The notes under the pieces were generated by a model, which ran no database searches, was not told the DNA's origin, and saw nothing but the letters and a program-made list of their open reading frames with translations. Positions 1-64,000 of a DNA stretch of 64,000 nt are shown in pieces. Within the stretch, counting starts at the first letter, position 1, and each line of letters opens with the position of its first letter. A program made the position numbers and the translations under genes. This stretch comes from Amia ocellicauda. Lineage: Eukaryota; Chordata; Actinopteri; Amiiformes; Amiidae. Where the stretch lies: contig NC_089853.1 in assembly GCF_036373705.1 (NCBI RefSeq), forward strand, positions 29,223,568 through 29,287,567, written 5' to 3'.

Positions 1-2530
1 CCTAACTTCATGCAAATAAAATGTTTAGTATTTACTAAGCAAACTAGACTATATTTCTCATCACTGCATTAAATCATAAACAAAATTAATTCCTTTACTT
101 TAGTTACACTTAATTGCAGTTTAATACAATAATGAGCCTTAATACACCCCTCACTTGCCAAAAGTTAAGTTCATTTGTTTACTTTCATCATTTTAAAATC
201 TGTCTGTATTTCCTTGAATGACATTTTATAAACATCTTGCCATATCACATTCTACTGAAATTAATTCACATCCAACTACAGCCATATTAACTATTGTTGA
301 AATAAATGTTAACCCTCAGACTTGAAGCTGTGTACATGCAGAAGGGTCAAGTGTGGGTCAGACCACATAGTTGACCACATAGTCAAATTGCATCCTTGTT
401 CTCTTGATTATTGTTGTAACGTTCCACTGTGCAAAACAATATCTAACTATACTATTTACATATAAGGAAATGTACTAACAGTACACTGTTCTCAGTTTTT
501 CCTATGGAAACTCTGCCTGTGTGAAGAGAAACCTGCCTTTCTCACCTGCACTGCTGAATAAATTGTATTGACTGCTTTGAACCAAAACCTGAAGCGAAGC
601 TTTCTATGAAATGATGGTACAATGAGTAACCCATGAGAAACAGTGTATAAGCTCCAGTGCAAGGGCTGGTGGGAATGGCAGACTTCTAAACAGAGGAAAT
701 GTTAAGTAAAGTTAAATAATGTATTGTAGGGTTCTCATGAAACTTGTGTATATATTATGTGTTTTCTTGTGTGCTCTACCTACCCACAATAAAACAGACA
801 TCTTTATGGATCAAATACATTTTTTTAATGTTTAAACAAAAAATAAAATAGCATTCTCATGAAATAATAATTAGAATTCAATACAGTTATGAACCTGCTC
901 GTGATGATACAATAGGCCTTTGTCAGTATCAATGTCAGTGCCAAGCACATTATAATGTCTTTACCATTAAAAATTCAAAAAACATCATAAAAATACATAT
1001 AAACATATATTCAATAAATATATCAATTTTAGTGAATAAATAAACATCTCATTCATTTCTATTTGCCACAGATATGGGCAGACATGGATTTAGTTACATT
1101 CCCTTATTCATCCATATTTCCAAATTCACACTTCATTAGAGCTGATGTAACTTGAATGTATTTTTAACAGTGCACTCCAGACACGGTGGCTGACAAAAAT
1201 TGCTGTCTGACTTTTATTGTCTGAATTTAGAATTTAACAATAGCAATAAAAGAGCAAACTCTAAATAATGAACATAATGATGTTACTGTATTACCCCATA
1301 ACTACTTACAGCCTTTCTTTATTGAAGTAAGCCTTAGAATGCTGTCATAACTATTAATTAAGTACTCGAATACTCCTAAATACAACTAAATTAGACTGCA
1401 TGACAAAATATGCATATCATAGTATGCTGGAATGATGCATTGAGCATTAGAGTGCCCTTTATTTAAATTATCACTTGCCCATTCTTCTCCTTTCCCCCCC
1501 TTTTCCCTTTGATTGATTATTGTTTTACCTTGTGATTCAGAAAATGATGTTATTGATTTCAAAACAGAACGCCCTTCTACTGAACGAGTTCACGAGTCAG
1601 AAATAGCAACAGATTAAACAAGGATTTCTTAGGCAACTAATCTGCCTTTCCTGATTGCGTTTGTCCAGTTGTTAACCTGCCACTTAGGACAGCTGGCTAC
1701 AATCACTGAGTGGAACGGAACTCTAACATACACCACATTCCGATGTTCAAGCAAAACATAGACCAAAACACATGATATGTTTTCTAATCTTCGTCACACA
1801 CATATCATGCAAGCAATCACACATTCAACGTATGACGTAGTCACAGGCTTCTTAGCTATATTTCTAGAGCACAATGCTACTGCAGTCGATTACTCATTGA
1901 GACTATTGGTAGCTTTACATTGACAACAATGAAATCCTGTCTTCCTTTACTTTGGAATTCCTTGAAGAGGGTGGGGGCTACTTGAAATGCCTTAATGTAA
2001 ATTATTGAAGTAGAAACCTGATTAACTGCCAACATGTAGGTACATAAATGACCCTCAAATTAATTCATAGTCACTTTTATGTGCAGTATCAGAATTTACA
2101 ACAGTCTATTCCTACAGTTTCTCATTTGAAATGTTAAACTGAGACTCTCTGTGTTCTACGCACGCTCTCGACAGTCATCTCTCGCTTGTACTGTAACTGC
2201 AGATGTCTTCTAGTTCCCTACATGTCTCCTGTGAACAGTGATTCTAATAACTGGACATTCAAAGCAGCCCAGACCCCAAACCACACACACCACAGCTGTT
2301 GGAAAGGGGATGCGATGTCGAGCTCTTTTCTTGTCTGAACTCCTGAAAGATGCAACTCTAGCCTTGTTTTCCCTGATGGCTGAGTCTGACATACCTTCTG
2401 GGCTATTTTCTCCACCTTTCACTCAAACACCTGACTGTGCTAGGTCCAAGGATAGTTTTAAGGTCATTAAGACAGTAAGAAATGGAGAAACAGAAGCTGG
2501 CGAGCCATGGTTTCTATCAACTTGGTAAAT
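1..2530. other. 3' flank of sema7a, no gene recognised
   Basis: This AT-rich stretch lies downstream of the sema7a stop codon. I found no exon with convincing splice sites or recognisable protein similarity on either strand. On the minus strand, AATAAA hexamers at about 1458-1463, 1318-1323 and 1213-1218 could end the sema7a transcript, which would give a 3' UTR of roughly 1.1 to 1.3 kb. Which one is used cannot be told from sequence. The left end may belong to a neighbouring intergenic region. Confidence 0.5.
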
Positions 2531-5500
2531 TTAACGGCCCAGTTGAGAAATCAGAGCTGCTGCAATAACAACCCAGATGGTTTGAATTACAGGGATGTGG
2601 GCTGCAGCGTTCTTATTGACAGGATTTAGGCAATACTTCTGAATGACCTCAACGTAGTCCCGCTCCCTGGAGACACAGCTGTAACTCCCATAGTCCTCTC
2701 CTTGCACAGTGGCAATGAGGTGCAAGCAGTTGCCTCCGTTTTTCTGGCACTCTGTGCTCTTACTGTTGTACTCCCAGGTGTATGTGGCATGCTGGGAGTA
2801 TATGGGACAGGAGAAGTAGAAGGGGATGTTCATAGGGACAGCGAAATGTCCAGTTAATACTGTACTGATGATATCACGTTTATGCCTGCCCCGTGCAGCT
2901 GAAAGAAAGTGATCAAAATAAAATAAAGTTAACAATGAGCCTTTGCGGTTTACCTTCTCCAGATCAATATGCTAGTCTATGGAACTATGGAGTGCACTAA
3001 ACTGGATATCTCCACTGGGAATTTCCTTGTTCTATTATGACACTCACCACTGAAGACTGCGTGATTATTGTAGACAGACAAATGCGAAAAGGAGGTGGTC
3101 AGGTAGAATTTTGTATAGTTTCATTTATAAATTTTTTACTTATGGGGGAGCAGTGGTTGTTTTGAAATAAAGTATATAACTAAACCAGTTGTAGATTTTA
3201 TTGAAGGACAAGGATCTACCTGATTGGTTGCAAATGCTGGTATTGCCTTCCAGCAAGTTTTGAATGGCCCCTCTGAAAAAGGAAGACACAATATTTGTCA
3301 TCTATGGAACAACACACATGTTTTGTTCAGCAGATGTGATATTATTGTTGTACTTACTTAGTTACTGGAGCACAACTAGACCCACTCCAGGCACAATATG
3401 GGTCACGAGACAACACGCATTTCTCACATTTATCGCCATACGCCTGGCAATTTTGCAGGTCTACAACAGCTATTTGATCTGCATAGCCGACATAAAGCTT
3501 TTTCTGGAAACAGAAAAACAAATTGCTAGTTAACATCCTATCATTCCCTAATATAACATCCTTATGGCCCTACTCAGTAAGCACTATACACTTCTCAAGT
3601 GTCAATTTTATGAGACCCAGAGACCCATTAAATAATTTCCAGAAATCTAACTTTATACAGGGTACTGATTTACATGAAGCATTATTAGCACCAAAAGTTT
3701 TGCATTTACTTGGCTGGATATTCAAGATGGATTTAGCCTTTTCCAGAGTTTTAATCTTCCAATCCTTTTACAAATTAAAAAGGTAAATATAATGATATTA
3801 AATTAAATTAAATGCAGGTTTTAAGCCTGCTGTTCATTTATCGGATTGAGCACTAGGGTTCATGGTGTAGAACTCACCTTCTGGGGATTCAGTTTAATGG
3901 ACTGGATTTCTGCATTATGGCTGAACAGACGAGTTTCAGAAATGATGAAAGGTTTGAAATTGTCATCTAGGATTTTATGGATCTTTCCACTGTCTGTAGG
4001 GAAGGGAGAAGCCACAGTGGTTATTAGCTGTTGTCTGGAAGTTATTTTAAGACAAATTATATGTTCAGATCTGAATGAATCACTCTTTTTTATTTTTTTG
4101 TTATCTCTATGCAACAAAAATAGATCTAGCTGTCTAGGCTGACATGATTTGCTTTCAGATTGAGCCACGACTTAAACATTTTTTGGAGGAGCTCAGTTTA
4201 AGTGAAAGTGATGGGGGACATACTTGTTGATTGAGTACATTTATGAAGCTCCATGTTCTCCATCTTTCAGAGGAGAAAGATAAGCTTTTCTGTAAGTGAC
4301 TGTGTGACTGTTTGTAAGCCCCCTTCCTAATTGAATAGGAAACAGTCACCTTTTATCTGGATTATATACTTGTGTTTTCTGGTCAAAGTGAGGAGTGATT
4401 GGGAGTTTCACTTTTCCTTTTCCAATTTTCTTACATTGAACTAATCTGTTTTTATTGTCATAGAAACCAAATGTGTACAGCATATCCCTATTGTAATTAA
4501 GATGCACTCTGCAATATACTGAACAATTCTGAACTGAAGGTTTCTTTGCTACTTTGTTCTCCTCAGATGATGCAAAACTGTATGAATAACCTTATCATGT
4601 AAAGTAGACTGGAACCTTCAATTGACAACAACATCAACATTATTGGCATTTATTTCCATAAAAGGTGAAACAGACCCTGACAAAAGCAGTTACCAGTGTA
4701 TGATATCTGTACCTCGTCAGCATTCTGCATGCCTGCTGTCTGTTGCTGACAGACAGTGTTCTGTGATGCATAAACACAATTATATCTTGTAGTGCTGATA
4801 GCATGGTTAGCCAACATGTACAGTGTGCATGGTTCATTTGTATGTATTTGTTTGAGAGCGAGAGATAATCAGACTTTAAGTCCTTGTTCTGCACTCTCAA
4901 TTCTTTGGAAAATGTGTTCAGCATTGAAATTGACTTAAATACACAAATTTAAAACAGGAAAAATGAATGCTGCCTATGTAGACAGTATTCTGTGGGTGTT
5001 TTAACTATGAGCAGTGGAGGTCAAAACTTTTGATGAAGATGCTCATATACAGTTGGGCTGGTACTGAGAATCATCATTGTTGTCCTTCACTCTGATGTTA
5101 GACTCTTTCCGGGTAGATAATGGCATAAAAGCTTTCCATGCCCAACACATTACGGTTACAACATGATGCACAGATCAATGCAGAATCTCAGTGTCGAAAA
5201 CATTTGGCTCTCCCTCAACCTTTCAATACTATATATTGCTTCCGCACAATTAACCTGTATCCAATATCATTTTTCTATTTGCACTAGGCTGGGGAAAATG
5301 TGCAAAAGAGAGCCTTCTGAAAAGGATTTGCAAAACATTACGCAGGTGTTAAGGGGACATACCAGTAGCAAGGAACAGCACATTGTGTTGCCTTCCATCA
5401 GCAGCCGTGACATTGTCCACAATGATCTTGGTATAGTTGTTGGTACTTATGTAAAATGGAGCCTCAAGGTGCAGTGGATGGATCCACTGCTCCATCTCTG

Positions 5501-8500
5501 GGTGGTCTTTAATGACACTTATAGTTGACATGGGGAGGTCCTTGGTGTTATTGACACACTGAAACACATAGGAATTTCAATAGCTTCATTAAAACATAAC
5601 ACACACGATTCTAAAAACTTTCACATTTAAAAATAAGGGGCAGATGTCAAAAGTCAGCATGTATGCTCTGTTAGGGTTTCAGGAAGTGTTGAGCCAGAAT
5701 TCCCTGGATAACTAATTACATTACATTATTTGTCATTTAGCAGACGCTCTTATCCAGGGCAACTTACATTTGTACCCATTTATACAGCTGGGCATTTTAC
5801 TGGAGCAATCTAAGTGAAGTACCTTGCTCAAGGGTACAACAGCACTGCTCCACCCAGGATTTTAACCCACAACCTTGTTATGAGTCCAGAGCCCTAACCA
5901 CTACTCCACAGTGCTGCCTAATTCTGTTAACATAGTGACAAATAATGTTTTACCTATTTTTGCAATTTTTCATTGTGTGCTTTTGTTCTGTTTGTGTACT
6001 GACAGAAGTGAATGTTTTCATTTCAGTTCAGACAAAACATGTTTAGCAATAACATCAGCAATAATTATGATCATTATGTTTTCTGTAGGTGGCGAAGTCA
6101 CCTCATGCTGGAGTTTTGGGACGTTTTTACAAAATGACACCATTATACTAAACACAAGTTTCTATTTTCCTTGTGAAGAAATTCAATTCTGAAAATCACA
6201 CACTGTAACTTATATTGCATTAACCTATTCATACAAACTACCACAGGCGAGTGCGATGATTCTAGTGATGCAAATGTTGGATTGCACTGGGATCAAATGA
6301 CTGGCTTTCCTTTTTTTAATGACATATTGTTTACTGGACACAAACAATCTCTACTGCTCATTCATCTCCTCTGGTGTTGGACAGGAGAAAATAATTACTC
6401 TGTCTGCACTATTTGTCCCACAGCTGTGGATACACAAACACTGCATGTTGTCTATGGAAACTTTAATTACTATCAAGGATTAAGAATATGGAGTAAGAAA
6501 CACTTGGTTGACTTAATAATAATTACTAGACTTGCCAGAGCAATGCTTTTGACATCCTTGATTTTTTGGTACGTTTTCCATTTTAAAGTTGCTTATATGA
6601 TAGAATCGATCTGGTGGAAGTGTGGTGCATGTCTTATGTACACTATAGCAACATGAAAAGATGCATTAAACCATCATTTTAGGCATCATGACAGTTGCCC
6701 TTTAAGATCTAATTAACTGCTTGCTCTTCTGTGTACAGTGGGTTGTGTGAAAAATATTTTAAAAACAAAATATTCAAATTTGAGTGGCTTCCTTATGTTC
6801 ATAAACATTCTTGGCAAAGGAATCAATACAATAATCAATAATAAAAAATAATAACAATTTGAATAAAATATGAATAAAAATCTAATATGTAGACAGAATA
6901 AAGGCATAGAGGAAGAGACTTGAATTAATTCAAGCATAAAGCAATTGATTATTCGATCTTCAAACTCAATGCAGCATAAAATGCAGAAGTAATAATGACC
7001 TGTTAAAAAGGGACATAATTGCCTCAGGTACTTTTTGAGCTCTAGTGTAAGTCTCTATTATGACAAGAAGATTATTATTATAGTTTCAATTATTGACAAT
7101 TAATTAATTAATATTGTAATTAAAACCGCAACAACTTCCCACAATATTATACTTTATTCTTTAAAAACATGACTTTGCAGTATTTTGACCAAAATCTCCA
7201 GAGCAAGTTCTCTCTGCCCATCAAGAACCTATTGTGGGTTATAGTCTGCTGCAGTTAACATCAAAAGAGCATATATCATTAATTGTGATGACTTATGACA
7301 CGTACATCTGGTGTAGCCCCACACCATATGCCACTACCACATCATCTGGTGCGCCCACCAGGCTTAAATCTGAGACTGCCGTGAATTAGCTCATGTCATT
7401 AAATCCACCCACATTTAAACAGTGAGATTCATTAGCTTGTAAAGGTTTAACTTGAATAGTCTAGAATCTCATCTGTTTGTCCTCAGATCTTAGTCCAGTC
7501 CCTCCGGGCAAACTTTTTGTAAGTGAACAAGTGAGGACACCCACCAAGATTGAGTTACCTTTAGTTAATGACTAGAAAATATTGAAATTCCAAAAGGTCT
7601 TCCCATATCAAAGAAAATAAACTCCTTCTAAAGCATACCCCTCCAGCCCTGGATTAATTTTTGTGTAGTGGGAGCTCAGTCTCACAGGAATGTGCAATCT
7701 AGTCCAGCAGGGTAAAAGGAATGGCCATCCCTGCCAACTTTGAATCTGTTGTTGTCTGATTAAACCTACAAGTGGATTCATCAGCCCTGACACAGCCAGG
7801 CACTCACATTCATTTACAGCATACTGCAAGTCAGACATGGAATGTTTTATTGAATAAATAAAGAGTTTTTCATTTTAGATTATGAATTTCAGTATCTTAA
7901 GTGAAAATTCCACAATGGTAAATTTAGACATGCCTTGGAGTGTGTAATGCCAAGACAATAGCTTACCATCCCTGGCCTTGGGCTAGGCACGTCTCCCGAG
8001 AAGCCTTTGAAATTGGAGTTGTCAAATATTTTTTCAAACTCTTTCACCGAGTAAATACAAACAGCTGAAGAATTCCTGTCAACAACGAGACAAAAAGATG
8101 TTATCCGGGGAAACACTAGTTTTTCTGTTGTCATGCACACAAATGTGGGAAGGAAAAGTTGGAGGCAGAATCACGCAGGAGGCAGGGCGTGTGCTCACCA
8201 GCTGCTAGAGAACAGGGCATACACTCGGCTTTTTCTCCAGTCGTCTGCATGCTGGATATAGATGTCATGCAGACGATTAAAATAGAGGGACTCCTTGGGG
8301 ATTCCACACACAAGCCGAGCTTTCAGGAAAGATGTCCATATATTCTGGAAAAACCTCTTGGAGCCTCCTTCATCCACCTGAGTGGGAAAGGCAAAACAAC
8401 AAGAAGTCAGTGATGGGAAACATGAGGAGAACCACACAGGTGATGGCAAAGGAACAATTTGGGAGGTACTGATGGTCCAAAAGTGTTTTAAGCACATAAC

Positions 8501-11500
8501 AGTTTCAGGCTCGATGTGTTGCTGCTTCAATTTCATTACCTCAGTGGGCGGTTTAGTGCTTAACTGAACAAGTTATTTACTGGATAGGATACCTGACATT
8601 TGGGGGGATCTCAAAAAAGCACAGTAAAGACAAAAGGTGAATATATAATCTACAGAACACATATAATCAAAGGCGTCTGGGGGAGGGTTGGCATTGAGGA
8701 ACACCAATTGGCAGATGGCAGATAAGAAAACTGTGGTAAATAAATATAGCAACTGTCTGGGGGAATGCAGGTGGCTGAGCAGAAATTGAGGCCACAAGAA
8801 TGTGCACAGAAGTCTCCGAAGTTTAACGTTGTTCAGATCAGTAATCTGTAGAATTGTTAAGGTCTCTTGAGGATTTCCTTAATTGGTTTATAACAAGGAC
8901 ATCCTTATCTGTGTTAGTCTGGAAAATAGATCTATCCAAAGGTCATTTTCCCATGACCTATAATTTAATCATGTTCCCTTTAAATCAAACATTTCTACTG
9001 TACATATTTATCAGCTTTAGTTTTCTTATGCAGGGCGTTTGTAAATTATCAGTACAGTATCATGCTATCTCCATACTTGTGTAATTTATTTAGTACTTTG
9101 ATTAAAAAGGCATTAAATCTACAAATATATGGATGTCTAAAGATGTCTAAAGGCTTTCTGTAACTGCAATATAACTGTGCAGTACCACAGTGAATATTTT
9201 GTTTCTGAACTGAGATGAGTGTCTCTAGAATGTTGCTGACAGTAGGTAAACCTTAATTGATGTTAACCTCTACTCTGAAAACATACACTCAATTTAAAAT
9301 CCATGTCAGCCCTTAAATATAGGGAAGTATGCAGTTTTTCTACAATAGCAAGCAGTATAACCATTGTTTGCAAAACTCTGTTCCAATTGCATTTACTGAA
9401 GAGGAGCCAAAAATGCTCTAACCTTGGGGTCTTTGTCTGTAGCCAAACTGCTGAATACACACTGGAATCATATTCCGTAATGTCCTGTACTCATTTTACA
9501 TTTCATATTTTGCTATCCTCTATTATCAGAGATGGGTATAGAATTGTGTTTAGCATCCCTTAACAAAGCATATTAAAAAGTGTAAATGTTATTTTTCTTG
9601 ATCAACTTGGATCATTGTCAACATACATTGCAAGGATTCTTTTAAACATACTGTATCTTTGCTCCACTTCCCCAGAAAAGAGTACTAGTGATGTGAACGA
9701 GGGCAAGAATGCCATAAAAACACATTTCACAGTTCAGATACGTTTTTTTTTTTGCATGTTTTCAGTTACACCAACTTCAGATGTAGCCTAGTTCTGGGAA
9801 AGGTAGATACTTATATCTTGTATTGGTTAACCACCACCCGCAAGTAGTTGGTGCTGTTATGTGAATACCTTGCACATCCGAGCAACTCTGGAGATCCAAG
9901 GGTCCGCCTCTGGGCTGCTGTCGGAGTTCTTCTCCCGAAAGAAGATATAGATCTTATCGTTGTGTGGGTCTTCTTTTCTGCTGACCCAAGAGGCAGAGAT
10001 AAACGTTGGCTCTGTGGGAAGATCAACCATTAATTCACATCAGGAATCAGCACGCAGGGCTCAAGATCTGTTGAGTCTGTAATTGGTTGAGGGGGGGAGG
10101 GGGACTTGCTGTTTATCTCAAAAGCTCCATTCACTGCTTATAATTTAGCTTGGACATCACTACATTGCAAATTAAAAGTAAATATTACATACCAGACTCA
10201 AAAAGTTTAATGAAACTAGAACACAACTTACGTGATTACATCTAGATGTTTATTTGACAGTGCTTTTGTGTAGATATTAATCTAAACATTAGAAAAGTGC
10301 TCAAGGAGGATCTGTCAACCACGAAACCTGAGGTAAGGTGACGTAATATTGCGTGCTGTGCTACAACTCGCTCCTGATGCCTTGAAAAGGATAATGTCAG
10401 TGAGACTGTAGGACTGTGTCACAGTACTGCAGAGGTTGTGGGAATGTTCATTGAACATTTTGCAGCTTTTCATTGATAATCCTGTCTTTCCAGATCTTCC
10501 TGTCTTTTCCCTCTTCTGACCCTCTCATCCCCTCACGCATCTCTTCCTGCTTGTCTGCTATTTCCACCTGGATGCACTTGCACCACCTCAACCTCTCCAA
10601 ATCGGATCTCCTCTTTCTCCCCCACTCTTCCTCACCTTCTGCTGACCTCCCCATCTCGATCCCCTTGGAATCCACCACACTCTCTCCTTCTTCTTCCGCT
10701 AAAAATCTAGGAGTCACCTTCGATCCTGCGCTCTCCTACACCCAGCACATCACCACGCTGACACGCACCTGTAGATTCTTCCTGAGCAACATACGCCGGA
10801 TCCGTCCCTTCCTCACCGACTACTCAACTCAGCTACTTGTCTAGTCACTGGTCCTCTCCTGCCTGGACTACTGCAACTCCCTCCTGGCCGGCCTGCCTGC
10901 ATCTACTACCCGCCCACTCCAGCTCATCCAGAACTCTGCGGCTTGTCTGGTGTCTCTCTGCCCAGATCCGCACACGCTACTCCACTGCTCCGCTCCCTCC
11001 ACTGGCTCATGATAGCGGCACGCATTCAGTTCAAGACTTTGGCCCTCACCTACCGCTGTCTCGACCACACTGCACCAAGCTACCTTCAGTCACTCGTCTC
11101 TCCATACATCCCCTCCAGACCACTGCGCTCCTCCAGTGCCAGAAGGCTAACTCTGCCTCCTCTCCACTCTCCTTCCTCCAGAGCCGCTCCTTCTCATCCC
11201 TGGCCCCTAAATGGTGGAACGACCTGCCCACCGAAGTCAAAACAGCAGAGTCCTTGACCTCATTGCGGCGCTTACTCAAGACGCATCTCTTCCGACAGCA
11301 CTTGTAATATTAGTCCTCTATCCCTGCTAGATAGCACTTCACAGTTTTTATTATGCTTCTCGCGTTCTTGATTGTTTTCCTCCTTGCTCCCTTTCCCGTA
11401 GCCCTCGTCTGTGACCCTACATCTTGACAGCACTTAGCTTTCACCGTCCAGGATGTAGGAAGTCACTTACTGTACTTGTGTAAATTGGAATTTGTAAAAT

Positions 11501-11638
11501 GTATTATATTTTGAATTGCTATGTTTTAGTTAAATTGAATTTGTAATGATTGATGCCTTGTACTTCTCTGTATTTTTGCACTTTGTTTGCACTTATGTTG
11601 TAAGTCACCCTGGATAAGGGCGTCTGCCAAGAAATAAT

Positions 11639-11689
<51 letters not shown>

Positions 11690-14600
11690 TCCCCAGTATC
11701 TTGTGGCAGCTGCTCCAGCAGGGGGAGAGAGACAGACATAATACACTTGAGCTCTTTACTCACCGACTAACCATTTATCATACATCCAGACTTTAGTTTT
11801 ATTGCCCAGCATTCTTCGAAACTGTAGATGACTGCCTTGCTCATATAGAGGAGCCGCTGCATACAAGTCACCTTCTGTAAAAACATACGGAAAAAAATTA
11901 AGTTTACCAGGCGTTTGCCTTGTGCCCACTTCCTACGCTTTGTTGTTTTTCATTCCTGTGGCCCTGCACTTTAATTCTGTAGTTCCCTAGACTAATATAG
12001 TGTGAAGCACTCACAGAGATCAGGTACACACATATAGTTATTACTTGATCTGCTTTACAGAACTGAACTATGTAATGCAGCCACCAAAGCACTTTATTTC
12101 AAGGGAGATAGTAGTATTTCCACTGGCCTGAGCTTTTGCATCTTCCTGTGCTATTATTTATTTGCTCTTCTATGCATATGTTGTGTGGAACTACATTTAG
12201 GAGCCTTGGTAATTAAATTAGATGCATTATAAATATTAACAGTTTTGTCCAGCTTTTTTTTTTTTTTTTCTCACAGAATTCAAAAATAATCTCCATCTTA
12301 TATTTGTTGAGGGAGTGGGTTCCACCGGTTTGATGAAATCCTGGAATTTCCTACTGTAATTTACAAATTCAGCACAGGATGTTTGGGATTAAGAGAACAA
12401 CATATGGGCAGATTAAGAGGAAGAAACATTTGCACTGGTCCAGAACTATGAACATAGTTTTTACATTGTATGTATTTAAAGATCAGGTGATTGGACTGCC
12501 TAAGGAATACATTGGGGAATTCAGCTGATGCTTTTAAGTCAGCAAACACTTACCCACAGACAGCGACAAGGAATTCTGGGTGTAAAAGAATGGAGAAATT
12601 CCATTTCCTTTATGGCTTTCAACAGCCTTCATTGATTCATTACCAGCCTGATTATGCTATATGAGGGGAAAACAACAATAACAACAAAGAACAATAAATC
12701 AAAGTTAATCTTTTTTTTAACATAGGTGTATGAAGCATATTCAAACATTGACTGAACAGGTAACTGCTGATCTGCAAATGTTCTGCAAGATAATCCCTAA
12801 CAGATGGCAGGTTGAGAAGAATTATGCTTGTCAGAAAAATATGTTTTTGAACTTGCAGAAAAATCTGTGCACGTTGTTTCTGTTAAATCCAGATTCTGTG
12901 ATGCTATATTCTCTTAAGCCCAGAATCTTGTATAACACTGTGAAGAAGTCTGTCGGACTTCATTGAAGCTCGACAAAGCACAATGTAACACAATGTAACC
13001 ACAAAGTCCACAGCTATTGTTCATGCAGGCTGTGTGAACTTGGACATTTGTTGACTCAGAAGACCACATTGTCTAGTTTAGGTCAAGTGGGAGACCATTT
13101 AGGCTGGGAGTCTGAGAGACAAACAAAAAGTGCTTCTTCATTAAGATGGTCAAGGCAGAGTCATAGTTTCTTACCAGCTGCCAGATATATAGTGTCATAG
13201 TATGTGGATATGCTGGTTAAATGTAGGAGTATTTTTGGATAATGAATGCATGTCGTGAAACGTGATTAGTCATGACTCATCACTGGTAGATATAAATGCC
13301 TAATGAAGTAGGATGAGTAAACAGCAATGTCTCTGAGAAAGTTTTTACAAAATCACTACGTTTTTCAACTAGCCCTGCATCGGGACATCATTTAAGTACT
13401 TTTATACAGGGCTTTCTGTTGAGTTATCCCATAAAATACAGATAGTTATTTGTGCTCATTGCTGTTTTTCAGAACCATATTGAATTAACCCTCCATTAAA
13501 ATACAGAGATCTGATCTTTCCGTCTGATTTCTTGTATACAGACTCCAGTGAGAGGTTTCCTAGTTAATACACCTAATGCCAATATAAAGAACAATGACCC
13601 ACAAATCGCCTCTTATGGCTAAAAGGACTGTGTTGCCCGTCAATTTGCTATGAAAATAGCTATAACCTACAGAGTACACGTACCAGCTTCCAGCAATGGG
13701 GCTTCAATGCATTTGTCCCACATACAAAAACACTGTCTTGGAATTCCTGTATGACAGTAATGACATTTTCACAAGAATCCTAAAAGAGATCACAAAAAAC
13801 TAATATTTAGATACACATTGAAAGTTGGTCCGCTAAAAGCAATAACTCCCTTTGCAAGAGCACAATACATTCATTAATGGTATGCAAGTGTCTTTTATAG
13901 GCCAGGAGTAGCTTACTGGATAGCATCATGTCTAATACAATTGTAATTCTGGCTAAATGGGATTGCATGCCCATTAGTTTCTGTAAATTCAGAAACTCTC
14001 ATGTCTGACATTATTTGTTTTTTTTGGGGCGAAAAACAGAAGTCCATAATTGAGGAAGTCTACAAACAGCCACAAATCTCTTACTCAAACTACCAAGTAG
14101 ATTTTGTGTCCCTTTTATGCACATCATCTGTTCAATGTATTGCAAAACAATTTAAAAATAAATTAACCAATGTTTTGAAACACCAGTTTAAAGGATTGGT
14201 ATACCCTGCCCCTGCCACCACATACCACACATAAATAAACACAGACAAATAGACAGCCATTTCAATAACATTTCAATAACAAAAAACATCACCCCACTAC
14301 ACTGGCAAATACAAGGCAAGAATATTCTGTGTTTTACAGCATCTGGAGTGAAGTTCTTGTTTTAGTTCAACTCTCTGAAACTGACCTGTCGGCAGGATCG
14401 TGTCCCAGTTACTTCCAAAGAGAAATTCTGTGGAAAGTAACATTAACTTTTATTAAAAGATGCAAAAGAATTACACAGTTTCTTTCCTCTTTTTTCTTAT
14501 TTCAGAGCTAATACGTTGCTTTGATGAAAGCAAAAACAGACAGCCTGGAGGATTTTTTTCTTCCACGTATTGTCCTCATAATCACATCACAATAAAATAC

Positions 14601-16113
14601 ATTTTCAAAGTGAGTGACAGAGGCCATTATTTGGTTAAAACAAACTCTAAGGATGCCAATCTTTCTTATTGTTCATGCATCCAAGTGCTAATTCTGGGCA
14701 TTTAACTTTAAGTTATTGTCACAATTGAATGGAAGTCATCAAAATATTTAAACACATTTCTGTATGCACTGCTACTGAAAAAACATTTGTATTGTTACAT
14801 ATTTTACTGCATGACAAGTTCTCAGTTTAATGTGGGAAATCTACAGCCTGATTCATTGCGTTTCATTTTCAATTAACAACCTTTACTGGTGCACTGCATT
14901 TTTAATGCCTTGGCAACAAGCCTACGTGTTTCCATTGTATTCCACTGCAAAAACACCAAGCCTGTTCAGCTGTCTACTTTGTCAGTCACAAACATCCCAC
15001 AGACAAGACAAATACAGTGCTGATTGGAGACTCCCAGATAGTACCCAAGATACAATGTTAAAAGACACAATGTTAATGATTTTCATGTGGCAGCTGTTGT
15101 AGTTTGTCACAGTCTTGATTGTATACATGGTGCATGGGTGTGTGTCATGGAAAAATGCCCCAGTCAAACTTGTAGAGAGAGATGTCACTACTCCCAAACA
15201 CTGAATAACCATCTGTTAGGTCAAAACCACAGCTATAACTATCAGCATATTACTCAGTAGGGGGGTTTAGAGAGATATTTTAATAGAGGCAAGTAGAGCG
15301 TCTGGATTTGAAACAGTTCTTCTTTAATATTTTAAGGACATTGTCAAATTATGGGGTTCAGTCAGTTACCAAGTAATGATTCTTGACTAGAACCCAAATC
15401 GGTCAAGGAGGTAGGGGTTAGCTTATCTCTTTTCGGTTGTGCTAAACAGGAGACATTTAATTTAGTTAATTTTGTGGAATTGTTTAACCCATCATCAATT
15501 CTAGACCATAATCTCCATGGGGAAAAAAACAAGCATCATCACTTTAAGAATATAAACAAAATAAGCAAACAGTCAATTTGTGGTAAGGCAATTAAATCCT
15601 GTGGGGACAAACTAAGAAACAGCAAAACAAAGGAAATCTTCAAAGGGATTTTTAAATGCATCTACCTGCACAAATGTGTTCTGGTTGAGCTCAACCCTGT
15701 AGACAGCATTCGTCCCCCCAACATACAGTTCGTCATTGCTCTCCGAGAGGAAGAGTACTGTATGGTTCTGATTTTGGGTATACCTTAGCCTGTCAGTATC
15801 AGCTGAAATAAATAAATACATGTTTTTCCCAAAATCTGGCACTTATGTTAATCCACACCAAAAGAAAGATTCACGTGGGGGAACACAAACAATATCAGAA
15901 CTTGCAATCATTTCTGAGTGGAAACTACAGATGGTGTTAGCATATACCATTCCTCAATTACAGCTAGCAAATTTGTCCAAGTTTGCTGTTATACAAACGT
16001 TATTTAAGAGCATTTAAAAACATTTTATAACAAAACTGAAAAACATTTTGGCAAAGGATCCTTAATAAAATTACATAAATATTGTTTTCAGAAATTGAAA
16101 AAGATTAAAATAA

Positions 16114-16167
<54 letters not shown>

Positions 16168-17009
16168 ATTGCAAACAATGCTTAGAAAAACCTCTAACTG
16201 TTGGATACTATATGGCAATTATAGTCTAAACATAAGTGTTTGTGTTTCAAACATATACACTTCAGTACAAAATTGATTTGTATACATTACTGAAAAGTAA
16301 ACTATTAATTTACTAGTGGATTTTACATAAGAAACACCCTATATAGGCTACTAATAATATACCCCATATAGGCAATACATTAATTACATACATTTAGAGT
16401 TGCCCTCTTCCTCTATCTGTCAATAATTATTTTTAGCAGAATTACAATTGTTACAATATATCACAGTATTCTTTACATACAGTTACCATTTTATACAGTT
16501 GCGTTTTTACTGCAACAATCTAGGTAAAGTACCAAGGATACAGCAGCAGTGTCCCCCAGCTGGGACCCACTTTAGTCCAGACCGCTACTCCACACTGCTT
16601 CCCATTTATCTATTTACTTTCATGTCAAAAGAGCTTTATTGGCATGGCAGGGATAGACAAGTATTGCCAAAGCATTTACAGCAAAACAACTAAAAGTAAC
16701 ATAGATTAAGCAGAAAAAATGATATAGGAAACAATGTACATTTACAAGAATAATCATTAAAAGAAAAAGATGTTTACAAATAGATACATGAATAATAATA
16801 ATGATCAGAAAAGTACATAAAACACATATAAAGGAAGGAGAAGAAGAGGATCTATATATCTATCGACACAGACAGGTGATGAACATTTCATTCTCCAACA
16901 TTGGATTGTTCTTACCTTGTCGGATGATCAGTCTGGGTATTGCATCCAGAGAACCTGTAGTAAAACGCAAGATCCATGTCAGCATGACTGTTGTTCTTTG
17001 AAATATCAT
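2531..17009 (-). CDS. sema7a: Semaphorin 7A, GPI-anchored (13 coding exons)
   Basis: Exons in transcription order: 16916-17009, 15666-15802, 13684-13779, 12554-12647, 11764-11874, 9869-10011, 8199-8377, 7967-8075, 5363-5558, 3878-3993, 3358-3503, 3220-3272 and 2531-2898. The spliced frame is 613 codons; human SEMA7A is 666 aa. A Sema beta-propeller fills residues ~30-440, with typical pieces such as WLVEPTFISASW, TFLKARLVCG and SAVCIYS. A PSI domain follows (about 443-491; C444, C451, C454, C462, C469 and C488). Then comes an Ig-like domain (C522, W533, C566) and a hydrophobic tail (593-608) suiting a GPI signal. The protein is an extracellular ligand for integrins and plexin C1 in axon guidance and immunity. 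Integrin-binding RGD is absent (KVD at 225-227). The start ATG is the least certain part: its signal peptide is weak, and a good acceptor-like site lies inside exon 1. Commd4 is divergent upstream. Confidence 0.93.
5714..5919 (-). repeat. tRNA-derived SINE with L2-like 3' tail
   Basis: Read on the minus strand, the 5' head (about 5919 to 5850) resembles a tRNA, with an A-box-like TAGTGGTTAGGG and a B-box-like GGTTAAAATCC. The 3' end (about 5770 to 5714) carries GTAAGTTGCCCTGGATAAG followed by GCGTCTGCTAAATGA and an AATGTAATGTAAT tail. That end matches the tail of the L2-type LINE at 10460-11689, as expected for a SINE that borrows LINE machinery. It lies in a sema7a intron in the same orientation as the gene. 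Confidence 0.8.
10460..11631 (+). mobile_element. Decayed L2-clade LINE, reverse-transcriptase C-terminal part
   Basis: The plus strand encodes pieces of a non-LTR reverse transcriptase C-terminus: STWMHLHHLNLSKSDLLFLP, then KNLGVTFDPALSY, RIRPFL, LDYCNSLLAGLP, LLRSLHWL, APSYLQ and WWNDLPTEVKTAESL, ending in LKTHLFRQHL. The order and wording are those of fish L2-clade elements. The frame is broken by a TAG near 10842 and at least two frameshifts, so it is dead and 5'-truncated. The 3' end has the GTAAGTCACCCTGGATAAGG tail followed by an AAT repeat. It sits antisense in the sema7a intron between exons 5 and 6. Confidence 0.88.
11632..11689. repeat. (AAT)n tail of the L2 LINE
   Basis: About 19 units of AAT/TAA directly follow the L2 3' tail. 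This is the simple-repeat tail such elements use in retrotransposition, later able to expand as a microsatellite. The isoleucine-rich reading frame through it on the minus strand is an artefact. Confidence 0.9.
16114..16163. repeat. Compound (GT)n(TA)n microsatellite
   Basis: A run of about 12 GT units is followed by about 12 TA units in the first intron of sema7a. It is probably length-polymorphic. No other function is visible. Confidence 0.95.
16474..16603 (-). repeat. Diverged partial copy of the tRNA-SINE
   Basis: The stretch reads like the body of the SINE at 5714-5919, with shared pieces such as TTTATACAGTTG, TTTTACTGCAACAATCTA, GTAAAGTACC and CGCTACTCCACACTGCT. It lacks a clear L2 tail and is more diverged. 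It lies in sema7a intron 1 in the gene's orientation. Confidence 0.65.
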
Positions 17010-17487
17010 TTCGGCTGTATAATATGAAATATACCGCTATTCCCAGTTCATGGACTTGGTGCATTAGACACAGCAATGCGACTGTGAGTGTGGAGACCGA
17101 GACAGGAGATGCTAGAGAGGAAAGGGGGGCGGAGCGGCTTGGAAGGGTCTATGGAGGAGGTGTAAAACATATAACCATCATCATCATCATCATCATCATC
17201 ATAATTAGTAGTATTATTAATTTTACTAAATCTTTCAAAATAGCCACGTATGTGTTGCTTTAGATGGCATAATAATATATTATTATATTAATATAGCGCA
17301 AGTATGATATAATTCGATATAATAAACAGTACTAGTGTGCATTTGCTTTTGTACGTGAATGTTTACTTTTAATAAAGTTAATTTGTCTCTTCACACAATA
17401 ATACGCGTCTAAACTCCGGGAAATGTGTTCGTTGTCCATTGGAAAGCTGTAGCCGCTAACTTGATGTCCCGTATGTAAAGGAGTAAA
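17010..17487. promoter_or_regulatory. Shared head-to-head promoter, sema7a and commd4
   Basis: Only 478 bp separate the divergent start codons of sema7a (17009, minus) and commd4 (17488, plus). The segment has a GC box (GGGGGCGGAG, 17125-17134) within about 120 bp of the sema7a start and no strong TATA box at a sensible place. An (ATC)n microsatellite divides it. Both 5' UTRs must start inside unless an upstream sema7a exon overlaps commd4. The promoter role is inferred from position. Confidence 0.6.
17176..17202. repeat. (ATC)n microsatellite in the sema7a/commd4 promoter
   Basis: Nine ATC units lie between the GC box near sema7a and the commd4 start. Length variation here would change spacing inside a putative bidirectional promoter. 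Confidence 0.95.
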
Positions 17488-20400
17488 ATGGTAAGCGCTG
17501 GATTCTCTTGTTGTCACATTTTAATATCAGTTACATTATTTTAAGACAGATGTTTAAGAAATATGATCCTACGGTCTTTGATATTAACTACTGTTGAAAC
17601 TCAAAATGCTTCGGATAGAGAAACTCACGTCTAGCTGGCTCATACTAGCAAGGTTATATCGCTGTTGTTGGTAATCGATATGTGTGGCTGAATTGACGTC
17701 TTTGTAATTGTTCAGAAAGCTGTATCTTTCTAAACTATGTTGTAGTTTAATGTGTCTTTCTCTGCTAGCGATTCCGGTTTTGTGGAGACCTGGACTGCCC
17801 GGACTGGGTTCTGGCGGAAATCAGTACCCTAGCGAAAATAGTTAAGTGACCGACCATGATATTACTGTGTTGTTGCAATCTGGATCTTTAGTTTTAGTTT
17901 GCAACCCTATTTTCTCGAATTACTGTTTAAGTCTCGGAAAATACTTATGTACTCCCTTATCAACTTTTTATAATATTGAATAATGTGAATACTAATCTTC
18001 TGATTAACGATTAACCACATAGATAATGTTCAGTCACAGTCAATAGCTTAACTTCGCCGATCGTGTTTTATATGACTATGAGGATATCCTAAGTACATAT
18101 GCACGTAGCATTATATCCTGATACATACAGTGACTTAATGTAAAAGTGACATTTAGTGAGCGGATTTGTAATTAATAAAGTCAGCTGTGTAACACTGAAC
18201 TAAATGGCTTTCCTATGTTGCAGTCTAGTGTAAAGATGAAGCTGTTGTGTATTCAAGTGCTGAAGGAAATCCTCGGTGAGGGCATTGATGTGAGTACAAC
18301 ACTGTATTAGTGATGTGCATGATAATATAACGTGCTTACCTATTTAATATGAAATTAGGAGTCCAGTTTAACTTCTGTGTAGTTATTTTATCAGAACTGA
18401 ACCAAAATGCAGCCATCGTCAATGTAACCATATTGAACTATTTCAAATTATGCTGATCTAGTAGGGGGGCCCAGGTAGAAGCTTTGAATGGAAAGATGGA
18501 TTTAAGAAGTGTAGTCATTAGTTATGTGAGAAATAAAATAACACTTTTGTCAGAGTGGTAACACAAGTCGCATAATCTAAACGCAATTTCCCTTCCCACA
18601 ATCCTCTTTCGCAGTATGAAAAGGTTGCAAAACTGACTTCCGATGCTAAGTTCGGTAAGTGCTATTTGCATTGTCTTCTTAACCATCTACTTTTAAAAGC
18701 AATTTTGAGTTTATGCAGCCGGTACTCTATTTCTTTTTGCAGGATCTTGGTTGGCAAATGTTTCTTTAAGTTCATTTGCAACTAAGTGCACCCTTATTAA
18801 ATGCCCAGTTTTTACTTTATTGATTAATATATCCTGTCTACTGTGCTCTCACACTATCTTCCTTTTACATTATTTAGTAATTTGCTTTAACTGGAAGTAC
18901 ATGAAGACTTTTTAAATAGTCTGTTGTTCTTATTAATTCAGTCAAATGGTGTACTAAAGTAACATGCCTTTTCATGAAGAACATTTTATGGAGTGAGGGT
19001 GAGCTTGAAACTATTGTTGTAAATAAGTTTGCATATACAGACAGGTGACAAATTAAAGGAAAAACCTGAATAAATGAGTGGAGGAACATAATGAAAGCAG
19101 ATGCCTCCAAACAGGTGTACTGCATGATACAATTAAACAATTAACATAAATCCTGTCATGCTCTGTGGCAAGTATAAAAATGCTGAGCAGGCCCAGTTGA
19201 CATCGATTTTGGATCAAGATGGCAAGAGGAAAGGATCTAAGTGACTTTGAAAAAGGGGTCATTATTGGGGCACGATTGGCAGGAGCTTCAGTTACAAAGG
19301 CTGCTCAACTGGTTAGTGTTTCAACAGGAACAGTGACTAAAGTTACATCTGCATTTAGATCTATGGAAACGACATCAGTAAATAGGGTTGGAAATTGTGG
19401 TCGAAAGCGCACATTCAATGACCGTGATGCTCATGCATTACTGTGATATGTAAGGAAAAACAGAAGAGCAACTCTTTTCCAGGCGACTGAGAATGTCAAT
19501 GCAGGACGTGATCAATCTGTGTCAGCAAGAACAGTCTGTGGAAAACTAGACAGGGATATTATAGTAGGGTTGCAGTGCATAAACCCCTCATTACAAAGAC
19601 AAAAGCACATTTGAGAGTTCGGTGGTGCAAAAACCAAAAGCACTGGTCTACAGAGATGTGGAAAAAAGTGATACGGTCAGATGAGTCATCCTTCACCATA
19701 TTCTCAACAAGTGGGCTAGTGCATATGTGGCGACACCAAGAGAAGGCTTGACTGCTTGACCCCTACAGTGAGGGGGTCTGGAGGCTCTGTTATGCTGTGG
19801 GGGCCATTTTTCTGGCATGGTTTTGGTCCATTTGTCCCCTTAGAGGGAAGGGTCAGTGCAAATCATTACAAAGTTATTCTGAGTGATCACCTTTATCCTC
19901 TGGTGAAACATTTATTTCCTGATGGGAGTGGGCTCTTCCAGGATGACAATGCCCCCATCCACAGGGCACGAGGGCTCACTGAATGGTTGGATGAGTATGA
20001 AAATGATGTGAATCATATGCTATGGCCTTCGCAATCACCAAATCTCAACCCAACTGAACACCAATGGGATATTTTGCACTGACGTGTTAGCGCTCTCCAC
20101 CATCACCATCAAAACACAAAATGAGGGAATATCTTTTGGAAGAATGGTGTTCATCCCTCCAGTAGAGTCCAGAGACTTGTAGAATCTGAAGAGCATTGAT
20201 GTTGCTCTGGTGGCTCGTGGTGGCCCAACACCTTACTAAGACGCTTTATGTTGGTCTTTCCTTTAATTTGTCACCCGTCTGTATATGTGTGTTCACTGCT
20301 ATCATAATCAAAGCTGTAGCTCTTCTCACTTCAGTGCTTGTGTTTGTCTGTCCTGGTTTCAGAAAGTGGAGATATAAAAGCCAGTGTTGCAGTTCTGAGT

Positions 20401-21554
20401 TTCATCCTCTCTAGTGCTGCCAAGCACAGCGTAGACAGCGAGTCCCTCTCCAGTGAGCTGCAGCAGTTGGGGCTGCCTAAAGGTACAGTAGCCGCTCTGA
20501 GAGGCCACAATTGCTCCAGGAACAATTCATATTATTTAGTTAAATTACGTGGTTACTTAATGTCATTGTTATGTAGGTACCTGTTATATATCCTACTGGT
20601 GTGAGTATGATCACCCCATCTCATGCAGGTTTCCCCTTTGTCACCATCTAGAGCACACCACTGGACTGTGCAAGTCTTATGAGGACAAGCACGCTGCCCT
20701 GCAGGAAAAACTGAGGGAGAGCAGCCTGCGTTGTGAGTATTATAAATGATGCCCACGTAGATCACAGAATGGATTCTGCGGCTTTGTCTTCATGGGACCC
20801 TTGTAATGAATGTAACCAGTTGTACACCCATGGCAATTTGGTTTCCACGTGTATAAGTGACCCTAGGTGGCTTTGTTTTGTGGAAATTACTAAATCAATT
20901 TATCCCAGGCAACAATGTACCTATATGTATATGATGGGATTCTGCCCCACAAACAATTTGGCTGTATCTAGTGCTTGTGGCAACCTGGGAGGACTGTAGG
21001 TGCCCATGTCTTGTGTTAGTAATGAGGCTGAAGAGAATTGGGCTTCTGTGTTCCAGTGAATCGTCTGGAGTCTGTCTCATGGAGGGTGGACTACACTCTG
21101 AGCTCCAGTGAGCTGAAGGAGGTGAACGAGCCCACGGTCCTGCTCAAACTCCAGGTGCAGGGAGCGCAGTCCAGCACCATGGAGCCCATGGTCGTCTCTC
21201 TCACTGCAGACAAGTTCCGAGTGCTGCTCACAGGTCAGTGTGCCAGGCTCAGAGCGCTCCAATATGGCTGAATACAGCGTGATAAAATAACATTACTATT
21301 GACATATTAACATCTACAAATTTGGTTAATTGCAAATGTATATACAGCGATGTGTTAGAACTGTAAGAATATATTCTGAAGAATTATTTTCTTGTTCATA
21401 ACTAATTGAACTTGAATTTCCATTCTTGCATTGGTCTTAATTGCTGTTTGTCTGCATCACCTTATCCACAACTGATTTATTATAATTTGTTTTCATTTTT
21501 TTCCCCCCCACAGAGCTCAAACAAGCCCAAGCCATGATGAATGCACTAAACTGA
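17488..21554 (+). CDS. commd4: COMM domain-containing protein 4 (8 coding exons)
   Basis: Exons are 17488-17490, 17769-17840, 18224-18289, 18615-18654, 20363-20482, 20652-20732, 21057-21233 and 21514-21554, all phase-consistent. They give 199 aa, the same length as human COMMD4. Recognisable pieces are [20 protein letters not shown] at residues 2-21, the helical HN region ([20 protein letters not shown] and [12 protein letters not shown]), and a C-terminal COMM domain from about residue 134 ([14 protein letters not shown] to [13 protein letters not shown]). COMMD proteins form the ring-like core of the Commander complex, acting in endosomal recycling with the CCC and retriever parts and in NF-kB control. 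The first coding exon contributes only ATG, immediately followed by donor GTAAGC. Intron 4 holds a dead Tc1/mariner element. The gene is divergent from sema7a and in tandem with neil1. Confidence 0.96.
19038..20281 (+). mobile_element. Tc1/mariner-type DNA transposon relic with TIRs
   Basis: The element is 1244 bp. Both ends carry near-perfect inverted repeats beginning CAGACAGGTGACAAATTAAA (left) and CAGACGGGTGACAAATTAAA (right, complement), each flanked by a TA target duplication (19036-19037 and 20282-20283). Inside is a broken transposase. It sits in commd4 intron 4 in the gene's orientation. The good termini but broken coding region suggest a moderately old insertion. Confidence 0.93.
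19219..20082 (+). pseudogene. Broken Tc1/mariner-like transposase
   Basis: The first piece (19219-19446, 75 codons from [13 protein letters not shown]) is the N-terminal paired-like helix-turn-helix with an RKRTF stretch. It ends at a TGA. The middle, containing the first catalytic aspartate in [11 protein letters not shown], is out of frame and interrupted. The last piece (19756-20082) holds the DDE core with [20 protein letters not shown] and a premature end soon after. I count 36 residues between the second aspartate and the glutamate, against 34 in classical Tc1. No intact enzyme can be made from this copy. Confidence 0.9.
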
Positions 21555-21994
21555 GGAAGAGCAGTTTCTATTTAATCTCTCTGTACCAGTTGTTTTTGTA
21601 TGTTTGTACATATTGTACACATGAATACACGAGCATAATGAACTTTAATGTTTTCAGTCGTGTAAATTGTTGTGAAGCGTGATTTGCATCATTTACAGTG
21701 TGGGTTCCTTTGTACTGGCTGTGAATTGATCATACTTCAGAATGTGAGAAAGTTGTGGGGGCATATCTTTAAAAGCATTCCTTGACTCACCCTCTACTGA
21801 TAAGTGATGATACATTTTGTGCATAATTTGCTTTTTTGTGAAGGAGGATGCATCTTTCTGCATTATGACAGATGCCCAGGAGCTCTGCAAAGTATGTGGG
21901 TGTTTATGATTTTTTCTTACAGCAGTTCTACAGCAGGAGTCATCAATGTGGGAATGTAGTAACCAGCCTTCAATAGGGTTTTATGTGTGGAGCA

Positions 21995-22000
21995 AATAAA
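21995..22000 (+). terminator. Candidate poly(A) signal of commd4
   Basis: An AATAAA hexamer lies 441 bp after the commd4 stop codon. It is the first good plus-strand match after the gene, so it is the likeliest end of the transcript. Confidence 0.55.
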
Positions 22001-22212
22001 GAGGAAAACAATTGTATTGCCCTGGAAGTGTTGGGGATATACAGTGTGTATGTATATACATATATATTAAATCACATGTTACTACTTCAATGGGAATCCC
22101 GTCTGTCTGCAAAGGATAAAACCAAAAGTTAATAGTATAATGGACCAATGCTATGTTTATAATACCCACTTATTATTTTACTATATACTTTCTTTTGTGT
22201 CCTTTAGTAATA

Positions 22213-22257
22213 TATGTCTCCCTGGATAATGACTTCTTCTAATAAATATTATTATAC

Positions 22258-22289
<32 letters not shown>
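22213..22289 (+). repeat. Degenerate L2/SINE tail with (AAT)n
   Basis: The segment TCTCCCTGGATAATGACTTC followed by TTCTAATAAATATT looks like a worn form of the L2 tail seen at 11600-11640. It runs into about ten AAT units. It is probably all that remains of a 3'-end insertion downstream of commd4. Confidence 0.5.
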
Positions 22290-22986
22290 CAACTTGGAAA
22301 ATAAAAAAACTAACCTAAAATGTTGTAATTTCATGTATCTACAAGGAATAAACAATATATTGATTATGAAGGCAAAATTATATGGTAATATTTTCTGATG
22401 TAAAATGTGGCTGCTCTGTTTACATGGAAATAACCTGTACATTGCCATTCAGGTCAGCCACATTCACCAACGATTTCTAGGTAAGCCTCTGCAGACACAA
22501 GGTTGGGGAGTTAATGCCAATGCCTATATTTTGCTTTACACTGATACAGTCCTGACACAAATATCCATAGATGGAGTAGCCTTACTAATACATGAGTGGT
22601 GCAAATAGTGGGCTGCTGCTTTTCTTTCATTTATGCTGAACAACACCTGTTGGACAATTGAAGAGTGCGTTTGCTCATATGAGGTACTGCATCATACATT
22701 TCAAGAAATGTGCAACTTGCTTAACATAGGCAATATCTACAGTATGGGGTATTTTGTTTTGATTTTATGTATTCACTGTTGCGGTAATAGTTTAAGATTT
22801 GTTTTATTTTGGTTTGTCTTTTTATTCATTATACTTACATTATGCTTTTTGTTTGCCTGTACAGAGAAAACGTATCTGTTATAGTTAAAAGAAAAAGACA
22901 AAGTATGCCTGATCTAACAATGGAGAATTAATAAAGGCACATGCAGTCCATTGTCACTTTTGTAGTAAAAAATAAATAAAATAAAA
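22290..22986. other. Intergenic, nothing recognised
   Basis: This is AT-rich sequence between the commd4 3' end and the neil1 promoter. Short open frames here show no splice context, composition or similarity that would support a gene. Confidence 0.5.
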
Positions 22987-23094
22987 ACTACAACTCCCAT
23001 CAGCCATTTCGAACTGTTATGGGATCATTAACCGATAGCAGTTCAACCAGAGTTTTAAAGTGCAGCTGACTAAAGCAGTTCGTCTCGTCTCCAG
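22987..23094 (+). promoter_or_regulatory. Likely neil1 promoter and 5' non-coding exon
   Basis: ACTACAACTCCCAT at 22987-23000 fits the ACTAYRNNNCCCR promoter motif linked to ZNF143 and related factors in vertebrates. About 95 bp downstream, TCTCCAG|GTAATG (break after 23094) is a sound splice donor. This suggests a first, untranslated neil1 exon ending at 23094, spliced to the coding exon whose ATG is at 24289. The exact transcription start is not visible. Confidence 0.5.
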
Positions 23095-24288
23095 GTAATG
23101 TTTAATAACAAATGTCAGTATTTCACAAAAAGCATATTACGTGTGTGCTGTGCATTATATAATGTCACCCTACAACTGTGAATTGCTACAATCACGACGA
23201 AACGTGGCAGAAGCTTTTAAGATAGTACGATCTAGTAACAAAATATTTTTGTAACAAGATGACGGGGTGAATAGCGATTTCCTGTTTGAAAGATTCAGGC
23301 ATAAAGTCATGATCTGTAAATATAATGTAATTTAGCAGACATGTTTCATAATGTAGTCTTCGAACATAAAGCGATGCATTTTGTAGTGTAATATTTTACC
23401 AAAACGCATCTGCTCGTTTGTTTCTAAATGTATTTTAAAATGGTTAAATGCATGCTCTACTAGCAGACCGTGCAAGCAAACCTTAGTTCAGTGCGTGTAC
23501 GTTATCCGAGGGCGAGCAGCAGCACAGCTGTGCACATCCGCCAGTGCTGTTCAGCGCTGTGCATTACGTCACACCAATATTGTTCTGAAAATGAAATCTC
23601 GACCGATTGTTTTTCTTTTGCCCAAATTATAACATATTCAAATACTTTACAAGGATAAGGTGCCATTCTGACAAGTGCTTTCTTTTAGGCCATGGGGTAC
23701 CCGATGTTGCATGTTTTTGATCATAATAATGTATTTAGAAATTAGCCATGAATACAGCACATCAGTTTTCACATTACTAATAAAATATATAACATATGTG
23801 TCTATATAGCGTGAAGCTATTTACATTGTAAAACAAGTTTTTAGATGCTGATTGGGTATTATGTGGTCTCTGAAGATCCAAATGAAGAATCCATTTGTGC
23901 AAGAAGAAAGTCCAATTTATGAGCTATTCTAATCAACACAATTAAAATAAATGTTTAACAGAGAAAACACATGTTTATAAAGTAATGGACAATGTGCTCA
24001 AAAACTAGTTACATTGACACTCTGAGAAGTGTCCTCATTCTGCTTTGATGTGGGGGGTTGGTGGTTGTTTATTCTTCAATCTGAAAGTTTACATAATGAG
24101 CTGGCTAACGTTTTTCTCTGAAGTCAATGTAGAAAATCATTGAGTGCCTATTCTTAGTCCAGGCATTTCCATAAAAGGATACATTTAGTAAAGGGTCCTT
24201 GAAAGCAAAGCACATTGTCAATTCGTTGTCTCCTGTGTGTGTTTTTAAAAGCTTTTCCTTCCCTAAGCCAGCCCACTTGTTCCTCGAG

Positions 24289-27200
24289 ATGCCAGAAGGC
24301 CCTGAGCTGCACATGGCCAGCCGGTATGTGAACCGGGTGTGTGCAGGCGTGGTGTTTTCCGGGGCGGTGGAGAAATCAGAGGTCAGCAAGAACCCCGAAG
24401 TGCCCTTTGCTAGCGAGGCCTACCGCATCTCAGCCACCTCTCGAGGGAAGGAAATGCGGCTCACCCTCACACCAATCGAGGGGGAGGACAGCAAAGATGG
24501 AGGCGAGACCGGGGACCCACAGCCCATGGACGTGGTCTTCCGGTTTGGAATGTCTGGGTTTTTCCGGTTCACCCCGGAGGATGAGCTGCCCAAGCACGCC
24601 CATCTGCGCTTCTACACCAGGGAGAGGCCGCGCCAGGCTCTGAGTTTCGTTGACATCAGGCGGTTTGGCACCTGGGAGCCCAATGGGAACTGGCAGCCAG
24701 AAAGGGGGCCCTGCATCATGTTTGAGTACCACAGCTTCAGGTGTGGGAAGACCACAGCACCTAATTTGTATCCCTGTACCAAGTATACCCATGAGAGACC
24801 TGGTGTGACTTATATGTCATATACAGCAGTCTGGCAAATAGAGACAATATATATATTTTAAAGCCTGTTAAATAATTTGGACATATTTTTGACCTCACAC
24901 TGGGTACTATGGAATAGATTTTGTGAAACCCCAGCTATTTGATTCCTGTTACTAGCGCAATATCTATATTACCATTTGAGTGCTGCCCAGGCATCATTAA
25001 AGCGATTTAAAAAAGATTCCTTGAAGCAGATTGTTCGATGAAAACAAGTATTCAAGTATTTTTAGCTGAAAGCAGTAAAACAATATATAGAACTCAGTAA
25101 ATTAGATACTCAAGCAATACAACATTAAACAAGATGAAGGCATGGGATGGGCATGGGAATTCAGCTTGTACAAACATACATTGTATTTTAAATCTTAAAC
25201 AAAAACTATAAAAAACATGCAAAATGTCCCAGTGTTGAAAGAGCTCTGCCAAGATCCACAGTAACAAGCATTCTTGCTTTCTCTGCAGGGAGAATGTGTT
25301 GCTGAACCTATTGGACCGTGCGTTTGACAGGCCCATCTGTGAAGCTTTACTGAACCAAAAATACTTCAATGGGATTGGGAACTACCTGCGAGCAGAGATA
25401 CTTTACAGGTGACCATTTGCAGGCCACAGCACAAGGCTGTATGATTCCATATCGAAACATCTGCCAACTAGAATCCTTGAAGGTTTAGTGTCCTTTGTCA
25501 CTTCCTTTCATAACATTTAAAATTTAATTGCACATAACTTAGAACTTTCCTTAATTCTGTTGATGTCAAGCATAATTATAAATATTTATAACCGCTCCTT
25601 AAGTTTTTCCATAAGGAACACCCAGACAAAGAAGAAACGCCTTCATAATTAAAAACAGCATTTCAGACACATCAGTGCACAATGCGTGGTGTATCAGAAT
25701 ATTGCTTTGGGCAGATGGCATGGTGTGTCAGTCCTTTTTCATAGGGATTTGGGAAAGTAAAAAAACACTTTGCAACCAATTTAGCTCTCCTTTTTATAAA
25801 TTTTTTTTCTCATCAAAAAGATATAGAATAAGTATTATTAGAAATGATGCATCTAGGCTATTTTGAGCTAATCTATATATTCCTAATGCTTCGTCCCTGG
25901 ACAGGTTAAAGATCCCCCCATTTGTAAAAGCAAGGACAGTGCTGGATGGGCTTCTATTAAAGGACCATGCTGAGAAGAATGCAAAGCGTGCCAAAGAAGA
26001 GAGCACACCCGTTCAAGTGAGGGCCAATGGCGATCGAATATCGCAACCTATAAGCTACACTGTGTAACTTGCTCCTGTAGTTCTGCCGTCTCCTGTCTTG
26101 TGCCCTCAGGTGTCAGAGATGAGTCTGAGTAAGAAGGTGAAAGTGAAGAGGGAGACTCCCGATCTCCTCAGTCTGTGTCACACTGTGCCTCTCGAGGTCC
26201 TCCAGTTAGGTACCATCCTCACTGTCTGATAGCTTGTGTCTTGGGGCAGCTCCCTCAGTGGTTTAAATCAGTGGTGTCCTTGAGATCTAACCGTCTGTAC
26301 TGTCGTCTTGACAAGTTTAGTGGAGTATTCTTATAGTCATAACAGAAATGGATATTCCATCAATATAAATGCTTAGGGAAGTACTTAAAGGGAACCATTT
26401 CCATAGCTGGATCTCACACACAAACGGTTTAAAACTCGAGTTTCAGTAGAGAACGATTTTGTGCTATAGGAGCATATAGGTGACACTGAATATGACTGTG
26501 TGAAAGCTCAGCAATTTAGCCTTCAGATTAAATTACAGCAGAGTGGGAAGTTCAATCTTAGTGTGTAGGTGTGTGTGGGGGGGGGGGGGGGTGGCAATGC
26601 CAGTATTTCATTTGTATTATGTCTTGGTGTGTTTTGGTGTGTATGGTAACCCGGTTACTCTAATGTGATGGAATATTCCTTCAGCACTGTCACTGTGGGC
26701 CTGAACTGTTTTCAGCAGCACAGATAACTTGTTCTGTCTGTGATTTCAGGGGGTAAGGGCTATGACCCAGAGCAGTCTGGCGACTCATCCTTCCAGGAGT
26801 GGCTCCAGTGTTACTGCGTGTCAGGGATGAAGTCCTTGAGAGACCACAATCGCAGGACCATGTGGTTCCAGGTGAGGTCACAGTAAACTGCAACTCATTG
26901 TCCTTTCCATTCACTTGTAATAAAAAAGCAAAGGGAAGCATGTCTCATCTTAACGTTAAACTACTCATCTGAAATGCTTATCTGCAGTTGTTGTTTTCTA
27001 AACTGTACTCACAAAGGAGCTGTACGTGCTATGTCCGGGCGACATGGTCTGGATCCTCCACTTTTCATTCTGAAATAGCTGTGCACACATTGTTTGGTGT
27101 GTAAAACAGACCGTACCCAAAACACGGAATTGAAAACAAAACCAGGAAATGCGCACAGCTTCATAATAAATAATGACTAATAATAACCTTGGCAAACTTA

Positions 27201-28730
27201 GTCTGACAATATTTTGTTGTTGTTGTTTTCCTTTGAGAAAAGGCATACAATGAAGATGTATTATTTTAATCGAATGTAATAATTTTTATGCTTTCTTTTT
27301 AGGGAGATGCTGGACCCATGGCCCCAAAAAGTAAGATGTTAAGACGTATAGATTGTACATATATCAGGAGGAAAAGAGAGACATGTTGCACGTTTTTAGC
27401 AGTGTTTATCAAACCTGTCAGGCTGACGATAGATAATATGTGTCAGTCATTTATAATATTGTGTGCACACTCTAGTGACTACAGAGGAGGTTCTTGTCTT
27501 TTTTTAAATTTTAGATCCAATTTAAGGTTTCATTTTGTAACCAGTACCCATGCATCTATATTCATAGCATTAACAAGAAATACTAAGCTTGTTAACACAG
27601 ATTGGTCTCGTTAATTTAAGATTTCTGTGAAGCAGTCACAGTCATTGCAGGCATTACGCATGTTAAACCAGTATGTGTTTTTTTTTCCCCCTACAGAATT
27701 ACAATTTTCTAAATCTTACTCTCTCATTCTCTTTTCTATTAAGACTCTAAATCTCCCAAAGCAAAGAAAAGAGTTACAAAGCAAGGAGGAGATGAAAGCG
27801 ATGACAAGCAGGTAAAACTGCCGAGCCAGATGGTTCTGTACGCTTCAGTAAACATTCTATTGCACTTTTGTCGATTAATGAAGTGAAAAGAGTTTTTCCA
27901 GCTGATCTTGGAGCTTGATTAGGCCTTATCGCTTCCTTCGTCACCAGGTGGTGCAAGAGAAGTTCCAGGACAACAAGGTGAAAGGGGATAAAGAGGAGAC
28001 GGAGGGAAAGACAGGATTGAAAAGGGGGAAAGGTGCTGAGAGAAACCTGGAAGCCACCTCTCCAGTGAATAAAGGGAAGACGATTCAGAAGAGGAAGACT
28101 GCAACAGCGGAACAAGCAGGTGAGCAATTACCCAGACAGCTGACAACAGATTAACTTCCTCAAAACACAGGCCAGAGGAAGGGATGCATCAAACTTCCTT
28201 TCCTGTCAAGGTCTGCAATGCAAATACGTAGCTCAATTCTCTAATTTCATTCCCTTCAGAAAGATAGTGTTGGACAATTACAGCTGCCTTGTAACAAGCC
28301 CCTAAATATTGACACCCAGCAGGTACATTTGTTTGCCTCTTGCTGAATGATTAACAAACCGTGTTTTGTGGCAGTCAAAGCCCACACAGCTGCACAATGT
28401 ACAAAGTCACATTAAAGGTTGCTGGGAAAATTACTCCTCCCCCCTATTAGCTAGGGATTATTACAATTTGTCATATTTAATAGCTGAGATTTACTTATGC
28501 TCAATTCCATACTGCAGTGAAAAATAATACTGTTTAATATGTCCATCATACCAGAAATTTAAAGATTTTTTGAAATTCAGTTTAATACAAATATTGTTTT
28601 TTTTTTTTTTTTTTAACATTATTTAGTATCATATACCTCTGAACCTGAAACACTCTTTTTCCCCACAATTGTATTGACAGAAAGGCGCAGTGGGAGAATG
28701 ACACGAGCCCGGGCTAAACAAGGCAGCTAA
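24289..28730 (+). CDS. neil1: Endonuclease VIII-like 1 DNA glycosylase (9 coding exons)
   Basis: Exons are 24289-24740, 25289-25408, 25905-26016, 26110-26209, 26750-26871, 27303-27330, 27744-27811, 27948-28119 and 28681-28730. The 407-residue product compares with 390 in human. It begins MPEGPELH: after Met removal, Pro2 is the Schiff-base nucleophile, Glu3 is catalytic, and Lys54 (RGKEM) matches the conserved beta-elimination lysine. The helix-two-turn-helix is in FNGIGNYLRAEILYR (about 177-191). The zincless finger ends in MWFQGDAGPMAPK. A basic, low-complexity tail follows, rich in Lys/Arg/Glu, as in human NEIL1. The enzyme removes oxidised pyrimidines and formamidopyrimidines in nuclear base excision repair and cuts by beta,delta-elimination. 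Exon 1 is strongly GC-rich against AT-rich introns. The gene is convergent with man2c1. Confidence 0.96.
26577..26591 (+). repeat. Poly(G) tract in neil1 intron 4
   Basis: Fifteen consecutive G bases follow a short GTGTGTG stretch. Such tracts are prone to slippage and may fold into quadruplex-like structures. They are also a common site of sequencing error. Confidence 0.95.
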
Positions 28731-28856
28731 AACACAATTCAAAGGAAAGAAGACCAACTACAATGAACCACCATTATGGCCCATTTTAAATGTATATTTT
28801 TGAATTCCTTGGGATACTTTTTTAACTTAAAAATATTTTTTTAGCAAAAAATATTA

Positions 28857-28862
28857 AATAAA
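28857..28862 (+). terminator. Candidate poly(A) signal of neil1
   Basis: Overlapping AATAAA hexamers (AAATAAAATAAAAAG) lie about 130 bp after the neil1 stop codon and are followed by T-rich sequence. This is a convincing 3' end. Confidence 0.75.
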
Positions 28863-29576
28863 ATAAAAAGCTTTTTTATTAAATTAGTTGCATTTCCATT
28901 ATGTTTTTAATGATTTATGTTCATCAGCACATACTGGATATGAAAAGTTAAGTGGTGTTTATTATGGAAGAATACCAATTATTTTCAATTATCAGATTAG
29001 TTTAAAATGCTAATTTACTGTTCCAGCAAATGGATATTATATCTACCTACTTAGGGAATAGTATGACAAACCTTCTAAACTAAATACACAACAGTAATGT
29101 TGCTATTAGCATTTCAGAGGATCAAAATCAAACAAATAACCAGATTAATTCTTCCATTTCGGTTTTATTGAAAAAACCTAAGCAATGTATTTCAGATGTT
29201 TTCATAACATTGAATAATGCTTCATGTTTTTCAGCTTTTCCAATTAAGTAAACATTTTATATCGATAGAATTGGAAGAATTTATGACAATGTTTCTTATG
29301 TCTAACCATTAGCCTCCTTCATCAAATACTGGGAGAATTACGATTATGATTCGCTTGTCCCAAATGGAATATTAACTCGAGTTCTTCAACTTTAGAGATG
29401 CTAGAGTATTCATTAGTGTCAGGGGCATACTGACCTTGCACGTCTGGCTTTACATTTACGTGGAGCCAAGAACTGTATGCATAGTGCTAGTGTATAATGT
29501 GTATTATCCTGACTAATAGAAACAGCGCCCCCCTTTCACACCACTTACTAGAGTAGTTCATGATTTGTGAAAACCT
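28863..29576. other. Intergenic gap between converging neil1 and man2c1
   Basis: This stretch separates the neil1 poly(A) signal from the man2c1 stop codon. On the minus strand, an AATAAA at 29164-29169 is the likely man2c1 poly(A) signal, giving it a 3' UTR of about 400 bases. The two signals are only about 300 bp apart, so transcripts need not overlap. No other gene is visible. Confidence 0.6.
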
Positions 29577-32500
29577 TCATTTGAGAATGAGGAGAAGGGA
29601 GATGATCTGGAAGGGTTTAAAGGTCAGTGGGATTCCAGAGGCTGTGACCGGTACAGTGGCAGACGAATCGGGACGCTCCAGGAGATCGCAACTACATGGG
29701 AATGGGAGACAGAGACACACACATTAAAAAAAGCTTTCCTAGAAAAGAAAATCAAGGCAGATCAGAAAGTTACAGTTTCAATTTATCTTTCTATCTCCTT
29801 TAGCCAAGTATCCCAAAGAAATAAACATTTCCCTGAACGCACATAATTCACAAAAGCAAGAAGAATGCATGGCACATTCTAGTAAGTAGGATATAAATGG
29901 TAAAGGAAACAGATAATACAATATTTAGTTAATCTTTGTTCACAGTTTAGCTTGTCACTACTGTTCTGGTATACTGGAAAACTCACTGCACAGCTTCCTT
30001 CACAGGAAGAGAGGTAGCAAGGGTGACAGACGCACTGCTGCCGTGGGACTCAAACAGGCGCACTACGAGGGCATCTGTGCGGTCTTCGGCCTGCAGGACA
30101 GACACAGGGACCAGCGAATTGGTAGCTGGCAATGCTGATTATTCAAATAATCAGATTGCTGCATTCATAGTTTGAATATCAAAAGAATGTCTGGGTTATC
30201 TGAATGCTCAACATATTTCATGCAACCCTGTAATGAACAGATTTCGTTCCCATTACTGAGCAGATAAACAGATATGACCACATCGCATTTTTATGGAAGT
30301 GTGTCATGAAAAGATTGCATTGTTATTTTATTTTACTCAAAAAGGGAAAATAATGTTCTTGGCCCGTTTCCTTGGCGTAGCGTTTAATCCTATAATGGAA
30401 ACACTGTATTTTTGTTAAATAGTGCATTGCAATTCAGTCTTTTTTTCCTCACCTTCATACACAAATTCCTCTTTGAGCACCATGTAAAAGGCATGACCAG
30501 TTTCTGACATACCTGCTTTATGGTCTCTAGGATGATGGCAGGAGAGCTCACAGAGAAAGCACTCGAAGAGCTATTGTTAGAAGAACTCTTTCCCCTGGGG
30601 AACAGACGCAGGGGGAAGTTTAGGTTGTACGCACTTTGAATGACCGCTGAGTCTTGGAAGGAACCTTGATGCCAAAAAGAGAGAGAGAGAGAAGGAAATA
30701 AAACTCTTACATAGTTGTGATATGCAATGAATTGTGGTTGGTGTTTAGTTTAGTTTAGTTGTTTTTGTTAAAGTCACTGCCTTATTCCCCTTTGCATTCG
30801 ATTACACATTCTGGATAATGAGGCACGATGACATATGAGGAACAAGGATGGATGTGCAGACAATACCTACAAGAAAGGGTACAAATGTGCTGGAAAGCTG
30901 AATGTCCAAACCAGTTTTCCAACTAGTTCTGGAGGACCCACCTGCATGGGGCATGACTGCGTAAGTGAACTGGTGCTTCCCCATATCAGCATTGGCATCT
31001 GGCGCTTTTGGAGCACGAAGCCTGAAATGAGACGCACTCTTATGGTGAGACTGGACTTGCTGACAGCCCTGAGACTAAAACAAGACACCACCCAGAATGC
31101 TGTAAGTGTTCATTAGCACATTTGTTTTTGTCATTTAGTTTAGGAAAATAAAACTGCTCCCAAGTTTGTTCATGTTGCACTGACTCCATGCAGGAGGAAT
31201 TCACTACAGGCATCTCGAGCGCCACACCGAGTGCACTCACAGAGACAGGGTGAGTGTGTTCTTGTAAGCTGAATAGCCGTATTTGCAGTCGTTGAGCACT
31301 GCAACACCGAAACCATGTTCAGAGAGGTCAGCCCATTTGTGACCCCAAACCTGTGAATAATAACAAAACACTGATGTATTTATAGGTTGCAGGAAGCAAT
31401 TTCTCAATTAAATACAGCATCCCTTTTTGTTTTAGAATACAATCTGAATGTCTGACATGATTTCCTTTTTGTGTCATGATGCTCTGTTACTAGAACAGTG
31501 CAGGTTTCCCAAATTGTAAAATAAAAAGAAAAATGAAAATTCACTTTACACATAAGGTGGGTGTCCTATTTACAGTTAATGGACATGCGTAACTTCGTGT
31601 CATTCCGACATTATGATTCACAGGGGGGTCGTCTGAATGAGAATTTCCTGGGAATCAGCCCTCCACCCAGTATCCACGAGTGAGTTAACAGTCTGCCGGA
31701 TGTACCTCGAACCTGGCCCAGTCCCAAGAGGTGTTCCTGTGAGTGGGTCTCTCTAGGTGACCGAACTGGATTTCGTATGTCGCGCTGGCACTGCGCACCC
31801 TCACAGGAAACTCCACCTTCAGGAACTTGTGGGACTCAGCCCAGTCAACCTGTTGACAGTAAAACCCTCTCGTCAGTGTGACACACAGGCAGCAGGAAAA
31901 ACATTGACCCTTTCCCTCTATCCAGCTGTGATACACAGCACATGGCAACAATTGGTCCTGAAATTACACAGCAATATGCGATAGTTGGTCTCTGCTTTAA
32001 CAAAGAACTAAATAAGATAGTATACAGGCAGATTTAATTTTTCCATTACTTTTTTTCTTATATATATATTATAGGAATGTGCAATCAGTTGTAAAGCAAC
32101 ATTTTTTCATTGGCTCACATTAAATCTCTGAAGCAAAATCAACCAGTAGTGAAATTTGGCTTCCGTTCTCTGAATCCCCATTTCCTGTCCCCTCTAAACA
32201 CGTGTCTTTGATGTGGGTTTCCTTCATACCTGCGTTTGGAACTTAACATAAGGACACATGGCGTCCAGAATGAGCTCCTGGGAAAGGGAGCTCTGGCCAC
32301 TGATTCTCAGGGAGAAGCTCACGCTGCCTCGAAGCCCCCCAGGACACACAATGTGAACAGGCTGCACTAGCTCGCTCACTGGCTTCCTGCAGACCACACA
32401 CAAGAAAATAGATCACTGAAGGTTTTACCATCTGTGAATTCCTAGTGATTCACATATCAATTGGAAGATGCAGAATCTTTTCAGAAAACCACTGCGTTTT

Positions 32501-35500
32501 CTATTTATATATTGTTTCGGCTATATAAGCACCAAAAGGAATGTGGCTAACAGTTCATGGCAACCGTAACTGAAGAAGTGCTGTAGATCACGTGACTATA
32601 ATTTCAGTTATAAAAACTTCAAAAAACTTGACCTATTTTCTTATTTTTTCCCCTTGTCTCTTCTCTGGATCTCCACTGAGTAACTCTTCATACCTGGTCT
32701 GAAGATGGTAGTCCATCACATCCCAGGCATCCCAGTACAGTGGGACATCATCGAACAGGACAAACTGATTCCCAGTGGAACCGTCCGCAATGGCTTCCCT
32801 GAAACATGAGATTGGAGATAGTGAGTCGTGGGTCCTATACCTCAGAGTGGGTGTGTTATTCTTTGATGTGAAATCCACTGGTTATTTAGGGTGTGAGAAT
32901 TGGTAGTACGGTGAACAAATTCAACTATAGTGAACAAATAATTCATTTTGCCTCATACAGGGTATCTGTGTATCTGCCTTTCTTTCAGAGAAGTCTGTAG
33001 CAGTTGTGTCTGAGTCATCTACAAAATCAAAGTGGTGTTTTGAATTTTATCAACTGGGCATGAAAAAGGGGTATCAAAGTCACTCTATCTATAGTGTTGA
33101 TTGTTCAGTGGTCAATATAATCTGTTAGATTGCGTATTAAATAGCATTTAATGGATATTCATTGATTCTTCCAATTTATCCCATATATGGACTTTTTCTT
33201 TGTTCATCCTCAAGGTCTTAACTTATAAATGACCACACCTACTGCTCTGTATCTTGGTCACTGGTATCTCTAGATTAGCCTGGACTGCAGATACCAAGAA
33301 AAGTTAGAGTTACATTGTTCTGTGTTATTGGGAAATATTCAGTAACATATTAAACAGGAATAATACCAAAAATGCCATAATCTAAATCCAAGTCTGTAGG
33401 CTGGTCTCACCTTTTTGACTTAACCAGACAGAGGGAAACCACACGCCCAGCCTTGTCCACAACCACTCTTATGATCCCGTTGTCCATCACCACTGTACCA
33501 TCAGCCTGTCAACAAAAGGCAGAAAGTGCTTTTGTCTTCGGAGATTTTTTTCCCTATCTTGCTCGGTTCTCTTTTATCCCCTAACATTCTGGCTAACATG
33601 CACACAGCTATCCCCGAATCCTTTTCCATTACTCTGAGTAAACTGGAACCTACATTACCTGAGTTGTGACAGAAACAGGACACACAGGCTCCACAGAATC
33701 AGTCACTGCTGCAGCACCAATGCTAGGGACTTGGACCAGGGCTGAAAAAACAACAACACAGAGAGAGTACTGAAATAGAAAATAAATGTACACAAGCTTC
33801 TGTTCAAATGAGAATGACTTCTTGTTAAAAAGCCAAATGGAGAACAAAAAAACAAGGAAAGTGAAGGATTATATAATGTAATATGTTCTTTTATGGGTAA
33901 TAGAAAAAGTAGTATTGTAACTGAAAACACCTGTTTCATCCTTTTAAACAGCAAATGTACAGTGCTGCACTCTTTACGTACCTAATTTTGGCTGAGTAGC
34001 GCCCCCTGGCAGTGAAATGACCTCCATGCGCTCCCATGGCAAGGTGTTGAGAGCCATACTCCCACTAGCCTCTGGAGCTCCTGTTCCTGCCCCCAGCACG
34101 CCACACGCCTCCTTCAGCAGATCTGCCCCAGCACTGTGGATCTCTGCAGGAAAGGCAGATTATCAGTGCTTCACACCATCCTACACACTCCTATACACCA
34201 CCGGCCTGCTCTTCTTTGTTTGTATAAGGTAGAACCCACAGAAAGTACAGGAAAGAGGTGAATAGTTTTCATAATCTAAAGGACCATTTAGTACTACTGA
34301 ACTATTATAAGAGAGTAAAGATCTGTCATGGTGTGAGAACATGCTCATTTTTTTCAAAACTGCATTATATATTTTTAATATTTGTTTGGAAACTGACCTT
34401 CATTTCAGTTTAAGCACATTTAGAGCTAGCGTGGAAAAATTAAATTAACATGACTGGACTGAATCAGATCTCTTTTTGTTCCACAGAATGAAACCAAGCA
34501 GCTTGGCGTCCCATTCCTCACCCTGGTAGTATTTGAGGGCGTCCTGCACTACCATCTCGATACAGCTGCCTGGTATCACGTCATGGAACTGATTGAGGAG
34601 CAGCAGTCTGCAACACAACACAGCTTGTCTTATGTATACAGATATGCCATTGTGATCTAGACTACGCAAAAAGGAAAACTGCTATTATTTTTGACATTGT
34701 GGGCGATGAGTCCTTCCAATGTTTTATGGTCCTCCAGTGAGTCATTGCTTATTTTCATCAAACTTTACCGGCATATTAAGTTTACCACCCCATTATGGAA
34801 AGCCAACACCCAGCAGTGAAAAATAAAAGTGTGAGGCATTTAATTTAACTTCTAAACACTGAAAGTTTAATGTGAAATCTTCCCACGTCTGTGTCTTTTC
34901 CCCCCCACCCTCATTAGGAGAAACCAGTGTTAACTTAGCATGACTATGTTGTAAGTCGCCCTGGATAAGGGCATCTGCCAAGAAAAAAAAAATATATATA
35001 ATAATAATGACTGTAGACGTTTTACGAATAGAAGCCCTTGCATGATTGACACTCAGTGGAACAATGGTACCAAACAAAGGGAGAGCTAAACAGATCTGCA
35101 TGCTTCTACAGGTTGGTCTGTCTTTACCTCCACAGCTCCTGAAGCTTTTTCGAGGGGTACTGGAAGCTCTTGCCCCTGCAGAGGGCCAGACTGCTCGCCA
35201 CCTCAATGTCATGGAGTAGAGCTTCACACTGGCGGTTCCCCAGCTTTATCTACAGATATAAAATAGAAGAGTGTCCGTACTGTTAAAAAAACACCGCTAA
35301 CAGAATGAATCCCAATCCGAATAACGTCTATAACCTGGCTCAATTTACTACATCTCCGAAAAGATCAGATCAAACTAAACAATGCTGACCACAGTTTGGA
35401 TGGTTCTCGTGGATGTTTGTATGCTGTGCTTGTGCATGTATTGTTTTGGGGCCTTTCACTCAACATAGCTGGGTGTCCAAAGCCTCGGACAAATCCAGCA

Positions 35501-38500
35501 GACATAGTTCAGCAAGGTCTCGGGAGTTTATCTGATGTCTGAGAGATGTTTATACGGACTTCTAGATTCAGAAATGGAAGGTATACTAAATCTTTGGGCA
35601 AGAATATTTCCACAGGTTATAGGAGGGGTGAAAATAATGGATTCCTACAGTGTGACCTCGCTGACACTCATATCATATTATAATAATGAATTTGATGTGA
35701 ATGCTCTTTTACACAAATTCCCCTGGTGTGTTTCTACCACAGGTGCAATGGAAGGCAGCTCCTGGCACACACACATACTTGAGCCTGCGTTGTGTAGGTG
35801 CCGTTGTGTAGCTCCAGGAATAATTCTCCAGTCCAGGTGCAGAGGAGAGCAGAGTCATCTTCGAGCTCTGTGAAGAGTTTGTCAGGAGTGGACATCTGGA
35901 CCCTGAGAGTCAAAGCACCACCAGGAGGAGAGGGCCAGCAGTGATTTTGGGAGTCAAACACTGAAACCATCTTTTTCAGTGTTCCTGCTCATCAGCACAT
36001 ATTAAAAACTCAAATTAAGTCATAGTTTGACTGTAATTTTTGTATCTACACTACACTGAAAAGGCAGAGTTTTGAAAGACAACTTATTTTGGGGTATTTC
36101 AATTTTGTTGTTAGTGTTCTCAGATTATTTTACATATCATAGTAATAAACCAACAAATATAAACCACCCGCCAGAACAGAGCCCTTTCTATGTTTTCTTC
36201 ATTTTGGCTCTTGCTTCTATTCAATATATAAATACAATAAAACAAAAACAGAATAAAATTTCCAGTGCACATCCTTTGCTTTAAATGTGTTTTTGTTTTC
36301 ACATAACAAATCTTAACTTCAATAGATACCACCCTGTCACTTGGGACCCTTGGACAGCAGACATTTCCTCGCCTAATCCGGTTTGTACTGCTTGATGTGT
36401 AGTGCCAGAGGGAGTTGTCTGGCTGTATCTCTTAGGTAACCCATTCAGCACCTTGAACCTAGGCCAGCTGAGCTCACCCTGCACTCTGAGCAGGATGATT
36501 TCACATTGGTACCGTATTTTAGTTTTAGAAGCAATATCTCACTTGGGCAAGCCGTCCGTGTCCCAGACCCGCTGTAGTCGATCTAACATGATCTGCGTGG
36601 GTCCCCCACCACCGTCACCGTATCCAAATAGCACCGCACTGTGATTGGCCCTCCCCTTGTCCTTGTTGTTCCTCACAGTGTTCAGCAGCTGAGAGAGAGG
36701 GTCAAGACACAAACAGATATTACGGTCTATAGCTATAGCAGGGAGTGACTCGAGGTTAAAAGAGGAGAAGGAAGGGTAACTCACGTCCTCCACTTTGCAC
36801 TTCATCTCGTACGAGTTCCCAGGGGGGAAGTGCGTCAGAACCTGCGAGCCATCCAGGCCTTCCCAGAAAAAGGTGTTATGCTGGAAAAAAAGAGTTGAAG
36901 AGTTATGATTTAAGGCAAGTAACTACTGATTAACTGATGCCTGTGAAGATTTGTTCACATTTATTTTTACAACACAGGTTTAGACAATGCCAAGACTGAC
37001 ATCTCGGGGCCTTATTGACAAAACAATCCCAGAAAAGCTTCCTTCTTTACAGCAAATACAGAATTGTGGTTGAATATTCATCAGAATCTGTCTTTCTAAC
37101 AAAAACAAAACTCCCAAGTGCCCTCGATTTGGACTGCTTATACATTGACACGTTTCTGTTTTGATTGTGTCTAAAAAGTGGACTTTGGCTTGAGAGAATG
37201 GCAAGTGCTGTTTTGATAATACTACACAACCAGCTTACCACTGGGAAGGGAAGAAAAAAAACGACAACAACTTTGTGTCTGTGTTATATAACTCAAGTAT
37301 TAATGGCCTCAGAGGCGTTTGAATGTGGTGCCCTTCACAGCCCACACTCCTTCTGCAGTGAGAGATGGATTACAGTACTCACAGGGAAAGTGTTGACCAG
37401 ATTCCAGCTGAGTTTCTGAGTCAGAAATCGAGTTATCCCGCAGCCCCGCATAATCTGTGGAAGCTGTGCCGAGTATCCAAATGTATCTGGTAACCAGAAC
37501 TGAGGACAGAGACAAAGGAACACACTGAATAGTATGAAAAAACTGCAACAGAATGTGTTACTACCCATTATGTCTTACACAGGAGCATGGCTATTATTTA
37601 AGGGTGCTATGTATTGTTCTCAATGAGGTGAACTTATTTTCCTATACATCATGTTGTGAAAGAGGTGATTATTACTATACAGACAGACAACATTTTGTAT
37701 TATTACTAGCCCTATTAAACTGATCTATAGTGAAGAAGAACAGAGACTCTACATATATGGCTTTGTGTCTGCTATTTGTCATGAGTCATTTCAAGAAACT
37801 TTAAGTGTGGGGAAGAGGTGATTATTCAAGGCCACCCACTGTGAGTGAGTGTGTGCGTGTGTATCTGTCTTTTTCACCAGGTTAGTGCCTGTTACTCAAA
37901 ACATGGATTCAAAAGTTGCTAAATGCCAAAGGAATAATGTTGTTTATCTGCATTAACTTCCATCCATCTATCATGCATCAATAACCACTTCATCCAGTAC
38001 AGGGTCACATTAACTCGCTAATTATTATTATTATGTTTTTTTTTTAATCCCTGTTTCTGGTGTCTTTCAAAGCTAATGTTCTGTTAATCTTGGGTACAGT
38101 GCAGAAAATTCAAGGGGTTGAGGATTAAATACTGATTTGTCCACACCTCAGAGCAGTACCTCCCAAACTCTTTGTAGAAGAATCTTTGTCCTTCCAGGAA
38201 CTGTCTCACCATGGACTCCCCCGAGGGCAGGTTTCCATCCTGAAACAGACGGAGATATGGTCATAATCTCTAAAATAAAAGGATTAAAAAGATAACCATA
38301 TTCTTCCAACCAGAAAACACAATGCATAAAGGAAAACATTTACGCTTTCACTGATAAGAGCTCTGGCTTTTAAAAAGCATCTTAAACATGCTTCCTGTCT
38401 TATTGAAAGTTCAAAATCCCCTCATTTTAGTTTTGGAATGAAGCGTCTATTATTTAAAATGTTGACTTATGATTGCAATTACATTCTTGTTGTTGTTTTG

Positions 38501-41500
38501 TTTGGACACGTTACATGTCAAATTCAGTTCCTGTCTCACCCACACAACAATGAGCTTCCTGAGATCTCATTAGAGAGCAGTCAACACCAGGCTGAACATT
38601 GAATTACCATTTCCACCCATGTGCCTCCAACAGGAACAAACTGACCCTTGCTGGCAAAGTGCTGGATCTGGGAGTAGAGGCCAGGGTACCAACTCTTCAC
38701 CCACTCGAACTGCTGGGCCTGCAGGCAGAGCACACCCACAATCAGTCATGAGGAACCATGGCCGTCACACAGGTGAGGCGAGGGTTCCTACAGTACCTGG
38801 GAGCAGGTGAAAATGAACTCTGGGTTCTTCTCCATGAGACGAATGACAGTCACCCAGCTGCGGGCGCACTTTCGGATCGTCTCCTCATAAGGCCACAGCC
38901 AGGCTGGCAGTGTGCAAGGATTACAGTTAGCACAATGATACACGTAGTATTTACTCCAAGTTCAGTTCGAAAGTCAATTACAGTTTTCTGTTTGGCTGAA
39001 TAACAGTAATAATAGTCACTTAAAGTCTGCTTCAAACATAATGACACAGCAGGCCACCTTTCTGGCATTATGAGTACATACACCACAAGCTGTAGATGAA
39101 ACACTTGGGGGTGTACTACATGTTATGTTATGTAAAACTTACAGCAACAGTATTAGAAAAACAGGACTATTTTGTCACGCTATGTTCATCATGCACAGAA
39201 GAACTAGTTAAAAATGTATAATCTCCTGTGGCCAGTTACAGTGGAGTTTGCCCTTAATAATTAACCCAGTACCTTAACACACTGAAGTCAATATGCTTTC
39301 AGGAAAAGACTGATGGATTTTATACATTATTATTATTATATGCTTAAGGCTCATGTGGCCCAAGTGAGCTTGCTGTGAACAGGAGCAGGTGTGTCAGACC
39401 GGAGTCGATGTGGCAGTGGCCCATAGCGTGTGCGGTGTGCTGGCTCTGGCCGTTCCTCTGGCTGAAGAACCTCTGTGCCAGCTTGCGGGCGGCGGGGAAG
39501 GTGCCTGGGTCAGTGGGGTCACACAGGTTCACAATCTCATTGGCTGTGTACAAGGCCTGGTAGCCCCTCTGCTCACTCTCACCTAGCAACTGTCAGGACA
39601 GTCCATCGCCAAACAGAAATAAGTCAATGAAAGAACTCGGTATGCTACACAACTGGCTATGAAATGATGCTCAAAGTGGAGGGTGTACAAACTTCTGACC
39701 CCCTCCCATGAACCTACAGTGCCACTTTAATGTAGTTTATACACTGCTCATATATTGATAAAATGAACAAAGGGGCATAATAATACTAGTATTACTACCA
39801 CTAATATTAATTAAATTGTTTTGCTTTTTTTTTGCATACTGTACCTTCGCAATGTCAACAAGCATCTCAAAGTCTGTCAGTAATGCACTGACGTCACGAT
39901 TGAACACTGCCAACTCTGCCCTCTGGACGGAGTACTTCCTGTCAGGGTCAGGGGGTGCGATCATGGATCCCTGTCCGGCACCAAACAGTCCATTACAGGC
40001 CACCTCCACATATAGGGTGACACTGCAACACAGGGGAGGGAGGATTCTTAGAGCACGGAAGAGCAAATTGGTCAAGTAAGTCCACAACAAATTTACATTA
40101 TGCTTAGTAAAGCTTCAAATGTAGGACAAAAGATCTCAGAGAGTAATTTCATGCACAAGTTTGTTCTTCAGATTTTTAGGCAGCTTCATTGTTGCTGAAA
40201 GCAATCCAAGTCAGACAGTATTTTTCCTATAAGGTTTTTAGTTCAAGATGCTTGTATTTGTTGAAATTTTAACCAGCTGCTTTACCAAATTCAGTTTTAC
40301 ATTTTGGTCCTAGATCATCTGGAAATGGACCTTTCCAGTACAGGGATGAAACAGTTCATACATCAAAGCGTGGGAATTTGGCATGGCTGAAGTCAACAGC
40401 AGCATAAAGGTAACTGATTGATCTCAGTAACTGACACAACAGACCTATGTGGCGCCTCATCTGTCAGGCTCTCTGACAAAATGTAGATTGTCTTCTCTCC
40501 CTCCTTTGTTAGGCCCTGTGGAGCAGGAAAGAGAAACACAAACTATCGCTGATATATCTGACACGCAAGGACAATAAGGGATAAACCAAGAGTTTAAGAA
40601 TAGTTTGTGAGGGTTGGTATCTCCCTAGATGATGTTGAACCTACAGATATTTCCACATTACTGGTGGGTCAATCGCTATTAGCAACAATAAAGAGTCCCA
40701 CAGGATTTAATGTGTATAAATGTGTATACATGCCAGAATTCTCATCCAGTAGGCTGTTTAAAAACTCTATGGTGAGTCTAGAACTGTAAACTGCAGCTGA
40801 AGGGCATTGTAATGTGTGTGCGTGCGTGTCTTCCCACCTGAAGCTGCTGCCCATCCCTCCAAACCATCCCCTCTCCATCACTCTCCCATCGCAAGTGAAC
40901 CTCTTTCCCCATCCAGGCATTAGGGATAGTCAAAGACACTTTAAACCAACATGTCCACCATCTATAAAAAGCAGAAAAACGGTCATTTCAAAACATGAAA
41001 TATTACGCGAACGCAATTTTATTTCAGTTTAGCAGTTCTTAGTCTAACAAGTATTTTAGGGAGTAAAAGTTTCCATTTTACTGAAAGTGTTATCTTTTGT
41101 CTCCCAGTAGGTAGGAGTCTCTAACACCATATCTATAATCAGCTTTATGCCTCCACTTGGTACACAGTAAATACTGACAAAACTGTTTTCTAATGACTAA
41201 TACAATTATACACAATTGCCCCTTTCTATTGAACACCCAATGCAGATAGATGTTTACAAAGTATTGTCAGTGATGCATTTTTTGACAGTACAATAATACT
41301 CTTGGGAAATGCATATGCTGTGAAAAAGAGTGTTCTGGAACAGAAACGGTTGAGTGCCACAAGATTCTGCTAAAATGCAAAAGGAGATTGAATATAACAG
41401 CAACAACAACAAACACTAGATAGATATCACACTTTATTATTGTTATGAATCATACTCACGTAGGTCCAAAGCTGTCCCCGACCTTACATGGTTGGAAATT

Positions 41501-42149
41501 CTGTTTGATGGCTTCTGAGAAAGGAATTCGTTTGGGAGTGAGGAATGAAGACAGAGACTCTACAGGGAAAGTGTCGCCATAGAGCCTGAGGGAGAGAGAA
41601 AGTGTGATACAAAAGATGTTCCCATTGGACCCATTTTCTAACTTGTTTGGATTCGCTCCCTCAGTTCAAAGCAATACAGATAAGAGTATATGGTGCTAAA
41701 AGCAGTTATGCACCATATCGCCATGCGTGGGGGCAAAGGTTATGCAGTCGACAATTTTTATGTACGTCCAGAGAAATAACTTAAATCTACCTGTTTTCTG
41801 TGCATTTCAACTGTATCTGCTTTACTTAGAAATAAAATATATAATCGTAATGCATGGCAAGCCTGCATAGCCAAGTTCAGACATCGAGATTGGTACTGCT
41901 TTGTACTGCATTCAATACAGAAACGGATAATAATAGTATTACAAATGCAAGACAAACGTGTACGTTGTTCATCAAATTTGGGGGGGTTAATCAAAGACAC
42001 GGACTATCTTAACACAAAACATTTGTTTTACTTTCCGTTTACCTTCCTCTGAGATTGCAATCGGTGAAATAAATGTCAGAAATAAACTTCTCTACTCGTT
42101 CCAGTAGGGTTCGCCGGTTCTTCAACACGGGTTGATGATACATTGCCAT
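29577..42149 (-). CDS. man2c1: Alpha-mannosidase class 2C member 1 (26 exons)
   Basis: Exons 5' to 3': 42043-42149, 41460-41585, 40838-40961, 40445-40515, 39845-40022, 39400-39589, 38797-38903, 38608-38718, 38147-38239, 37383-37499, 36785-36880, 36543-36688, 35779-35902, 35128-35249, 34522-34607, 33982-34143, 33659-33741, 33411-33505, 32694-32798, 32230-32386, 31706-31849, 31241-31350, 30942-31021, 30513-30664, 29987-30090 and 29577-29691. The product is 1034 aa (human 1040). It is a GH38 enzyme of the cytosol that trims free oligomannosides released during glycoprotein quality control. Metal-site HCHID (260-264), the nucleophile Asp374 in WLPDTFGYS and the [10 protein letters not shown] metal-site loop (576-585) are intact. 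There is no signal peptide, as expected. Donors of exons 4, 6 and 9 are non-standard (GTCTGT, GTCTGA, GTGTGG) but are the only phase-consistent choices. The gene is head-to-head with aph1b. Confidence 0.96.
34948..35008 (+). repeat. Isolated L2 LINE/SINE 3' tail
   Basis: GTTGTAAGTCGCCCTGGATA and AGGGCATCTGCCAAGAAAAA match the tail of the L2 at 10460-11689, ending in A-rich and TA/AAT repeats. Only the last 60 or so bases are present, so it is a very short 5'-truncated insertion in a man2c1 intron, antisense to the gene. Confidence 0.85.
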
Positions 42150-42993
42150 TTGTTCAGCACACTTACGAGTCACTACAGCCTGCCCTACCTTACCTCTCGA
42201 AAGTACAGTACGGATGACAAGCACTCGTGTAGCGCAGGTGTCTGCAGTCCTGCTCTGATCTGCGCGGCTCCACCAATGGGATCGTTGGATTTGTGCAGAT
42301 CTACGCAGAACTGCGGAAATCTGCGCTAGAACAACGAATCAAGAACGCAACCGAAATTAAGCGTCATTTGACCCGGAAGTGTCAGGGGCTGTCGCCAAAT
42401 TACGTATTTTTGCTGAATGTGGCCTCCTGAGCATTGGAGCTAAAAATATTATGAAAAGTGGAGGTTCTCATGTAGAAACTGTAGATACATTTTATATAGC
42501 TATCCTAAGGGATCTGATCCGTTAAATGAATGGCTACTTCACCAGAAATATAAAAATAAGATGTAGTTTGTTGGGATAATTGAGATTAAATTTTAAATGA
42601 CCAAACAGGAATGGGTGTCACTGTAAACTTGTTACAGAAGCAACGATAACAATGACAACGGCTTTGCAGGATATTTCACAAAAGAGTGCATTATAATAAG
42701 TCATCCACTGGGTAGTCGGCGCTGTTGTCCGAAATGAAGCTGCCGCGGTGCCTTAGGGGTCACATGACGTCACCGCTGCGCTAGGACAGGAACAGCATCA
42801 GTTGTGTTGTGTGGGTCTGAATGAAAATAAAGAGAGAAACATCAATGCACAGATTTTCGGTTTTAGGTTTACATAGCTGTGATTCGTATGATAAGTGTCG
42901 TATGCTGTCGTCGTCGTGCTCTAGGGAGTCGTATGCCGAACCTTGAGTAAAAAAGAGAGATTTAAAGAACTTCCCTCCTGACCCAACCCAGAA
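42150..42993. promoter_or_regulatory. Shared head-to-head promoter, man2c1 and aph1b
   Basis: There are 844 bp between the divergent start codons. A perfect cAMP-response palindrome TGACGTCA occupies 42765-42772. It overlaps TCACATGA (42760-42767), which resembles an M-box/E-box for MITF/TFE factors. GC-rich sequence surrounds it (CTGCCGCGG upstream, CCGCTGCGC downstream). This cluster is about 220 bp from the aph1b ATG, so it is placed to serve aph1b and possibly man2c1. Function is inferred from motif and position. Confidence 0.6.
42229..42329. repeat. Short inverted-repeat element, copy 1
   Basis: A 101-bp unit starts GTAGCGCAGGTGTCTGCAGT and ends ACTGCGGAAATCTGCGCTAG. These ends are inverted repeats matching at 16 of 20 positions. 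Its middle (CTGCGCGGCTCCACCAATGG) is shared with copy 2 at 43236-43322. It begins 80 bp upstream of the man2c1 start codon, so it is probably in or beside the man2c1 5' UTR or core promoter. The family is not one I can name; a small non-autonomous DNA transposon is the likeliest explanation. Confidence 0.65.
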
Positions 42994-45900
42994 ATGACAA
43001 CATCAGTGTTTTTCGGCTGTACGTTCATCGCTTTCGGCCCAGCGATCGCATTGTTCGTCTTCACGATTGCTAGGGACCCCCTGCGGGTCATCTTTCTGAT
43101 TGCCGGGTAAGTTGAAATCCGAGGACGTATTAAAACAAAGAACAACGCTGTTTACTGCGGTTGGCTCTGGCAGGTTATGTCTGCAGACACGGAGCCCGTT
43201 CGTGTGAGGCTCGGCGGGTCATCACCAGTACCCTGGTCGCGCTGCCGCAGTTCTGCGCGTCTCCGCCAGTGGGATCGGTGTGGTTCTGCAAATCTGTGCA
43301 GATCTGCGGACATCTGCGCTACACGAAGGCGACCACTGCACTGCACCGGCAACTCTAGGCCATTTGCTTACTGATGTATGCTGTGTTTGATGTAAAATGA
43401 CATTCCAAAACTGTATTGACATCAATTTCGATTTTAAGCTCCTGAAATGCACCACATAATTCGAATTAATTTGCCAAAAGCAACTTTATTTTTTTTTGTA
43501 TTATATCCGTGTGTCTATGCTGCCTTATTAGTGTTAATTAAAATAACAAATGCATCATTCATGTATGATGTTAATTAGTTAAAACACGGTGTGTGTGTAG
43601 CCAGTAAAGTGCAGCCTACACGCTAGCGATGCTAGTTTGGTGCATTATGCACATTATTTTATACAATGTAGTGCAAAAAAGCCATGTGACTGACTGCATG
43701 CCATAAGGTTGCAATAAACGTCATTGCAATGACATAGTATAGTTCTCAGACAAGACTGGACATGTATGTTAATGTTAAAAACGTGTTTATTTGTTTTGTA
43801 TGTAAATCAGGAAGAAGATACTTGTTGGATTTAACATTAATGATCTTCAATGTGTTCTGTTCGTTTCAGAGCTTTTTTCTGGCTGGTGTCGCTACTGCTG
43901 TCCTCACTGGTGTGGTTCATTGCTGTGCAGATCAGCAACAAAGAAAATGCCTCCCAGCAGAAAGGACTCCTAATATTCGGGGTGGTGCTGTCTGTGCTGC
44001 TGCAGGAAACCTTCCGCTTCGGTTACTACAAGCTGCTGAAGTATGAGGGTCACACATTCTGTTTGTCTCCATGCATAAGCCTACTGTCTTTTTCTTTCTA
44101 GCCTTTTTTGTTTAGTAACCTGTTGTGTACATTCTGAATGATTCACATTGTCAACAGAGGTGATCTGCCCTGTAAATGATCAAAACCAAAGTGGAGTTAT
44201 TAAACAAAGTGGAGTCCCAAAGGACTGCCAATGAAGCATTGTGCATTAAAGCATTTGCAGCTGTACTTCCCTAGTTTTAGCTTTGAAAGGTATTTCTAGG
44301 AACGGCCTTTTTAGGAGGCAGAGTAGTGCATGATCTAAGGAAAGCTATCAACAAGCAATCACAATGAACACACACACCCACAATGAAATAGATCACAGGA
44401 CAACACTGGTGATTTAATATTCTCTTTTAAACCATTTGAGGTATGTATTTTTATTAGATGATTTGTCAGTGTTTTGAAGCCAGAACTTCTTTCAGCTTTT
44501 GATCACAATGCCTGAAGTGGATTCTTTGCCTTCTCTGCTTAGAATAGAAGGATTCGAGGTGTGAGTGTATGTGTGTGCACGCACGCACGCACGCACGCAC
44601 GCACACACGCACACACGCACACACACACAAAGGAAAAGGGTGGAGAGGCTGATGGAGTTGAGGGGAATGGAGATATAACTCAGTAGAGGGAGATGAGAAA
44701 AGTATATGCGTAGGTCAGATATAGAGAGGTTAAGCTTCAGGTGATGAAAATTCATTTCAGATGAGACCGCTGAAGGGTAGTCAGAGATGCAAATGGGAAA
44801 GCCTGAATCGAAGGAGGGAAAAGATAGGAAAATCGTGGCAGCATCAGCACAGAAAGTATGAGACTGAATAACAGAAACTAAGGAGTAGGTGTAGAGAGAG
44901 AATATCACTTCTATATTGTGAGTGTCAAACACTTGGTATCAACATGGGGCTTTGAGTCATGTTCTTTCTCACGCCCTGCTGCAAAGAAAATTACTTCACA
45001 CCCCAAATATTGTCCTTTAAATGCTTCTATTTATATACAAGAGAGAAATGTTTTTTTTTTTTGTATTTTAAGTTTTTTGAATGTCTGTTGTAGTCTTTAT
45101 AAATATTTAGTGGAGTACCTTTTTGCCAAAGTACTGTATTTTTTATTTTTTATAAATTGACAAATTCCCCTTTTTTCTTTATTCCAAGGAAAGCAAATGA
45201 AGGTTTGCTGGCTCTCAGTCAAGAAGATGCAATGCCCATTTCAATACGACAGCTAGCATATGGTAAGCTGAAAGAAATCAAGTGGCAGATGTTCATTTAC
45301 TGATACCTACAAGGCTGGTTTCACAGACCCAAATTAGCACTATTCTTGGACTACTTAGTATTATTTTAGGTAGAGTAGTATTAAACGGGTACTAATCAAG
45401 CTGAAACCAGCCAATAGAGTTTAAACTCTTCAACAGAACAAGTGTACTAAGTTGCATTTTAAGGAGGATCAAATGTGTATGGCATTTATTTTTAATTGTA
45501 TCCATTAACTTGTACACTGTAGGCCTTTATGAGGAGTCTCTGTTTTCTGTGTGTTGTGCTTGAGAGTCAGGAGAAGAGAAAGTGTGAAAAGAGCACGTGC
45601 TTTTAAAACCAGTGATGTGCAACCTGTGGCTGGCATGTTCTTCTAATAAATATTAAATAATTTGTTTCTCACTGTTATGGCTTCTAATGATGATCAATGA
45701 CTACATTTTAAACTTCCTGTTACTTCAATTATAATTCAATCGATAACCGTTTTGGTTTTCCCGGAAAGTAATATAAATCTATCTCTATGTATTCTAGATG
45801 GATAGTTACACATTAGACTTTGATTGCACTCCTCGGATTTAGTCGTCCTGCATCGGTGTGCTCTTCACATCACAATCTGCAAAAGTGAACAAACTCTTCA

Positions 45901-48237
45901 TTCACTGCGTTTGTCCATTTGTGTCTCCCAGTGTCTGGCCTAGGGTTTGGCTTCATGAGTGGAGCCTTCTCAGTCGCGAACATCCTGGCAGACTCCTTCG
46001 GCCCGGGCACAGTGGGCATTCATGGAGATTCGCAGCACTATTTCATATCCTCAGGTAACATTGATGTTCAGGCTTCCAAAATATAGTTAAACAAGCACTC
46101 AGTCTTTAAATTTGTGTAACACTGTGGAAGTGAATTTGTGGACTCTGTGAGGCAGAAGTTTTATAAAGGCCTTAGCTAAATAAATGCTTGTGGTTATGAT
46201 GTAGGGAAAAAAAAAAATCTTGGTTTCAGTCTTAATGCGTGCAGCGTGGGTGATTTTAAATAGCATATACTGTAGATCTGCCGTTTGTTACTTTTTGTGG
46301 ATTACTATAAAAAGCAGTCCAGCTCTCCAAAAGCCCCCCAATTTCTGGTTTTATGTAGTAATCATTTGTGATTGCAGCTTAACACAATAGAAAAGAGAAC
46401 ACGTTGGCTGTCACCCTATTATCTTCTCTATGAGGTTTTGCAGAATATACGGTTTGTTTTGTGCTTATGTGACAGAGAAAACAGTTCCCAAGAAATGCTG
46501 AAGCCTCATAACAGAGCAGCCGATGGGCGCCTGTGTGCTGTGAAAACGTGGCCCTCACACTGTTGGGAGAGAGGATTAATGGCAGACATGCTCACAGAGG
46601 AACACAGAATATAGTAGTGGACTAGGCCTGGAGTGGACGAAAATGAAGCAGTCCCAGAGGAAAGGCTGCACAGGTGTCACCTCTACAGAAACTGACCCAT
46701 GGCCCTCCTGACTCCTCCAGTGAAATGGCATCTGGGTGTGTAGGGATCATGAATTACGTTGTTTGAGTGTTGACAGATTATGTCGAACGTCAGAGGATTA
46801 CGTTACACATTTATGAATGCTTCAAGCGTTGACAAAAACAAAAAAAATAGGTGGCATTGAGGATGTGCATTGAACTGTGTTAAGGGTCTGCAAAACAAAA
46901 CAGGTGGAAGTACACCTTGTGTTAGTCACAGCACACAGGCACTATCGACCGCTTTGTCACAAAGCTTCAGTATTTCCTGGATGTGAGGTAATCCCATACG
47001 CTCTTTTGGGAAATATTTTAGACTTGAAAGCTAAACTGTCAAATTGTCACCTTAGCTTTGCATTTTTTTTTATCATGTCCACAAGATGGTACAGTTGTTA
47101 TAACTTCCTTCAGTCTGTGAGATGTGTGCTGAAAATTATCACCGAACTGAAAAGAAAAGTAGCAGGAATTAAGGAGTTGTTTTAGGAAGGACATAAATAT
47201 AATCCAAATCTTATTTTTTATTATGTAGTATGTTCAAAATGTAGGAGTTATATTTTGGTATAGACTTTTCAAATTCACATTTTAAATTTGACTTTATTCC
47301 TAATGTGTGTTGTGTTCGACTTGCTTTCTTTGTCTTATCTTAGAAACGAAGCAAGTTAAACTAAAACCTGACAGATAGGACAAAATCTCCTTCTAGGCAA
47401 GCTTTTTGTTTGATTCATTCAACCCCTGCTTGATAACAATGCACCCATAACTTGATCTTAAACCAGGACCAACTGGAAGGTCAGTTCAGCATTGAAGAAC
47501 ACAAAGGACAGTAACTTCGACAGTAATATTGTTTTTCTTTTTAGCCTTCATGACTATGGCTATCATCTTGCTTCACATGTTCTGGGGAGTGGTGTTCTTT
47601 GATGCCTGCGAGAAGAAGAGGTGGTGGTCTGTGGCTTTAGTTGTGCTGAGCCACCTGCTTGTGTCCTGCCTGGTAAGTCTAATGTAACGTAATTGGAGGA
47701 TAAGATAAAAGAAAAAGAAAAACAATTAAAAGAGGAAGTAAAACCGTGCCCACATATCAGTGTTAAGCTGAGTCATGTCGGAGGCAGCGCTCTGCAATGA
47801 CGTGCTAAAGTGTCACTCGAGGCCAGCTGATGTTATTGAGAGGCTGACAAAGACGGACGTCACCAGGGCATCTGCAGTTAATGTGTTTAATGAAGTGAAA
47901 GAGAGGGGAATCCAGAGAAAGCCAGACAGAGTGACTTCAATGAGTTCATAAACGGTTTTATTTTTGTTGATGTTCGTTTCTTAATTTGTTTTTCCTTACT
48001 TCTCTTATTTGTAAATTTCCTGAAATGTCCTGAATTTGCTCATTTGTTTCCCCTCTTGCTGTGTTACAGTCATTCCTGAACCCACAGTATGAAGGGAGCC
48101 TCATCCCTGCCTACGTCATAATGTTTTTGATGGGCTCCTGGGCTTTCTTATCTGCTGGCGGATCTCTGAGAAACCTAAAACTCTGCTTAACCTGTAAAGA
48201 CAAGGACTTCCTGCTGGCCAACCACCGGCCAAGATAA
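42994..48237 (+). CDS. aph1b: Gamma-secretase subunit APH-1B (6 exons)
   Basis: Exons are 42994-43106, 43870-44040, 45189-45262, 45932-46054, 47545-47672 and 48070-48237. They give 258 aa against 257 in human APH1B. The protein starts MTTSVFFGCTFIAFGPA and has about seven hydrophobic segments. Conserved features fall at the expected residues: GLGFGFMSG with Gly122, Gly126 and Gly130 (the transmembrane helix-packing motif), and His171 (ILLHMFWG) and His197 (VLSHLL). APH-1 is the scaffold of gamma-secretase, binding nicastrin, presenilin and PEN-2 for intramembrane cleavage of Notch, APP and others. Overall wording (HGDSQHYF, KDKDFLLANHRPR) is nearer to APH1B than APH1A by eye. The gene is convergent with ca12, as in human. 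Confidence 0.96.
43236..43322. repeat. Short inverted-repeat element, copy 2
   Basis: This related unit in aph1b intron 1 shares CTGCGCGTCTCCGCCAGTGG and the end CTGCGGACATCTGCGCTAC with copy 1 at 42229-42329. Its left end is less well kept. Both copies have the same orientation and bracket the man2c1/aph1b promoter about 1 kb apart. Confidence 0.6.
44569..44630. repeat. Compound GCAC/CA microsatellite
   Basis: A tract of GTGTGTGCAC changes into repeated GCAC and then ACACAC units within aph1b intron 2. It borders a worn L2 fragment on the right. Confidence 0.95.
44635..44865 (-). repeat. Worn L2 LINE fragment
   Basis: On the minus strand, an open stretch reads TIFLSFPSFDSGFP, then MNFHHLKLNLSISDLR and ISIPLNSISLSTLF. 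This parallels the L2 piece at 10490-10690 (QIFLSFPSSDPLIP, HHLNLSKSDLLF, ISIPLESTTLSPSS). It is therefore a second, older fragment of the same LINE clade, in aph1b intron 2. Confidence 0.65.
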
Positions 48238-49338
48238 CGCACACACACGCTGGGACATCTTCACAAACAAAATGACTCTTTTTGTACAAAGATGAGGAAA
48301 CACTGGTTCAGTTATATCTCATTTAATTTTTGTTTTATATTCTCTTATTTTTTTTCTTCTGTGGTGGTGTTAGATTCTGGGTAGATAAGCACTGGAAACT
48401 ATTCTGTAAAATCTGCAGATATCCATAAAGCAGGCAGGGCAGGAGTAATCCTACTGGGGGCTTCCTTACGTGGTTTCTCCACTGTCACTCAATCACTGTG
48501 TTTCCCGATGGGGCCGTCTGTACAGATAGGGAGGGAAGTGGTATCTTGATCTCTAAGCCCATCTATCCCTAGCCTCTCTTTCCTAAACAGCTTGCTAAAG
48601 TCTGCCCATTGTGCTGAACGGTGTGGTGGTTTGATGATGTGGAGTTTGTTCCATCGGAGACGAGCTGGAGTGGAAGAAACTGCCCAGTTGTGTTGATGAA
48701 GCCGAGTCTCTGGGATCTTTCAAAAAACAGCGTGATGACATTCTGCGATTGATAAGTCACCAAATGAGCGGCATGGGCCGAACAGCCACCTTTCACTTGT
48801 TCTCTTTCTAAATGTTCTCTTATTCTCCCTCAGTTCACCTGTGACTTGAGCAAGATTTAGACCCAAGCCTTTTAGACCTAACAGGCTAGTGAATTTAGGT
48901 TGAGGTTCAGCTCAGATCAACTGGGGAACAAAACAGAAGGTATCCGATGTATGTCTTTAAATTGTTATGCTTACTTTTTTTTATTTTTTTTTACTCCCTG
49001 TTTTGATGAGATTTAGTTCTGGTGGCGGAGTACACTGTTGTGCTTAATAGCTTTATTTCACGGTTTCTGTGGAGATTGTACTCCTTTGCTACCAGTTGCT
49101 TTGTGCTCTCTCTGGTACTGTGCCTTCTTTGCTCACTGAAGAGGTCATTTTAGTTAGCAATCATCTGGAAACATACCCACTTATTTAGAAACCAATTTAC
49201 AGTACAGAGTAATACCATTACCGAAAACCATTGAAATTTAAATGCTTTGTAATTTCTATCATAGTGAAATTAACTGGAGCAATCATCCGTCAGATGATTT
49301 GAGTAACATTTAATCATATTGAAGTCATAAGACCATTT

Positions 49339-49361
49339 AAAAAAAAAAAAAAAAAAAAAAA
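49339..49361. repeat. A23 homopolymer tract
   Basis: Twenty-three consecutive A bases lie downstream of aph1b. No LINE or processed-gene body is recognisable next to it, so whether it is a retrotransposition tail is open. Confidence 0.95.
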
Positions 49362-52300
49362 GACTTCGTAGATGAATACCCGAAGCATAAGTGCACCATC
49401 TTGCAGGAGATGACATTTTCTGAAGTGTGTAGAGTGAAAGTAATGAAATGAGCTTAGTAATAATAACAGTAATAATGCAATTAATAAGCTTTACAAATTA
49501 GTGCTGCTAATTTCAGTAGTAATCCAAGTTAATCGCATTCCCTCAAGAGTTTTTCATCAATTCCTGCTAGATATTACTGCTGTTGCGATTCCAAATCTCT
49601 TTGCACTAGATGATAGAGAAATCAAGCATGTGTTTTGATTCAAGCTGATAATTTACTTAGGACCTCTCCCCAGGGGTAGTGTTTAGGTGGGGGGGATCTA
49701 AATCATTACATTTTTACAGTAATTGAAAGTCTTCACTACATTTCTCACTTGATTTTACTGTAATTTCTTATAATGATGGATGTACAGCCAATGGTAGCAA
49801 TCTTGTTTATTTTACTGATTTGAACTGTAAAACAAACCACACACAAAAAAATATTGTTAAAAACACTTGTAAAGTTTTTATTTCTTAATCTAACGGGGAC
49901 AACATTTTATAGATATGTTTTGACTATAAAATGAAAATGCTCAGCGTAATTAAAGGTAATTTTTCTGATTCCTAATGCTATAATAAATAATAATGCTAAA
50001 ACCACCACTGCCCAGTAAACTGAGGACCCTATTGAGAATCCCCATTCCTATAAAAGCAAGGAAACGAACAGTTTTTATCTTTTCTAAAGTTCATTACCTT
50101 GACAGAGGTGACAGAGAATGAGGTTACGGGCCATGTTCTCCCCCCCCACCCCAAGAGCCTTATGGACTAGATATAGGGTTTATCTGGTAGTTATTCAAGT
50201 GACTCATTATATTGTGTTGGGAGGAAAGATGATCCTGGGAATCTGAGATGTGACTGACTTCTAATACCTCCAGGAGAGGTTCAAAAATCACTTTGTTCTT
50301 GAAGAAGAATGTCTGAATTTTGTTGAAAATTATCCCACCACCCTGTTACACACACACACATTTCTTCACACTCAGCACAAGGAGACATAAGAACATTTGC
50401 TGAAAAGGAAAATCCACTATACTTTTCAGGCAATAAATACGCTGTTTATATCTTCAGATGTATGCATTTGTTTATTCTCTTTACTGGGGAGAATGTGTGA
50501 TGCACTTTTTTTAGGGCATTTATAACTTCTGAAAAATAAAAGACCGTAGTTTAGTATTAAATTAATCTGATTTGTTTAGGCCTTCAACTTGAATTCTTGT
50601 GTAGATTTTTATGATGGTTTGTTGTTTGAATTAGGGTCTAAGGATTATGATGTAGGCCTATTTTCTGAGTATTTAGATTTTCTGAAAAATAAACCTGCTC
50701 TTATATCACAGTAAGAGTAGGATCCTACTCTATCAAAATTATACAGTGTTTTAAAACATTGTATATATATATATATAATATACTGTAACATTCATCTGGT
50801 AGACAAAATCATGTGAAACAAAGCCTAACCTGCATCCTCAGGGTTTTATTATTGTATTTTGCTGAATTTGTGCTTTTTCTTGCACTTCGAATAGTTTGTA
50901 TTTATGTGTAATCCTGAGGAAAGTGGTGTAAGCTGGAAATGATAAAGAATGGCCAATTAAAATTGTTTATTGTATGAACCTAATGTGTACAAATGGCTTG
51001 CTGAAGTCAGCCAGCCTTTGGTTTTCTTAACCAAAAACACTTATTTGTAGGGTTAAAGTGGTGTTAATAGTTCATTAGTTGGAACTAACATACTTTCTTT
51101 AATCTCATTTTTGTGTGAATGTTAGATACAGATAACTGATCATATTTCTTCATAACCTTCGGATTGAACAAATAGTAACTTGACAGGGCTAGTACAAGGC
51201 TATGTAGTTTTTGCCTTTTGCTAACCACCTTCATCCCAGTCTTTGTTTCTCAAGCAGTAGATTTTCACTTAGTAATCTAAGAAGGGATGATCTCTGTTAA
51301 AAATTTTTGTGTCTGTCTCTTCACCATAGAAGTGTTCATTTTTAGAGCAGTCTGACTGTGTTGCTCAACAAGCCCACACAGACGGATATGAAAGGATATT
51401 TTGCTATTTGGTACAAGAGACGCAAATACTGTTTTCCCCTCTTCTGAGAAACTTAAATCTAGCCAAAATGTAGTCCGTCTTTATCGCACACCATGTGTTA
51501 TAACTACATTTTTGATTTGGCATATCACAGGCATGCTAAAGAGTTTGTTTTTCCAGAAATGGGATTTAAGTTCCAGACTTCAATAGCAGGGTCAAGACTA
51601 AATGAGAAGTGTATTATCTAATCTGACGCTAGCCAGCAAAAAGCTCCCCAGGGATGAAGAGGATCACTGATTTAGTGGAAAAAAGGGCTCTTTGTAATAA
51701 ACCACAAAATGTGACATCCCAGTGAATGTGGAAACTGAGGGCAGTTTGTTTATAGAGTCGCAACACATTTGGCTGAATAGCCATTACATAATTCCAAACA
51801 TGCTGCATTATTCCAGTGGAGCAGTTGTCATGCTTCATTATGTGATCTTTGTATTAAAGTTTTGAGACACTGATGAAATATAACTGGCTAAATGCTTTGA
51901 AGCAACATAGTGCTCACAGTTATATCAAGTACAGGAAATCCTCAATTGAGGTTTATGCACAAAGATGTTTGACCAAAGAGTAATTCAAGCCAATTGTTTC
52001 AGTTGATTTATTAATGTAATATGATGCAAGATATTTCAGGTCAATGTACCATAACATTTACAATTAAAATTACATTTGTGCGTCAAGATTCAACATATCC
52101 TCCCTACAAATCTAAAAAGATTAGAAAATAACCAAAGAGAATAACTATAAAACTATAACTAACATGCAACATAATCAAGTCATTCAAAGTGTAAGCTTTG
52201 TAACGTCTAAAACAACTTTAGGTTGATTAAATATCACCAGCTTTGAACAAATAACAGCTGCCAAAGTCAATGCACCTAAAATTATACCAGGTAGACAAGC

Positions 52301-54185
52301 CATTAAATGTTAATCCAGCAGATGGCACTGTATAACAAACTCATTGGAAACACTTTTCATGTACTCCAGCATGGGACTAAAGAGAAAACTGCACCAACTC
52401 GTTCTGGTTGGGCCCTATTGTGTTTCTGTTGTTGTTGTCTAAAACCAATCGTGTTACTAAGTGTATTACAGAAATATCCTAAAGATGTGAAATCTGCTAC
52501 ACAGCTTGCTCTGACGTTATTGGATCCCTGAGTATCTGCCATCAGCTTTAACCTCCGCAATTGATAGTAGTTTTCTTTTGTTTACTAGCATGTCCATTTT
52601 CATGAAGATCTAACAGACTGCTAGGCACTGGCCCATTCCTAAGCCCATTTCTGGCTGTGGAGGTACCAGACACCAAGCACTACTTTTTCATTAATCTCTT
52701 GTATATAATAGTAAGTTTCTCAATGTAATAAACAATGTGTGTGTTTCTATGATTAATAGTCAAATAATTAATTGTTTTTGAGCAAAAAACAATGTTTTGT
52801 TTCTCTCTGTCCCACTGAGGATAGCTTCATACTTATAGCTTTGCAAAAAGAGGACACGATTTCCCTTACTAAACACTGCAGTCATTACTCTTCTCCAGTG
52901 CACAGGATTAAAAAAAATAAAACGCATCAAAAAAACATTCATATTCAAATACTGTACATAAAAGGGTAAACAATTACCAAAACTTTTTAAGAAATGGTGA
53001 ATTCCAAGCTTCTTTGGGGATTTTTCCAATTCTTTTGTTGGAAAACATGCTTAAAAAGATAGTGATAAAGAACCTATATTGCTAGCAGCTCTACATGGAA
53101 ATACACAATAAAAACCCAATTATATATAAATAACTAACTAATCAGTAGTTTGCACATTATACTGGTCACAAGTAACTCGCACATTGAAAAATCACAGAAG
53201 CCAGGCAAAGCTAAAGAAAATCAACAGTGACGTTTTAATTTGTTTTGTGACTTTTTTCCTGAATGTCTTCTACATGTAGAAAGTAATGCCAATTCCATTC
53301 ATAATGACAAATCCTCATCTGAATTTGTATTTTTTTTTTTTTAAACAGAACTGCCCACATTTTCTATCTGGGCTTTGTTCTCAGGAATGTGTGCGCTTCT
53401 GTTCAAAGTGTCAGCTGAGCTGCATCAGAAGGGAAAATGCTCTATTGATTGGTCAGAAAGACCACAGTGTCATAGTTTGTGAGGCAGAGGTGGAAGGGCA
53501 CTGCGAAGATTGGTTGTTTAGGTTTTATTTTTTTCTTGCTCTGTACAATGGAGTCAAAGGCTGACCAACTGCCAGCCTTAAATAAATAAAAAAAGACCCT
53601 CTCTGTGTAGGTCTTTGTGTCCTTCAGACACTGTGGTAATGCTGCCCTGGCCACAACGTTAGTTATATTTGTGCAGAAAATATGAGCAAATTCAGACTGG
53701 TGGTTTATATTGTAGTTTCTGTAGCTTTAAAATGATTTCTATATCATGCTTTTTCCTGTTGCATTAGTATTGCACATGACTGCTCAGCCTGATCCTGTTG
53801 ACTAATACAGAACATTTGTAAAAGTTTATGTTGATGTCTTTCAACAAGCAAAAAAGTGAAGCACAACTATACAAGTTGAAAGACCTCACTGGGTACATTC
53901 AAAGCCAATCTCTGCCTTTCTCTACTTGTCTTACAGCAGCCTGTGACACTCCAAAAAGTTGTCTTGCACACAGTCTTGAGTAATGGAGCTGGTATTTTAT
54001 CTTCCTCTGTCCAAAGGCCACATGTTGACATATTGAACTATCCAGGTCTCAATCTCTCCATCTCTCTCCCTAACTATACTACAGATTATCGTAGGTCAAT
54101 TCAGAGCCACGAAAAAAAAAAAAAAACCTTTCTAGGATTGTTCGTTCGCTAACACTTTTTGAAGGGACTAGGTTATGGCTATATA

Positions 54186-54412
54186 CAACTCTGGAAAAAA
54201 TTAAGAGACCACTGCAGAATGATCAGTGTCTCTGGTTTTACTATTTATAGGTATGTGTTTGAGTAAAACGAACATTTTTGTTTTATTCTACAAACTACTG
54301 AAAACATTTTTCCCAAATTCCAAATAAAAAAATGAATGGAATGGCTGCCATACATGTAGAGATGCTGATTTAAGAAATAATTGCAGTGGTCTCTTAATTT
54401 TATCCAGAGCTG
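54186..54412. mobile_element. 227-bp MITE with 31-bp TIRs and TA duplications
   Basis: The ends CAACTCTGGAAAAAATTAAG and (complement) CAGCTCTGGATAAAATTAAG continue alike as AGACCACTGCA, so the inverted repeats match at 29 of 31 positions. TA lies on both sides (54184-54185 and 54413-54414). No coding capacity remains. Sequences with these ends and the TCTCTGGTTTTACTATTTAT interior are, as I recall, abundant in fish genomes. It lies 177 bp beyond the ca12 stop codon and contains a minus-strand AATAAA at 54282-54287. Confidence 0.88.
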
Positions 54413-54588
54413 TATATATATGTTGCACACAACCCACAGTGTACAAAATAGTCTCCATGTAATGTAAAAAAAAAAAAAATGGACAAACAGGTTTATACAC
54501 ATGGTGTAGCTTTGACTTCATTGTGCACCATGTATTTCTGAGCGTTTCTTTTTTCACTACATCTTGGAAGACAGTGGCTTTTGAGGAG

Positions 54589-57500
54589 TTATACTTTGGA
54601 AATATCTTCCTCTTTCTTGCTGGATGGTTTGAAGATGACATCTGTGTCCTTCTGCAGGTTCTTCTCAGCTCTGTAAGTGAAACAATCAGACAAACGTTTA
54701 TTATTATTTGCAGACATTTTTGCACTTGTTTTCACACTGTAAGCATTCTGGTTTAAGTGGAAATGTCCATCTTAGACTGTGTGTGATAAAGTGTGGTTTG
54801 AACTTCATCATGGACCTGTGAGAATAATCAATTTGGACACCTAATGCCTGGCATGACCTATTTGTTTTTACCAGCTAATGGGCAGCTCTATCTTCAAAAA
54901 TGGGGAAAAATAGCAGGAAGAAGGAAGCAGAACAGAGGCAGGACCACAACTGGCAAAAGAAGGAGTCCCTAATAAGTAGTCCCATAACCACCATTTACAT
55001 AGCTTTATTTTGGCTGAAGATAATAGATGTGGTACCAGTTATCAAGAATTCTGAAAAGCTATTATTAAATCAACACAAGCTTATTTTCAATGTAGGGGGG
55101 AAACCGCAATCCTACTGATAGCTGTTCCAGTCTGTATGTCTACAGTATTAAATATATTTTTCCAACCTTTCCTAAGAGCCACCATGAGGGAACAGGCTTT
55201 GACAGTGTTCTTGCTGAATGATTAAACCAAAAAGAAACATTGTACAACTTCACTCTACATCTTTCGGCTGATCTAGAGAGTCCAGATAGTTTTGCAGTTG
55301 GGTGTTATTATTTTTTAATACTGATGTGGAGAATGACACGCTTATAACTGAAAGTTATGGTGCCCTTCAAACAGGAAACCCTCCACAGAGTGACATTTGA
55401 TTCAATCTATTACTAGCACCAAGCCAACAAACAAACAAAAAAGCAGGCTATACTTGTACCAAAGTTATGTCAATCTCTTTGCCTGAAATAATCTGAGAAG
55501 TTTAATGTTCCGTTCGCTTACATTGTGGATCTATTTATGAAGTCAAGTTATCTGCCAGAGACATTTTTCTTTCCTTTGAGGGCCTGTTAAGATATATGTG
55601 CCATTTCTCCAGCTGACAAGTGCTACCTCTTTTTAACCTGGGTGCTTATCATCTTTACCCATTCAGAATTTCTGCACGGTGCTGAATCTGCCAGATGCTA
55701 AATGCCCTAAAAATCTCAAAGCCTTATTCTTGCTTCTTGATTTCATGATTGGAAAATGATTAAAAAGGTTATAATTGTTGGGTTTTTGGTTGTGTAACGA
55801 TTGGAAGCCACAAGACTACAATTACACAGAAAATTACCAATTGTGTCAAAACATATTCTATTGTTATTGACTACAAAGTGAAGGCTGCTTTAGATTTTAT
55901 TTTTAAGTACATACTGTTTGAATTAAGTAACCCAGTTATTTAAGCGGTGCATAAAAGCAACAATAACAAAAATAAGGCTGAAATGCAAGAATCTGCCAAT
56001 CAGATCCATTCCCTGAGATCACTATTTCAGGTCTTTGCGGTCATGCTAAATGTCTGTGTCAGTTCACTAAAAGGTCATCCTTGCAGCCATAATGTAAGTG
56101 ACAGCTTCTGCTAGCTATACAGTAATATAAAGAAACTTCCATGCTGTAAGATTCTGTTGATGAGATTTCTGGGGGCAGACAAAAACTAAACAAAACAAGA
56201 ATCATATATTTTTATTTTTATTTTTTATAAACTTTCTCTCTTAGGGTTGTCACCTTTGTTTGCCTGAGGCTGTAATACCATGTCTGTTTGGGCTGCACTT
56301 TCTGTGTTCCTACAGGTTCTGTTCTGCATTGAGCTCCATGTAAAAGGACACTAATGACAATGCAGTAGTGTTGGATTATAAAACAAACAGATTTATGAAA
56401 AGGTTTGCATGAGGTGTTGCTTTTTTGATTTTCTGCAAGTTGCCTCTGCTTTGTGGGATCCACTGCAGAGCAGCCGTGTTTTACAGTGAATGAGAAGTCT
56501 TAAGTTAATTACATCATTAGTCACAGCCTGCTTTAGCACTGCATATCTCTAACAAAAGTTAAAAAAAAAAAAGTCATACATAAAAGCAGAGAGAACACTG
56601 GCTTTTTATAACCCCCTTATTATGAGTCACTGCGTCGTTTTCAACCCAGAAATAATTTGTTTATGTTGTCACAATTACGGAGGGGTTCTCCTGTTGTCTG
56701 TTGCCACACATTAAGTTGAGTGGCATTCTTCTAGAATAAATATTATATATATATTTGCATTATTTAATCAGACTAACTACTATTAATAGTGCATATTGTG
56801 TATTGTGCATAAGTTTATCTGCTCTTTGTGAGATTTCACATATTGACTGGGATCCTGGGTGTTCCTTATTAGGGTTGAAGACAGGAGGAAACCAGGAGAG
56901 CATACAGTTCGAGAAGATACTCTGCTAGCGACTCACCGTTTCTTTCTCAGCACGAAGAACACAAGAGTCCCAATGAGGATGAGTCCCAGCACAGAGGCGA
57001 TGACAATAGAGAGAAGCACACCTGTAATACAAAGGAGGAATAAAAGAGGTAGCTGACAGCGTTATATTTGAATTACTGTAGATATATCTCACTGTGACGC
57101 TGTGTATATGTCTGGCCCCCGGATCTTTGTATGTTTTGATACTCATTCCAAGAATGTGTGAAGCTGGGTTGGGTTGAGTCATACTACAGTGATGAATTGG
57201 AATGTGGGAACCAGGTTTATTATGCATTAGTAAGGGCTTTTGTTCACATATAATTTAGGAAACTTTGTAAATGTAAAACATTAAAAAAAATCTTCACACT
57301 TAATATGTATGGGGAGTTAAATGTGTCCATTTGCAACCCTAGCCATTTGGAATACAGTGCCTGTATATATATCCCTTAATGAATGCCTTTGATTTTTATT
57401 TACTTACACTAAATTAAAATGCCAAAAAAAATAAAAAAATAAAAATCTAGCTGTTAAATACATAGCATTTAAATGCTTTCACAAAAGGCTTGGTGTATCC

Positions 57501-60500
57501 TCACCCTATAGTTGTATCCTTTACTGCATCTGTGATTTTTAAATAAATGAAGAGTGAAACAGCAGAGAGAATGACATGTTTGGCACACGGAAAACATGCA
57601 GGCGATCACACAAAAAACACACACGACAGAGGCAGATCACAGAAGTGACAACATACCCCATCTCATCCCAAGAAGGAGACCTAGGTCTTGAAAAGAAAAA
57701 CAGAAAGGAAGTCTTACTAAAAGATTGACAGATTAAACACCAAGCTGCAGACATGCCCCCCAGAATATAATGCTGTAAGGAAGAGGAAAAGAAGGAAGAT
57801 GAAGGTGTGGCTTAGGAGGAAAAATATAGTATATAGGTGTAATTTAGTCTTTACAGAGGCAGGCTTTCAATATCAATTGTATGATTATAAGTCCCCAGAT
57901 AATCACCCATTGTCCCCACACTCACACACACATACACACATGCATTTATAGGCAGATTGGACCAAGTTCAGAAAGTAGCTAAAAAGCTTTTTCTTTCTCT
58001 TTCTCTCTGTAAATGTATTGTATTCTACCAAACCCTCAAATTACTAAAATAAATGGGGCTGAATCGCTTCAAAGCTCAGTTTATTTTTAGTTCCACCATA
58101 CTGGGTGCATTTCACCTGTACTACACTGCTACAGTATGTATGTAACTTAAACCCAAAGGCATTTTCTAAAAACATAAATAAATATAAATTATAAATCAAG
58201 AAAAACAGTAATAGGTCTTACAGTTCCTCAACTATTTTTTATTATTATAGTATTGCTAAGAGTAACGTTGCTTTACAATGAATCAAATCAAGTGAATATT
58301 ATTCAGCATGATTAGTTTATTTTACCATCTCTCATATTAGGATATCGTTTTCGGAAAATCTGCTAGCTCAGTCCTCTAAGTGGTTTCCTTTTCATTTTAA
58401 ATGACACACCCAACGTGCTGACGAAAATATACAGCCTTATATATTTACATGCTAGTAAATCTTTTCAAATGACCATAGTGCTTCCGTTCCCACACATCCA
58501 TGATTTTAACCACTTATGTATATAACAATTACAACCCTGCATAACTAGTTATTTTCTATGAATATTTAAAAATATCATCAAAGTAATAAGCACCATTTTT
58601 ACATTCATGACATTTTTTAAATAACGATAGGTTTAAGACGTGTCATACAAAGAAAGTCTGACTCGAAGAGCAGAACTGCTACAGTCATGTACAAGAAGGT
58701 CTTACATACAATTCTGTACATCAGTCATCTGTGAAAAAGTCTCAGTAGAGAACACTATAAAGTGCCTTTTGTTCAAAATCATCCATAATTCCATCTTAAA
58801 TTTGAGTTTGGTAGCACACTAAAGTTTCTCCCAAGTGATGCATTACAATTTTCATTCTGATATGGTTACTAATTAATCTCTGACTATACATCACTTACAG
58901 TACTGAAATGTCACTTTAAGCACTGTTCAAAATGCTCAAATACCCGTATTCCTCATTAACCTCAATAGACATTTTGGAACTCAGATAGTTCTACATTACA
59001 GATCTTCTCTAGCCTAAAATATGTCTGGAGAGCCAGCTCCCGTATTGCTCCGTGTTTGTGAGAGCAGAGAGTTAATATTATTGCAACATTTTGATGGTAT
59101 TTATTAATGTAGACCTAGGAACTTGTTGGGTATATGTTTCTGAAAAGCAAGTGTCTCTGTATTTAGCGATCAAATTAGCATGGGTAGGTTCTTCACGTAT
59201 ACAGTCTTATTGTCTGTTGTCTCTTTCTCTCAGGGATTTACTTCATTATTCTCAGGAGGTGTTGCCCAGTTCATGCCCTGGGTTGTGGTTGTTGTTTGAG
59301 TGTCCAGGCCAAGTGCCTCCTGTTGGCCCAGCATGACTCTAATCCTCCCACTCAACTTCCTGCAGGTGCGGGCGGAGACTGGCCTTGCTGTGAGGGCTCT
59401 TGCGTGTCGTGGCGGTGGAGAGACCTGCTTGGTTAGCATCCTCCGAGATCATCTGGAGGACAGAGGGAGTCTTCCTTGCCCGCTGGCCCACTTTGTTCAG
59501 GGTGTGCTCCAGCTCTGCTGCCTCGTCCGTGTGCCGGTGGCGGAGGAGGTGCCTGATGGTGGACAAGGCGAGCTCTGACTTGCAGTCTAGGTAACTCATC
59601 AGGTTCAGCTCTGGGAAGACAGCCTCTTTAACGGCCTCCACCACTTGTCTGTCCGTGGGAATCCCCTTTAACCGGTGCCTGACCCGCTGCTCCAGAGTAG
59701 TGAAACACAGCTTGCTGTCTGAAGGCCAGTACTTGCCAGCCAGCCCCGTGTTTCTGGAGTTCTTCCAGTGCGAAGTGAATAAACTGGCACCATCTTGGGA
59801 CTTCACCTTAGGCAACTTCTGGTTTGGAAAGGTGCGGCTCCAGCTGTGTTGGTGCTTGCGGTCGGTTGACATTTTGCCGGCCCCTGGCTTGTGGGCCAGG
59901 TGTGGGAGCAGCCGGGACATTCCCTCGTCCTCCAGGTCCGATAGGTCGCCAGCTAGCAAGTGCTGCACGACCTGCCGCCGCAGGAATGGGGGCGTCATCA
60001 TGACTGCAAGGCCTCGGCCTACACCGGACACAGAGCCAATCAGTAGAGTTTAATACAGTTGTCCTGCAGGAGACCAGTGAGCGTGACCTGTACCTGGCCG
60101 TGAGGTATCAGAATGCTGCAGACATGCTCCTTGTGTGCTGCAGCAAGACAGATGTTAGTGTTGACTCTCATGCGCTGATCGGACTCACAGTCCCATTCCA
60201 TGCAGACCTCACCCCGGTTCCATGCATCCGACATGTAGCGAGTTTGTATTGCCATGCCTAATAGCAGGATTGAACCTCATCATGTGTTGTGCATTTATCA
60301 AAAACAGGCAGATTCCTTTGCTGTTTTTGTGTGTGTGTGTGTTATGCAGATCCCGTCAGCATGCAGGTTTTCATTAAAAATATTGTTTTTAATTTTTAGG
60401 TGTTTTCCATAATGTTTAAAAATAAACCATCAGCAAAGACCTCATCGATCATGTGGGGGACTGTTTCATTTGACTTGGTTGAGGGATATAGCTACTTCCA

Positions 60501-61880
60501 TTGGAGTAACTGAACTACACAGTCAAATGACACACTTTCATGCATAGTTTGCAACAGCAGAAGGAAAAAACAAGCAGGTGATGCCACGCCTGGGAAAGTC
60601 AGCTTTATGGTTGCTTGCTAGTAGGATCTATAAAGACATACTTTCAGCTTTGTAGCTTGTTTGCAAGCCAGACTTACAGTTTCAGCATTCAGTACTGCAA
60701 CTGAAAGTCGAGGGAATTGCGGTTGTGCGATAGCAGTTGAGAGGTTAACCATTTAATTCACTAGGAATGAAACCAGCCTTCTTCAGCAATATTTCAGTTT
60801 TACACACAGTAAATACAGGTAAAGCTCTTTATGCAGTCTTTAATGATTCTGTTCAGGAAAGACAACTTACCATCACGGAAAGAAACCAAGACGCGCCGGT
60901 CATCGGCCTCCTGCAACGATCTGAAGTTCTCCTTCAAAGATACAAGGTTGAGCTCTTGCTCGCTAGAAGCATATAGAGCTGTTGCCAGAGACAGGAACTA
61001 AGAAGAGAGCAAAATGTCAATTCCGCACTGACAAAGATCTAAGCCACTGTGCCTTGTGGTTCATATATCAAAAATGCCAAACAGCATGTATGTTGTTAAA
61101 AGGTTATATACAGCAGCCACAGTCACTTTTTCAAATTTAAATATCATGTTAAGGTTAGCCTAAATTGTGAGATGCACCTGTCCCGATGACTTACCTGGTG
61201 CTGTGAAATGCTGACCGGGTTCCTGAACACAGTCCAGAGCACGCTGGGGTAGCAGGGGGGAGTTGTCAAGGAGCCATCGTAGCGATAGTACTCATCTAGC
61301 CGAGCAGGGAGGAGGCTTCGGATATTAAATGCCGGCACCTGCACTTTTTGATCTGACAAAACCAACAGGATGCAATATGAGACTTAGAACCAAAGATTGT
61401 TGTCAGTGAGGCAAGCAGAGAAAATATACATTTCAAAGCATAAAGTATAGTGAAATAAGATTTGTTTTTATTATGGAAAGTACTCCTGAACTTAGTTGCA
61501 GAATATTTGCAAATACTTCAATACAGGGAGATTACAGTGTTACTTAATATATAGAATAAATATTGAACAGCATTCTAGTACAATAAAACTAGTATTTATT
61601 ATCTTTCAACATGAATAATAACTGGGGGCTTACCTTTAAACTGGATGCGATTAATGTAGGCGAGAAGTTGATCAAAGGCTGGATTGTATTGGCCCAACTA
61701 TATGAGAGCAAATGGCAGAGTTAGGGTTCAAATCATGAACACATCACTGAAACTCACTTCTGCCAAGTTCTCTAGGACTCTCACCTCGATTAGCACTCCC
61801 AGCACGGCCAGCCCGTCTTGTTTATCAGCTGCCACTGAGATGTTGGGGTATTTGTCTGAGTTGAAATGTACAACATGCAT
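54589..61880 (-). CDS. ca12: Carbonic anhydrase 12, 3' part (5' exons outside window)
   Basis: Exons in transcription order are 61785-61880, 61634-61697, 61195-61352, 60871-60997, 56937-57021 and 54589-54670. They encode the C-terminal ~203 residues. The catalytic-domain part reads [21 protein letters not shown] and [20 protein letters not shown], the last holding the conserved Thr pair and the Cys used in the extracellular disulfide of CA12. One transmembrane segment follows ([20 protein letters not shown]), then RKKR and a short tail with [13 protein letters not shown], parallel to VIYKPATK in human CA12. The enzyme hydrates CO2 at the cell surface. The N-terminal exons with the signal peptide and zinc-binding histidines are not in the window; 61881-64000 shows none. 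It converges with aph1b, as in human. An intron contains an unrelated reading frame (59339-60001). Confidence 0.93.
57657..57686 (-). other. Candidate 30-nt cassette exon of ca12
   Basis: On the minus strand, CTTTTCAAG|ACCTAGG opens and GATGGG|GTATGT closes a 30-base segment between the last catalytic exon and the transmembrane exon. Its phase fits exactly: included, it adds [10 protein letters not shown] before the membrane segment without changing frame. Human CA12 has isoforms differing by an 11-residue cassette at about this place, which makes this plausible. Use is unproven. Confidence 0.4.
59100..59105 (-). terminator. Candidate poly(A) signal of the nested gene
   Basis: A minus-strand AATAAA lies 234 bp after the stop codon of the reading frame at 59339-60001, inside the ca12 intron. 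A real 3' end here would make that frame a separate transcript or an alternative ca12 terminal exon. Confidence 0.4.
59339..60001 (-). CDS. Unrecognised 220-aa reading frame in a ca12 intron
   Basis: A 220-codon frame begins at the first of two adjacent ATGs (59999-60001), reading [20 protein letters not shown]. It stays open upstream to about 60050. It is GC-rich inside AT-rich intron sequence, unlike any random frame nearby, so coding is likely. The product is basic and soluble, with no membrane segment or signal peptide. It has a central helical-looking part ([20 protein letters not shown], then [20 protein letters not shown] and [17 protein letters not shown]) and an acidic end (EVEWED). 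I do not recognise a family. A second open stretch, 60040-60255 ([12 protein letters not shown]), lies just upstream in another frame and may be an earlier exon: GTACAG donors near 60086 and GTGTAG or TTGCAG acceptors near 60005-60020 would give a very short intron, but the phase does not fit simply. It shares strand with ca12. Confidence 0.5.
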   Translation of the reverse strand: MMTPPFLRRQVVQHLLAGDLSDLEDEGMSRLLPHLAHKPGAGKMSTDRKHQHSWSRTFPNQKLPKVKSQDGASLFTSHWKNSRNTGLAGKYWPSDSKLCFTTLEQRVRHRLKGIPTDRQVVEAVKEAVFPELNLMSYLDCKSELALSTIRHLLRHRHTDEAAELEHTLNKVGQRARKTPSVLQMISEDANQAGLSTATTRKSPHSKASLRPHLQEVEWED

Positions 61881-64000
61881 CTAGGAACAAGAACAAAGAG
61901 GATGTAAAAAGCCAGTCAGTCAGTGCAGTGATGACAGGGTAACCCAATGGCTATGAATTAGTGTAACCATTGCAATCAGACACTGTTTACACATTTAAAT
62001 ATATATGGAATGCTTTGTTCCAAATGCTTCAATTTGGAAGTAGGCATTAACCACGCAGACTGGGAATAAATAATGGGCACCTTGTGTTTAAAAATAAAAC
62101 AAATTGTTACAGCACTTTAAGGTGTACCACTGTCCTTGAACATCAGACTGTTTACGCTGGCATGAATAAAAAGAAGAGGTAGTTCCTTTCATATAGACAC
62201 TGGTGGCTGGTGCTCCAAGGAAACAGCTGTGCACAAGAAGCCTGTGGTTAGACATATAGTTGCCATGGTAAACGCCATTTTGAAGTTGGTTTTCAGCACG
62301 TCCACTGAGAAGGCCAGGACGGAATTAAACTACTCCATCAAGGACAATAAACTGCAGTAATATTGTCACTTTCCTTCTCCCATCCAAAGCATAACAAAAG
62401 TCAATTTCAAACCAGAAGTCACATTCAATAGAAACTACTGCAGTGTTAGGCAATCGCAGAAATTGGACACCTTTTCCCTTTGACCTTTTGTTTTTGGCTT
62501 CTTCTTCCAGAACTTGACTGAACCCTGGTGCATGTGTTGTTTAAGAGAACATCCTATTGCTCAGATTAGTCTTCAGAACCTGTACCACAGACAAGCTTTT
62601 GGAGTCTCAGTTTAGATAATTTACACAATCTTGAAGCATGGATTACACAGATCCTCTGCGACTCTGGAAAGTAAACTGCTCACCCCATTGAATCTGAGAT
62701 AAAGTCTTTAATACAATATATTTTAGACACATTGACAAACTTCAGTAATAGTATGTAAATCCTAAAAAAAGGGGGGGAAATCATGCTGGAATGAAAAAGA
62801 CTACTTAGAACAGTCCCAGAGACTTGAGTCGGCCAGACAGTGGGATTTCACTGGGCAATTTTATGATTTCTAGTCTTTAATTTTCTCCTTTTTAATTTTT
62901 GCCTACTTCAAATACTGGTTTAGAGCTTAAACTTAAAGAGCAAAATGTTTGATATAATCAATTCCAACTACTGCTAGCTATTTGTAATATCTGCAAAAAA
63001 TGTGTACCTGAATCCAGTCAAGAAATGAATGGTGCATTTAACTTTCTTTCTCTTGCTTAACAGATGAGTGCCTTCCATATACAGCCCCTCTAAGATCTAA
63101 AAGATGGAGAAGGCTGACACCTGAAGGTCCATTTTAAATGGTTAGTTTTCATTAAAACCCCCCAATGAAAAACAGAAATGTAGGTGGACACTCCTACCCT
63201 TTCATGCCTTTTACAGTTTAAACCATGTTAGAAGATGCATTCAGGGTGCAAGTAAGCACAAGAACACAAAAGCAGAGTGGCTGGCGTGGCAGTTTGGGCA
63301 CACATAATAAACAAGTAGTTTAGCTGTGGTTATGAATACAAGCCCAGCTCCAAAATGTAGCAATATTCTCAGCAAATTTGGTATTTAGACAAACTAAATA
63401 CTTAAAAAAGGGTAAGAAATAATTACATCTTTCAATTTTTCTGCTCCTTAATGTATGATTGAATATGTTAATATGCAGAAGGTTCTTGTCCTGTAGTTAG
63501 TGAGGATGGCTGACACAGCTCCCTGCAAGAAGTTTTGTTTGCAAGCCTTTTATTGTGACATTGCGAGTGTTTTTAGCACCACATATGAGAATCTGTCCTG
63601 AAGCATAGGGTACCCTTTAAATTACTTATTTTCTTGCAGGTCATGGTTCAGGAAGAGCAGATTGTTTTTGTTGGATGATGAAACTGCAGATTTGTTCACG
63701 ATTTTTATATTTTTAAATGAAAAAACAGCTTGATAGGGAAACAATAATCTGCATTAACAGATCACACTGACCCACAAATATCTCAAAATATGAAATTCCA
63801 TATGTTTTCCCAACTGATGTAATTGAATTTGTATTTAGCTCCATACCTATTCAATCTTTCATCTATATTACTTTAAATGTCTTTCATAATAATTTGTTAT
63901 GGACTGACAACCCACACAATTACAGACACATACAAATACTACTTTGGAATTAAAAACCAAAAAAATACATATGAGGAAATCATAATCAAAGCCAAACTAA
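61881..64000. other. ca12 intron running off the window, nothing recognised
   Basis: I searched the minus strand for the exon expected upstream of 61880, which should encode the histidine-containing zinc site and HWG-like motif of carbonic anhydrases. I did not find it, nor any plus-strand gene. The stretch is AT-rich and is best read as a ca12 intron. Confidence 0.55.

Follow-up and report, generated by a model that had tools for sequence, protein, structure and literature searches.

An intron of ca12 in the window (the whole stretch of DNA analysed here, 64,000 nucleotides) contains an intact open frame of 220 codons, stop included, on the minus strand at 59339..60001, delimited by its start and stop codons and by codon periodicity. 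Judged from its relatives in the same genome, this frame descends from the gag of a Ty3/gypsy (Metaviridae) LTR retrotransposon. It is likely to be a single-copy host gene, that is, a domesticated gag.

The frame and its host intron

A double ATG at 60001 opens the frame and a TAG at 59339-59341 closes it, within a stop-to-stop span of 236 codons (59342-60049, minus strand). The predicted product has a mass of 25.0 kDa and a pI of 9.6, with two cysteines in 220 aa (0.9%). Around the frame the GC content is 0.56-0.59 (400-nt windows, 59200 to 60199) versus a mean of 0.39 across the 64 kb, and in the frame itself the GC content of codon positions 1, 2 and 3 is 0.595, 0.432 and 0.755, respectively. 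An AATAAA that starts at 59105 (59100..59105, minus strand), about 230 nt past the stop, is a candidate polyadenylation signal by its motif.

The host intron (57022..60870, minus strand, 3.85 kb, phase 1) is defined by the exons that flank it. The last catalytic exon (60871..60997, minus strand) ends in the phase-1 donor GATG/gtaagt, and the transmembrane exon (56937..57021, minus strand) has the acceptor ttacag/GTGTG, also in phase 1. The last two catalytic exons best match CA12 chains in the PDB (E 1.7e-28), with CA14 second (1.6e-21), which identifies the host as ca12. The coordinates, the GC content and the flanking exons confirm the sequence-only reading in its description of a GC-rich frame of this length within a ca12 intron and on the same strand, and the paired ATG start and the downstream AATAAA that it reported are both present.

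The frame is judged to be coding because of its codon-position composition rather than its length. Length by itself is modest evidence: when 59339-60276 was shuffled 2000 times with dinucleotides preserved, a stop-to-stop frame of at least 236 codons arose in some reading frame in 12 cases. The periodicity of the frame, on the other hand, reaches a chi2 of 51.4, a value attained in none of 3000 shuffles (maximum 26.4) and in none of 300 shuffles picked for having at most two stops. Among 1056 sliding windows of 660 nt over the 64 kb, the frame came out on top (chi2 50.9), and the large exon that we take to be NEIL1-like scored 30.0. We also trained a position-specific model on the core of the frame only and scored segments against a non-periodic GC-rich null. 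The best periodic segment was 60004..59339, which runs from one codon ahead of the ATG to the stop, inclusive; against an AT-rich null it was 60019..59255. G or C occupies the third position in 7 of the 16 codons preceding the ATG and in 14 of the 16 following it. This periodicity, reaching from about the ATG to the stop, supports the proposal that a real protein-coding gene is nested in the ca12 intron. Open frames as long as this one do occur in shuffled sequence, as noted above, but a chance frame in a GC-rich patch would not account for the periodicity or for its boundaries at the ATG and the stop, and it is refuted by the Gag homology described below; we give this explanation next to no credence.

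Upstream of the frame lies a second open stretch (60040..60276, minus strand), which the sequence-only reading had placed at 60040-60255 and had associated with the gene. The stretch exists, but it appears to be non-coding: its periodicity is not significant, the same chi2 being attained in 252 of 3000 shuffles, and it may be 5' UTR or a product of chance.

The frame could alternatively be the last exon of a ca12 variant, whose product would be a carbonic anhydrase that ends in a capsid-like tail instead of the transmembrane anchor. Splicing from the phase-1 donor of ca12 at 60871 to either of two acceptors shortly ahead of the frame, at 60019/60018 and 60004/60003, would keep the phase, and the frame stays open from both. 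However, agreement of phase has a one-in-three probability by chance, and the codon signal begins near the ATG, which slightly disfavours the acceptor at 60019/60018 and is compatible with that at 60004/60003. A loose DNA splice-site pattern was uninformative here (3 matches versus 2.16 expected). We regard such a fusion as improbable.

Several other features of the window were recorded. By their domains, an Ig-domain exon lies at 2537-2971 (minus strand), a Fapy glycosylase at 24175-24858 (plus strand) and an alpha-mannosidase at 36542-40114 (minus strand); we take these to be semaphorin-like, NEIL1-like and MAN2C1-like, respectively. A transposase fragment at 19720-20079 (plus strand; DDE_3, E 5.4e-09) is presumably Tc1/mariner-like. 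Frames at 10455-11304 (plus strand) resemble, in our estimation, the last part of a LINE reverse transcriptase; the frame at 10786-11304 among these has no Pfam match, and a similar frame was seen by eye at L021:1736-2293.

Gag relatives in the same genome

Sequence searches with the frame against Pfam, PHROGs, NCBIfam and the PDB returned nothing real (best PHROG match E 0.12, best PDB match 0.067). No relatives were confirmed in the viral and prokaryote contigs scanned, and Rfam gave no match over 56500-62000. A ciliary or microtubule-inner protein, at which the sequence-only reading had hinted, was dropped as a candidate, there being no PDB sequence match. This gene was not found in the literature on ca12-nested genes, on nested genes and retrogenes, or on ca12-neil1 synteny (titles and abstract openings of open-licence PMC papers).

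The identification came from the genome to which the window belongs (988 Mb, 385 contigs). A DNA search of it, with very common words skipped, gave no second copy, the sole match being the frame itself. A protein search gave at least 31 places besides the frame at E<=10 among the best candidates scored. The best of these had an E of 1.8e-7 at 30% identity, and 23 had E <0.001 at 30-33% identity. They comprise long frames of 430 and 536 aa together with shorter or broken ones. In the reverse direction, a search with the Gag piece of one of them, L005, gave 70 places, and the frame locus is one of these (E 1.4e-7, 33% identity).

The relatives examined are read as Ty3/gypsy Gag proteins or remnants of them because of the domains that they carry or adjoin. 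A zf-MYND finger (Pfam) follows Gag in L005 (E 6.5e-06), L009 (6.5e-12) and L018 (5.9e-07). In L005 a weak RVP match lies downstream of Gag (E 0.041), and the next stretch of the same copy, L017, contains a reverse transcriptase (RVT_1, 5.6e-28) together with domains of RNase H and integrase. A CX2CX4HX4C knuckle was seen by eye in the Gag frame of 536 aa. No Pfam Gag family is matched by the frame protein or by the Gags of the elements, and since these element Gags have no Pfam family, the blank family searches of the frame are explained. The earlier statement that no family could be recognised is thus overturned by the relatives in the same genome.

A processed retrocopy of a cellular gene would also be GC-rich and have a single exon, as the frame does. 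The relatives examined, however, are retrotransposon Gags or their remnants, and the search of the own genome gave no cellular parent. There is no A-tail either: 58901-60900 contains a single A/T run of at least 6 nt, at 60565, which is upstream of the gene, and the 3' end of the gene has none. The suggestion of a retrocopy of a cellular mRNA therefore finds no support, and we consider it very improbable.

Some properties of the elements themselves may be recorded here. The MYND zinc finger sits between Gag and a protease-like stretch in L005:2616-3059 (plus strand), L009:70-894 (minus strand) and L018:2102-2497 (plus strand); no description of a MYND-bearing gag element was found in the open-licence PMC literature, judged by titles. 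On contig C2, an 8-Mb stretch (52.7-60.7 Mb) holds 12 of the 32 gag places from the search with the frame, each with one TGA and one TAG, as well as a second set of 10 equal-scoring places from the search with the L005 piece. This cluster looks like local amplification of a broken element. A further relative, at C20:8644356 (L027, C20:8640500-8647500), shows a 1740-aa open frame adjoining a long run of N, and this frame is probably an artefact of reading N.

The alignments indicate which parts of Gag the frame has kept. Near its start, residues 6-32 (59906..59986, minus strand) carry the Gag N-terminal motif LED-x-GM-x2-LL, with 44% identity to the elements over 27 residues. An HMM built from six element N-termini, with the frame excluded, matched the frame with an E of 3e-5 (3.3e-4 for the best single domain), and the next best among the six-frame pieces of 56501-64000 had an E of 2.2. 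Residues from about 80 to 179 (59465..59764, minus strand) are helical in low-confidence models and presumably form the capsid N-lobe, at 30-34% identity to the element Gags. The C-terminal tail (59342..59434, minus strand) may be a shrunken remnant of the capsid C-lobe, as weak alignments suggest. Missing from the frame are the first ~60 Gag residues, most of the capsid C-lobe and the zinc knuckle; no upstream exon with the missing N-terminus was found in 56501-64000.

The presumed capsid N-lobe aligns in L003, L005, L009, L012 and L018, and the N-terminal motif in those of them that retain that end. Columns were counted over seven element rows, with L004 and L005 excluded as near-duplicates of L003. 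The frame retains 15 of the 27 columns that are invariant in these rows. For columns with 80-99% agreement the count is 7 of 27, for those with 50-79% it is 13 of 40, and for the less conserved ones 2 of 14.

In two low-confidence AlphaFold models (pLDDT 47 and 61), residues 96 to 191 contain four to five helices. Foldseek searches with both of these poor models gave no capsid among the matches listed, and no match reached E<=0.001, the best values being 0.97 and 2.6; the four-helix bundles of the REV1 C-terminal domain among the weak matches were left unused, the models being poor. A PDB profile search with the Gag alignment matched no capsid. From its place in Gag and its motifs, we infer that the retained part is capsid.

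Domesticated gene or relic

Remains of an element were sought around the frame. When 551 frames from L003-L016 were compared with 55001-64000 by tblastn, the gag region itself was recovered, together with 25 residues at 57556-57630, elsewhere in the ca12 intron, that match a frame of L007 (E 0.004). With the same loci blastn gave a single match, also within the intron: 22 nt at 58171-58192 that are 91% identical to L010-L015 (E 0.007). The whole window was further compared with six pieces of pol and protease taken from L005, L009 and L017, and the one match lay far off, at 19039-19119, with an E of 0.87. No LTR-like direct repeats are present in 56500-61500, where one 20-nt pair has 85% identity. 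These searches covered direct repeats of at least 18 nt, relatives from the same genome, and loci extending ~1.5 kb past the Gag match, a flank that may omit the LTRs, so that an LTR of unlike sequence could escape. Within this reach, the LTRs, protease, reverse transcriptase and integrase of an autonomous Ty3/gypsy copy are absent.

In a tree of 14 sequences (170 columns), the frame groups with L003, L005, L009, L012, L018 and L022 with a support of 0.89, and its branch has a length of 1.78 substitutions per site. We simulated neutral decay of the frame, assuming one indel per ten substitutions (our choice of ratio). The frame remained intact in 21.5% of cases at 0.02 substitutions per site, in 2.9% at 0.05 and in 0.05% at 0.1, while at 0.15 or more an intact frame was found in 0 of 2000. 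An intact frame is therefore unexpected for a fossil, because the observed divergence is far beyond what simulated frames survive.

Base composition points in the same direction. Over the same region, GC3 is 0.76 in the frame versus 0.333-0.516 in nine relatives, whereas GC1 (0.594 versus 0.483-0.648) and GC2 (0.427 versus 0.304-0.419) differ little. Over whole frames, GC3 in eight relatives is 0.405-0.434. The shift being limited to third positions, the reading frame was respected as the sequence changed, on the assumption that the donor resembled these relatives; the donor lineage was not recovered from the genome, and its GC3 was taken to be that of the relatives.

As a control, we examined the 14 of the 70 places from the reverse search that are at most 40% identical to the L005 piece. 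Stops interrupt 8 of them, and 3 are open over no more than 109 aa. The remaining 3 are open over at least 236 aa. One is the frame in ca12; the other two, at C6:45884195 and C1:17728194, are nearly identical copies of another element, which were considered as further domesticated genes and rejected. By eye, a protease-like or RT-like frame lies downstream in these copies, and the frame in ca12 is therefore the sole solitary long intact one among the 14.

These results bear on the possibility that the frame is a solitary gag fossil, left by some GC-rich Ty3/gypsy lineage outside those sampled, which stayed open by luck and has no host function. The homology is indeed to mobile elements, and the stops in more than half of the control places show how common relics are. 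Yet, within the reach of our searches, neither an LTR pair nor pol or protease was found, there is no second DNA copy, and a relic of such age should be broken, as the simulated decay indicates. Moreover, long stop-free frames are confined to 3 of the 14 control places, the other two being element copies. We consider a fossil unlikely. Under the preferred reading, a domesticated host gene, the protein appears to have been kept by selection, to judge from the intact frame at great divergence and the change limited to third positions.

Possible function and known systems

If the frame is a domesticated gag, its product could act on related elements. A short transcript of its own would arise within the ca12 intron and end near the AATAAA. 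The truncated capsid protein made from it would bind the Gag of related elements present in the genome, enter their particles and spoil assembly, as RTL8 does with PEG10 and p22/p18 with Ty1. Such a capsid decoy is favoured because the N-lobe is retained, because RTL8 and p22 offer precedents and because intact related Gags exist in the genome; we put it forward tentatively as the most likely mechanism. RNA carriage and other known roles of domesticated capsids presumably depend on the C-lobe or the knuckle, and they seem to suit this frame less well. The proposal in its most specific form, in which a domesticated fish Gag fragment poisons the capsids of MYND-bearing Ty3/gypsy elements that this genome still carries and makes use of ca12 transcription, is more doubtful.

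The closest likeness is to RTL8A/B/C (FAM127). RTL8 is a Gag-derived truncated capsid (N-lobe) of 113 aa in which the zinc finger is missing. Unable to form particles by itself, it joins those of PEG10, binds the N-lobe of PEG10 and reduces particle abundance (PMC11684626). The frame, too, encodes what is presumably a truncated capsid, and it lacks a zinc finger. It differs in deriving from another Gag, one that has no Pfam match, in carrying an extra N-terminal Gag motif and in lying in a fish ca12 intron, and any decoy role for it would be by comparison with RTL8. The Ty1 product p22/p18 is likewise a truncated Gag, a fragment thought to block particle assembly (PMC8458377), and the frame may be likened to it by analogy. 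That fragment, however, is made by the element itself in yeast, from a transcript starting inside GAG (PMC8458377).

With domesticated metaviral gag genes in general the frame shares its Ty3/gypsy Gag homology, an intact frame with a start and, within the reach of our searches, the absence of LTR and pol. ARC, PNMA and SIRH/RTL genes similarly have intact gag-derived frames, no flanking LTRs and long branches, but they are mammalian genes that arose in at least five other events (PMC11011659). The frame was matched solely to the MYND-bearing fish element lineage, at the 30-33% identity given above, and ARC, PNMA and RTL were compared by description. From the elements of its own genome (L003, L005, L009, L012 and L018) it differs in that their Gags are longer, have a GC3 of about 0.41-0.43 and, where examined, are accompanied by a knuckle, MYND, protease or pol.

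The frame is thus best described, on its sequence features, as a gag gene that has probably been domesticated. No domesticated case from the same Gag lineage was found in the literature searched on domesticated gag in fish (titles and abstract openings of open-licence PMC papers). The best-studied capsid genes of this kind (Arc, PNMA, RTL) are those of mammals, in which the donors have long been immobile (PMC11011659). This genome still bears relatives with intact Gag frames, so that a host gene can be tested directly against the elements. A search for mobile relatives within the same genome gave an identity to what appeared to be an orphan by Pfam and the PDB.
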